64,000 nucleotides of DNA from Anaerocaecibacter muris. Its GTDB lineage: Bacteria > Bacillota > Clostridia > Christensenellales > Pumilibacteraceae. Positions 1-64,000 of the stretch are shown here, piece by piece. The notes under the pieces are model-generated. The model saw only the letters and a list, made by a program, of their open reading frames with translations, searched no databases and had not been told where the DNA came from. The stretch covers positions 248,001-312,000 of the forward strand of contig NZ_CALPCE010000002.1 in NCBI RefSeq assembly GCF_943192945.1, given 5' to 3'. The translations under genes and the position numbers were made by a program. Numbering within the stretch: position 1 is the stretch's first letter; each line of letters opens with the position of its first letter.

Positions 1-621
<621 letters not shown>

Positions 622-687
622 CGGCAACCCCGCTACGGTGTGCGGGCATACATGCCGTAATTAAAGCGATACAATTTAAAGCGTGCA

Positions 688-723
688 AGAGCAAGCAAGG
701 CGTTTGCCGCACTCTCGTTTTTT
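688..723 (+). terminator. Possible weak terminator after guaB
   Basis: AGAG (688-691) can pair with CTCT (712-715) around an inner GCAA/TTGC stem, and a run of six T follows at 718-723. The stem is interrupted, so this is a weak call. The T-run lies directly before the ribosome binding site of gpsA. Confidence 0.35.
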
Positions 724-737
724 AAAAGGAGTACACA

Positions 738-1748
738 TTGTCAATCAATTATTCTATCCCTATGGACTACACGCGTCAGAAAATTCGCGTTACGGTCGTG
801 GGTTGCGGCAGATGGGGTTCGTTCTTGGCGTGGTACGCCGATCAGCTCGGGCATAAAGTAACCGTTTACGGCAAGGCGGGCGAAATTTCTTACGAACAAC
901 TTTCGATGACGCGGCAAAACGAATACGTGCGGTTTTCCAAGTCCATAGAGCTTACCACCGACATTACGCGCGCAATTAAGACGGCGGACGTCGTGATTGT
1001 GAGCGTGCCGTCGCAGGCGTTCCGCAATGTTATGGGCGATATTCGCGGCAAGTGCGACATGACGGGCAAGTACCTCGTCACTTGCATGAAAGGTATCGAA
1101 ATCAGCACGGGCAAACGGTTAAGCGAAATCGCGCTCGAATTCGGGCTGGAAAGCTGGCAGATTGCCGTGTGGGCGGGACCCGGGCACGTTCAGGAATTTA
1201 CGGTCGGCAATCCCAATTGCATGCTTATCGACGGGTACGAACGTTCGACTGTCGAACGTATTATCGAATATTTTAAAAGCCCGCTTATCAGGTTTTATTA
1301 TGGCACCGACGTTATCGGCACGGAAATAGGCGCGGCGGCTAAAAACGTCATGGGCATTGTCGCGGGCGTGCTCGACGGCATGAACCTCGTGACGCTCAAA
1401 GGCGCGTTGATGGCGCGCGGAAGTCGAGAGGTCGCGCGGCTTATAAAACAGCTCGGCGGCAATCCTCTGTCGGCTTACGGGCTGTGTCACCTCGGCGATT
1501 ACGAAACGACGCTGTTTTCGCCGCACAGCCATAACAGAATGTGGGGCGAAAATTACGCCAAGGGCAAGAAGTACGACAAACTCGCCGAGGGCGTGCACAC
1601 GGCTCGCGCAATGGCGTTGCTCGCCGATAAGCACGGCGTGGATATGCCCATTACGTGCGCGGTGAATACAATGATTTTGGATAAACTCCAACCTCGCGCC
1701 ATGATGGAACAGCTGTTCGATCGCACGCTTAAAGACGATTTGGTGTAA
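738..1748 (+). CDS. gpsA: Glycerol-3-phosphate dehydrogenase [NAD(P)+]
   Basis: GpsA reduces dihydroxyacetone phosphate to sn-glycerol 3-phosphate, the backbone of membrane phospholipids, in the cytosol. The 336-residue protein has an N-terminal Rossmann nucleotide-binding motif (VVGCGRWGS, about residues 20-28), the conserved SVPSQAFR segment, a WAGPGH loop, and the C-terminal substrate-domain stretch EIGAAAKNVMGI with the catalytic Lys. Length fits the family (about 330-340). The start is TTG at 738, chosen because AAAAGGAG lies 8 nt upstream. A clear hairpin terminator follows. The N-terminus is some 12 residues longer than usual before the Rossmann strand. Confidence 0.95.
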   Translation: MSINYSIPMDYTRQKIRVTVVGCGRWGSFLAWYADQLGHKVTVYGKAGEISYEQLSMTRQNEYVRFSKSIELTTDITRAIKTADVVIVSVPSQAFRNVMGDIRGKCDMTGKYLVTCMKGIEISTGKRLSEIALEFGLESWQIAVWAGPGHVQEFTVGNPNCMLIDGYERSTVERIIEYFKSPLIRFYYGTDVIGTEIGAAAKNVMGIVAGVLDGMNLVTLKGALMARGSREVARLIKQLGGNPLSAYGLCHLGDYETTLFSPHSHNRMWGENYAKGKKYDKLAEGVHTARAMALLADKHGVDMPITCAVNTMILDKLQPRAMMEQLFDRTLKDDLV

Positions 1749-1810
1749 GCCGTCTTTTGTGGCGGGGTATTGAAATCGCGTAAACTTTTATATATATTGC
1801 GCCACGCATG

Positions 1811-1847
1811 CGCTCCGAGGTCGGGTAGGCTTCGGGGCGTTTTTTTT
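1811..1847 (+). terminator. Rho-independent terminator after gpsA
   Basis: CGCTCCGA (1811-1818) pairs with TTCGGGGCG (1831-1839, one G-T pair) and is followed by eight T (1840-1847). Confidence 0.85.
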
Positions 1848-1939
1848 GTTTTGCGTGATTGTATGCGTGACTGTGATTATTTACAGGGTAAATTCGGGCG
1901 TTTCGGGAAAATTTATGCGGTAAAAATCATATATATGTA

Positions 1940-1968
1940 TTGACATGAGCGAATAACGGTGCTATAAT
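1940..1968 (+). promoter_or_regulatory. Sigma-A type promoter of the InlB-repeat lipoprotein
   Basis: TTGACA (1940-1945) and TATAAT (1963-1968), both perfect consensus, are separated by 17 bp. The gene starts about 50 nt downstream of the expected transcription start. Confidence 0.85.
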
Positions 1969-2026
1969 TAAAATTGTGAGCGGCGCAAAGCGCTCTGCTA
2001 ATAAAACTTAATAGAGGGAAAATGGT

Positions 2027-5000
2027 ATGAAAAAGTCGAAGTGTATCTTGACTACGTTGACGGCGACCGTGTTTGCTATGTCGGTCGGCGCGCTTGTTGC
2101 GTGCGGCGACAGCAGCGACGGCGAAACCAAAGTCGGCGTATACGAAATAACGTTCGACGCGAACGGCGGCGCGTATGCAAACGGCAATACAGTCAAACTG
2201 CATACAGCCGACGGCAGAATCCTCGCCGAGCCGACAGCGCCCGAATATACGGGGTTCGTGTTTACGGGTTACAACGTCAAGCGGGATGGCTCGGGCGAAA
2301 CAGTTACTTTCGGCGCGAACGGCTACAAGTTCAGCGGCGCGACGACGGTATATGCGCAGTGGGAGGCGCAACGTCAAGACGGCGTTTATAATATCACGTT
2401 CGACGCGAACGGCGGGACGATAGTAGGCAACAGCGTTTTAAAAACGACGGGCGGCAAACTTGCGAGCCTTATTTCCGAAACTTATCTGTCATACGGCGGT
2501 CACACTTTCGACGGTTGGTATACTCTTAAAGACGGCGGCGATCTTGTTACGGTAAACTATGTGTTTACCGGCGACGCGACCGTGTATGCGCACTGGACAA
2601 AGGACAGCGGCACGGAAGAACCGACGGGGGTTTATACCGTCACGTTCGACCCCAACGGCGGAACGATCGCCAATACGACCGCGCAGACTTTGAACGGTTT
2701 GCTCGCGTCGTTGCCCACGCCCACCGCGCCGCTCAACCACACGTTTGACGGTTGGTACACCGCGGCGACGGGCGGAGTGAGAATAACCGCTACATACGAA
2801 TTCACCGCCAACACGACCGTATATGCGCATTACACCAAAGACGGATCGGAAGTGCCGAGCGGAGTTTATACCGTCACATTTGATGCAAACGGCGGAACGC
2901 TTGCGGGGGTGACGGCACAAACTTCCAACGGGATGCTGGCGGAATTGCCTACGCCTGTCGCGCCGCAAGGAAAAGTTTTTGTGGGCTGGTTTACGGCTAT
3001 CGAAGGCGGGGATCGTGTAACTACTGCGTATGAGTTTGACAGAGATACAACGTTATATGCTGTTTACGAAGACGCTCCGCAGGAAATAACATATGATTTT
3101 TATTTGTACGGTACTGTTGGCGGAGAGGATATTTCGTCTCTTACAAAGGGACATAAATTTACTGAATCTACGCCTGATAAAGACGTATGGAAACAGTTTA
3201 AAGCGGTCATCAAACTTTCGGTAGGCGACGAAATAAAAATATACAGGCATACTCCGCCCGAAGGATTTGACAGTTGGGGATACAACAATTACGAGTCCGA
3301 TCAGTGGGCTTATGGTAAGTATGAGGTAAATGCCGATGGATATTCCAATTTCATAATCAAGCAGGCGGGAACGTTCACTTTCCATCTTAAACTTTACGAC
3401 AACCGTCCGGTTGACGGCGTGGAGGATGGCGACAGCATTTGGGTAGAGTTTGTTCCCGAAATCGTTGAGGAAGAAGTGCCCGTAACAAAATTGGTTTACA
3501 ACGACGTCGAGTATGAGTTGACCGATAATACGGAAAATATTAAGCGCGAGGACGAGGATGGAAATCCTATAAACATAGATCAAGTATTCGAGTTCTTGAT
3601 TACCGATGTCGAACTTTACGAGGGCGGAACTATATCGTTTACCGTAAACGGTAAAGTCGAACGCGTTTTTGTAGATGCGGCAAGCAAAGGGCTCGACGTA
3701 TCGGTGCACGACGAGGCGCTTGCTAAAATTAACGTGTCCGTGACCGGTAAATACATGCTGTATTTAAAGAAGTGGTCTAATGCCAACGGCGCTACTTGGG
3801 GTGTTTACGGAGAGAAAACGGGAGATATTCCTACGCAAGAAGTCGGGGCGCAAACAATTACTTTTGTTGCGGGAGAAGGCACGCTTGAAACTTCGGATAC
3901 CCTTGTCACGGACGTTGACGGACGATTGAAGTCTTTACCCGAGCCGATCGCTCCCGTCGGCATGGAGTTTGACGGTTGGTACACTGCGAAAGAAACAGGC
4001 GGAGAAAAAATAAGCACGGCGACGGTGTTTACACAGGCGACAACCGTGTATGCTCGGTATACCGAAATCGAAATTCCGCAGGTCGGCGGAGTATACAGAG
4101 TGGGCGAAAACGGCGCGCTTGCGGAAATGACGTTGAAAACGCTTACCGATCAAGAAGTCAAAGACGGAATAACCAAACAGTTTATGTTGGAGAACGTACA
4201 GTTTGCGGAAGGCGATAAGATTTACTTTATAATCGACGGCAACCCCGTATCTTTGAATATCGAGAGTTCAAGTAGTGGCGTGGAAACGCCCGCAGGCAAT
4301 GCTAACGAATACGTAACTGTTAAACGCGGCGGAAAATTCACGATTTATATCAAGCATTACGAAACTCACGATTATTGGACGGTTCACGCTACGAGAACGG
4401 TGGATCCGAGCGAAATAACAAATCCTGCGGATACCGTTCGTCCCAATAACGCATATCTTATAGGAAGCGTGCAAAATTCCGACGCTACGTGGGAAAACTC
4501 GGCAACAAAAGGTTTTGAAATGACGTTGACCGAAAACGGATTGTATATGTTGGAAATTGCGTTGACTGCTGACGATAATATCAAGTTCTACAAGACAGGT
4601 GCGACGCTCGCCGCCGACAGAATTTGGGTCGGTAATATTGCAAGCAAGGACGTCGGCGAATACTTGGCGGTCGTGGATTCCAATATTGCCGTATTCGCAA
4701 CCGGCAATTACAAGTTCTTGGTTGATTTTAATAAGAATGCCATATATGTAACATACAGTGCAACGGGTACGCCCGCCGATCCTGTAATTCCCGCAGAAGA
4801 AAGCGATTTCTATCTTGTCGGAAATATCAACGGCGAGAACGCATGGAGTTCCCGTGACTACAACTTTGTTAAAGTTGCCGCGACGGATTCGGCGAAAGAA
4901 CAGTACGAATTGGTTGTAGAATTTACTCAAAGTTCCGATTTTAAAGTGCATAACTATGTTACCAACGCATGGATAAACAACATGCACGTAGGCAGTGAAG

Positions 5001-5113
5001 TTAAACCGTCCGGATCTGATAATCTTACATTGGGCGCGGGAAAATATAAAATAATATTGCAAGTTTGGGCAGATAGTTCCATTTCGATAAAAATAGAAAA
5101 TGTTGCGGCATAG
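2027..5113 (+). CDS. Cell-surface lipoprotein with five InlB-type B-repeats
   Basis: A 1028-residue exported lipoprotein of unknown ligand. Residues 1-26 form a lipoprotein signal peptide with lipobox L23-V24-A25-C26, so the mature protein should be tethered to the outer face of the membrane. Four consecutive repeats of about 75-80 residues (about 38-345), each with a G-V-Y-x-(I/V)-T-F-D-(A/P)-N-G-G start, an F-D-G-W-Y centre and a T-V-Y-A end, match the Listeria-Bacteroides (InlB B-repeat) family; a fifth lies at about 605-680. Between and after them are beta-rich modules, and the last two (about 805-905 and 920-1028) resemble carbohydrate-binding beta-sandwiches (start patterns AYLIGSV and DFYLVGN), which is inference. 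Start ATG 2027 with AGAGGG upstream. The role is probably adhesion or glycan binding. Confidence 0.85.
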   Translation: MKKSKCILTTLTATVFAMSVGALVACGDSSDGETKVGVYEITFDANGGAYANGNTVKLHTADGRILAEPTAPEYTGFVFTGYNVKRDGSGETVTFGANGYKFSGATTVYAQWEAQRQDGVYNITFDANGGTIVGNSVLKTTGGKLASLISETYLSYGGHTFDGWYTLKDGGDLVTVNYVFTGDATVYAHWTKDSGTEEPTGVYTVTFDPNGGTIANTTAQTLNGLLASLPTPTAPLNHTFDGWYTAATGGVRITATYEFTANTTVYAHYTKDGSEVPSGVYTVTFDANGGTLAGVTAQTSNGMLAELPTPVAPQGKVFVGWFTAIEGGDRVTTAYEFDRDTTLYAVYEDAPQEITYDFYLYGTVGGEDISSLTKGHKFTESTPDKDVWKQFKAVIKLSVGDEIKIYRHTPPEGFDSWGYNNYESDQWAYGKYEVNADGYSNFIIKQAGTFTFHLKLYDNRPVDGVEDGDSIWVEFVPEIVEEEVPVTKLVYNDVEYELTDNTENIKREDEDGNPINIDQVFEFLITDVELYEGGTISFTVNGKVERVFVDAASKGLDVSVHDEALAKINVSVTGKYMLYLKKWSNANGATWGVYGEKTGDIPTQEVGAQTITFVAGEGTLETSDTLVTDVDGRLKSLPEPIAPVGMEFDGWYTAKETGGEKISTATVFTQATTVYARYTEIEIPQVGGVYRVGENGALAEMTLKTLTDQEVKDGITKQFMLENVQFAEGDKIYFIIDGNPVSLNIESSSSGVETPAGNANEYVTVKRGGKFTIYIKHYETHDYWTVHATRTVDPSEITNPADTVRPNNAYLIGSVQNSDATWENSATKGFEMTLTENGLYMLEIALTADDNIKFYKTGATLAADRIWVGNIASKDVGEYLAVVDSNIAVFATGNYKFLVDFNKNAIYVTYSATGTPADPVIPAEESDFYLVGNINGENAWSSRDYNFVKVAATDSAKEQYELVVEFTQSSDFKVHNYVTNAWINNMHVGSEVKPSGSDNLTLGAGKYKIILQVWADSSISIKIENVAA

Positions 5114-5130
5114 CGTATAACTTAAATAAT

Positions 5131-5173
5131 CAAACAAAAACAGTTCCCGTTAATAGGGAACTGTTTTTGTTTG
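5131..5173. terminator. Bidirectional terminator between the lipoprotein gene and glyQS
   Basis: An uninterrupted 18-bp stem (5131-5148 with 5156-5173) with a 7-nt loop, A-rich on the left arm and T-rich on the right, serves both converging genes. Confidence 0.92.
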
Positions 5174-5193
5174 CGAACTTAAACTTAATTTTG

Positions 5194-6579
5194 TTAGTCG
5201 AGTTTGCAGTTATCTATGATATAATCGGCGACCTTGGATTCGTCTATGCGTATTTGGCTCATGGAATCGCGTTCGCGCACGGTGACGGTGCCCGTCGGCT
5301 CTGTGTCGAAATCGACGGTTATGCAGAAGGGCGTGCCTATTTCGTCCTGACGGCGATAGCGTTTGCCGATAGACCCGGGGAGGTCGTATGTGCATGTTAT
5401 GCCGCGTTTGCGCATGGCGCGATACAAGTGGTCGGCGCGTTCCGACAACGCTTTTTGCAACGGAAGCACGGCGGCTTTGTACGGCGCGATTGCGGGCGCA
5501 AAGCGCATGACCGTGCGCGTTTCTTTTTCGAGCTGTTCTTCGTCGTATGCGTCGCAAAGCACGGCAAGAAGTGCTCTGCCCGTGCCGAGCGACGGCTCGA
5601 CGACGTAAGGCACATACGTTTCGCCCGTAACGGGGTCGGTGTAGTCCAGCTTTTCGCCCGAGAACTCGGCGTGTTTTTTAAGGTCGTAATCGGTGCGGTC
5701 GGCTATGCCCCAAAGCTCGCCCCAGCCGAACGGGAACAGGTACTCGAAGTCGCTCGTCGCTTTGGAGTAGAACGACAGCTCGGCTTTGTCGTGGTCGCGT
5801 ATGCGCAGGTTTTCCTTTTTGATGCCCAGTTTTTGCAAGAACTCGAAGCAGTAGTTTTTCCAGTATTCAAACCATTCGAGGTCGGTGTCGGGCTTGCAGA
5901 AAAATTCCATTTCCATTTGCTCGAACTCGCGCAGACGGAAAATAAAGTTGCCGGGCGTTATTTCGTTACGGAAACTCTTGCCTATTTGGCATATTCCGAA
6001 CGGCACGCGCGCCCGAGCCGAACGGGTCACGTTTTTGAAGTTTACGAAAATGCCTTGCGCCGTTTCGGGGCGAAGATAGCATGTGGACACCGAGTCTTCT
6101 GTTACGCCTTGGAATGTTTTGAACATAAGGTTGAATTTTTTGACGGGCGTAAAGTCGGACTTGCCGCATACGGGGCAGGGTAGTTTGTGTTCGGCGACGA
6201 ACGCGGACAGCGCGTCGTTGTCCATGCTCGCAACGGGCACGGTCATTTTGTGCTTGGCGGCGTACGCTTCGACGAGATCGTCGGCGCGGCAACGGCTTTT
6301 GCACGCGCGGCAGTCCATGAGCGGGTCGGAAAAGCCCGCGAGGTGTCCCGACGCTTCCCATACTTTGGGGTTCATGAGTATGGCGCAGTCCAGACCGAAG
6401 TTGTTTTCGCTTTCGGTGACGAACTTTTGCCACCACGCCTTTTTGATATTGTTGTACAGTTCCACGCCGACGGGACCGTAATCCCACGTGTTGGCGAAGC
6501 CGCCGTAAATATCGCTGCCCGCAAAAATAAATCCGCGGGATTTGCACAGCGCGACGAGTTTGTCCATTGTTACTTTCAT
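5194..6579 (-). CDS. glyQS: Glycyl-tRNA synthetase, homodimeric type
   Basis: A class II aminoacyl-tRNA synthetase that charges tRNA-Gly. The 461-residue single-chain form is the homodimeric type also found in archaea, eukaryotes and many Bacillota, not the split GlyQ/GlyS form. Seen are [14 protein letters not shown] near the N-terminus, the YGPVG and [10 protein letters not shown] motifs, motif 2 (R-x-E pattern in [10 protein letters not shown]), motif 3 ([10 protein letters not shown]), and a C-terminal anticodon-binding domain with APYKAAVLP. Cys pairs CRACKSRC and CPVCG in the insertion suggest a zinc site. Start ATG 6579 is preceded by GAGG. A consensus promoter puts the 5' leader at only about 35 nt, too short for a T-box. 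Confidence 0.96.
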
Positions 6580-6619
6580 AAAACCTGACCTCGGTTGAGT
6601 TGTATTTAGTTCGTATAAG

Positions 6620-6648
6620 ATTATACTTTATACCGTCGGCGTTGTCAA
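6620..6648 (-). promoter_or_regulatory. Sigma-A type promoter of glyQS
   Basis: Read on the minus strand: TTGACA (complement of 6643-6648), 17 bp, TATAAT (complement of 6620-6625). Expected transcription start near 6613. Confidence 0.88.
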
Positions 6649-6872
6649 GTTAAGCGCGGTTGTTTTGAGCAAAATAGATATTATAACAAATCAAACGCGC
6701 CCGCAACCGAGTTTTCGGCGCGAACGCGTTTTGTATTATAATCGCAACGCCCGCGTCGAGGCTTGCTCCGTCGCGGTATTTCACGGCGACTTCGAGCGCG
6801 GCGCGGGGCGTATACGGCGGTTGTTTTTGCACGCAAGCTATGCGGCTTGACTTTATCTTTGATATGTACCGA
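6649..6872. other. Intergenic region, no gene recognised
   Basis: Between the glyQS promoter and the end of the Cys-rich small gene I find no convincing coding frame, RNA gene or T-run terminator. A T-poor, GC-rich stretch at 6740-6830 has local inverted words but no stem I would call. Confidence 0.4.
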
Positions 6873-7055
6873 TTAGCAGCAGCATTTATCTCTGCCGCCG
6901 CAGCAGCACATAAGAATGTATAAGAACAGTATATCGTTGCAGTCGCAGCCTTTCTTGCAGCCGCAGTCGCAACCGCAGCCGTGTCCGCCGCCGCAGCAGC
7001 TGCAAAGCAACAAGAGCATGAGTATATCGCAGCAGTTTCCGCCACCGTTGAACAT
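6873..7055 (-). CDS. Small protein extremely rich in Cys and Gly
   Basis: A 60-residue protein with 17 cysteines, starting at ATG 7055 because GAGGAGGAAGG lies about 5-8 nt upstream, a near-perfect Shine-Dalgarno; an upstream in-frame TTG at 7076 would place that signal inside the gene. Order: a short Asn/Gly start, CC, a hydrophobic ILMLLLL stretch, CSCC, a Gly/His/Cys core with alternating C-x-C pairs (HGCGCDCGC then KKGCDC), a second hydrophobic stretch ILFLYILM, CCC, and a final CCC. I do not recognise a family with certainty; small high-cysteine proteins of this kind occur in Clostridia with no known role. Metal binding or a disulfide-rich or membrane-associated peptide are possibilities. 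The strong ribosome binding site is the main argument that it is real. Confidence 0.68.
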   Translation of the reverse strand: MFNGGGNCCDILMLLLLCSCCGGGHGCGCDCGCKKGCDCNDILFLYILMCCCGGRDKCCC

Positions 7056-7217
7056 TTTGCCTTCCTCCTCGAACAAAGATTTTGCGTTTCCGTCGCCGAC
7101 GGTCGCGTCCGCGGATACGCGTCCTTCGGCAAGGTTTTTCTTCGGTACGATAAGCGCTTATCTAATTTCAGTGTATGGAATTTTCGGCGTTGCGTTACAA
7201 AAACTTGTAAAGATTAT

Positions 7218-7246
7218 TTGCGTATTTTTTTCGGCTGTGGTACACT
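7218..7246 (+). promoter_or_regulatory. Probable promoter of the ECF transporter/coaX/hom operon
   Basis: TTGCGT (7218-7223), 17 bp, TACACT (7241-7246). Three to four matches per box, so only moderately convincing; it would start transcription right at the structured leader. Confidence 0.5.
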
Positions 7247-7251
7247 GTAAC

Positions 7252-7362
7252 GGTCGGGGCATCCGCTTCGACGGCGAAACACCGAATTGCGTTCGGGTTT
7301 CAGCATTACCGCCGACCCAATCGGCTGTGGGCTATCGGCTTGCCGAAGTCCAACAGAAGGAG
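7252..7362 (+). ncRNA. Structured 5' leader before the ECF transporter gene (candidate cis-regulatory RNA)
   Basis: GGTCGG (7252-7257) can pair with CCGACC (7312-7317), closing a multiloop with two hairpins: CCG/CGG at 7263-7274, and a long one with GAAAC + CCGAA (7276-7286, one bulged A) pairing to TTCGG + GTTTC (7292-7301). CGG-CTTG-CCG follows before the ribosome binding site. I do not match it to a known riboswitch class. Possible cis control of vitamin uptake is inference. Confidence 0.4.
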
Positions 7363-7367
7363 CTTTC

Positions 7368-7967
7368 ATGAAAATAAGTACGCGGTCTATTACGCTTGCG
7401 GCAACCCTTACCGCAATGTGTTTCGTTACGGGCTTGTTGCCTTACGTGTTTTTTTTGCCCGTCACCGTCGCGGCGACGACGCTGTCCGTCGGGATTGCCG
7501 CGTTTGTCGGGTTTGCGTTCGGCGCGGTGAGCGTGGCGTACAGCTTTCTTATACCGACGGGTTCGTTTGTGGGCGTGGCGTTTATGCAGGCGCCGTATGT
7601 TGCGATTATTCCGCGCGTGCTTGCCGCGCTCGGCGCGTTCGGCGCGTACAAACTGATTGAGCATATTGCAAAACCGCAAAAGCGCGCGGCGAAGTTTGCC
7701 GCTGTGTCCGCGTCGGCGACGATAGGCAGTCTTTTAAATACCGCGCTCGTCGTGAGCATGTTTGTGCTTATATTGCCCAACTTGACGGCGGGCGGAGCGA
7801 CGCTTGCCGTCGCAGTGCCGCAAATGCTTATAAGCGGCGCGATAGAATGTGTGTGCATGGCGGCAATCACTCCGCCTATAACTCTTACGCTTAATAAAGT
7901 GGTACTGCGCGGCAAGGACTTGCGAAATCGCCACGTGCCGCAAACTCCCGAAGTGAGCGATAAATAG
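7368..7967 (+). CDS. ECF transporter S component, probably pantothenate (PanT-like)
   Basis: A 199-residue integral membrane protein with about six hydrophobic helices and few charged residues, the size and pattern of substrate-binding S components of energy-coupling factor vitamin transporters. Start ATG 7368 has AGAAGGAG 5 nt upstream. The next gene, 2 nt away, is the type III pantothenate kinase coaX, so pantothenate is the likely substrate; this rests on context, not on a substrate-specific motif. It would need EcfA/EcfA'/EcfT modules encoded elsewhere, as in group II ECF systems. The leader RNA before it may control it. The C-terminal about 20 residues are hydrophilic. Confidence 0.7.
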   Translation: MKISTRSITLAATLTAMCFVTGLLPYVFFLPVTVAATTLSVGIAAFVGFAFGAVSVAYSFLIPTGSFVGVAFMQAPYVAIIPRVLAALGAFGAYKLIEHIAKPQKRAAKFAAVSASATIGSLLNTALVVSMFVLILPNLTAGGATLAVAVPQMLISGAIECVCMAAITPPITLTLNKVVLRGKDLRNRHVPQTPEVSDK

Positions 7968-7969
7968 AT

Positions 7970-8737
7970 ATGGTTATTGTATTCGACATAGGAAACACCA
8001 ACATAAAAATGGGCGTGTTCAACGGCGACGAGCTGTCGGACACGTTGCGCATGGCTTCGGCTAACAAAACGGGCGACGAGTATTGGCTTTTGATAAAAGA
8101 TATGCTCGCGCTTAAAAATATTTCCGCGCGCGACGTAGAGGGCGCGATAATAAGCTCTGTAAACCCCAACCTCAACTACACGTTCGAGCACATGGTGGAA
8201 ACGTATTTCGGTTGCAAGCCGATGACTGTCGGGTCGGGAATTAAAACGGGGCTTAACGTCAAGTACGACAACCCGCGGGAACTGGGCGCGGACAGGGTCG
8301 CGGGGTGCGTTGCGGCAAGCAAGATTTACGGCGCGCCGTGCATTGTTATCGACTGCGGCACGGCTACTACTTTTAACGTGATTTCCGCGGACGGCGAGCT
8401 TTTGGGCGGCGCGATTTCGTTCGGGCTTAAAGCGGCGGCGGAATCGCTTTCGTCTTCTGCGGCGCGATTGCCCAAAGTGGAATTGTCCGCGCCCAAGCGC
8501 GCGATAGGCAAAACCACCATAACCAATATGCAGTCGGGCATTATTTACGGATATTCGGGCATGATCGAATCCATGGTCGCGCGGCTCAAAGCCGAAGCGG
8601 GTTTGCCGGACGCCAAGGTCATTGCGACGGGCGGCATTTCGGACATTGTCAACCGTTGCGTGTCTGTGATAGACGTTGTGGACAGGACGCTCACGTTGCG
8701 CGGGCTTAACATTTTGTACAAACTTAACAAGCGTTGA
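7970..8737 (+). CDS. coaX: Type III pantothenate kinase
   Basis: CoaX phosphorylates pantothenate with ATP, the first step of coenzyme A synthesis. The 255-residue ASKHA-fold protein shows the phosphate-1 motif DIGNTNIKMG (residues 6-15), the GADRVAG substrate motif (about 104-110), the second phosphate motif DCGTATTF (about 126-133), and GGAISFG. Length fits the family. It starts 2 nt after the ECF S-component stop, so the two are almost certainly cotranscribed; the pair forms an uptake-and-trap unit for pantothenate. hom follows after 28 nt. Confidence 0.95.
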   Translation: MVIVFDIGNTNIKMGVFNGDELSDTLRMASANKTGDEYWLLIKDMLALKNISARDVEGAIISSVNPNLNYTFEHMVETYFGCKPMTVGSGIKTGLNVKYDNPRELGADRVAGCVAASKIYGAPCIVIDCGTATTFNVISADGELLGGAISFGLKAAAESLSSSAARLPKVELSAPKRAIGKTTITNMQSGIIYGYSGMIESMVARLKAEAGLPDAKVIATGGISDIVNRCVSVIDVVDRTLTLRGLNILYKLNKR

Positions 8738-8765
8738 ATAACAATAAAGGTTGCGGGGTGATATT

Positions 8766-10040
8766 ATGCGACAGAGAAAAATTGCGATAATGGGACTGGG
8801 CACGGTCGGCGGCGGCGCTTACGACATACTCACGGAAAACCGCGAGTATATACAGGCGACGCAGGGAATAGACGTTACGGTCGCGGCGATACTCGACCGC
8901 ACATCCGCGCCGTTGCAAGCGCGCGGTATAAGCGCGGATTTGTTTTGCGATAACATAGACAAACTCGCCGCCAACCCCGATATAGAACTTGTGATAGAAA
9001 CCATGGGCGGCGTAGAGCCTGCCAAAACGTTTATAATCAAACTGCTCGAAAACGGCAAGTCGGTCGTCACGGCAAATAAGGAACTTTTGGCAAAGCATTG
9101 GAGCGAACTCGAACCGATTGCGCAAAAGCACGGTTGCGGACTGTTTTTCGAGGCGAGTTGCGTGGGCGGCGTGCCCATTATCCGCGCGATAGGCGAGAGT
9201 TTTCAGGGCGACAAGGTGCGCAGTATTTACGGCATAATCAACGGCACGACTAACTATATTTTAAGTAAAATGAGCAGTGAAAACCTCGACTACGCGCAGG
9301 CGTTAAAGCAGGCGCAGTCGCTCGGCTTTGCGGAAGCCGACCCGACTTCCGACGTCGAGGGTTACGACGCGGCGTATAAACTTTCCATACTCGCGTCGCT
9401 CGCGTTTCACACGTGCGTGCCGTATGCGAGCATTTACCGCGAGGGTATTACCAAAGTCACGGCGCAGGATATAAAAAACGCGCATGCGCTCGGTTACGAA
9501 ATTAAACTGATAGCAATCGGCACTCGCGACGGCGACAGCGTGGAAGCGCGCGTGCACCCGCTGTTCGTGCCGAGCGACCACCCTTTGGCGGCGGTGTCGG
9601 GTGCGTATAACGCGGTCTATCTGAACGGCGACAACGTCGGCGACCTCATGTTTTACGGCGCGGGCGCGGGCGCGCGCCCTACGGGAAGCGCGATCGTTTC
9701 GGACGTTATAAAAGCGTTGACGGGTAAGCCCAAATATACCGACTTCGACAACAACGGACGGTTGAGCGACGGTATAGACTTTATCGGCGACTTTATGAGC
9801 GGATATTATATCTGCGTGACGGTGGACGACAAAACGGGCGTGTTGAGCAAGATCTCCACGGTGTTGAGCGATAACGGCGTTAGCATAAAATCGGCAATAC
9901 AGCGCGCGGGCGAGGGCGATACAGCAACGTTGCTGTTCCTCACGCACAAAGCGCGCGAACACTCCGTCATGCACGCGCTCGACACTATAAGCAAGCTCGC
10001 CACGGTGCGCAGTATCGATTCCATGATACGAGTAATGTAA
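8766..10040 (+). CDS. hom: Homoserine dehydrogenase with C-terminal ACT domain
   Basis: Hom reduces aspartate semialdehyde to homoserine, the branch toward threonine and methionine. The 424-residue protein has an N-terminal GLGTVGGG Rossmann motif (residues 10-17), the conserved VVTANKELLA segment, the catalytic-domain stretch INGTTNYILSKM, GFAEADPTSDVEGYDAAYKLSILA, and a C-terminal ACT regulatory domain (from about residue 345, pattern VTVDDKTGVLSKIS) that usually senses threonine. ATG 8766 was taken with GGGGTG upstream; an upstream TTG at 8751 would add five residues. It is the last gene of the ECF/coaX/hom operon. Confidence 0.95.
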   Translation: MRQRKIAIMGLGTVGGGAYDILTENREYIQATQGIDVTVAAILDRTSAPLQARGISADLFCDNIDKLAANPDIELVIETMGGVEPAKTFIIKLLENGKSVVTANKELLAKHWSELEPIAQKHGCGLFFEASCVGGVPIIRAIGESFQGDKVRSIYGIINGTTNYILSKMSSENLDYAQALKQAQSLGFAEADPTSDVEGYDAAYKLSILASLAFHTCVPYASIYREGITKVTAQDIKNAHALGYEIKLIAIGTRDGDSVEARVHPLFVPSDHPLAAVSGAYNAVYLNGDNVGDLMFYGAGAGARPTGSAIVSDVIKALTGKPKYTDFDNNGRLSDGIDFIGDFMSGYYICVTVDDKTGVLSKISTVLSDNGVSIKSAIQRAGEGDTATLLFLTHKAREHSVMHALDTISKLATVRSIDSMIRVM

Positions 10041-10053
10041 GGATAGTGAATAG

Positions 10054-10123
10054 ATAAGAGATAAAAGATAATAGTTGAGGAAGGCTTGCTCGTAGAGCAA
10101 GCCTTGATTTATAATATGCGCGG
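10054..10123 (+). repeat. Dispersed repeat block A, copy 1
   Basis: Shares ATAAGAGATAA-AGATAATAGTTG, GGAAG, a hairpin and CTTGATT-A-AATAT-ATGC with 38655-38722. The hairpin here is an 11-bp stem (10081-10091 with 10095-10105) with loop GTA. Compared with copy 2 two adjacent base pairs are swapped on both arms (GC/GC here, TT/AA there), so pairing is kept. Confidence 0.75.
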
Positions 10124-10150
10124 CGGTTGTATGTGATGTAGGCTTTATAC

Positions 10151-10275
10151 CCTCATCATTTCGACCGTAGCGCAATGACTTTATGCCTGCACTTAATCGG
10201 GTGACAAGCTCAATCGGCAATAACAGTAAACACACGACAGAAATCCAATCTGTGATTGGCGGAGAAATCAAGGCG
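10151..10275 (-). repeat. Dispersed repeat block B, copy 1 (inverted, with 85-bp longer interior)
   Basis: Both ends match the copy at 38727-38776 in reverse orientation: 10259-10275 is the complement of the 17-mer at 38727-38743, and 10154-10173 is the complement of 38757-38776. The interior here is about 85 nt, against 13 nt in the other copy. Confidence 0.7.
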
Positions 10276-10477
10276 ACAGCCGCATTTGTTATTGCGCCGC
10301 TATGTTATGGTGATATTGTTTTTACTTACTGCGGCGGTCGATCTCGGCGGTAAATTATTTATAAAGGTTTGCCTTTACATAATTGTCATTGCCTTTTCTC
10401 ATAATAGTAGAGCGGCGCGTGCGCTGTGGCGGGTCGTATAAAAAACAAAACTATTTTAGATAAGTGCGTCAAAATGT

Positions 10478-10506
10478 TTGACAAATTTTTCGACTGATAG
10501 TATAAT
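10478..10506 (+). promoter_or_regulatory. Sigma-A type promoter of the 1153-residue surface protein
   Basis: TTGACA (10478-10483), 17 bp, TATAAT (10501-10506), perfect consensus; AGGAG lies between this and ATG 10555. Confidence 0.9.
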
Positions 10507-10554
10507 TTTACAGTATATGTGTACAAAAGCCTCTTTTAGGAGATTGTTGACTAA

Positions 10555-13500
10555 ATGAAAAAACTCGGTCTAATCAGAAAATTCGGACTTACCGCGACGG
10601 TTGTAATGCTTTGTTTGGCGATGATGCTTACTTTCTTTGTGTTCGCGGTTCCTCCCGTTGCGTCGCCGTTTGCCGAAACTACGGGAACGGGCGCAAGCGT
10701 CAGCAAGAGCGAAGTTCTCAAAGGCGTTAATATCAAAAACACTTGCGATTACGGCGATATGTTCGACGTTCCCGCGGTAGCAGGTGCAACCGTTACGGTT
10801 ACCGCGCCCGATAACGCGCCCGTCGAAGTTGTAAACAATAAGGTAACGGCTTTGCAGGTCGGTAATTATAAAGTTACCTATACTCAAAACGGACTTTCTT
10901 ACGATTTTTACGTGCGCGTAACGCTCGACGAGGAATTTTTCCTTAAAGTAGACGATAACGGCGCGGATATTCCCACGTATATCAAAAACGACGGAAATAT
11001 CGTGCTCCCGCTCGCGCGCGTGGTGTATTACGACGACAACAATATTCTTCAAGAATACGACGGCGACTACACCGTTATCGCTTCCACTTCCAGAAACACC
11101 GCGACGTATAATGTTAAAAAGGGCACGGACGAGGCGACAAACCCCGCTGCCGCGGACAGAACGGTGCAACTCGACGGCACCAACGGACAGCTTTTTATCA
11201 CTTATACGGCAAAGCTCGGCGCGACTGGCACCAAGCATTTCAGCAAGATTTTCAACGTTAAAGTTCAATCCGGCGTAAACAACACGGGCAACCCGACCCT
11301 TTCCGTTTCGGGCGTTCAAAAAGACGTTTCTATCAACCGTGCGGTTACGCTCCCCAAAGCGACTGCGACCGACAGTTACGACGACAACGTTAAAATCGAA
11401 ATAAAAGTTCTCGACCCGCACGGCAACCCCGTTAAAAACGTCGATATCGACGAAAACGGTTACGCTTACCGCAAGGAAGGCAAGACCTATACCGACGTTA
11501 CGTTTGACAACGACAAATCCATGACGTTCTATCCCATGGAAACGGGCGACTACAAAATTTCGTACACCGCTTACAGCGACGCGTGGACCGGTTCCGGCAA
11601 CGTCGGCAAATCGAGTACTCGCGAATATTCCATGACGGTGTCCGACCTTGTCGCGCCCGTATTCAAATCCGTGGAAGACTGGCGTATCCCCGAAACGTGG
11701 GGCAAGACCGTTTACAAACGCGGCGAAAACGGCAAGGAAGAGGCAACTCAACTCGGCAATAAAATTCACTTCACCGTTCCCGAAGTCGTAGATAACGACC
11801 CCGAAAGCCCTATAACCGTTTACTTCCGTATTACCGATTCGGACAACTCCAAAACGGTTATCGAGTTCACTAATATCTTGGCGGACGACAACGATTCGGC
11901 AAGCAAGTATGTTGCGAGCGACAAGAGCTCGTACAAAGCGGACGCGACGTTCAGCACCGAAAACGGCTTTGACTTCAACTTCGACGATTATCGCAAAGTA
12001 GACCCCAAAGACCCGAACGGCGCGGAACTCGACCGCGTGGGCACGTATACGGTTTTGTACCGTGCGCGCGATAAGGCTAACAACACGTCTTCCAAGACGT
12101 TCACCATCCAGTTGCAGGAAAAATACACGGACACGGCGGAACCGACCACTGCGGAAATCACCGCGCCCAACTATATTTCCGATAAAGACGAAACTTTGAC
12201 GGTGCCTCATCCCGACTATGCGGATGCTTCCGACACCCGTCCGCTCGTCGATTACAGACTGTACACCGACGCGACGCTCGGCGAAGGCGACGTGCGTTAC
12301 CTCGACGTCACCGGCGGCGACGTTGCGGATATAGAGGGCGGCTACCTTGTATTCAACAAGGGCAAGACCGACAGAAAAGGCGTCTCCCTCGAAAAGAAAT
12401 TGAAGATAGGCGAAAACCTGTACTTCTATATCGCAGTTACCGATAAAGTCGGCAACTACAAAACCAATGTAAAAGACAACGTCAAAATTGCGGCGTCCGA
12501 CGCGACCGAGGCTTACAAAAATATCGAATCGGTAGTAAAAGTAATAGCGTCCGACGCGCAGTCTGCGTTCATCTTTAAAGGCGACAGCATGACGTTCTCC
12601 AACGCCAACCCCAACAAACAGGCGGGCGACGCGCTTGTTGCGGGCGACAGCGTTGTTGCCGACGGGTTCAGCATTGTTACCGCCAACAAGGATATGCGCA
12701 AGTATACCGGCTTTGAAGTTGCGGTCTATAATCCGAAAGGTCAGCCCATCAACGCGACGCTCGAAACGTACACCGTTCCCGGCAAGACGACCGACGAAAT
12801 TTTTGTAAAGAACATTAAATTCCACGCTTCCTCTACCACGCAGGTAAAAGGCGAGGACGGCACATGGACGGAGGGTGATAAGCCCTATTATATGACCGTT
12901 CGTGTGTTCGACGTAAACGGCAACAACGAAGTTTACGGCTATAAGCTCGGTAACGTTGCGCCTTCTCCCGACGATCTTATTCACGGCTCCGCCATCAATA
13001 CGATCGGCTCGACGGGCGACGTAAACGTAACATACAAACTGCACAACGAAACGGTTGAAGCAAACGGCACTGCGGGCGATTCGCTCTATGTCGTTCGCAA
13101 GATAAGCGGCATGGCGTTCAGCCTTATGGGTTCCGAATTCACCGCCAAAAAGCAAGGCTCTTACAATGTCCAAGACGGCTATATCTTTAAGACCGATTAC
13201 GATAACGGCGGATACAGCTATGACAAAGTTAAGTTTGTCGGTTTGAGCGAAGGCAATTACAGCTTTAAGATTAAAGATACTTCCGCGCCCGTATTCGAGG
13301 TGCAGGGCGTAATGCCGACATACTGGGCAAAATACGACGCGACCAGCGAGGAAACCATAGCCAACACTACGGTTAAACTCCCGAAAGTCGTTGCCTATAC
13401 CGAAAACGGCATTGCCGACGTAGAACTTGAAATAACCTACAACAACGAAAAAGTAGATTACGACAAGGAAACCAATACGTTCAAGGGCGTTAAGGACGGC

Positions 13501-14016
13501 GCGTATAAACTCAAATATACGGCAACTGCCGCCAATGCGAAAACTGCCGACGCCGAATATACCATCAATATCGGCGACGTACAGGGCCCCGAATTCACTT
13601 TGAGCGGCGGCACTTCCACTACCGCTACCATGAAAGTGGGCGACACGTTTACGTTTGCTGCCATGAAGCTCGTCGAGGACGAAAACGGCGTTCAGATAAC
13701 CAAAAAGCTGTACGATCCTTCGCACGAGGAAGTCACCGACGCAACCGTCAGCGGCTCCATGACCAGCAAAGGCGACGCCAAGAACAACGGTACGACCATC
13801 ACGTTCAGCATGGCGGGCACTTACGAAGTCGTGTACACCGCTACCGATTCCAACAACAACCCCACCACGCAACGCTTTACCATTACGGTAGTCAGCAGCG
13901 GTTCGAGCACTCCCACCACTTGGACGACTTTGTCCACCGTGCTTATCGTTGTGGCGATAGTCTTGCTCGCGGGCGTTATAGTGTACGTTGTGCGCTTCCG
14001 CAAAGTTAAGAAATAA
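10555..14016 (+). CDS. Large membrane-anchored surface protein with Ig/cadherin-like modules
   Basis: A 1153-residue exported protein. Residues about 12-40 form a signal peptide or first membrane segment (hydrophobic VVMLCLAMMLTFFVFAV). The body is beta-rich, Asp/Thr/Lys-rich and repetitive, with several module borders marked by patterns such as DLVAPVFKSVEDW, KDTSAPVFEVQGV and DVQGPEFTLSGG, typical of tandem bacterial Ig-like or cadherin-like domains. A single C-terminal membrane helix (LSTVLIVVAIVLLAGVIVYVV, about 1124-1144) followed by a basic RFRKVKK tail anchors it; there is no LPxTG. ATG 10555 is preceded by AGGAG at a slightly long spacing. A strong terminator ends the unit, so it is likely monocistronic. 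The ligand is unknown. Confidence 0.82.
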   Translation: MKKLGLIRKFGLTATVVMLCLAMMLTFFVFAVPPVASPFAETTGTGASVSKSEVLKGVNIKNTCDYGDMFDVPAVAGATVTVTAPDNAPVEVVNNKVTALQVGNYKVTYTQNGLSYDFYVRVTLDEEFFLKVDDNGADIPTYIKNDGNIVLPLARVVYYDDNNILQEYDGDYTVIASTSRNTATYNVKKGTDEATNPAAADRTVQLDGTNGQLFITYTAKLGATGTKHFSKIFNVKVQSGVNNTGNPTLSVSGVQKDVSINRAVTLPKATATDSYDDNVKIEIKVLDPHGNPVKNVDIDENGYAYRKEGKTYTDVTFDNDKSMTFYPMETGDYKISYTAYSDAWTGSGNVGKSSTREYSMTVSDLVAPVFKSVEDWRIPETWGKTVYKRGENGKEEATQLGNKIHFTVPEVVDNDPESPITVYFRITDSDNSKTVIEFTNILADDNDSASKYVASDKSSYKADATFSTENGFDFNFDDYRKVDPKDPNGAELDRVGTYTVLYRARDKANNTSSKTFTIQLQEKYTDTAEPTTAEITAPNYISDKDETLTVPHPDYADASDTRPLVDYRLYTDATLGEGDVRYLDVTGGDVADIEGGYLVFNKGKTDRKGVSLEKKLKIGENLYFYIAVTDKVGNYKTNVKDNVKIAASDATEAYKNIESVVKVIASDAQSAFIFKGDSMTFSNANPNKQAGDALVAGDSVVADGFSIVTANKDMRKYTGFEVAVYNPKGQPINATLETYTVPGKTTDEIFVKNIKFHASSTTQVKGEDGTWTEGDKPYYMTVRVFDVNGNNEVYGYKLGNVAPSPDDLIHGSAINTIGSTGDVNVTYKLHNETVEANGTAGDSLYVVRKISGMAFSLMGSEFTAKKQGSYNVQDGYIFKTDYDNGGYSYDKVKFVGLSEGNYSFKIKDTSAPVFEVQGVMPTYWAKYDATSEETIANTTVKLPKVVAYTENGIADVELEITYNNEKVDYDKETNTFKGVKDGAYKLKYTATAANAKTADAEYTINIGDVQGPEFTLSGGTSTTATMKVGDTFTFAAMKLVEDENGVQITKKLYDPSHEEVTDATVSGSMTSKGDAKNNGTTITFSMAGTYEVVYTATDSNNNPTTQRFTITVVSSGSSTPTTWTTLSTVLIVVAIVLLAGVIVYVVRFRKVKK

Positions 14017-14023
14017 ATAATAG

Positions 14024-14057
14024 TTATAAGCGACTGAACGGTCGCTTATAATTTTTT
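14024..14057 (+). terminator. Strong terminator after the 1153-residue surface protein
   Basis: An 11-bp perfect stem (TTATAAGCGAC / GTCGCTTATAA) with a 6-nt loop, followed by a T-run at 14052-14057. Confidence 0.92.
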
Positions 14058-14065
14058 GCGCGTCG

Positions 14066-14105
14066 GTCGAATACAATATTCTCGGAATATCGCGTATTCG
14101 ACCGT
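14066..14105. repeat. Long hairpin without T-run
   Basis: GGTCGAATAC (about 14066-14075) pairs with GTATTCGACC, with an inner AATATTC/GAATAT stem. No T-run follows, so it is not a standard terminator; a folded RNA or DNA site is possible. Confidence 0.55.
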
Positions 14106-14350
14106 CCAATCAAATTGCTCGGCGCAATATTACGTATTATTCGGTTTTACGGCAGACATGCTTGTTTATATATGCGCATAAGTTTGTGTGCATAAATCAA
14201 CAAAAATATACAAAGCGAGAGCTTATCGCTAACATTTTGCGAGTGCGATATTGAATAAGCGAGTATATATAACGACAGCCGGTTAGGCTTTTGCCTGCGA
14301 ATTAAATACGGCAGATAACAGATTGGATTTGAAATTATTACGGAGTAAGA
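14106..14350. other. Intergenic region upstream of the AT-hook HEPN gene
   Basis: AT-rich DNA of about 245 nt; no consensus promoter pair is obvious, though TATATAT-type words occur near 14260-14270. GGAG sits just before ATG 14351. Confidence 0.4.
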
Positions 14351-16396
14351 ATGGAAAATGTAAGGTATAATATTTCGCCCTGTACAGACAGCGAAGTAAC
14401 GACGTTTATCGGCAAGATAGACGGGAACGAGTATGTTCCGAACGGCGCGGTTAAATCGACCGAGCGTTCGCATTATGACAGATATTCTTTTTTATGCAAC
14501 GATAACCGCGTTGCTGTCGTTTACGACACAACCGCGCACATATTGTCTATAACGGGACGTCAGGACTATGCGGAACGGCTGTTAAACTTGTTCGGCGCGG
14601 AACAAAAATCGGTCAAGCGTTCGACGGTGCCCGCGCAGGGCAGTGTGCCCGTAAAACATGCGGACAAAAAGCCGTTCGAGCCTACCGAAATTATCCGACG
14701 CGGAAGCGGCGGCGAGGCGGGCAAGCGCGCTAAACTTTTTGTAGAGCCCGACCGTCTTATTCGTCGAAGCGAGTTTAAACCCGTTGCGACGGTGTTCGCT
14801 TCGTCCAAAGGCGCGGTAATTTCCACTGACGAAATTTATCCGCCGCAGACCGTTCATAGAAAACCGCCCGCAGAGCGTAAGCCTGCCGACGAATTTGACG
14901 GCGACGTTATATATCCGCCGCAACGCGTGCAAAAGCGACCTTTGCCGTCTTACGGCGAAAAACCCGTCGCGCCCGTTGCGCCTGCGTCGCAACAACCGAC
15001 ATATAACTATCAGGCGCCGCCGCGCTTTAACTCGGCAATGACGGAGCACGGTTCGGACAATGCCAAGTCCGTCGGCATATCAATATCGGTGGGCGGCAGA
15101 ACGCCGAGCGCATTGCCGCGCCGTGCAACCATATCGTTCGGGTCGGACGACGAGGGAGGAACGAACGAAAGCTCGTTTAGAATAAATACGCGCGTACAAA
15201 GCGATTTTAGGCAAAATGTCGCGGTAAATGTCGGCGCACAGAGCGGAGACGGTCAGCAAGGACAGCAAAAACGCAAGCGCGGCAGACCGCCCAAAGCAAA
15301 AGCGCAAAACGACTATGTAGGCGGTATTGCGCCCGTACAGACGGTAAACGCGCCGCAGTCGCAGTCCGTGCAATACGGTAGTGCGAATAATTATTCGGGC
15401 AATAACGGCGCAAACAACGTCGGCGCGCAAAACGGCGACGGTCAGCAGGGTCAACAAAAGCGCAAGCGCGGCAGACCGCCCAAAAACAAACCGCAAAACG
15501 ATTATGTAAACGTCGCGCAGGGCACGACGGACAATCAATCGGACAAAAACGGACAATCGGAAAAATCGGTGCCCGAATATAAAAACGGTTATTCCGTAAA
15601 GAACTTTCCGATAGACTCGCTTAACGGCGCAATCAAGCGGTTGCGGTCTTACGGCAAGACTGTGCTTGCGGACGGTACGGAGTTTGCGGGCACGCCGCAA
15701 GAGGTTAAGACGTACAGCGTGACCGACGCGGCGGGGCAAAAAGTCGTACTGCGTTACGCGACCAAGCGCATGACGTTACAGTTGCAGGGCAAGCGTTCGG
15801 AGTTGTTCGGCGAGGTGCTGTCGCAAGTCAGTTACGATTCGGACTATTCGTCCGCGCTCGAAAATTATATCGACAACTCGGGCGGAGATAAAAAAGTTTC
15901 GGACGTGCAAAACAAGCTGAAACGGCGATTGCCTACGGCGTTCGAGTTTTTGTCGGAACAGTCGAGGATAGATTTTTCTTACGGAATACACGATTTCGAT
16001 CAGTCGGGATTGCAGTTGTCCGATTACTCGGTGTTACTTGTACCCGCGTTCAGAGGGCTGGAACGGTTTGTGTTCGACCTGCAACGCACCGAGGGCATCA
16101 ACGTTAAGATGATAGGTCAAGCATACGACAAGGACGACAACGGCAATTATGTGCTTAAAGGCGGGTACACGCAACGCATTAAAAGCGTTATCTATGCGGA
16201 AGTCATGGTTGCGCTGTACACGGAATATTTTTCGCGGCGCAACTTCTTTGCGCACTCGGACAATACCGACAACAATGTTTCGCGTTCCATACCCGACAGG
16301 GATACGGCAAAAAAGATATTCGACGGGCTGCTTGACGTTGTGGAATACAACGCCAAAAAGCTCAAAGAAATAGGCTTTAAAATAGTCAAACAGTAA
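14351..16396 (+). CDS. AT-hook protein with RnlA/RNase LS-like HEPN ribonuclease domain
   Basis: A 681-residue protein with no signal peptide. Residues 1-80 and about 425-495 each look like a TBP-like repeat (patterns AVVYDTTAHILSITG and RMTLQLQGKRSELFGEVL), the fold found in the N-terminal parts of the toxin RnlA (RNase LS). Residues about 100-410 are a low-complexity linker with two near-identical 29-residue blocks, 63 residues apart, each carrying an AT-hook core RGRPPK (307-315 and 370-378). The C-terminal domain (about 510-681) resembles the RnlA catalytic domain: SDYSVLLVPAFRGLE, then the HEPN motif R630-NFFA-H635 (R-x4-H), followed by a helical end. Predicted role: an endoribonuclease, perhaps DNA-associated through the AT-hooks. 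No RnlB-like antitoxin is seen; a CTP-synthase paralogue follows. The RnlA relation is from remembered motifs and needs a profile search. Confidence 0.62.
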   Translation: MENVRYNISPCTDSEVTTFIGKIDGNEYVPNGAVKSTERSHYDRYSFLCNDNRVAVVYDTTAHILSITGRQDYAERLLNLFGAEQKSVKRSTVPAQGSVPVKHADKKPFEPTEIIRRGSGGEAGKRAKLFVEPDRLIRRSEFKPVATVFASSKGAVISTDEIYPPQTVHRKPPAERKPADEFDGDVIYPPQRVQKRPLPSYGEKPVAPVAPASQQPTYNYQAPPRFNSAMTEHGSDNAKSVGISISVGGRTPSALPRRATISFGSDDEGGTNESSFRINTRVQSDFRQNVAVNVGAQSGDGQQGQQKRKRGRPPKAKAQNDYVGGIAPVQTVNAPQSQSVQYGSANNYSGNNGANNVGAQNGDGQQGQQKRKRGRPPKNKPQNDYVNVAQGTTDNQSDKNGQSEKSVPEYKNGYSVKNFPIDSLNGAIKRLRSYGKTVLADGTEFAGTPQEVKTYSVTDAAGQKVVLRYATKRMTLQLQGKRSELFGEVLSQVSYDSDYSSALENYIDNSGGDKKVSDVQNKLKRRLPTAFEFLSEQSRIDFSYGIHDFDQSGLQLSDYSVLLVPAFRGLERFVFDLQRTEGINVKMIGQAYDKDDNGNYVLKGGYTQRIKSVIYAEVMVALYTEYFSRRNFFAHSDNTDNNVSRSIPDRDTAKKIFDGLLDVVEYNAKKLKEIGFKIVKQ

Positions 16397-16439
16397 ACCT
16401 ATCGCAATTCATATTACAACGGCAATTCATTAAGAAAAC

Positions 16440-16471
16440 AGGAGGACAAGCGTTACGCTTTAAACGTTATG
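16440..16471 (+). promoter_or_regulatory. Ribosome binding site with a hairpin before the start codon
   Basis: AGGAGG (16440-16445) is 23 nt from ATG 16469, too far by normal rules. AAGCG-TTA-CGCTT (16448-16460) lies between and could fold so that the effective spacing becomes about 10 nt. No in-frame start codon lies closer to the site. Confidence 0.45.
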
Positions 16472-18034
16472 TCAAAGTACATTTTTGTTACCGGCGGTGT
16501 TGTGTCGGGATTGGGCAAGGGAATAACCGCCGCAAGCATGGCAATGCTTATAAAGGCGCAGGGCTACACGGTTGATATGATCAAGTTCGACCCGTACTTC
16601 AACGTCGATTCGCTGTATTTAAGTCCGTATCAGCACGGCGAAGTTTTTGTCACCGACGACGGCGGCGAGGGCGATTTGGTTTTGGGGCATTACGAACGGT
16701 TTTTGGATCAGAACCTGTCCGAAAACAGCAACATCACGAGCGGCAAGATTTATTCCGCCGTTATTCGCAGAGAGCGTGACGGCGCGTATGACGGCGAGTC
16801 CGTTCAGGTAGTACCGCACATCACCGACGAAATCAAGCGCACGCTGTACACGCTAAACCGTCCCGAAACGGACGTCGTCGTGTGCGAGATCGGCGGCGTT
16901 GTAGGCGATATAGAAAACCACCCTTATCTCGAAGCGATACGTCAGTGCCGCGGCGAGCTGGGCAAAGGCAATGCCGTGTACATACACGTTACCTATGTTC
17001 CTGTTATCGAAATGAGCGGCGAGCATAAAACCAAGCCTACGCAAAACTCCGTTAAGGAACTGCAAAATATCGGTATTCAGCCCGATATTATCGTCTGCCG
17101 TTCAGATTATCAGCTCGACGACGCGGCTAAAAAGAAGCTGTCGCTGTTCTGTAACGTGGAGCGCAACGGCATAATAGAAAGCGTCACAACGGACAACCTG
17201 TATCAAGTGCCGTTAAGACTGCACGAACAGAACTTTGAAGGCGTTGCTCTTAATAAGTTGAAAATGGAAGAGCGCGAGCCGAAACTCGACGCATGGCGCG
17301 ACATGTGCGCGCGCGCCGAAGCCGCGCAAAATTCGGACAAGAAATTGCGCGTTGCCGTCGTCGGCAAGTACGTGGAAAAAGTGACCGCGTATCAGTCCGT
17401 GACCGACGCTATAACCACAGCGGGTCTGCTTAAAAACGAGGCTGTCGAAATATCGCTAGTGTCGAGCGCGGATGTAGAAAACGACCCCGCAGTCCTCGAC
17501 GGGTTCGACGGTATACTGATTGCGTCGGGCTTCGGCGTGCGCGGGTTCGACGGCAAGATAGCCGCAGCTAAATACGCGCGGGAAAAAGACGTGCCGTGCC
17601 TGCTCATAGGCTTGGGCGCGCAAGCGGGGCTTATAGAGTTTGCGCGCGACGTGTGCAACATGACGGGTGCGAACACGCAAGAGTTCGACGATAAAACGCC
17701 TTACGGCGTGGTGTGCAGTATCGACCCGCCCATGCTCAAAAAAGGCGCGTTCCCGACGGTGATAACCCCCGGCACGTATTTGAGCCGCATTTACGGCGCG
17801 CAGACGGTAAGCGAACGTCATCGCCATCGCTTTGATTTTTCGGCGACATACGAACAGCTTTTCTTGCGCAACGGGCTTGTATTTTCGGCGCACTCGCCGA
17901 CGGGCGTGCCCGAAGCGTTTGAAATCCCCACAAACAAGTTCTTTATCGGCACGGTGTACAATCCCGAATACCGTTCGCGGTTGTTGAGCACGCACCCGCT
18001 GTTCGCGGAATTTATCAAGGTAATCAGCAAATAA
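16469..18034 (+). CDS. CTP synthase paralogue lacking glutaminase catalytic residues (probable pseudoenzyme)
   Basis: A 521-residue PyrG homologue with an N-terminal synthetase domain (P-loop [10 protein letters not shown], residues 9-18) and a C-terminal class I glutamine amidotransferase domain. Compared with the normal PyrG at 49184-50818 the nucleophile Cys is Gly381 (IGLGAQ instead of ICLGMQ), the triad His is Asn498 (YNPEY instead of YHPEF), the oxyanion GGFG is SGFG, the GGTMRLG lid is missing, and the Asp equivalent to E. coli Asp72, which binds Mg, is Val71. PGTMSP at the substrate site is SLYLSP. ERHRHR and KTKPTQ are kept. It should not use glutamine and may not make CTP. It lies 72 nt after the HEPN gene with no terminator between, so cotranscription is likely. 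It may bind nucleotides or form filaments or heteromers with PyrG; all inference. Confidence 0.85.
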   Translation: MSKYIFVTGGVVSGLGKGITAASMAMLIKAQGYTVDMIKFDPYFNVDSLYLSPYQHGEVFVTDDGGEGDLVLGHYERFLDQNLSENSNITSGKIYSAVIRRERDGAYDGESVQVVPHITDEIKRTLYTLNRPETDVVVCEIGGVVGDIENHPYLEAIRQCRGELGKGNAVYIHVTYVPVIEMSGEHKTKPTQNSVKELQNIGIQPDIIVCRSDYQLDDAAKKKLSLFCNVERNGIIESVTTDNLYQVPLRLHEQNFEGVALNKLKMEEREPKLDAWRDMCARAEAAQNSDKKLRVAVVGKYVEKVTAYQSVTDAITTAGLLKNEAVEISLVSSADVENDPAVLDGFDGILIASGFGVRGFDGKIAAAKYAREKDVPCLLIGLGAQAGLIEFARDVCNMTGANTQEFDDKTPYGVVCSIDPPMLKKGAFPTVITPGTYLSRIYGAQTVSERHRHRFDFSATYEQLFLRNGLVFSAHSPTGVPEAFEIPTNKFFIGTVYNPEYRSRLLSTHPLFAEFIKVISK

Positions 18035-18041
18035 AATATAG

Positions 18042-18089
18042 CAAACAAAAATCACGGACGACAGTATTTGCGCCCGTGATTTTTGTTTG
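18042..18089. terminator. Bidirectional terminator between the PyrG paralogue and the ABC transporter
   Basis: A 16-bp stem (CAAACAAAAATCACGG with its complement at 18074-18089), A-rich left arm and T-rich right arm, between converging genes. Confidence 0.9.
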
Positions 18090-18210
18090 TCTGTAATGTC
18101 GGATTTTTTAACCGATTTATCGTCGGTTATAAATTTTTATGCGTTCGACTTCGTTTATAGTGGGGTATGAATGTCTGTAAACTTCTACTTGTCGGATAGC
18201 CGATAGGCGA

Positions 18211-19968
18211 TTACAGATTTTTAAACTGGTATTCGTATAGCGTTTTGTATATTCCGCCCGCTTGCATAAGCGTTTCGTGCGTGCCGCGCTCCTCCACGCC
18301 GCTTTGAGTAATGACTATTATCTCGTCGGCGTTCTTTACGGTGGATAGGCGGTGTGCGACTACAAGCGTCGTTCTGCCCTCGGACAGTTTGCCGAGCGCG
18401 TCCTGTATAAGCATTTCCGTGGCGTTGTCGAGCGCGGACGTAGCTTCGTCGAGTATAAGCATCGGCGGGTTTTTTAGGAACGCGCGCGCAATGGACACGC
18501 GCTGTTTTTGCCCGCCCGATAATTTTACGCCGCGCTCGCCGACGTTGGTATCGTACCCGTCGGGCAAGTCGGAAATATATTCGTGGATATTGGCTTTTTT
18601 TGCCGCTTCGATAATTTGTTCGTCGGTTGCGGCAAAATTGCCGTATGCAATATTCTCCTTGATAGTGCCGTTAAACAAAAACACGTCCTGTTGCACAATG
18701 CCGATATTCTTGCGCAGAGCAAACCTGTCGAGCGCGCGCAGGTCGTACCCGTCAATAGTAATCTTGCCGTCGTTTATTTCGTAAAAGCGGGGAATAAGAT
18801 GGCACAGCGTGGTTTTGCCGCCGCCCGACGGTCCGACAAGCGCGACCGTTTTGCCCGCGGGGATTTCGAGCGAGAAATTGCGTATAACCGTCGCGTCGTT
18901 TTTACTGTCGCTGTCGCCGTCCGAATTTTTATAGCCGAACGTGACGTTGTCGAAAACAATATGCCCGTCGAGCTTATCGGGCGAAATCGCGTCGGGGTTT
19001 TGCGCTTCCGGTTCGACGTCCATAATATCGCAGAACCGCTTAAATCCCGTCGCGCCCTCTTGGATTTGGTCGTAAATGGTGATTAGCGTGCGTATGGGCG
19101 TAATCAGCGTGCTTATGTACAGCACAAACGCCGTAAAGTCGCCGACGTTAATCTTTCCGTAATAAAAGAACAGCCCGCCCGCAAGCAGTACGGCAAAATA
19201 CAGAAAATCGGTAAAGAACGTCATGGACGAGTGGAACTTGCCGAGCAGGATAAACTGACGTTTACGACACTCGACAAACCTGCCGTTGCCGTCGTCGAAC
19301 TTTTGCCGTTCGTGTTCCTGCGCGTTGTACGCGCGCGAAACGCGCATGCCCGAAATCGCGCTCTCTATATCCGCGTTGATTTCGCCCTGCGCTACGCGCG
19401 ATTCCTTGTACACCTTGTTCATGTGTTTGCGCATCATAAGCGCGAACAGCACGAAAAAGGGGATAAACGCAAACACGATAAGCACAAGATAAATGTTTAT
19501 CGTGGCGAGCACGGCGAACGCGCCGACCATTGTTATAAGCGATAAAAACACGTCCTCCGGTCCGTGGTGCGCAAGCTCCGATACCTGAAACAGGTCGTTT
19601 GTCATGCGGCTCATAATCACGCCCGTTTTGTTGTCGTCGAAGTACGCGAACGGAAGTTTTTGCAGGTGCGCAAAAAGTTCGCGCCGCATGTCCGACTGTA
19701 TGCGCACGCCGACGATGTGTCCCCATGAGTGCAGGAAATAATTAAGCCCCGCTTTAAGCACGTAAAAACCGATAAGCAAACCCGCCGCCGATAACAGCAT
19801 GGTTATAAGGCGGTTGGGCACGTAATTGTTTATTATTTCTTTCGTGACATACGGATAGACAAGGTTCAAAACGGATATCGTAAACGCGCAAACCATGTCG
19901 ATAATAAACAATTTTTTATGCGGCTTGTAGTAGCTTACAAACCGTTTTAACAGATTTTGTTTTTTCAT
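18211..19968 (-). CDS. ABC transporter, fused permease/ATPase half-transporter (exporter type)
   Basis: A 585-residue type IV ABC exporter subunit: an N-terminal six-helix membrane domain (about 1-310) and a C-terminal nucleotide-binding domain with Walker A GPSGGGKTT (about 378-386), Q-loop, signature LSGGQKQR, Walker B MLILDEATSALD and H-loop VAHRLST. Half-transporters of this MdlB/MsbA-like family act as dimers and export lipids, peptides or drugs; the substrate cannot be read from sequence. Only one subunit is present here, so a homodimer is likely. It starts 39 nt after purA on the same strand; no good ribosome binding site precedes ATG 19968, which suggests translation coupled to purA or a weakly expressed gene. 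Confidence 0.9.
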   Translation of the reverse strand: MKKQNLLKRFVSYYKPHKKLFIIDMVCAFTISVLNLVYPYVTKEIINNYVPNRLITMLLSAAGLLIGFYVLKAGLNYFLHSWGHIVGVRIQSDMRRELFAHLQKLPFAYFDDNKTGVIMSRMTNDLFQVSELAHHGPEDVFLSLITMVGAFAVLATINIYLVLIVFAFIPFFVLFALMMRKHMNKVYKESRVAQGEINADIESAISGMRVSRAYNAQEHERQKFDDGNGRFVECRKRQFILLGKFHSSMTFFTDFLYFAVLLAGGLFFYYGKINVGDFTAFVLYISTLITPIRTLITIYDQIQEGATGFKRFCDIMDVEPEAQNPDAISPDKLDGHIVFDNVTFGYKNSDGDSDSKNDATVIRNFSLEIPAGKTVALVGPSGGGKTTLCHLIPRFYEINDGKITIDGYDLRALDRFALRKNIGIVQQDVFLFNGTIKENIAYGNFAATDEQIIEAAKKANIHEYISDLPDGYDTNVGERGVKLSGGQKQRVSIARAFLKNPPMLILDEATSALDNATEMLIQDALGKLSEGRTTLVVAHRLSTVKNADEIIVITQSGVEERGTHETLMQAGGIYKTLYEYQFKNL

Positions 19969-20007
19969 TGCCGTGCGGCGAATACCCGAAAACTGCGGGT
20001 TGCTCCG

Positions 20008-21622
<1,615 letters not shown>

Positions 21623-24600
21623 AATCAAATTCTCGAACGCGACGGACATCATGAGTTTAATGCGATTGACCTGATTGACTTCGCTCGCGCCGGGGTCGTA
21701 ATCGACCGCAACGATATTCGCTTGCGGATACAGGCGTTTAAGTTCTTTCATTACGCCCTTGCCCGTAACGTGATTGGGCAGGCAGGCGAACGGCTGCATA
21801 CAAATGATATTGGGCGCGCCTTCCTCGATAAGCTCCAGCATCTCGGCGGTGAGGAACCAGCCCTCGCCGACCATAGTGCCGAGCGACGTGACGTGCTTGG
21901 CTTTTTCGGCGAGCTTGACGATAGGCGACGGCGCGCCGAACTTGGCGCCTTTGAGCGCGGCGACCATAGGTTTGCGCATGTGCTCGATAAACTTGATGGC
22001 AAGATCCGACGTGAACTTGCTCATGCGCTTGCCGTCGAGCAGTTCGTACTTGACCGTCGAATCGTAACAGGAATACATAAAGAAATCCAAAAGGTCGGGC
22101 ACGACCGCTTCGCCGCCCTCGCGCTCGACAAGATCGACCGCGTAATTATTGGCGAGCGGGTGGAACTTAACAAGTATTTCGCCGACTATACCGACGCGCG
22201 GCTTTTGCACGTCGAGCGTGGGGATAGCGTCAAACTCCGCAACAATGCGTTTGCAGTACTTTTTGGCGGGCACGTTCCCGAGCGCGAATTCCTTTTGCAA
22301 CAGTTCGTCCCACTTTTTATAGACCGCCCACGTTTCGCCCTTGTTCGCCTCGTAAGGTCGAACGCGGTACAGACAGCGCATGAGCAAATCCCCGTAGATA
22401 AGCGCGTTTATGAGCGAAACGACCATGCCCAGCCCGATCTTGAACCCCGGGTTCTTTTCCAAGCCCTGCGCCGACAGAGAAATGACCGGCACTTGTTCCA
22501 TGCCCGCGCTTTTGAGCGCGCGCCGTATGAGCGCGATGTAATTGGTAGCGCGACACCCTCCGCCCGTCTGCGTCATTATGACCGCGGTGCGGTTCACGTC
22601 GTACTTACCCGATAACAGCGCGTTCATTATCTGTCCGACCACGATAATTGTAGGATAGCACGCGTCGTTGTTGACGTATTTAAGCCCCGCCGCGACCGCG
22701 TCCTGACTGTCGGGCAAGACTTCGACGTTGTAGCCGAACTTGCGCAACGCGGGCTGTACTATATTGAGATGATAGGGCGAAATCTGCGGCGAGAGTATGG
22801 TGTACGTTTCGCGCATTTTTTCGGTGAACAGCACGCGCTCGACCTGCGGCGCGGGCGTGCTCGCCGTCATGTGCTTGACCTCTCTGTCCTTGATAACCGC
22901 CATGAGCGAACGTATGCGTATGCGTGCCGCGCCGAGATTGGACACCTCGTCGATTTTGAGCAGGGTGTATACCTTGTTAGCCGCTTCCAACAGCTCTTGC
23001 ACTTGGTCGGTCGTGACCGCGTCCAGCCCGCACCCGAACGAATTGAGCTGAACAAGATCGAGATTATCGCGAGTGCGCACAAAGTTAGCCGCGCTGTAAA
23101 GCCGCGAGTGATAAGTCCACTGATCGACGACGCGGAGCGGGCGCGGCGCTTTATTGATGTGCGCAACGCTGTCTTCGGTGAGCACGGCAAACCCGTAAGA
23201 ATTTATCATTTGCGGCACGCCGTGGTTAATTTCGGGGTCGAGGTGATACGGTCTGCCCGCGAGCACTATGCCGTGCCCGCCGTTCTCGTCAAGCTGTTTT
23301 ATTATCTGCTCGCCGCGCCGCCGCGACCACGCGTTGAATTCCGCCTGTTCGAGGTACGCCTTTTTGACGGCGCGCCCGATCTTGCGCGCGGGAATATCGG
23401 GAAACTCCTGCGCGAGCCGCTTTGCCATGCGCTTGGGCGTGGCTATGGGCAGGAACGGCGCGAAAAACTTGACGCCGTTGTTGATAAATTCCTCGCGCAT
23501 GTTGAGCCGTATGACTTCCGGGTACGACCCGACGACGGGGCAGTTGTAATGATTGTCCGCGCGGTCGTCCTCTTTGCGCTCGTAGGGCAGACAGGGATAG
23601 AAAATAAACTTGACGCCGTCGTCGATTAACGATTGGATATGCCCGTGCGCGATTTTTGCGGGGTAGCATACCGATTCGGACGGCATGGTTTCTATGCCGC
23701 GCGAATACACGTCGCGCGAGGAACGCGGCGACAGCTTGACCGAATAGCCCAGCTCGGTAAACAGCGTGAACCAGAACGGATAGTTTTCGTAAATATTGAG
23801 CACGCGCGGAATACCTATAACGCCGCGCGGCGCTTTGTCGTCGGGCAAAGGTCGATAGTAGGCGAATAACCGTTTATACTTTTCGTCGAACAGGTTGGGC
23901 AGTTTGTCCGCCTGTTTTTCGGGCGCGTTGCCGCCGCGTTCGCAACGGTTGTTGGTAATAAAAGTCCTGCCGTCGTCGAATTCGGAAATAGTGAGCAAGC
24001 AATGATTGCCGCACTTTTCGCAACGCCGCGACGATTTAATAACCTTAAACTTTTCGAGTTCGGCTTTGGTCTTTATAGTGCTCTTGCCGCCCGTGTAGTT
24101 GTTGCGGCTGATAAGCGCCGCGCCGTATGCGCCCATAAGTCCCGCTTGATTGGGTCGAACGACCTCACGCCCCGACACAAGCTCGAACGCGCGCAATACC
24201 GATTCGTTGAGGAACGTTCCGCCCTGAACGATAATTTTTTCGCCCATCTCTTTGGCGTCGCGCAGTTTTATGACCTTGAATAAAGCGTTTTTAACTACCG
24301 AATAGGCGAGCCCTGCGGAAATGTCCGCAACGGTCGCGCCCTCTTTTTGCGCCTGTTTGACGCGCGAGTTCATAAACACAGTGCACCGCGAACCGAGATC
24401 GACGGGCGCGGAAGATTCCAGCCCGACTTTTGCGAACCTGTCTGCGTCCGTGCCGATGGCGCGCGCAAACGTTTCTATAAAACTGCCGCAACCCGACGAA
24501 CACGCTTCGTTGAGCAGAATATCGGTTATTACGCCGTTCTTAATGCGCAAACACTTCATGTCCTGCCCGCCGATGTCCAACAGAAATTCGACGTTAGGCA

Positions 24601-25839
24601 AGATTTTTTCCGCCGCGGTAAGGTGCGCCATGGTTTCTATTTCGCCGTTGTCCAGTCCGAGCGCGGTTTTTATAAGGCTCTCGCCGTAGCCCGTAATCGT
24701 GCCGTACCCGATATACGCGTCGTCGGGCATAAGCTCGTAAATGTTTTTAATGATTTCCGTAACGGACGCGAGCGGGTCGCCCGAATTGGAGCCGTACCAC
24801 GAATACAACAGCCCGCCGTCCTTGTCGATAAGCGCGACTTTGGTAGTGGTAGAGCCTGCGTCGATGCCGAGGAAGGTCGCGCCCTTGTGATTTTTTATGT
24901 CGGCAAACGGGATTGCGACCTTACTGTGCCGCAGACGGAATTCGGTGAGTTCGTCCTTGGACGAAAACAGCGGCGCGAGCCGCGTGACTTCGTGTTCGCC
25001 CACGTTTTTGACCTGTTCGAGCTTGTTCAACAGCTCGGCGGAAGTGAATTGTTTTTCCGACTTGTACGCCGCGCCGATCGCGTTGAACACCTGCGAGTTT
25101 TCGGGAAATATCGCTTTTTGCGGTTGGAGCGTTACGACGAACCGTCGCCCCAGCTCGCTCAAAAAGTGCAAAGGTCCGCCGAGGAACGCGACGTTGCCGC
25201 GGATTGGCTTGCCGCACGCCAGCCCCGATATTGTCTGATTGACCACCGACTGGAATACCGACGCGGCGACGTCCGATTTTTTTGCGCCGTCGTTTATAAG
25301 CGGCTGTATGTCGGACTTGGCAAAAACGCCGCACCGCGAGGCGATAGGGTAGATAATCCCTGCGTCCTTGGCAAGCTCGTTAAGACCTTGCGCGTCGGTG
25401 TTTAACAGTACCGCCATTTGATCGATAAACGCGCCGGTGCCGCCCGCGCACGTTCCGTTCATGCGCTGATCGACGCTTCCTTTAAGGTATGTAATCTTTG
25501 CGTCCTCGCCGCCCAGCTCGATAGCGACGTCGGTTTCGGGAATAAGCCTGCGTATTGCCTCCACGCCCGCTATAACTTCCTGCACGAACGGTATGCCCAA
25601 CCACTCGGACACGGATATGCCGCCCGAACCCGTTACCGTCACTGTAAACAAATCGTAGTCTTTAAGCAACGCTTTGAGTACCTGATACAGCGTCGCGCGA
25701 ACGTCGGAGTTGTGCCGTTGATAGCTCGAATGAACAAGATTGTCTTTTTCGTCGAGCACGGCTGTTTTTATTGTCGTCGAACCTATGTCTAATCCTATGC
25801 GATACATAATTTAATCCTTATGAAAATTACCACGCATAT

Positions 25840-25868
25840 ATTATAAAGTATAGCGTTGCGTATGTCAA
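25840..25868 (-). promoter_or_regulatory. Sigma-A type promoter of the dehydratase/activase gene
   Basis: On the minus strand TTGACA (complement of 25863-25868), 17 bp, TATAAT (complement of 25840-25845). Confidence 0.88.
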
Positions 25869-26033
25869 GTAAATGACTTTCGCCGTTTGTTTTATTGCCG
25901 ACCGTGACGGGCATGTGTTTATAAATTACATAAAATTTTTACCGTAAAAGCCGTTAAATATGCTCCATACGCTTGATAATAAAGTCGGCGCGGGAAAGTT
26001 TTGGCGTAAAGACGTATTTGTGTAAATATAATA

Positions 26034-26062
26034 TTGACTAAACGGAAAAACTATTATATAAT
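26034..26062 (+). promoter_or_regulatory. Sigma-A type promoter of the flavin-reductase/rubredoxin gene
   Basis: TTGACT (26034-26039), 17 bp, TATAAT (26057-26062). Confidence 0.85.
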
Positions 26063-26136
26063 GAATAAGATAAACAAAGCGCATGAGCGGTATTGTTGCG
26101 CGGGTTGCTGCTTTGTATAGCGGAGGTTGATATTAC

Positions 26137-26778
26137 ATGAAAGACGTCACAACAAAACTTTCTTACGGATTATATGTGCTTACGAGCTGGTCGGACGGCA
26201 AGCCCGTCGGTTGTATAGTAAACTGCGCAATGCAGATTACAGCTATTCCCGCATCGTTCGCCGTCAGCGTGAACCACGATAACTTTACGACGGAGTGCAT
26301 CAAAAAGACGGGCAAGTTTGCCATTTGCATACTCGCAGAGGACAGCGACCCGTCGTTAATCGGCACGTTCGGGTTTAAATCGGGCAGGGATATAGACAAG
26401 TTCGACAAAGTGGGTTACACCGTCGAGTCGAGGTTGCCCGTTATAAACGACAGTTGCGGGTTTATAGTCTGCGACGTAATAAACACAATGGAGAGCGAAA
26501 CCCATACCGTGTTTTTGGGAGCGCAGGTCGCGGCGGAGCAGTACGGCGACAGAACGCCCATGACTTACGATTACTATCACAAGGTCATCAAGGGCAAAAG
26601 CCCCAAAAACGCGCCCACGTACCGCGCCGATTCGGAACAAGCCGCCGACGCGCCTATCAAAACGCGCAAGTTCAAGTGCGAGATTTGCGGGTTTGTTTAC
26701 GAGGGCGACGAACTGCCCGAAGACTATGTTTGCCCCATTTGCGGGGTCGGGCCCGAACACTTTACCGAAATAGAATAA
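26137..26778 (+). CDS. hrb: Flavin reductase-rubredoxin fusion (high-molecular-weight rubredoxin)
   Basis: A 213-residue two-domain redox protein. Residues 1-150 match the FMN-binding split-barrel flavin reductase family (YGLYVLTS, CIVNCAMQI, F-A-V-S-V-N). Residues about 165-213 are a rubredoxin with the iron ligands C-E-I-C-G and C-P-I-C-G. This order matches the acetogen Hrb protein, which passes electrons from NAD(P)H to a flavodiiron protein for oxygen or NO removal; that partner is not in the window. GGAGG lies 12 nt before ATG 26137. Its own promoter and a weak terminator make it a single-gene unit. Oxidative-stress defence is the likely role. Confidence 0.88.
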   Translation: MKDVTTKLSYGLYVLTSWSDGKPVGCIVNCAMQITAIPASFAVSVNHDNFTTECIKKTGKFAICILAEDSDPSLIGTFGFKSGRDIDKFDKVGYTVESRLPVINDSCGFIVCDVINTMESETHTVFLGAQVAAEQYGDRTPMTYDYYHKVIKGKSPKNAPTYRADSEQAADAPIKTRKFKCEICGFVYEGDELPEDYVCPICGVGPEHFTEIE

Positions 26779-26793
26779 TCATACAGCAAAAGG

Positions 26794-26818
26794 AACGACG
26801 GTGCGGTCGTTATTATAT
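26794..26818 (+). terminator. Weak terminator after the hrb-like gene
   Basis: AACGAC (26794-26799) pairs with GTCGTT (26806-26811), then ATTATATT. Short stem and no clean T-run. Confidence 0.45.
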
Positions 26819-26891
26819 TGGTGTCTTATTGCATGATATGTATTTTTCGATTAGTCGGTTACACTTGCGATAGGGGAAATTCGATAAAATG

Positions 26892-26949
26892 AAAACACGA
26901 AACGACATAAAGCCGTTTCGTGTTTTTATGGTGCGGAGGACGAGACTTG
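26892..26949 (-). repeat. Direct repeat of tRNA-Leu 3' end plus terminator (copy A)
   Basis: Matches 27068-27126 with one substitution and one missing base. It contains the terminator stem (26892-26903 with 26915-26926) and the complement of the tRNA 3' end with CCA and acceptor strand as far as half of the T-arm. The rest of a tRNA is absent. Confidence 0.85.
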
Positions 26950-27061
26950 CGCGTATTGCTACGCAATCCGTCTGCTTCGCGGCACAGCCGCTCGCACGCT
27001 CGCTAAAAATATGCCACAGGCATATTTTATTAACGCTCGCGCGGATCGAGTTCAAGTCTCG
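26950..27061. mobile_element. Hairpin-rich insert beside tRNA-Leu (possible relic or small element)
   Basis: About 112 bp between the two tRNA 3'-end copies. It ends with an inverted copy of the T-arm (27047-27061), so CGAGACTTG at 26941-26949 and CAAGTCTCG at 27053-27061 are terminal inverted repeats. Inside is a perfect 10-bp hairpin AAAATATGCC-ACA-GGCATATTTT (27006-27028). No coding capacity. Element status is inference. Confidence 0.4.
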
Positions 27062-27066
27062 AAAAT

Positions 27067-27103
27067 AAAAACACGAAACAACATAAAGCCGTTTCGTGTT
27101 TTT
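27067..27103 (-). terminator. Terminator of tRNA-Leu
   Basis: A 13-bp stem (27067-27079 with 27091-27103), A5 on one arm and T5 on the other, directly downstream of the tRNA on the minus strand. Confidence 0.88.
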
Positions 27104-27105
27104 CA

Positions 27106-27190
27106 TGGTGCGGAGGACGAGACTTGAACTCGTACGGAGTTACCCACAGGCTTCTGAGACCTGCGCGTCTGCCAATTTCGCCACCCCCGC
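27106..27190 (-). tRNA. tRNA-Leu (anticodon CAG)
   Basis: Minus strand, CCA encoded (complement of 27106-27108). Acceptor arm GCGGGGG / CCTCCGC, D-arm TGGCGAAATTGGCAGACGC, anticodon stem CAGGT/GCCTG with loop CTCAGAA giving anticodon CAG (reads CTG), a long class II variable arm (TGGGTAACTCCGTA region), and T-arm CGAGTTCAAGTCTCG. The variable arm and the TGG-AATTGG-A pattern support Leu. A consensus promoter lies just upstream and a strong terminator just downstream. Confidence 0.94.
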
Positions 27191-27200
27191 AAACATTAAA

Positions 27201-27229
27201 ATTATACATTGTTTGCGCGGCATTGTCAA
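27201..27229 (-). promoter_or_regulatory. Sigma-A type promoter of tRNA-Leu
   Basis: On the minus strand TTGACA (complement of 27224-27229), 17 bp, TATAAT (complement of 27201-27206), ending about 10 nt before the tRNA. Confidence 0.9.
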
Positions 27230-27375
27230 GCAAAGCGCAGGCGTTTTTTGTTCGCGTAGCTAAAACTCCGTCGGTTTTACTCCGCGCGCGCCGTTATTCG
27301 CATTGCCGTTAGCCTGATTTTGTCTTTTTCGTTAATTTAGGACAGGTAGTCGCCGCGAAAATATTAAAAAAAGTC

Positions 27376-27404
27376 TTGACAAAATATGAACAATATGTTA
27401 ACAT
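27376..27404 (+). promoter_or_regulatory. Promoter of the giant surface protein gene with operator-like words
   Basis: TTGACA (27376-27381), 17 bp, TAACAT (27399-27404). The spacer and -10 box contain GAACAATATGTTAAC, and a related GAACAAATTGTTAAC follows at 27429-27443, suggesting a repressor site in two copies. Confidence 0.72.
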
Positions 27405-27491
27405 TTATCTGTATACACACGCAAATGTGAACAAATTGTTAACAAAATTGCGAAAAACGTCGAAAGACCTGCTCGTAGCGAGGTAAAAACA

Positions 27492-30400
27492 ATGAGTAAG
27501 AACAAAGCTAAAACGAAAGCCGAAAACAGGGCGAAGCGGTTACTGATAGCGATAGTAAGCGCGTTTATAGCCATAGCCATAGGCGCGACGTGCGCGCTGT
27601 GGTTCGGCAATTCGGCTAAACCCGTTAGCGTAAACGGTGCGACGGGCGACGTTACCGCGTCGGCTAACCGCGGCGCGTTGACGGGCAACCAGTCGGGCTG
27701 GAATTCGAGCGGCGTTCCGCTTATCGCAGAAGGCGATATGATGGAATATACATACAACGGCGGACGGCGCAGTATAACATTGCCCAAAGGAACTTATAAG
27801 TTTGAAGTTTGGGGCGCGCAAGGCGGCGGCGGTTATCAAAACGGCGTGTTTAGCGCGGGCGTCGGTCTCGGCGGATATTCGCAGGCGCAGTTTACTCTCA
27901 AAGCGGCTACAACCGTTTATATAGTCGTAGGCGGCGTCGGCGCTAACGGTAAGCTCGGCGTTTACGGCGCTAATTCTTGGGCGGCGGGCGGCTACAACGG
28001 CGGCGGCAACTCCGGTAAAGAAATGAACTCCGACGCGAACGACGAAGGCGGCGGCGGCGGCGGCGCTACGCATATCGCGCTTGCCGACGGCGTGCTTTCC
28101 GCATTAAGCAGCGCGGCTAACCAAAAAACCGTTATGATAGTTGCCGGCGGCGGCGGCGGTACTTCGTTTACTCGTGCGGCGGGTAAAGGGTACGGCGGCG
28201 GTACTACCGGCGGAACAGGCTATGGCGGAAGCCGCGCGTCCACAGGCGGCACGCAGTCGCAAGGCGGCGTCGGCGGTACTCACGGCGAAGGCACTGACGC
28301 TTACGGCAGAAACGGCGGCTTCGGGCAGGGCGGCGCAGGCGGTAACGGTACTTCCGGCGGCGGCGGCGGCGGCGGCGGCTGGTACGGCGGCGCGGGCGGT
28401 CCTTGCGGAAGCGTAGGCGGCGGCGGTTCGGGCTTTATCAGAACTTCCGGATTTTCCAACGGAAACGTTGTTTTGGCAAATTCCGGCGGCATGCAGAACG
28501 GCAAACGTTCGGGGCACGGGCTTGCTCGCATAACCGCGGTTAAGCTCAACGACAATCCCGTAACAATCAATTCCAACGGAACTACTCCCAAGATTTACGA
28601 AGTAAACAACGCCAATTATTATAAAGGTGCAAGCAAGTCGCTTGTAATCAAGTCGAGCGAAATCGCGCGCGATCCCGACCCTGCAAACGTAAAGAACGGC
28701 AACGCCAATCAAGTTTATTTCTCGCAAGGCGCGTCTAACAGGGACACTGCGCCCGCGAATAACAACCACTTATACCTCAATTCGGCATGCACGACGCTCG
28801 CGTCCAACTATTTTTCGTGGACGTGGTCGGGCGGAACGGCGTGTCAAACTCTTACGATTACGGAAATAAAACGCTATCCGCGCAAAGGCGTGGACGGCTG
28901 TACGACGGACGGCGTTATAACGCTTTACGCCCGCGTGCGCGATAATTATTACAGTAATACCAAGCGCGGATTATCGGTTATACCGTTCCAAATTCGCGTG
29001 CGCGATAATGCTATAACCAATAAAGGCGACGGTTTTTTACGTTTTTCCAAAACGGGTTACGAATACCGTTACGGCAATCGCACAATGACGTCGGGCGGTT
29101 CGACGTACAATTTTGCGGCGGCTAACAACACGCAGATTTATAACCCCGTCGCGAGCTTGGCGTCGAATATTAAAACGTTGTTTATATCTACGCCGCTCAC
29201 CCCGACCGACACGGCGGGCTTTACGGTGTACGCTTCCGATATTTATACCGACGCGGATAACCATTCGACTTACGGCGACTATGTAGCTATCAAGAGCGTT
29301 GCGGCTTACACCGGATATACGGGGTATTCGAGCTATTATTCGATTACTTATAATTCCAATGCAAGTTATGCCTCGGGCTTGGTGCCGTCGTTTACAATCA
29401 AGCCGACGGGCGTAAGACCCAACGGTCCTATTTTCGTGTGCATGACCATAACGGCGCAGACCAGCGAAAAACACTCCAAAGCGGCGATAGGCGGGACTAA
29501 TTCAAACGTCATGCTTGTGTTCCAGATAGCGAACACGCGCCCGTATTTTGCTACGACGTCGGGCAAGGGCAAGAACTTTGCGGAACCGTATATCGAGCTG
29601 AATTTGAATACCAAAAGAACGCAAACGCTCGATATAAGCGAAATCGTATTCGACACCGACGACGCAAAGTCCGCTAATAAACTTACTTTTGCGCGCGGCG
29701 CAAACGACCTTAAAATCCCGACCAACGAGTATATTCAGGTAAACAGAGTAAACGCCGCAGTGCCGTTGTTGCAGACTTACAACAGCAAAACGAGCAACTA
29801 TTACGGCAAAACGAGCGTACAGACGTCGGGCACGCTTTCGTCGGCGAGCGGCGAGGGCACTACCTCGACGGGCTTTAAAAAGGATTTGATAGCGCAAGCG
29901 GGCAGTTCCGGCGCGACTTACGCCAACGTCACTTACAGTTACGACGGCGATAAAAAGATAACGTTTACCGCGCGTTCGGCAACGCAGTATCAGTACGATA
30001 CGGCGGGACGACTGGGCGACTTTTATATCCTTGTTCGCATAATCGACGCAACCGACACGACGGACGGCGGGCTTTGGTATCCCGTGGCGGTCAAAGTAAA
30101 TTCCGCCGCGCCGGTCGAGCCGTCCACGGTCGCAAACTTCTCGCTTAACTTCGATCGCTTTAAAGCGGATAGCGAAACGCAGGAGAAAGAAAACGGCATT
30201 ATTCTTACGCCTATAAGCTATACCGACGAAAACGGCGTATTACAGGGCATAGGTTCGCTGTCCACTGAATATTCGAACGATGCGAGCCATACCGCGCTCC
30301 CGTTCGTTGTAGACCCCGATACGTTTATGTACGACGGGGAAAACGTAAATAAAAAGACGCACGCGCTAAACGATATAATTATGCTTGCGGGCGTAAACAG

Positions 30401-33400
30401 AAACGATTCGACGGACTTGTCCAAAGTCGTCGAACTGTTCGGCACGTCCGAATTCTTTACCGTCGAGCTTGTGGACTTGTACGCGTCCAAAACCGTGTTC
30501 TCGCGCTTGGAAATGTACGACAACGACGCATTGCTTTCGGCATGGGGCGTAGAGAAGTTTACGGGCAACGGTTCGGAAAACGGCTTTAAGTTTAAAGGAC
30601 TTAAAATCGTGCCGCGCCGCTCGACGGACGACACTTATTTGCAATTCAACGTAAACGTTAAAGACTCGCACGATCAAACTTCCAAAGTGCGCGTATGTAT
30701 TAACGTTCGCAATAGGGAAGTACAGCTCCGCAACAGCCCTAACGGTTCGTCGATGTTCAAGATTAACACGATGGCGGGGTACGGCACGTATCTCGACGCG
30801 GACAGCAGCGGTATAGGCGTTGCGACCGTCAATTACGAAATAGAAATCGGCGACGAAATTCAGATCACGCCTTACGACTTTGCGTATGACTACGACGTCG
30901 ATCCCGAAAACGTCAAGCTCAACAACCCCGTCAACAACACCAACCCCGTTGACGCAGGTTTCGACGCGGCGGCTGCTTTCATACTCGCGTCGTATAATAT
31001 TCCGCACACTACTTCGCCGACCGCGCCCGCGGGCGTGAACGACGCGACGAGTTTTGTCGGTCAGCAACTGCGTTTTGTCAATATAGACAACTTCAACGCT
31101 TCGGCGTCGCAATATGCGTCCTATATTTCGGCGCGCGTTGCGGATAAAACCGTTGTAAAACCGCCCAAAAACAGCGGCGGACAGGAACGCGAGTACGCGA
31201 TACCGTGCATTAAGATCGAGGGTCTTTCGCGCACGACATCGGCTGTCGTTATGTTGCGTTTCACGATAGGCGACGGCTATTCCAATCAGGAAGTAATGAT
31301 AACGGTCACGGTCAAAAACTCCAAGCCTATGCTCAATACGGAGGAAAACCACCCCAAGACCAATCCTAACGACAAGCGCATAACCATGCCGTACAACCTT
31401 TCCGCCGACCCTGCGAACGCGGTTAATATCATAGACTTCGACGTTAAGGAAGCGGCTTACGACAAAGACGGCGACACGCTTACTTTCAAACCCAACAGCG
31501 TTAAGGTCGTGGCTTACGACGAAAACGGCGAAGAACAATTCGACGCGGACGGCAAAAGACTTTACTATTACGACGCGCTCGACGCTAACTTCAAGGGCGT
31601 TCCGTCCACATCTGCCGACGCGGTGTATTTGCTTTCCGATTACGTCGAAGCGACGCTCACCAAAAACGGCAGCGGCGTGGACGTGGTGCGCGTAAAGGGC
31701 TTGTCGTCCACCGAATTGTTTAATAAACAGATTTTCGTACAGTTCACAGTACAGGACGGGTACAGAGCGCAGCCGCAGGAAGCGGACTTGCGCATACTTA
31801 TCAACGTTGTAAACTCCGCGCCCGTAATGGTTACGGACGGTCTTGCCGAAGTGCAAAAAACAGAAGACGGCGTGACCAAATCCGAATATACGTGGCTTAT
31901 CGGCTACGAAGATATTGCGGAAACCAAGCTGTCGCGGTTTATCGTGAACAGCAAAGAACTTTGCGAATCGTCCGCTATTAACGTGTCGTCCGATAATAAG
32001 ATTTGGTTGTTTGACGATGCGGACGCGCAACAACGCGTATTGCTCGACCCGCAGGGCGGTTGGAACCTCAACGGCAACTGGGCGGCGGATTTGATCAAAA
32101 AACAGACGCTCGATACTCCGATCACACAGGAAACGTTTGCGCTTACCCAAAATGCGCACGCCGCTATTATTTACGGTAAAACGTATTCCGGAGACGACGC
32201 CGATAAACAGCACCTTGAACTGACACTGCATTTTTACTATAAAGACAAAGACGGTTTTAATATAATAGAAAATACCAGCGAAAACATAAAGACGGCTAAA
32301 TATTGGGCGTTGGAAATTAAAGACGTAGTCAACAAAACGAACGCCGCCGCCGCGCAGATAGCTATTGCCGTCAAGGACGATCATCACGGCAAGAATTTGT
32401 ACAACGCCGAAAAGACGGAAACGTTTACCCGCGATTCTTCGTTCCGCGTGCTTAACTTCTCTTACGGATACAAGCAACCCGGAATAATGAATATGCACAC
32501 TTATTACCGCACCGACGGCAATGCGGAAGCCAAAGTAAAGCTCGATCCCGCAGACGATAGCAAGGGTTATCAGGTCGATCTTAAAGGATTTTACAAAGGC
32601 GGATATTCGTATCAGTTTGTAAAAGGCTCGCATGTTCCCACTACGCAAGAGGAACTTCAAATGGCATCGTTCACTCCGCGCTTCAAGTATCAGTATTTTG
32701 TTAAAACGCAGATAGACGGCGACTCTTCTACTGCCACTTATAAGCATTATCCAGAAGAGGCGAGCGCGTTCTATTACGAGCCTATCGAAGTGACGGGCGC
32801 GTTAAGCGGTAAAGTGGACTTCCCTATAAGCTATCTTGCAATGCCGCAGGGCAGTACCGCCGCAACGGAGGGTAGCACGCACGTAACGTTTGCCAACGCT
32901 ACGCAAGGCGCGCTTAACGCGAATAATAAATTGTCAGACGACGACTATTATAAGTGGTGTGCGAAAGATAATCCAAACCGCGAGCAAAACCTCGAATATA
33001 TACTCGAAAACGTGACGGTTTCCGACGGCAAAACTACTTACACCGCCAAGGATAACCCTTACTTGAACATCGAGTACATTGCGGATCGCAAATTTATTAA
33101 CAGTAAATACCGCAATACCCACCGTTACAGTTTGAGTAGCGGCGGCTTTAAAGCAATAGACGTAAACGACTCTAACGGCAACAGCATTTACCGCGAGGAT
33201 AAATTCGGTTTCCGTTTGTCCAAGAAAGAAAACGGTCCGCGCGCCGCGGGCATGCTCAAGCTGTCCGTTGCGCTCAAAACGACTGCCATTGTAGTCGAAA
33301 ACGGAATAGAGCAAGTCAAAGAGGGCGCGACCGAAATTGTGGACGTGGAAATCAACCTCCAAAACTCTGCGCCTAAAATTTATTACAACGATATTCAAGC

Positions 33401-36400
33401 GACGGGCATGATAGACAATCTTAACGTCGAAATGACCACTGCCGACGTAAACGGCAAGACTGTCGGTATTAACCACATTTCGCTTAAATCGTCCGAAAAA
33501 GCGATAGGCGATTACAAGATTTATTACGAAGATCCCGATAAATCGGATACCATGAAGTTCTATCTGCCGTCCGCGTTCGGCAAGATGTCTGCTGCGGAAG
33601 TAGATCATATTGCGAGCGGAACCAACCATGCTACGCAGTCTAATCCCGTTACGGAATACTTTAACGGCACGGCGGATAAATACACTTACAATCCAAATGT
33701 CGGTTACGAAAAGTTCTTCGACGTATTGCCGAGCGAGGGTTCGGCGGCGACGTTGCAGTTTGTGCCCAAAGCAAAAACGCAACCCAACCTCGCCGTCGGT
33801 TCGACGGAGTTTGAACAGTATGTCAGGGATAACCACCTCGCATACGACGCAAACGATCCGACCAAAAAATTATACTATCCGTTCCGCGTGCTGTTCTACG
33901 ACGAAGTTTCGGGCACGCCGTTCACCGACGGATACTGGTGTCTTGCTATCATAAAAGTGTATATCAATAACGATCCGATCCGCGTCAATTCGACAGCAAT
34001 CGGCGACAATGTTTATATACACGACAACGTTAAATATCCCAACTACACGTTTAAACTGTCCAAAGCGACGAGCTTCTACCTTGACGTGTCGTCGTTGCTT
34101 GTGGATAACGATATAGTTCTTAACGGCACGTCCATGGCTGTCGAGACGGACGACGCATGGAAGAAAGCCGATCAAAAGGTCAAGGACTACCTTGTAATGC
34201 CCGACCCGACTTTGACTTCGACTAACGTCATAGCAAAGCCGAGTAGCATAACGACGTTGCCTATAACCGTCGCCAAGGGCGGCACAGGCTTGACCGACAC
34301 GACGTTGGTATTTAACGCTACGTGCGCGTTTAAGGGCGATATAGTAATCAAATACACGTTTGCCGACAGCGTAAAAGAGCTTACGGGCAACGGCGGTTCG
34401 TCTGTCACTATCGTCTTTACCGTACAGTACAACAACGAAAATCCCACCGCCAACAACGATACTTTCGGCGGCGGCAGTTCCATGAACATCGTCATGAAGC
34501 AGGGCGACAGCATAACGCTTTATGCGTCCGATTCGACTTTGTTTGCGAACGACGCAAACGGCGGCTTTAAGTCTTACGGCTTGTTAAAGCAGAACGCGAC
34601 GGACAGAGTGTCGTTCCCGTTCGGCAAGACCGAACAGTCCGCACAGCAAATGCTTGACGACTTTAACGGTAAGCAAGCGGGCGACGGCGATCTCGGTTCG
34701 CTCGTTATCGGCGGCGACGACGCGCCTACAACGCTTCGGTTCAGCTCGTATGACGACGCTACGTCGTTTAAGCAGTCCAATGTGGACGACAGACGGTTCT
34801 TCGATATTGTTGTACCCAACGGCGCAATGTTTGAACGCGAAAACAGCGCGCAGAGAAGCCCCGTTGCCGTTACGCTCACTGCCAAAGGCGTAGTAAACAC
34901 GATATACTCGCTCGAACTTATCGACGGCGAGGGTAGTACCGTAAGAATTTCCATCAACATCAACGTGCAGTCGAGCGCGCCGCGAGTAAAGACGGGCGAA
35001 GGCGACGAGACGTTGCCCAAAGGTTTGACGCTCGATAAAACCGCGCAAACCCCGACGTTTATATACGAAATGTCTTACGGCGAGAGCAGAGAATTCTTGC
35101 TTAAAGACTTTATGCACGACGACGACTTGGACGACGCCAACGAGTTTAAGATCGCCGAAAACGCAGATAAAACCAAGTTCACCATAGTGGGCGGTTCGCT
35201 CGGCGCGGAAGCGACGGGGTCGCAGTACGACGCGAGTATTACGCTCAATGCGCTCGACGTGATTACCGATAAGAGCGATTATGCCACGGTGTCGTTCCGC
35301 GTGGAGGACGCGCACGGCGTTACTTCGGAAATAATAACGATTAAAGTGTTGTTAACACCCTCCGAAGTAAGCGTTGTTGCGACCGAAAGAGCGCCTTATG
35401 CGACGACGCTTAAAAGCTATGCCGAATACATCGACGACGGAGAACCCGTAACAGTCGACCTTGTAAGCGCGGTTTCCGCCGTGTTGTTCAAGGACGCGGA
35501 CGCGCCCGCCGCTTCTGCGAAGTACGACGTTGCGGTTTACGCGTTGTTGAGAAAGGACGATAAAGGCGTTATTAACGCAATCAGTTCCAGCCAGCTCATC
35601 GATCCGACTACCAACGATTACGATACAAAGAGCTTGATCTTGACGTTGACAGATTCTACAATCCGTACCGAGAGCAACGACATTGCGGCGTATGTTGCGC
35701 GGTATTTCAGAATTACTATCAGCGCCGACGGCAAGCAACTTATACTCACGCCCAATTCGGCAACTATTCAGGCGGGCACGCCCAACCTCAAAAATATTCG
35801 ATTGCTTATCACGCTCGCAAAGCGTTACAAGGACGGAACTTTGTCCACGCTTCCGCGCAACGTTGGATTTGCCGATATTGCGGTCAAGAATTCCGAGCTC
35901 GTCGCGGTGGAAAGCTCGCCTATAAACTACGGCTATCCCGAAATAAAAGTAGGCGAAACCGAAACGCGCAGACGCGAGCAGGGCTTCCTTGAATTTACGG
36001 GCACCGCAGGCGATTCGCTCACGTGGGACTTGTACAATATTCTCGATCCCGAACTCGGCTTGTTCTACGATTACGACATGATCAATTATCCTGCGGAAAG
36101 CGGCGGTTTGGAGAAGATCCGCTATGTCCGCAGTGAGTACAGCGTCAGCGAGAGCTCGCAACACGTTCAGGGCAAAGGCAACGTGCTGTCCATTGACGTG
36201 ACCGAGGACGGCAAGCTCACTATCAAGATTAACCGCAAGGTGTACAGAGGCGAGCCGCCCGTTGACGGGTTAAAAGATTCGTATACCGAAATCCCCGTTA
36301 AGATCTACTGCGCGGACGCGATCGGGTTCAGCTATAACGAAAAGCGTTGCGTTGCGACGGAAATCAAAGTGCGCGTCGATAACGACATACCCGAAATAAA

Positions 36401-38540
36401 GCCCGTGACCGACGCGGATAAGATTGAACAGCTCGGCTATTCCGTTACGTACTCGGATACCGAGGGTTATGTGCTCGAAGCCAAGCTCGAAAAAGGCGCG
36501 ACGTTGCCCGTCAATATTGCGGACATAATCGACGACGCCGACTTGGATATGGACGCTTACGTCCTGCTCCCCGTCGATAGCTCCGATAGTCTTATGGGTT
36601 CTGATAAGTACCTTTCGGGCTCGGTTACGACCGACGGCGTTAACGACGGAATAGGCAGAATTAAAAACAGTAACGGCGATACGTTGATGTCCGTAAGACT
36701 GTCCAGCACGCCCAACGCTTACGGCGTTACGGCGTTGCGCAGAATTACGTTTACTTGCGAATCCGCGCAACGCGGTGCGGTTGCCGTCTGCAAACTGCAA
36801 ATCCGCGATTCCGTTGCGGAAGCCAAAACGAGCATACTCACCGTGCGCATTACCGTCGATAACGTTGCGCCTTCGGCTAAACCCGACGTTAAGCCGACCG
36901 TCACCGTTATGGGCGTGGGCTTGAACGCCGACGCCGCCGCAATCGCCGACGCTACCGTTACGCTCGATATTCTCGATTATGTAACGGACGTCAACGGCGA
37001 CGCTTACGATCCGACGGATGCGTCCAACGCGAGCAAACGCGCTACGTATGTGTTTATCGACGAAATTTTGGTGTACACCACCGAGGATATAATGAACAAG
37101 CCCGAGATTTACGGACCCGGGCTGGACGTTGATATTTCCGACGAAAACTATACGCCGATTATTTCGGTTTGCGCGGTCGATTGGTGGAATCCGACAAGCG
37201 GTTCCGATGAAAACCCGCACCAAAAATTCACTATCACGCCCGCGGCAGGCGTTTACGGCAAGCAGAAAATTTCGCTCACCGTAATAGACAGCGGTTATGA
37301 GGACGGCGCGGCGCAAGGCGTGCTCGACGGAAAAGTGTTCACGTTTGAGTTCACGATTATAGTTGCCAACCCGCTCGACGACGTTGCGGACGTACTGCCC
37401 GTACAGAAAATAGCTTACGGCGTAACGCGCATTGTGACTGTTGAAGACCTGTTGGGCGAGCAGAACGCGCAAGGCTATATCATCCAGAGTATGGAAGAAA
37501 TAGGCACCAGCAGCGTCGGCATTTACGCCCCTGGCGTGAGCCAAGGCGGAATAACCCCCTCGGCAACGACCCCGCCGTCCGACGAGTTCTGGCGCATTTA
37601 CGGCAGAACCGAAGGCGCTTCGGTCAACGCCAAGGTCGTGTTTAAAGCGGGCGAGGTCGTTCGCGAGCGCACGCTCCCGATACAGGTCGTAACCAACCAA
37701 GCCCCCGTGTTCAAGGGCGGTAAGACCTCTTACGAATATACGGTCAGCCGTTTGGACGACGCGCACAAGCGCACGATAAAGATTTATCCCGAAGACTGGT
37801 TCGACGATTTCGACGATGGCGACATCATGAGTTTTGTCGGTCCTATCGAGTCGTCGCAATCTGTCAAGGTCGAAACGCTGTTCGATTACGACGAGAACGG
37901 CAGAGCGTATATCCTGCTCACGTTCAACCGTCGCGGCGAAGCGGACATTACGTTTAACGTAAGCGACCTTTCGGGCAAACTTTACAAAAAGACCATTAAG
38001 GTCAACTGCACGGACGCGCCCGAAATGTCGTGGTGGGAGAACTTTGTATCGCTTGTCGAGGCTAACTGGATGTGGTTCTGGATTATCCTTGCTTGCATAC
38101 TGTTGTTCATTATACTGCTGATTATCCTTATTATCATTATTCACAAGAAGCGCAAGATGAGAAGGGAAATCGAGGCGTTGCTCAATTCCGAAACCGAGCT
38201 CGAAGAAGAAATGTTGCGTTTGAGCGCGGGCGGCGCAGCTCCGTACCAGTCGTTTGGGTACTTGCCGCCGACGCAGACAACGGTCAATAATCCCAACTTG
38301 ATGATTGGCGGCGGCGTCAATACCCCTGCGCCCAACAGCTTGCAACTCAACGCGGGCACCGGCGCGTCTCCTGTCGGAAGCACGCAACAAATCCCTCCGC
38401 CCGTGCAACAGCCCCCGCAAGCTCAACCCCAAAACATGAGCGCGACGATTAACCCGACGCAGAACGTACCCCCGCCGCCTGCGGCAGGCAATGCGGCTCC
38501 GCCCGTCGACAACGACGGATTTAACCCCGACGACTTTTAA
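27492..38540 (+). CDS. Giant surface protein (3682 residues) with ALK-like glycine-rich domain and cytosolic tail
   Basis: A gene of 11 kb, about a sixth of the window. Residues about 17-40 form an uncleaved or cleaved N-terminal hydrophobic segment after a basic start. Residues about 85-355 are a glycine-rich domain with many GGGG runs, like the glycine-rich region of ALK/LTK receptors and its bacterial relatives; the entry motif is F-E-V-W-G-A-Q-G-G-G. Then follow more than ten beta-sandwich modules, their borders marked by N-S/N-x-A-P patterns (VVNSAPVMV, LQNSAPKIYY, VQSSAPRVK, VDNVAPSAK, VTNQAPVFK), as in cadherin-like tandem repeats. A strong membrane helix lies at about 3526-3550, followed by a basic stop, a Glu-rich helix and a Pro/Gln-rich tail to 3682. 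No sortase motif. Start ATG 27492 has GAGG 9 nt upstream. Likely role: adhesion or a scaffold on the cell surface. The frame is open without interruption. Confidence 0.85.
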   Translation: MSKNKAKTKAENRAKRLLIAIVSAFIAIAIGATCALWFGNSAKPVSVNGATGDVTASANRGALTGNQSGWNSSGVPLIAEGDMMEYTYNGGRRSITLPKGTYKFEVWGAQGGGGYQNGVFSAGVGLGGYSQAQFTLKAATTVYIVVGGVGANGKLGVYGANSWAAGGYNGGGNSGKEMNSDANDEGGGGGGATHIALADGVLSALSSAANQKTVMIVAGGGGGTSFTRAAGKGYGGGTTGGTGYGGSRASTGGTQSQGGVGGTHGEGTDAYGRNGGFGQGGAGGNGTSGGGGGGGGWYGGAGGPCGSVGGGGSGFIRTSGFSNGNVVLANSGGMQNGKRSGHGLARITAVKLNDNPVTINSNGTTPKIYEVNNANYYKGASKSLVIKSSEIARDPDPANVKNGNANQVYFSQGASNRDTAPANNNHLYLNSACTTLASNYFSWTWSGGTACQTLTITEIKRYPRKGVDGCTTDGVITLYARVRDNYYSNTKRGLSVIPFQIRVRDNAITNKGDGFLRFSKTGYEYRYGNRTMTSGGSTYNFAAANNTQIYNPVASLASNIKTLFISTPLTPTDTAGFTVYASDIYTDADNHSTYGDYVAIKSVAAYTGYTGYSSYYSITYNSNASYASGLVPSFTIKPTGVRPNGPIFVCMTITAQTSEKHSKAAIGGTNSNVMLVFQIANTRPYFATTSGKGKNFAEPYIELNLNTKRTQTLDISEIVFDTDDAKSANKLTFARGANDLKIPTNEYIQVNRVNAAVPLLQTYNSKTSNYYGKTSVQTSGTLSSASGEGTTSTGFKKDLIAQAGSSGATYANVTYSYDGDKKITFTARSATQYQYDTAGRLGDFYILVRIIDATDTTDGGLWYPVAVKVNSAAPVEPSTVANFSLNFDRFKADSETQEKENGIILTPISYTDENGVLQGIGSLSTEYSNDASHTALPFVVDPDTFMYDGENVNKKTHALNDIIMLAGVNRNDSTDLSKVVELFGTSEFFTVELVDLYASKTVFSRLEMYDNDALLSAWGVEKFTGNGSENGFKFKGLKIVPRRSTDDTYLQFNVNVKDSHDQTSKVRVCINVRNREVQLRNSPNGSSMFKINTMAGYGTYLDADSSGIGVATVNYEIEIGDEIQITPYDFAYDYDVDPENVKLNNPVNNTNPVDAGFDAAAAFILASYNIPHTTSPTAPAGVNDATSFVGQQLRFVNIDNFNASASQYASYISARVADKTVVKPPKNSGGQEREYAIPCIKIEGLSRTTSAVVMLRFTIGDGYSNQEVMITVTVKNSKPMLNTEENHPKTNPNDKRITMPYNLSADPANAVNIIDFDVKEAAYDKDGDTLTFKPNSVKVVAYDENGEEQFDADGKRLYYYDALDANFKGVPSTSADAVYLLSDYVEATLTKNGSGVDVVRVKGLSSTELFNKQIFVQFTVQDGYRAQPQEADLRILINVVNSAPVMVTDGLAEVQKTEDGVTKSEYTWLIGYEDIAETKLSRFIVNSKELCESSAINVSSDNKIWLFDDADAQQRVLLDPQGGWNLNGNWAADLIKKQTLDTPITQETFALTQNAHAAIIYGKTYSGDDADKQHLELTLHFYYKDKDGFNIIENTSENIKTAKYWALEIKDVVNKTNAAAAQIAIAVKDDHHGKNLYNAEKTETFTRDSSFRVLNFSYGYKQPGIMNMHTYYRTDGNAEAKVKLDPADDSKGYQVDLKGFYKGGYSYQFVKGSHVPTTQEELQMASFTPRFKYQYFVKTQIDGDSSTATYKHYPEEASAFYYEPIEVTGALSGKVDFPISYLAMPQGSTAATEGSTHVTFANATQGALNANNKLSDDDYYKWCAKDNPNREQNLEYILENVTVSDGKTTYTAKDNPYLNIEYIADRKFINSKYRNTHRYSLSSGGFKAIDVNDSNGNSIYREDKFGFRLSKKENGPRAAGMLKLSVALKTTAIVVENGIEQVKEGATEIVDVEINLQNSAPKIYYNDIQATGMIDNLNVEMTTADVNGKTVGINHISLKSSEKAIGDYKIYYEDPDKSDTMKFYLPSAFGKMSAAEVDHIASGTNHATQSNPVTEYFNGTADKYTYNPNVGYEKFFDVLPSEGSAATLQFVPKAKTQPNLAVGSTEFEQYVRDNHLAYDANDPTKKLYYPFRVLFYDEVSGTPFTDGYWCLAIIKVYINNDPIRVNSTAIGDNVYIHDNVKYPNYTFKLSKATSFYLDVSSLLVDNDIVLNGTSMAVETDDAWKKADQKVKDYLVMPDPTLTSTNVIAKPSSITTLPITVAKGGTGLTDTTLVFNATCAFKGDIVIKYTFADSVKELTGNGGSSVTIVFTVQYNNENPTANNDTFGGGSSMNIVMKQGDSITLYASDSTLFANDANGGFKSYGLLKQNATDRVSFPFGKTEQSAQQMLDDFNGKQAGDGDLGSLVIGGDDAPTTLRFSSYDDATSFKQSNVDDRRFFDIVVPNGAMFERENSAQRSPVAVTLTAKGVVNTIYSLELIDGEGSTVRISININVQSSAPRVKTGEGDETLPKGLTLDKTAQTPTFIYEMSYGESREFLLKDFMHDDDLDDANEFKIAENADKTKFTIVGGSLGAEATGSQYDASITLNALDVITDKSDYATVSFRVEDAHGVTSEIITIKVLLTPSEVSVVATERAPYATTLKSYAEYIDDGEPVTVDLVSAVSAVLFKDADAPAASAKYDVAVYALLRKDDKGVINAISSSQLIDPTTNDYDTKSLILTLTDSTIRTESNDIAAYVARYFRITISADGKQLILTPNSATIQAGTPNLKNIRLLITLAKRYKDGTLSTLPRNVGFADIAVKNSELVAVESSPINYGYPEIKVGETETRRREQGFLEFTGTAGDSLTWDLYNILDPELGLFYDYDMINYPAESGGLEKIRYVRSEYSVSESSQHVQGKGNVLSIDVTEDGKLTIKINRKVYRGEPPVDGLKDSYTEIPVKIYCADAIGFSYNEKRCVATEIKVRVDNDIPEIKPVTDADKIEQLGYSVTYSDTEGYVLEAKLEKGATLPVNIADIIDDADLDMDAYVLLPVDSSDSLMGSDKYLSGSVTTDGVNDGIGRIKNSNGDTLMSVRLSSTPNAYGVTALRRITFTCESAQRGAVAVCKLQIRDSVAEAKTSILTVRITVDNVAPSAKPDVKPTVTVMGVGLNADAAAIADATVTLDILDYVTDVNGDAYDPTDASNASKRATYVFIDEILVYTTEDIMNKPEIYGPGLDVDISDENYTPIISVCAVDWWNPTSGSDENPHQKFTITPAAGVYGKQKISLTVIDSGYEDGAAQGVLDGKVFTFEFTIIVANPLDDVADVLPVQKIAYGVTRIVTVEDLLGEQNAQGYIIQSMEEIGTSSVGIYAPGVSQGGITPSATTPPSDEFWRIYGRTEGASVNAKVVFKAGEVVRERTLPIQVVTNQAPVFKGGKTSYEYTVSRLDDAHKRTIKIYPEDWFDDFDDGDIMSFVGPIESSQSVKVETLFDYDENGRAYILLTFNRRGEADITFNVSDLSGKLYKKTIKVNCTDAPEMSWWENFVSLVEANWMWFWIILACILLFIILLIILIIIIHKKRKMRREIEALLNSETELEEEMLRLSAGGAAPYQSFGYLPPTQTTVNNPNLMIGGGVNTPAPNSLQLNAGTGASPVGSTQQIPPPVQQPPQAQPQNMSATINPTQNVPPPPAAGNAAPPVDNDGFNPDDF

Positions 38541-38600
38541 TCGGGAATAAGTCCAATCGGCGCAAGCATAAGCGATAGCTTAATACTGTAATGTAACCCA

Positions 38601-38642
38601 ACGCCCTCGCAGACGTAAAGATGTCCGCGAGGGCGTTTTTTG
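38601..38642 (+). terminator. Terminator of the giant surface protein gene
   Basis: AACGCCCTCGC (38601-38611) pairs with GCGAGGGCGTT (38628-38638), then more T to 38642. Confidence 0.92.
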
Positions 38643-38654
38643 TGAAAATAATAA

Positions 38655-38722
38655 ATAAGAGATAATAGATAATAGTTGCGGAAGTTTTGCGTTAAGCAAA
38701 ACTTGATTAGAATATTATGCGG
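38655..38722 (+). repeat. Dispersed repeat block A, copy 2
   Basis: Same order as 10054-10123. The hairpin is AAGTTTTGC (38682-38690) with GCAAAACTT (38696-38704). Two adjacent base pairs differ from copy 1 on both arms, keeping the stem. Confidence 0.75.
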
Positions 38723-38726
38723 CTAA

Positions 38727-38784
38727 CGCCTTGATTTCTCCGCTACGCGCGTGACCGCGCTACGGTCGAAATGATGGGGGGGGG
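38727..38784 (+). repeat. Dispersed repeat block B, copy 2, ending in a nine-G run
   Basis: The 17-mer CGCCTTGATTTCTCCGC (38727-38743) and GCGCTACGGTCGAAATGATG (38757-38776) both recur, inverted, at 10151-10275. A homopolymer of nine G follows, the longest such run seen in the window. Confidence 0.7.
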
Positions 38785-38889
38785 TAAATACGCGCGGCGG
38801 GCGAAATTATGCTGTTTCGTGGTCTGTTTTGCTTATATTGCGCGCTGATTGCACGCCCTAATTACGGGCGACGAAAAACATGCAAATGC

Positions 38890-38918
38890 TTGACAGCGTG
38901 ATAAAAATTTGGTAGAAT
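38890..38918 (+). promoter_or_regulatory. Sigma-A type promoter of the phosphohexomutase/nitrogen gene cluster
   Basis: TTGACA (38890-38895), 17 bp, TAGAAT (38913-38918). Expected transcription start near 38925. Confidence 0.85.
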
Positions 38919-38926
38919 AAAAAACG

Positions 38927-39010
38927 ATGAAAACTTACCGCATAAATAAATCAAAGAGAAGTGTATCGGTGTTATACATTTCTCTTTTTTCAAAAAGGAG
39001 TGTCAGTTAA
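38927..39010 (+). CDS. Possible 27-residue leader peptide overlapping the phosphohexomutase start
   Basis: ATG 38927 opens a frame of 27 codons, rich in Ser/Lys/Arg, whose TAA (38008-type overlap, here 39008-39010) shares its last base with the A of the next ATG (TAATG). The frame runs through the hairpin at 38954-38990. There is no Shine-Dalgarno, and the ATG is only about 9 nt from the -10 box, so it would be translated as a nearly leaderless message. It could be chance; conservation of the frame would decide. Confidence 0.3.
   Translation: MKTYRINKSKRSVSVLYISLFSKRSVS
38954..38990 (+). terminator. Attenuator-like terminator between promoter and phosphohexomutase gene
   Basis: A 13-bp stem with one G-T pair (38954-38966 with 38974-38986) and a T-run (38985-38990) lies inside the transcribed leader, before the ribosome binding site AAAAAGGAG. 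It would stop most transcripts unless countered. Confidence 0.7.
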
Positions 39011-40638
39011 TGGACCGTATAAACGATAATTATGCTGTTTGGTGCGAAAAAGCGAGTTTGTATAAAGCCGATCTCGACTCTATGTCCGACGAAGATAAGA
39101 AAGAGGCGTTTTATAAAGACTTGGAGTTCGGCACGGCGGGCTTGCGCGGTATTCTGGGCGCGGGCACAAACCGTCTTAACGTTTACACGATAGGCAAGGT
39201 CACAAAGGGGCTTGCTCTGTACTTGCTCGCGCACAAGAAATCGGGCGTGACTGTCGCTATCAGTTACGATTCGCGCAACTGCTCGGAGGAGTTTGCGCGC
39301 TATGCCGCGGCGGTGCTTGCCGAGTGCGGCATTAAGGCGTATATTACCGACAAACTTCAACCCACGCCTTATCTTTCGTACATGGTGCGCAGTCTTAAAT
39401 GCGATGCGGGTATTATGATTACGGCGAGCCATAACCCCGCCAAGTTTAACGGTTATAAAGTGTACGGCGCGGACGGGTGTCAGGTAACGGACAACGCCGC
39501 GACGGAAATATTTTCGTTCATAGAGGGCGTGGACACGTTTTCCGTCCGACCCGCCGACTTCGACAAAGCCGTCGCAAGCGGCGCGATTGAGTTTGCCGAC
39601 GTTACGCGCGCGTATCTCGACGAAGTGTATAAACGTTCCGTCGGCGCGGCGCGCAACGTTTCCGTCGTCTATACGCCGCTCAACGGCACGGGCGCGAGCA
39701 TAGTGCCGCAAATGTTCCGCGAGCGCGGGTTTAACAATGTTACCATAGTGCCGGAACAGGCTATGCCCGACGGGAATTTCCCCACGACGCCTTATCCAAA
39801 CCCCGAAAAAGCGGAGGCGTTGCGGCTTGCCGTCGAGCTTGCTAAAAAGACGGGCGCGGACATTGTTATAGGCACAGACCCCGACGCGGACAGAATTGGC
39901 GCGGCGGTCAAGACGGGTGACGGATACAGGTTGATTTCGGGCAACGAAATGGGCGTTCTGTTAATCGATTATATCTTTTCGCACGCAAAGGCGTTGCCTA
40001 AAAATCCCGTTGTCGTTAAAACAATCGTGACGACCGACCTTGCGGCGCGCGTCGCCGAGCGTTGCGGCGCGGAAGTGCGCGAAGTGCTTACAGGCTTTAA
40101 GTATATCGGCGAGGTCATTAAAAAGCTCGAACAAAAGGGCGAGGGCGATCGGTTTGTTTTCGGTTACGAGGAGAGCTACGGTTATCTTTCGGGAACTTAC
40201 GTGCGCGATAAGGACGCTGTCGTTGCGAGCATGCTCGTTGCGGAAATGGCGGCGGACTATCTTAAAGAGGGCAAGACGCTTGCCGACGTGCTCGACGGCA
40301 TTTATTCCGAGTTCGGCAAGTATTATCACCGCACCGTGTCGTTTACTTATGAGGGCGCGGCGGGCGCGCAAAAGATGCGGGAAGTTTTGGCAAGCGTGCG
40401 CAATAATCCGCCTGCCGAGATAGACGGCTCGGCGGTTGTCGAAAGTATCGACTATCTTACGCAGACCAAATTCGACCTGCCAAAGTCCAATGTTTTGTCG
40501 TTCAAGGCGGCGGACGGAAGCAAACTTATCGTTCGTCCGTCGGGCACCGAACCGCTTATCAAAGTGTATATCACCGCGGCGAGCGGCGGCGAACAACGTA
40601 TCGACGCCATACTCGATCAAGTTAAAAAGTTTATGTGA
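39010..40638 (+). CDS. Phosphoglucomutase/phosphomannomutase family enzyme
   Basis: An alpha-D-phosphohexomutase of 542 residues, interconverting hexose 1- and 6-phosphates for glycogen or cell-wall sugar synthesis. All four active-site loops are visible: phosphoserine loop TASHNP (about 137-142), metal loop GTDPDADRIG (about 295-304), sugar loop GYEESYG and phosphate loop RPSGTEP near the C-terminus. The N-terminal FGTAGLRG is typical. Length and order resemble the PgcA-type glucomutase of Bacillota. AAAAAGGAG is 9 nt before ATG 39010. It is the first gene of a long same-strand cluster; glnA follows after 65 nt. Confidence 0.92.
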   Translation: MDRINDNYAVWCEKASLYKADLDSMSDEDKKEAFYKDLEFGTAGLRGILGAGTNRLNVYTIGKVTKGLALYLLAHKKSGVTVAISYDSRNCSEEFARYAAAVLAECGIKAYITDKLQPTPYLSYMVRSLKCDAGIMITASHNPAKFNGYKVYGADGCQVTDNAATEIFSFIEGVDTFSVRPADFDKAVASGAIEFADVTRAYLDEVYKRSVGAARNVSVVYTPLNGTGASIVPQMFRERGFNNVTIVPEQAMPDGNFPTTPYPNPEKAEALRLAVELAKKTGADIVIGTDPDADRIGAAVKTGDGYRLISGNEMGVLLIDYIFSHAKALPKNPVVVKTIVTTDLAARVAERCGAEVREVLTGFKYIGEVIKKLEQKGEGDRFVFGYEESYGYLSGTYVRDKDAVVASMLVAEMAADYLKEGKTLADVLDGIYSEFGKYYHRTVSFTYEGAAGAQKMREVLASVRNNPPAEIDGSAVVESIDYLTQTKFDLPKSNVLSFKAADGSKLIVRPSGTEPLIKVYITAASGGEQRIDAILDQVKKFM

Positions 40639-40703
40639 CAATCCGCAACCGCGGAATTTTCGGCAAGGCGACGGATCGGAGTAAATCCGTTCGAGGAGAA
40701 AAA

Positions 40704-41909
40704 ATGAACTATTCCAAAAGCGAATTTTTTGATTTTTTAGTCGAGAACGACGTTAAGTTCGTTAAACTTACGTTCTGCGACTTTTTGGGCAGACAGCGCA
40801 ATATTTCGGTGCTGTCCTCCCAACTCGAAGACGCGTTCGAGCACGGCGTTGCTATTGACAGCGCGGCTATAACGGGCGTTGGCGGCGTTGACTTAAAGTT
40901 AAAGCCCGTCAGTTCGTTGCTTTCGGTACTGCCTTGGCGACCGCACGCGGGCAGGGTTGTGAGCGTGTTTTGCAATATCGCCAACATGGACGGAACGCCG
41001 TATGTTTGCGATCCTATGGTTTTGCTCGCCGACCAAGTCCAAAAGCTGGGTGCGCTCGGACTCAAAGCGCAGGTCGCAACGGAGTGCGAATTTTATGTGT
41101 TTAAGGACGACGGCACGGAGGGGCTTGTGCCGTTCGACACGGCGGACTACTGCGCGTGCTCGCCTTACGACAAGTGCGAAAACCTTCGCCGCGACGTTAT
41201 TTTGAGTTTGGAGGATATGGGGCTTAAACCCATTTCGTCGCACCACGAACGCGGCAACGGGCAAAACGAAATCGACTTCGAGAGTGCGGATCCGTCGGCG
41301 GCGGCGCGCAATTTTATGATGTTTAAAAGTGCGGTCAAAAACGTGTGCGCGCTTAACGGTACGTTCGCTTCGTTTATGCCGCGTCCGCTCGACGGCTCGC
41401 CGGGTAGCGGCTTGCACTTGTCTATAACGCTGTCCGGCGACAACTCTGCGGCGGCGTCTGCGGCGTTTGCGGAGGGCGTGTTGCGCAGATACAAGGAAAT
41501 TACCTGCTTTGCCAATCCCACGCTAAACAGCTATAAGCGGCTTAAAAAGAACTATAAAATTTCGTACAGCGTCAATCGCGGCGCGGCGATGCGCATATTC
41601 GGCGATAACGTCGTGCAACTGCGCACGCCCGATTCGACTTGTAATATCTTTAACGTGCTTGCGCTTGTTTTCGCGGCAGGACGCGAGGGCATAGAAAACA
41701 AATTCAAACTTCGCGCGGCGGACAGTTCGACCGACTGCCTGTTCGCCTCGATAGAGGAAGCGATAGACTTTGCGGACAAGAGCGAGTGGTTGCGCGCCAA
41801 CTTTGCGGGCGTGTACGACGACGTTTTGGATTCGATGCGCAAGCGTTACGTTGCGGAAGGTAAGATAAGCTCCGAGCGCGAGCGGTTCGACTTCCACATG
41901 GATATATAA
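40704..41909 (+). CDS. glnA: Glutamine synthetase family protein (short, divergent)
   Basis: Glutamine synthetase makes glutamine from glutamate, ammonia and ATP. Family motifs are present: the N-terminal FVKLTFCDFLGR of the beta-grasp domain, CEFYVF (metal site), HHERGNGQNEIDF, the GSGLHLSI histidine segment, and NPTLNSYKRL. At 401 residues it is shorter than usual type I enzymes (about 440-470), and the arginine region near the active site (RGAAMRIFG, LRTPDSTCN) differs from the usual RSA-RIP and R-PD-ANPY patterns, so it may be a divergent GS or a related ligase. ATG 40704 is chosen for GAGGAG 6 nt upstream. It is followed by an ANTAR regulator, a pairing known from clostridial nitrogen control. 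Confidence 0.78.
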   Translation: MNYSKSEFFDFLVENDVKFVKLTFCDFLGRQRNISVLSSQLEDAFEHGVAIDSAAITGVGGVDLKLKPVSSLLSVLPWRPHAGRVVSVFCNIANMDGTPYVCDPMVLLADQVQKLGALGLKAQVATECEFYVFKDDGTEGLVPFDTADYCACSPYDKCENLRRDVILSLEDMGLKPISSHHERGNGQNEIDFESADPSAAARNFMMFKSAVKNVCALNGTFASFMPRPLDGSPGSGLHLSITLSGDNSAAASAAFAEGVLRRYKEITCFANPTLNSYKRLKKNYKISYSVNRGAAMRIFGDNVVQLRTPDSTCNIFNVLALVFAAGREGIENKFKLRAADSSTDCLFASIEEAIDFADKSEWLRANFAGVYDDVLDSMRKRYVAEGKISSERERFDFHMDI

Positions 41910-41981
41910 TCGACGATATAGCCAACATGCGCGGGATTATCTCTCGCGCACACGACGAACGAATTTTTAAAGGAGGCATAT

Positions 41982-42548
41982 TTGGACGCACTGATTGTAG
42001 CGAGCACACCCAACCGCCAGCACGCGCTGACGGATGTGTTGCACCACGTAAAGATAAATTGCGTGGTTTGCTCGACTGCCGCCGAAGCGCGGCGTGCGTC
42101 GCTATGCCGTCCGTTCGATTTGTTCGTTATATACAGCGGGTTGTCCGACGAACACGGCAACGAACTCGCTATGGCAATTGCCGACGGCAACGACTGCGGC
42201 GGCGTGTTTATAGACGACTATATGCGCACCGAGCAGATAGAGAGCGAGCTAAACGACTGCGGAATAATAACGCTTACGCGACCCGTTACAAAGTCCGCGT
42301 TGCTCGAAGCGGTCAAGCTGATTTCGGTGTCCAACGCGCGCGTGCGTGCGCTTAAAGCGAAAAACGACGAGCTTACGGCAAAGCTCGAGGACATGAAATA
42401 CATTTCACGCGCGAAAATAGTGCTCATGCGGTCGCTCGGCTATTCGGAGGAGCAGGCGCACAAGTACATCGAAAAGAAGTCCATGGAAATGCGCGTTTCG
42501 CGCGGAAAGGTTGCTATGGATATACTCAAAACTTACGAGGCGATTTAG
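41982..42548 (+). CDS. ANTAR-domain response-regulator-like antiterminator
   Basis: A 188-residue protein: an N-terminal receiver-like domain (about 1-115), a coiled coil (about 118-135), and a C-terminal ANTAR three-helix RNA-binding domain (about 138-188) with the pattern AKIVLMRSLGYSEEQAHKYIEKKSM. ANTAR proteins bind paired hexaloop hairpins in leader RNAs and prevent termination. The usual phosphoacceptor Asp context of receivers is weak here, so activation may not be by phosphorylation. The start is TTG 41982, with AAAGGAGG 6 nt upstream. Between glnA (72 nt) and purF (1 nt), it probably senses nitrogen status and controls this cluster or other nitrogen genes. Confidence 0.85.
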   Translation: MDALIVASTPNRQHALTDVLHHVKINCVVCSTAAEARRASLCRPFDLFVIYSGLSDEHGNELAMAIADGNDCGGVFIDDYMRTEQIESELNDCGIITLTRPVTKSALLEAVKLISVSNARVRALKAKNDELTAKLEDMKYISRAKIVLMRSLGYSEEQAHKYIEKKSMEMRVSRGKVAMDILKTYEAI

Positions 42549-42549
42549 G

Positions 42550-43968
42550 GTGATTTATCGAAAACTCAAAGAAGAATGCGGCGTGTTCGGAATAATATCG
42601 CCGCGCCCCATACCCGCAGTACCGTTTACGGCAAGCGCATTGATTGCGCTTCAACACCGCGGCGAGGAGAGCGCGGGGATAGCGACGTTTGCGGACGGTG
42701 CGCTAAAATGCAAAAAGGGCATGGGGCTGGTGTCGGAAGTGTTTTCGTCCGACTATCTCGAATTTGCGGCGAGCGCCAAGGTTGCGGTCGGGCACGTTCG
42801 ATATTCGACGACCGGGTCGTGCAATATCGAAAACGCGCAACCGATAGAAACCGTGCACTCCAAAATTTCGCTCGCGCTCGCGCACAACGGCAATCTTACC
42901 AATTCCGCGCAAATTCGGCGCGATCTCGTGCAGTCGGGCATGATAATGCACACGACCAACGACACCGAAATTCTTAACATACTTATCGTGCGCAACATGA
43001 TAGAAACGGGCGACCTCGAACGCGCGATAGTAAACGCAATGAACTTTGTCGAGGGCGCGTTTTCCATAGTAATCGCCACCAAGGACAAACTTATTGCTGT
43101 GCGCGATCGCAACGGGTTTAAACCGCTGTGCATGGGCAAGCTGGACGACGCGGTTATATTCGCGTCCGAAACGTGCGCGCTGGACGCGCTCGGCGCGGAG
43201 TTCGTGCGCGACGTAAAGGCGGGCGAAGTGGTCAGTTGCGACCTAAAAGGCAACGTCAATACATACATGCTTAACAACGCGTCGCAGAGCGGACTTTGCG
43301 CGTTTGAGTTTATATATTTCTCGCGACCCGATTCTGTAATCGACGGGATAAGCGTGTACAAAGCGCGCGAGGCAATGGGCAAGGCGTTGTACGAACAGCG
43401 TCCGACCGAAGCCGATTACGTTTGCGGCGTGCCCGATTCGGGCTTGGCGGCGGCGCAGGGCTATTCGCAGGCATCGGGAATACCGCTCGCACCCGCGTTT
43501 GTCAAAAACAAATACGTCGGGCGTTCGTTCATACTGCCCGACCAGGTTAAGCGCGAAAACGCGGTTAATATCAAGCTAAACCCCATACGCTCGACGGTGG
43601 AGGGCAAGCGGATTATACTTATAGACGATTCGATCGTGCGTTCGACGACAAGCACGCGGATTATTAAAATGTTGCGCAAGGCGGGCGCAAAGGAAGTGCA
43701 CATGCGCATAAGTTCGCCGCCGTTTAAGTACGAGTGTTATTTCGGCACGGACATAGACGACCGCGACAAACTTGTAGCCAATCATTACGATGTGGACGGC
43801 ATTTGCAAAAAGATAGGCGCGGACAGTCTGGAATATCTGTCTATCGACAATCTTAAAGCGGTCGCGCCCAAAACGTCGTTCTGCCTGGGTTGTTTTACGG
43901 GCGACTATCCCGCGCCCGTCACGCCCATGCTCAAACATACTTTCGACGAAACGAGAACAAACGATTAA
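42550..43968 (+). CDS. purF: Amidophosphoribosyltransferase
   Basis: PurF transfers the glutamine amide to PRPP, the committed step of purine synthesis. With GTG 42550 as start the protein has 472 residues and a 9-residue propeptide before the nucleophile Cys10 (EECGVFGI), as in Bacillus PurF where the propeptide is cleaved. It has the N-terminal Ntn glutaminase domain, the PRPP motif IILIDDSIVRSTTS, and cysteines (CAFEF, YECYFGTD, CLGCF) at the places of the [4Fe-4S] ligands in Bacillus PurF. An upstream TTG at 42511 would lengthen the propeptide to 22 and is less likely. It starts 1 nt after the ANTAR stop; carA follows after 9 nt. Confidence 0.95.
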   Translation: MIYRKLKEECGVFGIISPRPIPAVPFTASALIALQHRGEESAGIATFADGALKCKKGMGLVSEVFSSDYLEFAASAKVAVGHVRYSTTGSCNIENAQPIETVHSKISLALAHNGNLTNSAQIRRDLVQSGMIMHTTNDTEILNILIVRNMIETGDLERAIVNAMNFVEGAFSIVIATKDKLIAVRDRNGFKPLCMGKLDDAVIFASETCALDALGAEFVRDVKAGEVVSCDLKGNVNTYMLNNASQSGLCAFEFIYFSRPDSVIDGISVYKAREAMGKALYEQRPTEADYVCGVPDSGLAAAQGYSQASGIPLAPAFVKNKYVGRSFILPDQVKRENAVNIKLNPIRSTVEGKRIILIDDSIVRSTTSTRIIKMLRKAGAKEVHMRISSPPFKYECYFGTDIDDRDKLVANHYDVDGICKKIGADSLEYLSIDNLKAVAPKTSFCLGCFTGDYPAPVTPMLKHTFDETRTND

Positions 43969-43977
43969 GAGGTGGTT

Positions 43978-45072
43978 ATGGAAAGATACCTGATTATGAA
44001 AGACGGAACCGTTTTTACCGGTCAAGCCATAGGCGCAAGCGGCACGGTTATGGGCGAGGCGGTTTTTACGACCGCAATGTGCGGATATTTATTGACATTG
44101 AGCGATCCCAGCTATTACGGTCAAATAATAACGCAGACTTTTCCGCTTATAGGCAATTACGGCGCAATCGAATCGGATGCGGAAAGCGACAGACCCTATT
44201 TGTTCGGCTATATCGTGCGCGAGCTGTGCGAAGTCGGATCCAATTACCGCAAGGAGAGCGAACTCGACGATTATCTTAAAAAGCACAATATCGTCGGCAT
44301 ATCGGGCGTGGACACGCGCGCGCTTACGCGCAAAATACGCAATATGGGCGTTATGAACGCCATGATCACCGACAGTCTTAAAGACCTGCCGCAAAAGATA
44401 GCCGCGCTTAAAAAGTACAAGGTTGCGGGCGCGGTGGAAAAAACGTCGTGCACGGAAGCGGAAGAACTCAACCCGATAGACGAAACGCACAAGTACAGGG
44501 TTGTGCTGTACGACTTCGGCGCAAAGCGCAATATCGAGCGCATGCTTATAAAGTACGGTTGCAGCGTCGTGCGCGTGCCGTACAACACCACGGCGGAACA
44601 GGCGCTCTCTTACAAGCCCGACGGCATTATGCTGTCCAACGGCGGCGGCGACCCTGCGGACAACGTCGAGGTTATAAATCAGCTTAAAAAGCTCAACGAA
44701 AAACGTTTGCCCACGTTCGGAATTTGCCTCGGGCATCAGCTTTTGGCGCTGTCGTTCGGCGCGAAAACCACCAAGCTCAAATACGGACACCGCGGCGGCA
44801 ATCAACCCGTCAAGGATTTGGAAACGGGCAAGACCTACATAACAAGTCAAAATCATGGCTATGCGGTCAAGGCGGACAGCCTCGACCCGTCGGTCGGCAA
44901 AGTCAGGTTTATAAACGCAAACGACAAAACGGTCGAGGGTATAGATTATACGTGCGCGCCCGCATTCTCGGTGCAGTTCCACCCCGAAGCGTGCGGCGGA
45001 CCAAAGGACACGGAGCTTTTGTTCGCTCGGTTTGTCAAGCTCATGGAGGAAAACGGAAATGCCCAAAGATAA
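43978..45072 (+). CDS. carA: Carbamoyl-phosphate synthase small subunit
   Basis: CarA hydrolyses glutamine and feeds ammonia to CarB for carbamoyl phosphate, used in pyrimidine and arginine synthesis. The 364-residue protein has the N-terminal CPS domain (DGTVFTGQAIGA) and a C-terminal class I glutaminase with nucleophile Cys250 in GICLGHQ, the VQFHPEA histidine/glutamate pair, and SQNHGYAV. ATG 43978 follows AGAGGTGG. Its stop overlaps the carB start by 14 nt, giving tight translational coupling. Confidence 0.96.
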   Translation: MERYLIMKDGTVFTGQAIGASGTVMGEAVFTTAMCGYLLTLSDPSYYGQIITQTFPLIGNYGAIESDAESDRPYLFGYIVRELCEVGSNYRKESELDDYLKKHNIVGISGVDTRALTRKIRNMGVMNAMITDSLKDLPQKIAALKKYKVAGAVEKTSCTEAEELNPIDETHKYRVVLYDFGAKRNIERMLIKYGCSVVRVPYNTTAEQALSYKPDGIMLSNGGGDPADNVEVINQLKKLNEKRLPTFGICLGHQLLALSFGAKTTKLKYGHRGGNQPVKDLETGKTYITSQNHGYAVKADSLDPSVGKVRFINANDKTVEGIDYTCAPAFSVQFHPEACGGPKDTELLFARFVKLMEENGNAQR

Positions 45073-48000
45073 AAGCATTAAGAAAGTTCTCGTAATCGGT
45101 TCGGGACCTATAACCATAGGTCAAGCGGCGGAGTTCGACTATGCGGGTACGCAGGCGTGCCGAACGCTAAAAAGCCGCAAGATAGAAGTCGTGCTGGTCA
45201 ACTCCAACCCCGCCACGATAATGACGGATAAGGCAATGGCGGACGCGATCTATATCGAGCCGTTGACGTTGCCCACGCTCGAACGCATAATTCTGCAAGA
45301 AAAGCCGGACAGCATACTGCCGAGCTTGGGCGGGCAAACGGGCTTGACGCTGTCCATGGAACTTGCCAAGTCGGGCTTCCTCGCGGAGCACGGCGTGCGG
45401 CTTTTGGGCGTCAGACCCGAAACCATAGACAAAGCCGAAGACCGCGAACTGTTTAAACAGGCGATGCTCGAAATCAATCAGCCGTGCGTTCCGTCCGACG
45501 TAGTTACCGACGTGGAAGCGGCTGTGACCTTTGCCAATTCGATAGGCTATCCCGTTATAGTGCGTCCCGCGTTCACGCTGGGCGGCGCGGGCGGCGGTAT
45601 TGCCGCCAACGAAAAGGAGTTGCGCGAAATAGCGCGCGGCGGGTTGGAACTTTCGCCCATACATCAAACGTTGATTGAAAAGAGCATTTACGGCTGGAAA
45701 GAAATAGAGTTCGAGGTAATGCGCGACAAACTGGGCAACGTTATTACGGTTTGCTCGATGGAAAACCTCGACCCCGTCGGCATACACACGGGCGACAGTA
45801 TTGTCGTCGCGCCGACCATGACGTTGTCCGACAAGGACTATCAAATGTTGCGCACCGCCGCGCTCGATATTATATCGCATCTTAAAATCGAGGGCGGTTG
45901 CAACTGTCAGTTCGCCCTCGACCCCAATTCCGCCGATTACGCCGTTATAGAGGTCAACCCGCGCGTGTCGCGTTCGTCCGCGCTCGCGTCCAAAGCGACG
46001 GGTTATCCGATAGCCAAGGTCACGACGCTCATTGCGCTCGGCTACACGCTCGACGAAATACAAAACGCCGTGACGGGCAAGACCTGCGCTTGCTTCGAGC
46101 CTGCAATCGACTACTGCGTCGTCAAGCTCCCCAAATGGCCGTTCGATAAATTCGTGTACGCCAAGCGCACGCTCGGCACGCAAATGAAAGCGACGGGCGA
46201 GGTTATGGCGATCGCGCCGAGCTTCGAGGCGGGATTGCTCAAAGCAGTGCGCGGCGCGCTCGGCATGAGCACGCTCGAAAACCCGCACTATGCGGAACTG
46301 TCCGACGAGCAGATAGAGAGCATGCTTATGCCCGCAACCGACTACCGTCTGTTTATACTGTACGAAGCGGTCAAGCGCGGAACGAGTGTCGAGCATATCG
46401 CGGAAGTCACCAAAATCGATCCGTGGTTCCTCAATAAAATCAAAAACCTTGTCAACTACGAAAACTCGATACGCGGTCGCGCCATTACCAAAGACGAATA
46501 TATGCGCGGCAAAAAGCTGGGCTACCTCGACGCGTCTATAGAAAAACTTTCGGGCAACAAACTGCCCATGCGCCGTAAAGCCGTGTTTAAAACGGTTGAC
46601 ACTTGCGCGGCGGAGTTCAAAGCGGAAACGCCTTATTTCTATTCGACATACGACGACGAAAACGAAGCGCGCGAATACATTGACGATAAGCGCAGCGATG
46701 CCAAGCGCGTTATAGTTTTCGGTTCGGGTCCTATCCGTATCGGACAGGGTATCGAGTTCGACTATGCGTCGGTGCATTGCGTTTGGGAGCTTAAAGAACT
46801 CGGTTACGACGTCGCTATCGTAAACAACAATCCCGAAACCGTTTCGACCGACTTTGACACTGCGGACAGGCTGTATTTCGAGCCGCTAACCGAAGAGGAC
46901 GTGGACAACGTAATAGCTACCGAACGTCCTTACGGCGTAGTCGTTGCGTTCGGCGGACAGACGGCAATCAAACTTACCAAGCACCTGTCCGAAAAAGGCG
47001 TGAGAATACTCGGCACGCCCGCGGACTCTATCGACGCGGCGGAGGACAGAGAACGGTTTGACGCACTGCTCGAAAAGTTGGGCATTGCTCGCCCGCAGGG
47101 TCACACCGTCAAGACGACGGAGCAAGCGCTCGCGGCGGGCAACGCGCTCGGCTATCCCGTATTGTTGCGCCCGTCCTATGTGCTCGGCGGACAAAACATG
47201 ATAATAGCGTTCTCGGACGAGGACGTAAAAGAATACATGTCCATCATACTCGACGGCAATCCCGATAATATCGTGCTTATAGACAAGTACGTCATGGGCA
47301 CGGAAATCGAGGTGGACGCGATATGCGACGGCGAGGATATACTCATTCCCGGCATTATGGAGCATATCGAGCGCGCGGGCATACACAGCGGCGACTCGAT
47401 TGCGGTGTATCCGTCGCAAAACATTTCCGACAAGAACAAAGAGGAAATTATAGAGTACACGCGTCAGCTCGCGACCGCGCTCAACACCAAAGGGCTTGTC
47501 AATATTCAGTACATCATAAGCGACGGCAAGATTTACGTAATAGAAGTAAATCCCCGTTCGTCGCGCACAATCCCGTACATTTCCAAGGTTACGGGCGTGC
47601 CCATGATAAAACTCGCGACGGAGTGCATGGTCGGCAAAAAGCTCAAAAAACTGGGCTTCGGCACGGGACTTTATCCGTCCGCGCCATACGTCGCCGTCAA
47701 AGTCCCCATTTTCTCTTTTGAAAAACTTACCGACCTCGATACTCACCTCGGACCGGAAATGAAATCCACGGGCGAAGTTTTGGGCATAGGCAAGACGTTG
47801 GACGAAGCGTTGTACAAAGGTCTTGTCGCGGCGGGCTACAAGATGAAGCGGAGCGGCGGCATACTCATGACCGTGCGCGACAGCGACAAACCCGAAATAG
47901 TCAACGTCGCAAAGAACTATTACGAACTGGGCTTCGAGCTTTACGCGACGCAAGGCACTGCGGAAGTAATCCGTCGCGCGGGCATGCCCGTCACGGTCGC

Positions 48001-49102
48001 GGAAAAGATAAACGAATCGTCGGGCTACAACACTATGAGCCTGTTGAATTCGGGCAAGATCGACTACCTCGTATCCACGTCCACGCGCGGGCGCATACCT
48101 ACGCACGACGACGTGCGGTTGCGGTGCAGAGCCGTCACGCGCGGCATACCGTGCCTTACGGCAATCGACACGGCAAACGCCGTTGCTCGCGCGCTCAAAA
48201 GCAGATACAGCCAGTATAATACCGAGCTTGTAAACATCAACAATATGCGCACCGAGCGGCAACGACTCAACTTTATAAAAATGCACGGTTGCGGCAACGA
48301 TTATATATACGTCGATTGTCTTACCAAACCCATTACAAATATGGAATCTGTCGCGGTCAACCTTTCGGACAGACATTTCAGCGTGGGCGGCGACGGCGTT
48401 ATATTCATCTATCCGTCCGACAAGTGCGACGCCAAAATGCGCATGTTCAATTCCGACGGGTCGGAAGGGAGAATGTGCGGCAACGGCATACGTTGCGTGG
48501 GCAAGTACCTGTACGACAACGGCAAGACCGATAAACTCGATATTACCGTCGATACGATATCGGGCGAGCGCAGGCTTAAACTGTTTGCGCGCGACGGCAA
48601 GGTCAATTCGGTAAAGGTGGATATGGGCGCGGTCATACTCGACCCGCAAAAAGTGCCCGTCAACCTCGACGGCGACAGAATAGTCGCGCGCGAGATAGAA
48701 ACGCCGCTCGGCAAAGTGCAAATAACCTGTTCGTCCATGGGCAATCCGCACTGCACGGTTATCGTGCCCGACGTTATGAACTGCGACGTAGAGGCATGGG
48801 GCAAGGCGATAGGCGAAAATAAAGCGTTGTTCCCCGACGGCGTGAACGTCGGATTTATGCAGATTATCGACCGTTCGCACGTCAAACTGCGCGTGTACGA
48901 ACGCGGCACGGGCGAAACCATGGCGTGCGGAAGCGGCGCGTGCGCGGCGGCGGTCGCGGCGGTGCTCAACGGCAAGTGCGACAAGGACGCGGATATTTTC
49001 GTCCGACTGCTCGGCGGCGAGCTTACTATACGCTACACCGACGAGACGGTTTACCTCACGGGCGAAGCGTGCGAAGTGTTTCGCGGCACGGTACGACTGT
49101 AA
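45059..49102 (+). CDS. carB-dapF: CarB-DapF fusion: carbamoyl-phosphate synthase large subunit joined to diaminopimelate epimerase
   Basis: A single open frame of 1347 residues. Residues 1 to about 1065 are a complete CarB: two ATP-grasp halves (VIGSGPITIGQAAEFDYAG at about 10 and VFGSGPIRIGQGIEFDYA at about 555) and a C-terminal MGS-like allosteric domain (GFELYATQGTAEV, STRGR). Residues about 1069-1347 are a complete DapF, starting LNFIKMHGCGNDY, with catalytic Cys1140 (MCGNGIRC) and Cys1290 (ACGSGAC). DapF converts LL- to meso-diaminopimelate for peptidoglycan and lysine. The linker is under 15 residues and has no stop or Shine-Dalgarno; an internal ATG at 48244 exists without a ribosome binding site. 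dapL, the step before DapF, lies two genes on. The join may be a true fusion or, less likely, a lost stop. Confidence 0.93.
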   Translation: MPKDKSIKKVLVIGSGPITIGQAAEFDYAGTQACRTLKSRKIEVVLVNSNPATIMTDKAMADAIYIEPLTLPTLERIILQEKPDSILPSLGGQTGLTLSMELAKSGFLAEHGVRLLGVRPETIDKAEDRELFKQAMLEINQPCVPSDVVTDVEAAVTFANSIGYPVIVRPAFTLGGAGGGIAANEKELREIARGGLELSPIHQTLIEKSIYGWKEIEFEVMRDKLGNVITVCSMENLDPVGIHTGDSIVVAPTMTLSDKDYQMLRTAALDIISHLKIEGGCNCQFALDPNSADYAVIEVNPRVSRSSALASKATGYPIAKVTTLIALGYTLDEIQNAVTGKTCACFEPAIDYCVVKLPKWPFDKFVYAKRTLGTQMKATGEVMAIAPSFEAGLLKAVRGALGMSTLENPHYAELSDEQIESMLMPATDYRLFILYEAVKRGTSVEHIAEVTKIDPWFLNKIKNLVNYENSIRGRAITKDEYMRGKKLGYLDASIEKLSGNKLPMRRKAVFKTVDTCAAEFKAETPYFYSTYDDENEAREYIDDKRSDAKRVIVFGSGPIRIGQGIEFDYASVHCVWELKELGYDVAIVNNNPETVSTDFDTADRLYFEPLTEEDVDNVIATERPYGVVVAFGGQTAIKLTKHLSEKGVRILGTPADSIDAAEDRERFDALLEKLGIARPQGHTVKTTEQALAAGNALGYPVLLRPSYVLGGQNMIIAFSDEDVKEYMSIILDGNPDNIVLIDKYVMGTEIEVDAICDGEDILIPGIMEHIERAGIHSGDSIAVYPSQNISDKNKEEIIEYTRQLATALNTKGLVNIQYIISDGKIYVIEVNPRSSRTIPYISKVTGVPMIKLATECMVGKKLKKLGFGTGLYPSAPYVAVKVPIFSFEKLTDLDTHLGPEMKSTGEVLGIGKTLDEALYKGLVAAGYKMKRSGGILMTVRDSDKPEIVNVAKNYYELGFELYATQGTAEVIRRAGMPVTVAEKINESSGYNTMSLLNSGKIDYLVSTSTRGRIPTHDDVRLRCRAVTRGIPCLTAIDTANAVARALKSRYSQYNTELVNINNMRTERQRLNFIKMHGCGNDYIYVDCLTKPITNMESVAVNLSDRHFSVGGDGVIFIYPSDKCDAKMRMFNSDGSEGRMCGNGIRCVGKYLYDNGKTDKLDITVDTISGERRLKLFARDGKVNSVKVDMGAVILDPQKVPVNLDGDRIVAREIETPLGKVQITCSSMGNPHCTVIVPDVMNCDVEAWGKAIGENKALFPDGVNVGFMQIIDRSHVKLRVYERGTGETMACGSGACAAAVAAVLNGKCDKDADIFVRLLGGELTIRYTDETVYLTGEACEVFRGTVRL

Positions 49103-49183
49103 GCGTTTTACAATCGAATTCTTACGCAAAAATATAACGGCGGTTTAGATAGTTCCGCATCAGATAAAACATTGGAGAAAATC

Positions 49184-50818
49184 ATGGAAAAATATATTTT
49201 CGTTACGGGCGGCGTCGTGTCGGGCTTGGGCAAGGGCATAACGGCGGCGAGCCTCGGACTTATTCTCAAATCCAAAGGGCTTAAAGTAATAGCGCAAAAG
49301 CTCGATCCGTACATCAACGTTGACCCCGGGACAATGAGTCCCTATCAGCACGGCGAAGTTTTCGTCACGGAGGACGGCGCGGAAACCGACCTCGACCTCG
49401 GACATTACGAGCGGTTTATCGACGAAAATCTTAACAAGTTTTCCAACCTTACCACGGGCAAGGTTTATTCGACCGTGCTTCAAAACGAGCGCGACGGCGT
49501 GTATAACGGCGAAACAGTGCAGGTTATTCCGCACATCACCAACCAGATAAAAAAGTTTATCTATTCGGTCGGCAAAAAGATAGAAGCGGACGTTGTAATA
49601 ACGGAAATAGGCGGCACGGTGGGCGATATAGAGAGCTTGCCGTTTATCGAGGCGATACGTCAGGTGAGCAACGACGTGGGCAGGGAGAACTGTCTGTTCG
49701 TGCACGTCACGCTCGCGCCGACGCTCACGTCCAACGGCGAGGTTAAAACCAAGCCCACGCAACACTCCGTCAAGACGTTGCGCTCGCTCGGCATTTCGCC
49801 CAATCTTGTGGTGTTGCGCACGAGCAAACCCATTGACGACAAGCTCAAAGAAAAACTTGCCATGTCGTGCAATGTAGAGCCCGACTGCGTTATAGAAAAC
49901 CGAGACGCGGATTTGCTGTACGAAGTTCCGCTGTTGCTGTTGGACAGCGGCATAGGCGATATTGTAACGCGCGAACTCAACCTGCCCGACAATCCGCCGC
50001 AGCTCGACGACTGGCGCGCCATGGTGGAAATGGCGAAGAAGCGCGAGGGCGTTGTGACTATCGCGCTTGTCGGAAAATACGTTCAAATGTTCGACGCGTA
50101 TTTGTCTGTCGTGGAAGCGCTCACGCACGGCGGAATACACAACGGCGTTAAGATCGACTTAAAGTGGATAGACGCGGAACGGTTGACGGACAGCACCGTT
50201 GCGAGCTATCTCGACGGCGCGGACGGCGTTATAGTTCCCGGCGGGTTCGGCGACAGGGGTATCGAGGGCATGGTTACCGCCGCCAAGTATTGCAGGGAAA
50301 ACAACAAGCCGTATTTCGGCATTTGCTTGGGCATGCAGATAGCGGTTATAGAGTTTGCGCGCAACGTTTTGGGTTATGCCGACGCGACTTCGCGCGAGTT
50401 CGACCCCGCGTCCGCGCACAAAGTAATAGACATCATGGAAGACCAAATCGGGTGCGAAAACACGGGCGGCACAATGCGGCTGGGCGCATATGAGTGTATG
50501 ATTACGCCGAACAGTACGCTCGCTCGGTGTTACGGCGAGGGCGTTACGTCGGTATGGGAACGGCACCGCCACCGTTACGAGTTTAACAACGCGATACGCG
50601 AAGACGCGCAAAACGCGGGGCTTACGCTGTGCGGCATTTCGCCCGACGGCAATCTTGTGGAAGCGGTGGAAGTCACCGATAATCTTTTCCATCTCGGCGT
50701 GCAGTATCACCCCGAATTCAAATCGCGCCCCGCGCGTCCGCAGCCCATATTCCGCGAATTTATAGCGGCGGCAAAAAAGTACGCGACAGCGCGTAAACCC
50801 GCCAAAAAATCAAAGTAA
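49184..50818 (+). CDS. pyrG: CTP synthase
   Basis: PyrG aminates UTP to CTP with glutamine and ATP. The 544-residue protein keeps every expected residue: P-loop [25 protein letters not shown], the metal Asp in [31 protein letters not shown], the oxyanion PGGFG, nucleophile Cys381 (ICLGMQ), GGTMRLG lid, ERHRHRYE and YHPEF with the triad His/Glu. ATG 49184 was chosen with GGAGAA upstream; TTG 49172 would destroy that signal. It is the catalytic counterpart of the degenerate paralogue at 16469. It lies 81 nt after carB-dapF and 96 nt before dapL. Confidence 0.97.
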
Positions 50819-50914
50819 CGAATATAAACTCCGCGTCGGCAAACGGTAACGCTCCGCCGACGGGCGGCGTATATTAAAGTGCGTCGCATGCGCAAAAAAC
50901 GGGAGAATGTCGCA

Positions 50915-52114
50915 ATGAAACTTAACAAGAATTTTAAAAACCTCAAAGAAAACTACCTGTTCGCGGAAGTATCGCGACGTGTGGAAGCGTACTCTTCGGC
51001 GTTTCCCAATTCGGATATTATAAGCCTCGGCATAGGCGACGTAACTATTCCGCTGTCGCTTAAAGCGGTGGACGCGTGCAAGGACGCGGCGATCGGGTTG
51101 AGCACGAAATCGGGCTTCCGCGGTTACGGACCTTACGACGGCTATGCGTTTTTGAAAAACGCGGTTGTCGATTATTACAAAATGCGCGGCGTGGAAATTC
51201 ACGCCGACGAGGTGTTTGTTACCGACGGCGCGAAAAACGGAATAGGCAATTTCCTCGACCTTTTCGATTCGGATAATACGGTCATGATCCCCGATCCCGT
51301 TTATCCCGCATACGTCGACGCGAATATACTCGCGGGCAACAAGATTGTTTACGTAAACGCTACTGAGGAAAACGAGTTTTTGGCAATGCCGCCCAAAAAG
51401 GGCAAGGCGGACATTATATACCTATGCTCGCCCAACAATCCGACGGGCGCGGCGTATAACAAGGAACAGTTAAAACAGTGGGTGGATTTCGCGCTCGAAA
51501 ACGACGCGGTTATTCTGTACGACGCCGCTTACGAAGCGTATATCGACGACAAGTCGGCGGTGCGTTCCATATTTGAAATTACGGGCGCGCGCGACTGCGC
51601 CGTCGAGTTCTGTTCGTTCTCCAAAATGGCGGGGTTCACGGGCGTCAGGTGCGGCTGGACGGTTATACCCATGGCGTCGCCGCTCAACCGTATGTGGTTG
51701 CACCGTCAAGCAATCAAGTTTAACGGCACGTCTTACGTCGTGCAAAAAATGGCGGAAAGCATGTTGCGCGGCGGTTACGAGGACTCCAAAAAGATGGTCG
51801 CGGCGTACAAAAAGAACGCGAAAATAATAACCGATAAGTTCGACGCGCTCGGCATTAAGTACACGGGCGGAATACACGCGCCGTATATTTGGTTTAACTG
51901 CGGCGTGGATTCGTGGGAGTTTTTTGACTACCTGCTCAAAAAAGCGCGCATAGTTTGCACCCCCGGCAGCGGGTTCGGCAAAAACGGAAACGGCTGGGTG
52001 CGCCTGACCTCGTTCAATTCGCAGGAGCGCACGGAAGAAGCGATTAAACGGTTCGAGCCGTTCTGGAAGGAATTTATAGACGTGCGTGACAAGCTGTTCA
52101 CGGCCGTGCGTTGA
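50915..52114 (+). CDS. dapL: LL-diaminopimelate aminotransferase
   Basis: DapL converts tetrahydrodipicolinate directly to LL-diaminopimelate with glutamate as amino donor. The 399-residue PLP enzyme (fold type I) begins with the typical NYLFAEVSRRV and SLGIGDVT segments, and has GYGPYDGY, the SPNNPTGA loop, the YDAAYEAY loop, and the PLP lysine in SFSKMAGFTG. ATG 50915 has GGGAG 9 nt upstream. The next enzyme in the pathway, DapF, is fused to CarB in the same cluster, which supports the assignment over a generic aspartate aminotransferase. Confidence 0.92.
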   Translation: MKLNKNFKNLKENYLFAEVSRRVEAYSSAFPNSDIISLGIGDVTIPLSLKAVDACKDAAIGLSTKSGFRGYGPYDGYAFLKNAVVDYYKMRGVEIHADEVFVTDGAKNGIGNFLDLFDSDNTVMIPDPVYPAYVDANILAGNKIVYVNATEENEFLAMPPKKGKADIIYLCSPNNPTGAAYNKEQLKQWVDFALENDAVILYDAAYEAYIDDKSAVRSIFEITGARDCAVEFCSFSKMAGFTGVRCGWTVIPMASPLNRMWLHRQAIKFNGTSYVVQKMAESMLRGGYEDSKKMVAAYKKNAKIITDKFDALGIKYTGGIHAPYIWFNCGVDSWEFFDYLLKKARIVCTPGSGFGKNGNGWVRLTSFNSQERTEEAIKRFEPFWKEFIDVRDKLFTAVR

Positions 52115-54204
52115 AAACTACCGTAAAAATCCCCAAAAGCCGCATGATCGCGCCCATAGATTTCGGCGAGGTTTTAACCGCGCATTGCGCGTGCGGCGTC
52201 AAGCTGTCGTACACGGAGTACGCGTTTATGCAGTTTGAGAGCAAGCGGGTAACGCTGTTCGACGCATACGCGTCCGCGCACAGATACAGACCGTTAGACG
52301 TGGAATGCGGCGTTGTCGCGTTCCCGTTTTATTGCGGGTGCATGACCGACAGCGGCGAGCGCGTGGCGTACTGCGGTCTGCGATTTTGCGAGGAGCGCGC
52401 CGCAAGCTGGAAGCTGTTGGGCTTGGAGAGCGCGTTGGGTTTGCTCAATGTGGACGCGACGGCGGCGGGCGTTTCCATAACTTCGGGCGTGTGCTGTATC
52501 GCCGACGAACAGGCTTACGACGTTTATCGCAAGCATTTACAGGACGAAGTGCATCCGCTCGCGGGGCTTATCGTGCTAAACGGACAAACGCACACCGCGG
52601 TCGAGCTGTACGGCAAAAAGTACGCGGTATTTTCCACGGGCTGGGGCGACGGCAAGTATAACTGTTATGCGGGGTTCACCGCCGACGGAAGGCTCACTGC
52701 CGTAATAGCCGATTTCGGCATGATAGACTATCCCGCGACGGACGACGGGATTGCGGAAGTGGAAGTGGAAACCGACGCGGCGGATTTGTACGTTTACGAT
52801 CCGACCAAAACGGAAAGCGAAAACAACATCATGCGCTGGACGGCGGCGCTCGAAAAAGCGTCCGATCCAGCGGCGCGCTTGCGCGCGTATTCGCGGCGCG
52901 GATACGCATATCACTCGGCAAAGAACACCGACGCCGCGCTTGCCGATTACATTTCGGCGGTCAAGTGCAGTAAGCAGGTGACGGACAGGGGCGAGCTGTC
53001 GCGCGCGTGGTCGGTGTACGACAACGCCGCGGAGATTTACTGCGAGCGCAGTGATTACGAATCGGCTATCAGGCTGATGAACGACGCGCTCGAAGTAAAC
53101 GACAGTCTGTATTCGGGTGCGTTCGTAAGGCTGATTGATTTATACAGGCTGACCAAGCGCACGGACAAGGCGACGGAAATTGCGGAGCGCATGCAGAGCC
53201 GCCGACCCGACGACCCTGTGGCTAATATGAAATACGCCGAGTGTTGCGTTGATGCGGCGGACTACAAGACCGCGGCGGACATGTACGAGCGGCTCGCGTC
53301 CAAATTCATGCTTTACGAAAACTTGTTCGACGAAGCGTCTTGTTATATCGAGCTGGGCGATTACGCGCAGGCGGAGAACGCGCTCGAACGTCATCCGGCA
53401 AAAGAAAATTACGAGCAGTATTGGTACTACAAGGCGTATATAGCATATAAAAAACGCGATTTTCGCGCGGCGTTGGACAATGCGGAAATGTCGCACGAAC
53501 TCGATAAAGAATACATGCCAGCACTGTATTTGCTCATCGATATTGAATCGTTGTTGCAGGAATATCACGCTGTGGCGCGGTACGCGGAGGAGTACAAGCG
53601 ACTGCGCCCCGAAAACGAATACGGTTACAACGTTTGCGCCGAAGCGCACTTGATGCTGGGCAATTTTTCGGAGTGCGCGCGCAACTACTGCTATCTGTAC
53701 GACAAAATCAAGCAGGACGATAAGTATGCCGCGCTCGCCGCGCTCGCTTGTTCCAAGTCGGGCGACAAAAAGCGCAGGACGGAAATGTTGCGCACGCTCA
53801 AACGCAAACGCAGTATGTATTATTACGGCGCTATGTACGGCGTGTATATATTAAAGTTCAGAGAATTGGACAGCGCGCTCGACAAAGTGGTGTACAACCT
53901 GCAATCGGATAAAGACTTTATACTGTTGCTCGCCGTCTACCTGTTTCAGATTAACGTGATATTGCCCGCAACGCATTTGGTGGGCGAGTTGAGCAAGGAT
54001 AATTATAGGTCGTTCGAGGTGGTCGCGCAACAGATACGCATTGCCGAGAAGATAGGCGACAAGAAACAGTTTTTCAAGTTTTTGGATTACTATGTCGATC
54101 ATTATATCGCGGAGGACATGCCCGCGCAGGACAAGCGCATTATTGCCGAACGGTTCATGTCGCCCGCGCGCAAACATAGCGGGTGGTTGAGCGAAATAAA
54201 ATAA
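52111..54204 (+). CDS. DUF4241-like domain fused to TPR repeats
   Basis: A 697-residue protein without signal peptide. Residues about 1-235 resemble DUF4241: the end of the domain shows STGWGDGKYNCYAGF and AVIADFGMID, close to the G-x-G-D-G-x-Y and DF pattern of that family. From about residue 250 to the end are TPR-like helical hairpins (A-x-Y-x-x-R-G-x-A-Y, then several x8-G/A-x2-Y/F patterns) used for protein contacts. The start TTG 52111 overlaps the dapL stop by 4 nt; without a clear ribosome binding site, translation is probably coupled. An ATG at 52144 is an alternative. The function is unknown; it is the last gene of the cluster. Confidence 0.72.
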   Translation: MKTTVKIPKSRMIAPIDFGEVLTAHCACGVKLSYTEYAFMQFESKRVTLFDAYASAHRYRPLDVECGVVAFPFYCGCMTDSGERVAYCGLRFCEERAASWKLLGLESALGLLNVDATAAGVSITSGVCCIADEQAYDVYRKHLQDEVHPLAGLIVLNGQTHTAVELYGKKYAVFSTGWGDGKYNCYAGFTADGRLTAVIADFGMIDYPATDDGIAEVEVETDAADLYVYDPTKTESENNIMRWTAALEKASDPAARLRAYSRRGYAYHSAKNTDAALADYISAVKCSKQVTDRGELSRAWSVYDNAAEIYCERSDYESAIRLMNDALEVNDSLYSGAFVRLIDLYRLTKRTDKATEIAERMQSRRPDDPVANMKYAECCVDAADYKTAADMYERLASKFMLYENLFDEASCYIELGDYAQAENALERHPAKENYEQYWYYKAYIAYKKRDFRAALDNAEMSHELDKEYMPALYLLIDIESLLQEYHAVARYAEEYKRLRPENEYGYNVCAEAHLMLGNFSECARNYCYLYDKIKQDDKYAALAALACSKSGDKKRRTEMLRTLKRKRSMYYYGAMYGVYILKFRELDSALDKVVYNLQSDKDFILLLAVYLFQINVILPATHLVGELSKDNYRSFEVVAQQIRIAEKIGDKKQFFKFLDYYVDHYIAEDMPAQDKRIIAERFMSPARKHSGWLSEIK

Positions 54205-54230
54205 CCGTCGCGAAAGGCTTTGCGCGACGG
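54205..54230 (+). terminator. Hairpin after the DUF4241-TPR gene, no T-run
   Basis: CCGTCGCG (54205-54212) pairs with CGCGACGG (54223-54230) right behind the stop codon. The following GCTTATATC is not a T-run, so it may stabilise the 3' end instead of stopping transcription by itself. Confidence 0.5.
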
Positions 54231-54303
54231 GCTTATATCACAAACGCGTTTACTTGTCAATAGGATAGACAAAAATATTGTGCGGAAAATTTTTGCGCGC
54301 CCA

Positions 54304-54332
54304 TTGATTTTAATGCGCGAATTGTATATAAT
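54304..54332 (+). promoter_or_regulatory. Sigma-A type promoter of the probable 6S RNA
   Basis: TTGATT (54304-54309), 17 bp, TATAAT (54327-54332); start expected about 54339. Confidence 0.85.
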
Positions 54333-54339
54333 ATAGGTA

Positions 54340-54500
54340 CATCCTGCGGTGTACGAGATAAAGCCTTATTTATAACCTCACTCAATAAAAGGGATGGCGC
54401 GTACTCGGTGCTATGTCGGGCCCCAGTAATTTTGACGCAAGTCAAGCAGGGGAAGACAGAATATCGTGTCAGCCGACCCACCTGCCATAAGGCGGGTTTG
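54340..54500 (+). ncRNA. ssrS: Probable 6S RNA
   Basis: A strong promoter drives about 160 nt with no coding frame. The 5' end CATCCTGCGGTGTACG, the internal ATAAAAGGGAT segment, the GUCGG/CCGAC stem (about 54413-54417 with 54474-54478) enclosing CCCC/GGGG and a GCAA tetraloop, and a 3' hairpin CCTGCC-ATAA-GGCGGG (about 54481-54496) followed by TTTG fit what I recall of clostridial 6S RNAs, which bind and restrain sigma-A RNA polymerase. The match is from memory of sequence style, not from a covariance model; another small RNA is possible. Confidence 0.6.
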
Positions 54501-54857
54501 AATATGGCTTATTATTATCTGCGGCACAGGCGGGATTTTTTTGTGTATTCATCGGCGGATACGGGCTACGTTCGGCTTGTCGGCTCGGTCGTGTAGGTGG
54601 GTCTACACTCCCTTCGCCGTCGCGCCGACAGTTGCCCGTCTGCGCCGCGACTACGCAAAAAAATGCTTTGCGGCGTGTAGTTGGTGTCGCGCCTACGCGC
54701 AAAAAGATTTGCGGCGAAAATACACCGTCGCGCCGACAGTTGCCCGTCTGCGCCGCGACTACGCAAAAAAAATGCTTTGCGGCGTGTAGTTGGTGTCGCG
54801 CCTCCGCGCAAAAAAGGCTTTACGTCGGTTATTAAATATCGATTTAAAAATCAAATT
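54501..54857. other. Non-coding region with 108-bp tandem repeat
   Basis: No supported gene. It contains the two repeat units from 54617 and ends at the stop codon of the converging minus-strand gene. Confidence 0.55.
54617..54825. repeat. 108-bp tandem duplication (two units)
   Basis: Unit 1 starts at 54617, unit 2 at 54725. They agree except for an extra A in an A-run, one substitution in GCGCCT(A/C)CGCG, and a diverged tail after about 54815. Near-identity suggests a recent duplication. Confidence 0.88.
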
Positions 54858-55529
54858 TTATTTGTTTAAACCGTTTGTAATCAGCAATTTTATTGCGTCG
54901 GTAACGGCTTCGGGGTCGGGGCGAGATCCTGCGTTTCGGAAGTCGAAGCAGTCGGCAAACGCGCGCAGTTCGGTTTCGGCGCGGCGCAGGTCGCGCGTCA
55001 ATCCCGCGGTCAATGCGCCGAGATACGCGCTTGCGCTTTTGCCCGCGTACTGTGCGGCGGCATAAAGATATTGAGCGTGCTTGACGCAATGGCGCGCGGC
55101 GGCAAACAATTGGGGAAATTCTTTTTCGTTTTCGTACATTTCGGCGACAGTCATATAATACCGCGACATAGGTTCGCGGAGCGCGTCGCATATTACGCAA
55201 CCGATATGCGCGTCCAGTTTTTCGGCGTGCTTTTTTGCCGATTTTTTATCGGTCGGGGCTTTTTGCACAAGCTCGCGCAAAGCCGCGGCGCGCGTTTCCA
55301 ACTGCAATGCAAGCCCGAGCTTGTTTTGACCTTTGTACATTGCGCGGATATGTTCGGGACAAAAACCCACGCTGTTGGACGCTACTCGGAAATCGGGGTC
55401 CATTACGTTCTCGTCGAGGTACTGTGCGACGATCCGCTTTTCGCGCGCGGCGAAAATCTTGCACAGCGGACAGCCGTCCGTTTCGCGGTACGCTTCCCAT
55501 ATAGGCGCGGTCTGGATTTGGTATTGCAT
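54858..55529 (-). CDS. DUF6062-like protein with Cys/His pairs
   Basis: A 223-residue cytosolic protein of unknown function. It has paired motifs that look like metal or cluster sites: CPLC (about 20-23) with FCPEH (about 57-61), and CVIC (about 110-113) with HCVKH, each a C-x2-C and a C-x2-H. The rest is helical and rich in Ala, Arg and Glu. I associate this pattern with the family annotated DUF6062 in Clostridia; no activity is known to me. ATG 55529 follows GGGAG; an upstream frame extension exists but lacks a ribosome binding site. It is divergent from the membrane protein gene at 55646. Confidence 0.7.
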   Translation of the reverse strand: MQYQIQTAPIWEAYRETDGCPLCKIFAAREKRIVAQYLDENVMDPDFRVASNSVGFCPEHIRAMYKGQNKLGLALQLETRAAALRELVQKAPTDKKSAKKHAEKLDAHIGCVICDALREPMSRYYMTVAEMYENEKEFPQLFAAARHCVKHAQYLYAAAQYAGKSASAYLGALTAGLTRDLRRAETELRAFADCFDFRNAGSRPDPEAVTDAIKLLITNGLNK

Positions 55530-55609
55530 AATGTCGCTCCCGAAATAATATAATGTCGTATGTTTGCGCGCGCCGGTTCTGTTGTATTCGGCACGCGGCG
55601 CATAACGCA

Positions 55610-55638
55610 ATTATAGCACTTTTTTCCCGTAAAGGCAA
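55610..55638 (-). promoter_or_regulatory. Possible promoter of the DUF6062-like gene
   Basis: On the minus strand TTGCCT (complement of 55633-55638), 17 bp, TATAAT (complement of 55610-55615). It would give a leader of about 75 nt. Confidence 0.5.
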
Positions 55639-55645
55639 GGCGAAT

Positions 55646-56365
55646 ATGAAGGAATACGAATCGGGCGCTTATCTTGTGTCGCGGCGATACCGCAATCGCA
55701 AGCCCGAAAGATACAAATCGCGCCGCCCGCGCAAAGCCGCGGGCGTGCTTATAGCCGTGTTGCTGTTGCTTACGGCGGGGATTTGCGTGCTTGTCGTGTT
55801 TTTGCCCAAGCTGTCCGTGCCGACTTCGGGCGCGCCGAGTTTTAAGGGCAAGACGTATTACTTGCTCGCAACGGCGAAAGCGACCGACAGAGCGCAAGCG
55901 TCCGTCGCGGCGCAGTACGCGGCGGAGCGGGGCGGCGCGGGCTATATCTATAACGACGGAAACTATCACATAATAGCGGCGGTGTACGAGCGTGAAGCAG
56001 ACGCAAAAACTCTCGCGTCGATGAACGCCGATTCGCACTATTTTGCATTGACTATTCCGCCGTCGGCGTGCGGTGCGGGCGATAAGCGCGCGCTCGAATA
56101 TCTGACGGGCGAGTGGTTTCAAACTGTGTCGGCGGCGGCGACCGAGCTTGACCGCGGCAATATTACGGAGTCCGCCGCGGAGCATGCGTTATCGGTTGCG
56201 TGTCGGCGACTGTACGACTGTGCGGACGGCGCGGAGTCCGCGCGGTTTAAGCGCGCCGTAACCGCCGTATGCGAATACGTCATGCCGCAGTCGGTCACCG
56301 TTCTGTCGTATATCCGTTACGTGCAGACTTATGCCGTGGTGGCGGCGCATATAGCTTTTGCATAA
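55646..56365 (+). CDS. Single-pass membrane protein, possibly with a SPOR-like extracellular domain
   Basis: A 239-residue protein. A basic cytosolic start (about 1-30, many Arg/Lys/Tyr) is followed by a membrane helix (AGVLIAVLLLLTAGICVLVVFL, split at about 32-53), then an outer domain. The part about 65-125 (YYLLATAKAT, ARASVAAQYA-type helix, GAGYIYNDGNYHIIAAVY) resembles the beta-alpha-beta pattern of SPOR peptidoglycan-binding domains; this is inference. The remaining about 110 residues are helical and not recognised. ATG 55646 is preceded by AAGG. It lies before nfnA but that operon has its own promoter. Confidence 0.65.
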   Translation: MKEYESGAYLVSRRYRNRKPERYKSRRPRKAAGVLIAVLLLLTAGICVLVVFLPKLSVPTSGAPSFKGKTYYLLATAKATDRAQASVAAQYAAERGGAGYIYNDGNYHIIAAVYEREADAKTLASMNADSHYFALTIPPSACGAGDKRALEYLTGEWFQTVSAAATELDRGNITESAAEHALSVACRRLYDCADGAESARFKRAVTAVCEYVMPQSVTVLSYIRYVQTYAVVAAHIAFA

Positions 56366-56373
56366 ACAATCGC

Positions 56374-56402
56374 TTGATCGTCGCGCGCGGTTGTGTTATA
56401 CT
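56374..56402 (+). promoter_or_regulatory. Promoter of nfnAB
   Basis: TTGATC (56374-56379), 17 bp, TATACT (56397-56402), about 20 nt before the start codon. Confidence 0.75.
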
Positions 56403-56422
56403 GTACGCAGAGGTCAAACGGC

Positions 56423-57268
56423 ATGTATAAAATTCTCGAAAAAACGTCGCTCAATCCCACGGTGTCGCGCATGGTGATTCAGGCTCCGCGCGTCGCGCAA
56501 AAGGCGCAGGCGGGCATGTTTATCATACTGCGCGCGGACGCGGACGGCGAGCGTATTCCGCTGACGATAGCCGATTACGACAGAGAACGCGGCACGGTCA
56601 CTATAATCTATCAGATTGTCGGCGCAACCACGCGCAGGCTGGACAGGCTGGGCGTCGGCGAGTGCGTTTGCGATTTTGTCGGACCTCTCGGCAGACCCAC
56701 GGAACTGGACGGGCTGAAAACCGTCGCCGTTGTGGGTGGCGGAGTAGGCTGTGCTATTGCTCTGCCCACGGCAAAGCGATTGCACGAATTGGGCGCGACG
56801 GTACATTCCGTTATAGGTTTTCGTAACAAGGATTTGGTGATATTGCAGGACGAATTCGCCGCGGCGTCCGACGTGTGCGAGCTTGTGACCGACGACGGTT
56901 CTGCGGGCAAAAAAGGGCTTGTGACCGACGCGCTCGAAGCGTTGATTAAAGCGGGCAATGTTTACGACGAAGTTATCGCGATAGGTCCTCTCGTAATGAT
57001 GAAGTTTGTGTGCAAGCTGACAGAAAAGTACGGCATTAAAACAGTTGTGTCCATGAACCCCATTATGATAGACGGCACGGGCATGTGCGGCGGCTGTCGG
57101 TTGACGGTGGGCGGCGAAATGAAATTCGCGTGTGTGGACGGACCCGATTTCGACGGGCACAAAGTGGACTTCGACGAGGCTATCGAGCGCGGGCGCATGT
57201 ACGCCGAGTTCGAGAAGCACGCTTACGAAAAAGACTGTAATCTGTTTGGCAAAGGGGACAACGCGTAA
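56423..57268 (+). CDS. nfnA: Ferredoxin:NADP+ oxidoreductase subunit A (NfnA/SudB-like)
   Basis: A 281-residue flavoprotein of the PyrK/ferredoxin-NADP reductase type: an FAD-binding barrel (RIPLTIADYDRE, about 45-56), an NAD-binding domain (VAVVGGGVGCA, about 101-111), and a C-terminal [2Fe-2S] loop (MCGGCRLTVGG ... FACVDGPDFDGH). Together with the next gene it forms the NfnAB complex that bifurcates electrons between NADH, ferredoxin and NADP. ATG 56423 has AGAGG upstream. Its stop TAA shares the last A with the start of nfnB (TAATG). A dihydroorotate-dehydrogenase partner (PyrK) is the alternative, but the GltA-like neighbour favours Nfn. Confidence 0.9.
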   Translation: MYKILEKTSLNPTVSRMVIQAPRVAQKAQAGMFIILRADADGERIPLTIADYDRERGTVTIIYQIVGATTRRLDRLGVGECVCDFVGPLGRPTELDGLKTVAVVGGGVGCAIALPTAKRLHELGATVHSVIGFRNKDLVILQDEFAAASDVCELVTDDGSAGKKGLVTDALEALIKAGNVYDEVIAIGPLVMMKFVCKLTEKYGIKTVVSMNPIMIDGTGMCGGCRLTVGGEMKFACVDGPDFDGHKVDFDEAIERGRMYAEFEKHAYEKDCNLFGKGDNA

Positions 57269-58662
57269 TGAACATGTCAAAAGAAAAAAACGCCATGCCC
57301 GTTCAGGACCCGCAAGCGCGCGCTAAAAACTTTGACGAGGTCGCGCTCGGTTACACCGAGGAACAGGCGAAAAGCGAGGCGGATCGGTGCTTGAACTGCA
57401 AGACCAAGCCGTGTAAATGCGGTTGTCCCGTCGGCATCGATATACCGGAATTTATACAAAAAATCAAGGTCGGCGATTACGAGGGCGCGTATCGCGTAAT
57501 ATCCCAATCGAGTTCGCTCGCCGCAGTATGCGGCAGAGTTTGCCCGCAGGAAACGCAGTGCGAAAGCAAGTGCGTGCGCGGCAAGAACGGCGAACCCGTC
57601 GCGATAGGTCGGCTGGAACGGTTTGTCGCCGATTGGCACAACGCGCATAAATCGGGCGAGGCAACGCGCACGCCGAGCAACGGGCACAAAGTCGCCGTCG
57701 TCGGGTCGGGCCCTGCGGGGCTGTCGTGCGCGGGCGAGCTTGCGGGGCGCGGATACGAAGTAACCGTGTTCGAGGCGTTGCATACCGCGGGCGGCGTGCT
57801 TGTCTACGGCATACCCGAATTCAGATTGCCCAAGACGATAGTCGCGGACGAAATAGAAAACTTAAAATCGCGCGGCGTTAAGTTCGAGCTTAACACCGTT
57901 ATCGGCAGAACGCTGTTTGTTGACGAACTGTTTGACGACGGGTTCGAAGCGGTGTTTATCGGCAGCGGCGCGGGCTTGCCCAACTTTATGAGGATAAAGG
58001 GCGAGGACTTAAAGGGCGTGTATTCCGCCAACGAGTTCTTGACGCGCGTCAATCTTATGAAGGCATACCGTGAGGACAGCGCAACGCCCGTAAAGCGCGG
58101 CAAACGCGTCGCAGTAGTGGGCGGCGGAAACGTTGCAATGGACGCCGCGCGTTGCGCGCTTCGTTTGGGCGCGGACAGTGTTACTCTTGTCTATCGCAGG
58201 AGCGAGGCGGAATTGCCCGCGCGCAAAGAGGAAGTGGAACACGCCAAGGAAGAGGGCGTGGAGTTTACCATGTTGACCGCGCCCGTGGAGGTGCTGGGCG
58301 ACGAACATAAAAACGTGCGTGCGCTCAAATGTCGTAAAATGACTTTGGGCGAGCCGGACGCGTCGGGCAGGCGCAGACCCGTGCCTATCGACGGCAGTGA
58401 TTTCGAGTTGCAAGCGGATGTAGTTATTGCGGCTATCGGCACGTCGCCCAACCCGCTCATAAAGAACACTACGGCGGGCATAGACGTTCAAAAATGGGGC
58501 GGCATAATAACGGACGAAAACGGCGCAACCACGCGCGATATGGTGTACGCGGGCGGCGACGCCGTTACGGGCGCGGCGACCGTCATACTCGCCATGGGCG
58601 CGGGCAAGGACGCCGCAGAGCATATAGACGTTGCGATAAAAGCCAAACACGCTCGGCGTTAA
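57268..58662 (+). CDS. nfnB: NfnB / NADPH-dependent glutamate synthase small-subunit-like flavoprotein
   Basis: A 464-residue protein with an N-terminal double [4Fe-4S] cysteine domain (CLNCKTKPCKCGCP and CGRVCPQETQCESKC, about 42-105), a first FAD dinucleotide motif VVGSGPAGLSCAGEL (about 143-157) and an NADPH motif VVGGGNVAMDAAR (about 279-291), ending with AGGDAVTGAATVI. The family contains GltD and NfnB; with nfnA overlapping upstream and no glutamate synthase large subunit nearby, NfnB is preferred. It provides NADPH from NADH and reduced ferredoxin, or the reverse. The hyd genes begin 275 nt downstream behind their own promoter. Confidence 0.9.
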   Translation: MNMSKEKNAMPVQDPQARAKNFDEVALGYTEEQAKSEADRCLNCKTKPCKCGCPVGIDIPEFIQKIKVGDYEGAYRVISQSSSLAAVCGRVCPQETQCESKCVRGKNGEPVAIGRLERFVADWHNAHKSGEATRTPSNGHKVAVVGSGPAGLSCAGELAGRGYEVTVFEALHTAGGVLVYGIPEFRLPKTIVADEIENLKSRGVKFELNTVIGRTLFVDELFDDGFEAVFIGSGAGLPNFMRIKGEDLKGVYSANEFLTRVNLMKAYREDSATPVKRGKRVAVVGGGNVAMDAARCALRLGADSVTLVYRRSEAELPARKEEVEHAKEEGVEFTMLTAPVEVLGDEHKNVRALKCRKMTLGEPDASGRRRPVPIDGSDFELQADVVIAAIGTSPNPLIKNTTAGIDVQKWGGIITDENGATTRDMVYAGGDAVTGAATVILAMGAGKDAAEHIDVAIKAKHARR

Positions 58663-58695
58663 AACTAAAAATTCTATATTATATTCATTACGACG

Positions 58696-58718
58696 CGCGC
58701 GGGCAGATCGCCCGCGCG
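58696..58718 (+). repeat. GC hairpin after nfnB
   Basis: Perfect 9-bp stem CGCGCGGGC / GCCCGCGCG with a 5-nt loop. Without a T-run, it is not clearly a terminator. Confidence 0.55.
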
Positions 58719-58785
58719 TAAACGTTTAACATTGCTCGGATAATAGTTAGCGGCGGCGAACTTTGTCGAAATTTCCTTATAGCGC

Positions 58786-58814
58786 TTGAAAATATGTGAA
58801 CAATGTGTTATTAT
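58786..58814 (+). promoter_or_regulatory. Promoter of the hydCBA genes
   Basis: TTGAAA (58786-58791), 17 bp, TATTAT (58809-58814). The spacer holds TGTGAACAATGTGTTA, similar to words in the promoter of the giant surface protein. The leader to ATG 58937 is about 115 nt. Confidence 0.78.
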
Positions 58815-58936
58815 ATTTAAGTACGGCGATCGCGCGCTTTTTTACATATCTTGCGGGAGGTGAAGGGGAGCGCGCTATGCGCGTTACGCACCGCCGAATT
58901 TCAATAGGTAAAACCCAAAAAGGAGTACATATAACA

Positions 58937-59404
58937 ATGACCGACGAAAAAGACAAGCAGTTTGCCGAGGCGCTGGAAAGTTTGAAAAACGTTCCGGGAC
59001 CCGTCATGATGGCGATGCAAAAAGCGCAGGACATTTACGGATATTTGCCGCTTAAAGTTCAGCTTCAAATCGCCGATTATTTCGACGTGCCGCTTGCGAC
59101 CGTTTACGGAATAGCGACGTTCTATTCCCAGTTCCGCCTCGAACAGCCCGGACAGATTAAGATTGCCGTTTGCTTGGGCACGGCGTGCTATGTCAAGGGT
59201 AGCGGCGGCGTTATAGAAAAGTTCGGACGCATACTCGGCGTGGAGCCGGGGCACACGACGCCCGACGGTCGGTTTACTCTCGAAGCGACGCGTTGTATCG
59301 GTTGTTGCGGACTTGCGCCCGTTCTCACGGTGAACGGCGAGGTGTACGGCAAAGTTACCGAAGACAGCGTGGACGAGATTCTCGCTAAATACAATAACGC
59401 TTAA
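58937..59404 (+). CDS. hydC: NADH-linked [FeFe] hydrogenase gamma subunit (NuoE/HydC-like)
   Basis: A 155-residue thioredoxin-like [2Fe-2S] protein. The ligands are seen as C-x4-C (CLGTAC, about 80-85) and C-x3-C (CIGCC, about 121-125). Segments YGYLPL and ATVYGIATFY are typical of NuoE/HydC. AAAAGGAG lies before ATG 58937; an upstream extension of the frame is not supported. With the two following genes it forms the HydABC electron-bifurcating hydrogenase. Confidence 0.93.
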   Translation: MTDEKDKQFAEALESLKNVPGPVMMAMQKAQDIYGYLPLKVQLQIADYFDVPLATVYGIATFYSQFRLEQPGQIKIAVCLGTACYVKGSGGVIEKFGRILGVEPGHTTPDGRFTLEATRCIGCCGLAPVLTVNGEVYGKVTEDSVDEILAKYNNA

Positions 59405-59533
59405 TAAGTCGGCGCAAGTTGCTTCGGCGAATATGCGGGGCGGGTCACGGTTTTAAACCCGACGCAATCTGCACTGAAAAAATCCGCCGACGGTAAATCA
59501 CTCACGTTAAAATCAAGGAGTTTACAATCATAT

Positions 59534-61405
59534 ATGAAAACTTTACAGCAGTTACAGGAAATACGCGATAGTCTTAAATCCACCATTGCCGAGCGTCAAG
59601 AGGGCGCGGCGGTGGCGGCGGGCGACCCGCGTCTTTACGTCTTGGTGTGCGGCGGCACGGGTTGCACGTCGGGCAACAGCAAAATCATTTACGAAAACTT
59701 TAAAAATCAGCTTGCCGCACGCGGTCTGTCGGACGAAGTAAAAATCATCTTGACGGGTTGTTTCGGTCTTTGCTCCAAAGGACCTATCGCGGTCGTTTAT
59801 CCCGACGGCGCGTTCTACACGCACGTTCAGCCGGACGACGTTGCGGAAATCGTGGAAAAGCATATCGTCGGCGGCACGCCCGTAGAGCGTTTGCTCCACG
59901 CCGAAAAGGATATTCACGGTCAGCTTAAAAGCATTAACGACACCGATTTCTATCGCAGTCAGCGCCGCGTAGTGTTGCGCAACTGCGGCGTTATAGACCC
60001 CGAAAATATCGACGAATATATTGCGACCGACGGTTACAAGGCTTACGAAAAAGCCGTTACGTCCATGACCCAACAACAGGTTATCGACGAAATCAAAAAG
60101 AGCGGTTTGCGCGGCAGAGGCGGCGCGGGATTTTCGACCGGCATGAAGTGGCAGTTCACCCACGACGCGGCAGGCGCGGAAAAATACGTTGCCTGTAACG
60201 CCGACGAGGGCGACCCCGGCGCGTTCATGGACAGATCGTTGCTCGAAGGCGACCCGCATGCGGTTATCGAAGCAATGATGATTGCGGGCTATGCGGTCGG
60301 CGCGGAGCACGGCGTTATTTACGTGCGCGCGGAGTACCCGATAGCCGTTCACCGCTTGGAAGTAGCTATCGCGCAGGCGCGCGAGTACGGCATACTCGGC
60401 GACAACATTATGGGGTTGGGCAAAAAGTTCGATTTGGAACTTCGACTCGGTGCGGGCGCGTTCGTCTGCGGCGAGGAAACGGCGCTTCTCAATTCCGCAG
60501 AGGGCAAGCGCGGCGAGCCGCGCCAACGCCCGCCGTTCCCCGCGATTAAGGGATTGTTCGGCAAACCCACGCTTATTAACAACGTGGAAACTTACGGCAA
60601 TATCGCGCAGATTATTCTTAACGGCGCGGACTGGTTCGCGTCGGTCGGCACGGAAAAGAGCAAGGGAACCAAGGTGTTCGCGCTCGGCGGCAAGCTCGAA
60701 AACGTCGGGCTTGTGGAAATCCCCATGGGCACGCCGCTCCGCACGATAGTGGAAGACATCGGCGGCGGTTGCCCCAACGGCAAAAAGTTTAAAGCCGCGC
60801 AAACGGGCGGACCGTCCGGCGGCTGTATTCCCGCGTCGCTTATCGATACGCCCATAGATTACGACAATCTTATGGCTATCGGCTCGATGATGGGTAGCGG
60901 CGGTCTTATCGTCATGGACGAGGACAACTGCATGGTTGACATCGCCAAATTCTTCCTCGAATTTACGGTTGACGAGTCGTGCGGCAAGTGCACGCCCTGC
61001 CGTATCGGCAATAAACGGCTTTTGGAAATGCTCGACAAGGTCACGAAAGGCGACGCTACGCTCGAAGACCTTGACAAAATGGAAGAGCTTTGCTACTACA
61101 TAAAAGAAAATTCGCTGTGCGGACTCGGTCAGACCGCGCCCAACCCCGTACTTTCCACGTTGCGATATTTCCGCGACGAGTACGAAGCGCACTGCCAAGG
61201 CAAATGTCCCGCGGGCGTGTGCAAGGCGCTTGTAAGCTACAAGGTAGACCCCGAAAAATGTATCGGTTGCACTATCTGTGCGCGCAACTGCCCCGTCAAC
61301 GCCATCAGCGGTTCGGTCAAACAGCCGCACGAAATCGACCCGAAAAAGTGCATTAAATGCGGGGTTTGTGCGTCGAAGTGCCCGAAGGGCGCCATATCGA
61401 AATAG
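59534..61405 (+). CDS. hydB: NADH-linked [FeFe] hydrogenase beta subunit (NuoF/HydB-like, diaphorase)
   Basis: A 623-residue NADH and FMN-binding subunit. Domains: an N-terminal [2Fe-2S] thioredoxin-like part (CGGTGC and GCFGLC, about 37-85), the NuoF flavin/NADH domain with GRGGAGFSTGMKW (about 195-207) and ADEGDPGAFMDR, an SLBB segment, the [4Fe-4S] motif ESCGKCTPCR (about 485-494) with a distal Cys, and a C-terminal two-cluster ferredoxin (CIGCTICARNCP and CIKCGVCASKCP). This order is that of HydB in trimeric bifurcating hydrogenases. AAGGAG is 13 nt before ATG 59534. The gap to hydA holds a long palindrome. Confidence 0.95.
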   Translation: MKTLQQLQEIRDSLKSTIAERQEGAAVAAGDPRLYVLVCGGTGCTSGNSKIIYENFKNQLAARGLSDEVKIILTGCFGLCSKGPIAVVYPDGAFYTHVQPDDVAEIVEKHIVGGTPVERLLHAEKDIHGQLKSINDTDFYRSQRRVVLRNCGVIDPENIDEYIATDGYKAYEKAVTSMTQQQVIDEIKKSGLRGRGGAGFSTGMKWQFTHDAAGAEKYVACNADEGDPGAFMDRSLLEGDPHAVIEAMMIAGYAVGAEHGVIYVRAEYPIAVHRLEVAIAQAREYGILGDNIMGLGKKFDLELRLGAGAFVCGEETALLNSAEGKRGEPRQRPPFPAIKGLFGKPTLINNVETYGNIAQIILNGADWFASVGTEKSKGTKVFALGGKLENVGLVEIPMGTPLRTIVEDIGGGCPNGKKFKAAQTGGPSGGCIPASLIDTPIDYDNLMAIGSMMGSGGLIVMDEDNCMVDIAKFFLEFTVDESCGKCTPCRIGNKRLLEMLDKVTKGDATLEDLDKMEELCYYIKENSLCGLGQTAPNPVLSTLRYFRDEYEAHCQGKCPAGVCKALVSYKVDPEKCIGCTICARNCPVNAISGSVKQPHEIDPKKCIKCGVCASKCPKGAISK

Positions 61406-61420
61406 GACGCTCAAAGCAAC

Positions 61421-61545
61421 TTGCATAATGTCTTGCTTGTCTTTTGCTCCGTAAATGCGTTGCTCGCTCTCGACGTAGCGCTGCTACGACTTCGAGCGAC
61501 GCGCCTTTTTACGAAGCAAAATGTCTGCGCAATCCGATTATGCCG
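61421..61545. repeat. Imperfect palindrome of about 120 bp between hydB and hydA
   Basis: The left half (about 61421-61480) and the complement of the right half (about 61484-61545) share GCATAAT, TTGC, TTTTGCT-CGTAAA, CGCTC and CGTAGC in the same order, meeting at CGTAGC-GCT-GCTACG (61474-61488). Transcribed with the operon, it would form a long hairpin. Confidence 0.7.
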
Positions 61546-61661
61546 TTGTTTTTCGCGACCTTAACGCGTTGAATAGCCATAGAGCAAAACAACATATTTA
61601 TTTCCGTTTTTGGTCATAACTATAAAGTCTATAATCTTTCCCAATAATTCAGGAGAATTAC

Positions 61662-63407
61662 ATGAAAAACGTTAATTTAAAAGTGAACGGCGTATCTGTT
61701 ACCGTACCCGAGGGCACGCGCATACTCGACGCCGCGGTCAAAGCAGGGTTTAAAGTTCCCACGCTTTGCTATATGAAAGATCTTTGCAACGAGAGCAGTT
61801 GCCGTATTTGCGTTGTGGAAATCAAGAACAATCGCAAACTCATGACGGCTTGTTCGACGGTTGTCGCCGAGGGCATGGAAGTGTTTACAAACACGCCCAA
61901 GGTAAGAGCGTCGCGTAAAATTACGCTCGAACTCATGTTGAGCAATCACCACAAGGAATGTTTGAGTTGCGTGCGGAGCGGCAAATGCGAACTTCAAGCA
62001 CTTGCCACTGAATACGGTTGCGACGCAAGTAAGTACGACGGCGCAATGAATTCTTACGACGTGGACGACGTTACAGAATATCTTGTGCGCGACAATAACA
62101 AGTGCATACTTTGCCGCAGATGCGTCGCGGCATGCAATACTATCCAGACCGTCGGCGTTATCGACGCGGGCAACCGCGGCTTTGCTACGCGCATAGCCAG
62201 TCCGTTCGACAAGACGCTAAAAGAAGTGCCGTGCGTTGCTTGCGGTCAGTGTATCAACGTTTGCCCGACGGGCGCGCTTCGCGAAAAAGACAGCGTCAAG
62301 GACGTGGAAAAACTGCTTGCCGACCCGAGCAAAACGGTTATCGTCGGCACTGCGCCCGCCGTTCGCGCCGCGCTCGGCGAGGAGTTCGGCTATCCCATCG
62401 GTACGGACGTCGAGGGCAAAATGGTCGCCGCGCTCAAAGCAATCGGCTTTAACAAAGTGTTCGACGTCAATATGACCGCGGACATGACCATAATGGAAGA
62501 GGGCACGGAGTTCATTTCTCGGCTCAACGATCCCAACGCGACGTTGCCCATGATAACATCGTGCAGCCCCGGTTGGATTCGTTTTATAGAGTACAATTAT
62601 CCCGATCAGCTCGCGCACCTGTCGTCGTGCAAGTCGCCGCAACAGATGTTCGGCGCGATCATGAAAACTTATTACGCGCAAAAACTCGGTATCGACCCGA
62701 AAGACATGGCGGTCGTTACGGTCATGCCGTGCATTGCCAAAAAGTTCGAGCTTACGCGCGACGATCAGGCGGCGGCGAAAGTTCCCGACATTGACGTGTC
62801 TATCACCACACGCGAGCTTGCGCGCATGATCAAAAACTACGGCATTGACTTTAAGGCGCTCGATCCCAAAACGCAATTCGACGATCCTATCGGTATCGGC
62901 AGTACGGCGGGGCTTTTGTTCGGCGCGACGGGCGGCGTTATGGAAGCGGCTCTGCGCACCGTTGCCGAAACCGTCACGGGCGAAAAGCTGGAAAATGTGG
63001 ACTTTAAAGCCGTGCGCGGCGTTAAGGGCATTAAGGAAGCGAGCGTTACGCTCAACGGCAAGCAGATAAATATCGCCGTTGCGAGCGGCTTGTCCAATGC
63101 GCGCAAGATAATGGACGATATTAAAGCGGGCAAGAGCAAGTATCACTTTATAGAAATCATGTGTTGCCCCGGCGGTTGCGTTAACGGCGGCGGTCAGCCG
63201 ATAGTGGACGCGGCGACGCGCAATCTTGTGGACGTTCGCAGTGCGCGCGCGAAAGTGCTTTACGGCAAGGACAAAAAGTCCGATCTTCGCAAGAGCCACG
63301 ACAATCCCGTCGTCAAAACACTGTATTCCGAGTACTTCGGCGAACCCAACAGTCATAAGGCGCATGAAATACTGCACACTTCTTACGTCAAGCGCGAAAG
63401 ATACTAA
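61662..63407 (+). CDS. hydA: [FeFe] hydrogenase catalytic subunit (HydA, NADH-linked type)
   Basis: A 581-residue hydrogenase that reduces protons or oxidises hydrogen. Domain order: N-terminal [2Fe-2S] domain (CYMKDLCNESSCRIC, about 36-50, and a further Cys in MTACST), His-Cys [4Fe-4S] motif (HHKECLSCVRSGKC, about 97-110), two [4Fe-4S] ferredoxin motifs (CILCRRCVAAC, CVACGQCINVCP), and the H-cluster domain with L1 TSCSPGW (Cys301), L2 MPCIAKK (Cys357) and L3 MCCPGGCVNGGGQ (Cys502, Cys506 region). The C-terminal tail ends YVKRERY. AGGAGAA lies before ATG 61662. With HydB and HydC upstream it should use NADH and ferredoxin together. Maturases HydEFG are not in the window. Confidence 0.97.
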   Translation: MKNVNLKVNGVSVTVPEGTRILDAAVKAGFKVPTLCYMKDLCNESSCRICVVEIKNNRKLMTACSTVVAEGMEVFTNTPKVRASRKITLELMLSNHHKECLSCVRSGKCELQALATEYGCDASKYDGAMNSYDVDDVTEYLVRDNNKCILCRRCVAACNTIQTVGVIDAGNRGFATRIASPFDKTLKEVPCVACGQCINVCPTGALREKDSVKDVEKLLADPSKTVIVGTAPAVRAALGEEFGYPIGTDVEGKMVAALKAIGFNKVFDVNMTADMTIMEEGTEFISRLNDPNATLPMITSCSPGWIRFIEYNYPDQLAHLSSCKSPQQMFGAIMKTYYAQKLGIDPKDMAVVTVMPCIAKKFELTRDDQAAAKVPDIDVSITTRELARMIKNYGIDFKALDPKTQFDDPIGIGSTAGLLFGATGGVMEAALRTVAETVTGEKLENVDFKAVRGVKGIKEASVTLNGKQINIAVASGLSNARKIMDDIKAGKSKYHFIEIMCCPGGCVNGGGQPIVDAATRNLVDVRSARAKVLYGKDKKSDLRKSHDNPVVKTLYSEYFGEPNSHKAHEILHTSYVKRERY

Positions 63408-63424
63408 ACATCGATAAATAAAGC

Positions 63425-63462
63425 AAGCGGCTTGCCTAATCGAACGGGCGAGCCGCTTTTTG
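63425..63462 (+). terminator. Terminator of the hyd operon
   Basis: AAGCGGCT-T-GCC (63425-63436) pairs with GGC-G-AGCCGCTT (about 63447-63458), then TTT. Confidence 0.85.
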
Positions 63463-63469
63463 CATTTAA

Positions 63470-63498
63470 TTGACAACATGCGCGCGGTTTGGTATAAT
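63470..63498 (+). promoter_or_regulatory. Sigma-A type promoter of the metallophosphoesterase gene
   Basis: TTGACA (63470-63475), 17 bp, TATAAT (63493-63498), perfect consensus. Confidence 0.88.
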
Positions 63499-63553
63499 AC
63501 CGAAAATATTTGCGTGTATTGACGGCGACGGGGCGAAGCGCGGAGGGTGTATT

Positions 63554-64000
63554 ATGTGGGTTGCTATATTCGGAATTGTTATAATAATGGCTATCGGCGC
63601 GGGGGCATACCTTTGCAACCGCGTGTATCGCTTTGCCGACGTCGGTAAAAAAATCGCGTTTCGCGCTAATCGCCGTTTACGCATGTTCCAAAGCGTTATC
63701 GGCGTGCTTGTCGCGATAGACCTTTTGTGTATTGCCGTCGGATACGTCAACGCCGTAATAATTATTATTCACTTGGTCGTGTTTTGGCTGTTGTCCGACC
63801 TGCTGTTCTTTATTATCAAAAAAGTGCGGCGCGCGGGCTTTTCGTATAATTTTGCGGGCGCGCTTGCCGTTATGACGACGGCGGTGTATTTTTCCGTTGG
63901 CTGGGCGCTTGCGCACGACGTAAGGGTTACGCGGTACGAAATCGGCACGGATAAAGCGGTGGGGGATTTGCGTATCGTCATGTTTGCCGACGCGCACGTC
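63554..64000 (+). CDS. Membrane-anchored metallophosphoesterase, N-terminal part (partial at right edge)
   Basis: Frame open from ATG 63554 (GGAGGG 6 nt upstream) to the window edge, 149 codons. It starts with a membrane helix (about 2-20, VAIFGIVIIMAIGAGAYL), a basic loop, and further hydrophobic helices (about 45-80 and 97-115), then ends in DLRIVMFADAHV. That last segment matches the first metal-binding motif (D-x-H) of calcineurin-like phosphoesterases of the YkuE/YaeI type, which have N-terminal membrane segments. The catalytic domain is mostly outside the window, so the assignment rests on one motif plus architecture. Confidence 0.75.
   Translation, partial: MWVAIFGIVIIMAIGAGAYLCNRVYRFADVGKKIAFRANRRLRMFQSVIGVLVAIDLLCIAVGYVNAVIIIIHLVVFWLLSDLLFFIIKKVRRAGFSYNFAGALAVMTTAVYFSVGWALAHDVRVTRYEIGTDKAVGDLRIVMFADAHV

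What the first reader, a model, noticed from the sequence alone, without database searches (positions are those of the whole stretch)
16469..18034. Second CTP synthase that has lost glutaminase Cys and His and a Mg-binding Asp
Aligned by eye with the intact PyrG 31 kb away, the paralogue has Gly381 for the nucleophile Cys, Asn498 for the triad His, Val71 for the Asp72 equivalent, no GGTMRLG lid and a changed PGTM substrate loop, while the P-loop, EIGG, KTKPTQ and ERHRHR remain. The protein is full length with no frame damage, so it seems kept by selection as a pseudoenzyme or a nucleotide-binding protein, not a decaying copy.
Basis: partly seen in the sequence, partly recalled or inferred. Interest (0 to 1): 0.8.

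Follow-up and report, generated by a model that had tools for sequence, protein, structure and literature searches.

The report
Inactive twin of CTP synthase
A group of uncultured Clostridia carries, besides its normal CTP-making enzyme, a long-conserved second copy that has lost its catalytic parts but kept the pocket for UTP and CTP, so it probably controls the working enzyme, or another partner, instead of making CTP.

Summary
Window 16469-18034 encodes a full-length PyrG homologue (PYRG2) beside an intact PyrG1 (49184-50818). It is no lone oddity: 46 PYRG2 rows from one family form one clade (SH-aLRT 100); none has the catalytic Cys or the Mg-binding Asp, though 8 keep the His. In the window's genus dN/dS is 0.066, like PyrG1's 0.068. 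The UTP/CTP pocket is kept and the synthase domain is far better preserved than the glutaminase domain. Two new facts. An RnlA/LsoA-type HEPN RNase gene lies upstream on the same strand in 40 of 40 related loci. And PYRG2 follows the family's native PyrG1: the 17 family genomes without native PyrG1 all lack PYRG2, and 7 independent contrasts include none opposite. Best reading (0.5): a dead CTP-synthase subunit that binds UTP/CTP and tunes native PyrG1 in mixed tetramers. Main rival (0.2): a nucleotide sensor for the adjacent RNase. That RNase gene occurs without PYRG2 in 20 of 65 genomes, so PYRG2 is not its obligatory antitoxin. No complex, binding or activity was tested.

The parts
16469..18034 (+). 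PYRG2: catalytically degenerate CTP synthase paralogue, 521 aa
   Evidence: clade of 46 rows
16493..16522 (+). PYRG2 P-loop region (residues 9-18, Lys17 = E. coli Lys18), kept
16610..16621 (+). PYRG2 residues 48-51 SLYL in place of the PGTM loop
16679..16681 (+). Val71 in place of the Mg/ATP ligand Asp72
   Evidence: Val in 45 of 46 rows, Leu in 1; role from PMC8325340 passages
16907..16915 (+). Asp147-Ile148-Glu149, ribose contacts of UTP (D, E), kept
   Evidence: role from PMC8325340 passages
17027..17044 (+). KTKPTQ (187-192), triphosphate contacts of UTP (K-T-K), kept
   Evidence: role from PMC8325340 passages
17609..17611 (+). Gly381 in place of the glutaminase nucleophile Cys379
   Evidence: Gly in 45 of 46 rows, Ser in 1
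17960..17962 (+). Asn498 in place of the triad His515 (variable in the clade)
   Evidence: His in 8 of 46 rows
49184..50818 (+). PyrG1: native canonical CTP synthase, 544 aa, catalytic residues intact
14351..16396 (+). RnlA/LsoA-type HEPN RNase-like gene, 72 nt upstream of PYRG2 on the same strand, 681 aa, two AT-hook-like motifs
   Evidence: upstream of PYRG2 in 40 of 40 related loci
16061..16063 (+). E571 of the predicted HEPN E-R-H triad
16238..16255 (+). R630-x4-H635, HEPN RNase motif
10555..14016 (+). Ig-like repeat protein upstream of the RnlA-like gene; part of the conserved cluster

Best explanation
PYRG2 is a catalytically dead CTP synthase subunit of one bacterial family. Shown here by sequence: it lacks the nucleophile Cys for the known use of glutamine, it lacks the Asp that helps hold Mg-ATP, it keeps the UTP/CTP-binding residues, and it is under purifying selection. 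Inferred: it still binds UTP or CTP, assembles with the family's own PyrG1 into mixed tetramers, whose active sites are shared between subunits, and sets activity or CTP feedback there, as dead paralogues do for trypanosomatid enzymes and as human CTPS2 does for CTPS1. The tie to PyrG1 rests on co-loss; the complex and the direction of regulation are inference.
For: One clade, one origin (SH-aLRT 100). Purifying selection. At 106 synthase-domain sites conserved in other PyrGs PYRG2 keeps 73 at genus-weighted frequency 0.9 or more and loses 9; at 71 linker and glutaminase sites it keeps 20 and loses 19. S14, D147, I148, E149, K187, K189, P190, Q192, K223, also E155 and F227, stand at 1.00 in 43 core PYRG2 rows; D42 and H57 at 0.89. 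Co-loss: of 74 family genomes 57 have, or by genus are taken to have, a native-clade PyrG1, and 46 of these have PYRG2; 17 have a PyrG outside that clade or none, and 0 of 17 have PYRG2. 39 of 46 PYRG2+ genomes have a PyrG1 placed in the tree, all native. Independent pairs on a tree of 52 genomes: 7 contrasts in native PyrG1, PYRG2 same way in 5-7, opposite in 0, p 0.016-0.063; from the PYRG2 side 10 contrasts, 7 same, 0 opposite, 3 without difference, p 0.016. Shared active sites: PMC9138612 passages. Precedents: PMC12442307 section 10; PMC3663545 and PMC5201418, starts of abstracts in listings.
Against: No physical interaction was tested. Native PyrG1 lives without PYRG2 in G033, in the 8 genomes of g2 (7 placed in the tree), in G056 (contig ends about 400 nt past the RnlA-like gene) and in G018 (84% complete), so PYRG2 is dispensable. 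The signature expected if PYRG2 took over duties of PyrG1 is weak: only 3 sites lost in PyrG1 and kept in PYRG2 (I28, R32, A304), plus F227 at 0.60 in PyrG1. Genomes without any PyrG may have lost CTP synthesis as a whole, which would remove any CTP-related gene. In G067 the native-clade copy (L070) is a long branch and itself has Cys379 -> Gln. The grouping of G030's PyrG with other families has SH-aLRT 83 only, though it lies outside the native clade (100). PYRG2 stands beside an RnlA-type gene, not beside pyrG1. The species tree is built from genes of the PYRG2 cluster and holds 52 of 74 genomes.
Confidence: 0.5

Rival explanations
1. PYRG2 is a UTP/CTP sensor for its neighbour, the RnlA/LsoA-type HEPN RNase: nucleotide-bound PYRG2 holds or releases the RNase, coupling pyrimidine level to RNA decay.
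For: RnlA-like gene upstream on the same strand in 40 of 40 related PYRG2 loci (38, 2); gap at most 91 nt in 28 of 31 loci measured (exceptions 223, 347 and 2107 nt), 72 nt in the window. RnlA-type fold match (best 10 PDB hits all LsoA or RnlA, on a model of low overall confidence) and E-R-H intact. PYRG2 keeps the UTP/CTP pocket. Of 46 PYRG2+ genomes only G053, where the contig ends beside PYRG2, gives no RnlA-like match.
Against: The RnlA-like gene occurs without PYRG2 in 20 of the 65 family genomes that have it, and E-R-H is intact in all 18 of these that were fetched, so PYRG2 is not an obligatory antitoxin. In L121 a gap of 2107 nt and in L184 another ORF lie between the two genes. The adjacency is also explained by one insertion into a vertically inherited cluster. 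It does not explain co-loss with native PyrG1.
Confidence: 0.2
2. PYRG2 is still an enzyme with changed chemistry: an ammonia-using, ATP-dependent amidoligase, or a kinase-like step on UTP or a related pyrimidine, with another group holding Mg.
For: Lys18 and Lys40 at 1.00 and Glu140 (Asp in two of nine genera) are kept; the NH3-gate residue His57 at 0.89. Canonical CTPS can use free NH3 (PMC9138612 passages). Glutaminase-dead PyrGs that keep Asp72 exist as the only copy in other lineages.
Against: Asp72 is lost in all 46 rows and the PGT of the loop in all 43 core rows, unlike those single-copy glutaminase-dead PyrGs. A plain NH3-dependent CTP synthase would not be expected to vanish with native PyrG1.
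Confidence: 0.15
3. PYRG2 is a structural partner: it joins PyrG1 polymers (CTPS filaments) and caps or seeds them, without needing its own nucleotide site.
For: CTPS forms filaments in many organisms (PMC4126345 abstract start in the listing; PMC8325340 passages); co-loss with PyrG1 fits as well.
Against: The UTP/CTP pocket would not need such strict conservation; filament-forming surfaces were not tested.
Confidence: 0.1
4. PYRG2 is a decaying duplicate.
For: Faster evolution than PyrG1: mean cross-genus identity 0.685 against 0.827 in the synthase domain, 0.445 against 0.693 in the glutaminase domain; about 10 losses on the tree.
Against: dN/dS 0.066 in the genus, like PyrG1; full length in 19 of 20 genus genomes; one fixed set of changes across 11 genera.
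Confidence: 0.02

Closest known systems
CTP synthase PyrG (Pfam PF06418 + PF00117; TIGR00337)
   Same: Full-length match; P-loop, Lys40, Glu140, UTP/CTP site, ERHRHR. It passes the NCBIfam cut-off of TIGR00337 'glutamine hydrolyzing CTP synthase' (624 against 462.75 bits) and of NF003792 (659 against 308), so automatic annotation by these models would call it an active enzyme.
   Different: No Cys379, no Asp72, PGTM loop and GGTMRLG region gone; a second copy, not in place of PyrG.
Human CTPS1/CTPS2 pair
   Same: Two paralogues in one cell; CTPS2 in CTPS1 complexes lowers activity and raises CTP sensitivity (PMC12442307, abstract and section 10).
   Different: Human CTPS2 is itself active, if weaker; PYRG2 lacks the catalytic residues. 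A mixed complex is not shown here.
Dead-paralogue activators of trypanosomatids (AdoMetDC prozyme, deoxyhypusine synthase)
   Same: Catalytically dead paralogue kept beside an active enzyme; deoxyhypusine synthase works as a heterotetramer with a dead paralogue (PMC5201418, PMC3663545, starts of abstracts in listings).
   Different: Other enzymes and hosts; the complex is proven there and only inferred here.
RnlA/LsoA toxin (RNase LS, HEPN) of RnlAB/LsoAB, for the neighbour gene
   Same: Pfam RnlA-toxin_DBD in 18 of 18 members scanned, R-x4-H, best fold matches RnlA and LsoA. RNase LS HEPN domains with N-terminal TBP-like domains are described (PMC3710099 passages).
   Different: No RnlB found (search uninformative); it is a stable family-wide gene (65 of 74 genomes), and the gene after it is PYRG2 or something unrelated.

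Membership tests
CTP synthase (PyrG), fold family | Full-length synthase plus class-I GATase domains | tested here: met
   (sequence only; the structure model was too poor)
CTP synthase, active glutamine-hydrolysing enzyme | Cys379-His515-Glu517 triad | tested here: not met
   Cys absent in 46 of 46 PYRG2 rows; window has Asn at the His; Glu517 kept
CTP synthase, active enzyme | Mg/ATP ligands Asp72 and Glu140 with Lys18 and Lys40 | tested here: not met
   Asp72 absent in 46 of 46; Lys18, Lys40 kept, Glu140 kept or Asp
CTP synthase, UTP/CTP site | S14, D147-I148-E149, K187-Q192, K223 | tested here: met
   residues only; binding itself not tested
Dead-paralogue regulatory subunit (prozyme-like) | Catalytically dead paralogue under purifying selection | tested here: met
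   (deadness inferred from residues)
Dead-paralogue regulatory subunit (prozyme-like) | Depends on its active paralogue | tested here: inconclusive
   co-absence in 17 of 17 genomes, 7 independent contrasts, p 0.016-0.063; no direct test
Dead-paralogue regulatory subunit (prozyme-like) | Physical complex that changes activity | not testable with these tools
   needs purified proteins
RnlA/LsoA HEPN RNase (neighbour gene) | RnlA-type domain with R-x4-H | tested here: met
   RNase activity not tested
RnlAB-like toxin-antitoxin with PYRG2 as antitoxin | Toxin gene not found without the antitoxin gene | tested here: not met
   RnlA-like gene without PYRG2 in 20 of 65 genomes

The most novel reading that the evidence does not exclude
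PYRG2 is a pyrimidine-nucleotide gauge made from a retired CTP synthase: it reads UTP/CTP with an intact pocket and passes the reading both to native PyrG1 (mixed tetramer) and to the adjacent RnlA-type HEPN RNase, coupling CTP supply to RNA breakdown.
Probability: 0.15. Interest if true: 0.85.

Novelty: new variant of a known kind. Interest (0 to 1): 0.6.

Why it matters
Searches of the held PMC library (no paper; 4 listed; 8 listed of 103) showed, by titles, term counts and abstract starts, no paper on a bacterial CTP synthase pseudoenzyme; that says nothing beyond those searches. CTP synthase subunits share active sites, so a family that has kept a dead copy offers a natural test of how mixed tetramers could tune CTP supply. 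It also exposes a naming problem: TIGR00337 would call this protein an active glutamine-hydrolysing CTP synthase. The constant RnlA-type neighbour makes a link between pyrimidine sensing and a HEPN RNase directly testable.

Tried and rejected
Rejected: decaying copy. Rejected: PYRG2 as obligatory antitoxin of the RnlA-like gene (20 of 65 genomes carry that gene without PYRG2). Weak: the idea that PyrG1 lost what PYRG2 kept (3 sites only). Origin left open: the best tree of 43 rows puts PYRG2 outside most order PyrGs, but a clade of PYRG2 plus native PyrG1 is not rejected (p-AU 0.085); of 14 sites where native PyrG1 is derived PYRG2 leans to the derived state at 2.

Led nowhere: PYRG2 structure model, mean pLDDT 55, not used. 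RnlB search, 0 of 20 genomes, but the control rang nowhere, so uninformative. PADLOC: nothing for the RnlA-like protein, one weak hit (E 0.03) for PYRG2. NCBIfam: nothing for the RnlA-like protein. A first tree script timed out; its concatenated alignment was used with FastTree and quick IQ-TREE. Not followed: second full-length PyrG copies in G105 and G231 of the order sample were not read for residues; outside the family I read 21 of the order's loci.

Rows left out before counts: 3 very divergent PYRG2 rows (L069, L082, L084) and 8 odd outgroup rows in the site tables. G051's PYRG2 is a contig-end fragment, counted as present because the RnlA-like gene lies beside it, not in the trees. Of 46 PYRG2+ genomes 7 have a PyrG1 not placed in the tree (G002, G003, G010, G015, G017, G051, G053), and so has G026 (PYRG2-minus); these are taken as native by genus. 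The tree of 52 genomes leaves out 22 of 74: some without an RnlA-like gene, some whose loci I did not fetch, and six whose fetched loci I did not include (G002, G003, G015, G017, G036, G041). In one search one PyrG1 gene of the genus (G018) stands twice. Residue roles not in the passages, names of cluster genes (glyRS, coaX, hom, purA, ABC, CarB, DapF) and the RnlA numbers E258 and H323 are recalled or read by eye; R318 stands in a PDB title. The E. coli numbers given for UTP contacts were converted from Drosophila numbers by me.

Full report
What is there. The window carries two PyrG homologues: PYRG2 at 16469-18034 (+), 521 aa, and PyrG1 at 49184-50818 (+), 544 aa. A search of the whole genome finds these two only. 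PYRG2 matches CTP_synth_N over its full length (384 bits) and GATase more weakly (60 bits; PyrG1 134 bits).

The residues. Over 46 PYRG2 rows the Cys is never present (45 Gly, 1 Ser), Asp72 never (45 Val, 1 Leu), while His515 remains in 8. In published structures Lys18, Lys40, Asp72 and Glu140 (E. coli numbers) surround ATP and Mg, and Asp42, Asp147, Glu149 and Lys187-Lys189 contact UTP (PMC8325340 passages; UTP contacts converted from Drosophila numbers). In 43 core PYRG2 rows all of these are kept except Asp72, with Glu140 as Asp in two of nine genera and Asp42 at 0.89.

Selection and history. All 46 PYRG2 rows form one side of one branch with SH-aLRT 100 among 111 rows. In the genus 19 of 20 genomes carry it, full length, 77-91% identical to the window's; in the family 46 of 74. 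In a sample of 391 class genomes scanned with a PYRG2 profile, only the window's own copy stands out (957 bits; next best 743); 21 loci outside the family in the order sample all keep Asp72. dN/dS (Nei-Gojobori, near synonymous saturation) in the genus is 0.066 for PYRG2 and 0.068 for PyrG1 (medians of 50 of 190 and 23 of 91 pairs); in g8 0.093 (4 of 10 pairs) and 0.047 (1 of 3); in g7 0.114 (8 of 55) and 0.12 (1 of 3). Of 106 synthase-domain sites conserved elsewhere PYRG2 keeps 73 at 0.9 or more; of 71 linker and glutaminase sites only 20; PyrG1 keeps 100 and 64. Selection thus holds the nucleotide-binding half much harder than the glutaminase half.

The neighbour. The gene 72 nt upstream (14351-16396) is an RnlA/LsoA relative: Pfam RnlA-toxin_DBD (1.3e-6; 18 of 18 family members scanned), profile match to LsoA 5hy3 (7.6e-9), and a model of low overall confidence (mean pLDDT 59.6, good over residues 1-90) whose ten best PDB matches are all LsoA or RnlA. 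Its AT-hooks are by motif (two in the window; one just under the Pfam cut-off). The predicted triad E571, R630, H635 is invariant in 18 aligned rows and in 20 further loci, 18 of them from genomes without PYRG2. The gene lies upstream of PYRG2 on the same strand in 40 of 40 related loci (38, 2), within 91 nt in 28 of 31 measured. It is nearly confined to the family: 65 of 74 family genomes, and 14 of 200 order genomes, 13 of them of the family. Yet 20 of those 65 lack PYRG2; in G033 and G030 the next gene, purA, lies directly beside the RnlA-like gene. So this RNase gene does not need PYRG2.

The tie to PyrG1. A tree of 85 canonical rows shows a native family clade of 50 rows (SH-aLRT 100) that holds the PyrG1 of every PYRG2-bearing genome placed (39 of 46). 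In G030 and G037 the canonical PyrG instead groups with other families' PyrGs (support 83 and 98 for the groups); those of G060, G063, G064, G068, G070, G071, G072 and G073 fall in another clade (98); seven genomes have no PyrG match (G031, G035, G036, G058, G059, G061, G069). With Pfam CTP_synth_N six of these seven give nothing and G036 only a fragment at E 0.88, while 14 of 14 controls ring. None of these 17 genomes has PYRG2, against 46 of the other 57. On a tree of 52 genomes from six concatenated cluster genes, 7 independent contrasts in native PyrG1 agree with PYRG2 in 5-7 cases and oppose it in none (p 0.016-0.063); from the other side 7 of 10 agree, 3 do not differ and none opposes (p 0.016). 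PYRG2 can be absent while native PyrG1 stays (g2, G033, G056, G018), not the reverse in this sample. That asymmetry is what a dependent subunit would show. A weak spot is G067, whose native-clade copy is a long branch with Cys379 -> Gln beside a further, ordinary PyrG.

How it probably works. CTPS tetramers have an active site at the interface of synthase domains, and the L4 loop of an adjacent protomer reaches the GTP site (PMC9138612 passages). A subunit that keeps the UTP/CTP residues but probably cannot phosphorylate UTP or split glutamine could occupy places in a PyrG1 tetramer and set its activity or CTP feedback. Human CTPS2 in CTPS1 complexes lowers activity and raises CTP sensitivity (PMC12442307 section 10), and trypanosomatid enzymes use dead paralogues as subunits (starts of abstracts in listings). 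Shown: sequence, selection, co-absence. Inferred: deadness, nucleotide binding, mixed tetramer, direction of regulation. Confidence 0.5. The main rival, a nucleotide sensor for the RnlA-type RNase, keeps 0.2 because of the constant adjacency, and both could be true.

Limits. No complex, binding or activity was tested. The co-loss sample is one family, partly draft genomes. The species tree uses genes of the same cluster. The origin of PYRG2 inside or before the family is open (p-AU 0.085).

Noticed in passing
window 14351-16396: RnlA/LsoA-type HEPN RNase-like protein as a stable gene of the whole family (65 of 74 genomes), in a conserved cluster (gene names by eye: glyRS, coaX, hom, Ig-like protein), with no RnlB recognised (search uninformative).
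   Followed up: partly
window 45032-49102: One open reading frame of 1356 aa reads, by eye, as carbamoyl-phosphate synthase large subunit (CarB) followed by diaminopimelate epimerase (DapF): an apparent fusion. The CarB end runs in frame into the DapF motif in 7 of 10 genus loci looked at (the window's own genome included); in the other 3 the motif was not found.
   Followed up: partly
L085 (G063), L091 (G072), L062 (G097): PyrG as the only match in its genome with Cys379 -> Gly and His515 -> Gln but Asp72 kept: likely ammonia-dependent CTP synthases, outside the PYRG2 clade. L207 (G073) groups with L091; its residues were not read.
   Followed up: partly
order and class samples: 66 of 200 order genomes and 119 of 391 class genomes give no PyrG match; among those at least 90% complete and at most 5% contaminated 53 of 163 and 82 of 318. 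Of 10 such genomes re-searched with Pfam CTP_synth_N 9 gave nothing and 1 a sub-threshold fragment, with 14 of 14 controls ringing.
   Followed up: partly
L068, L069, L070 (G067): One genome with three PyrG-type genes: an ordinary one of non-native type, a native-clade one with Cys379 -> Gln, and a PYRG2.
   Followed up: no
L118 and L120 (G003): Two different PYRG2 loci in one MAG listed with 7% contamination, probably a mixed bin.
   Followed up: no
window 27492-38540: Giant 3682-aa ORF that looks, by eye, like a surface protein with a C-terminal membrane segment.
   Followed up: no
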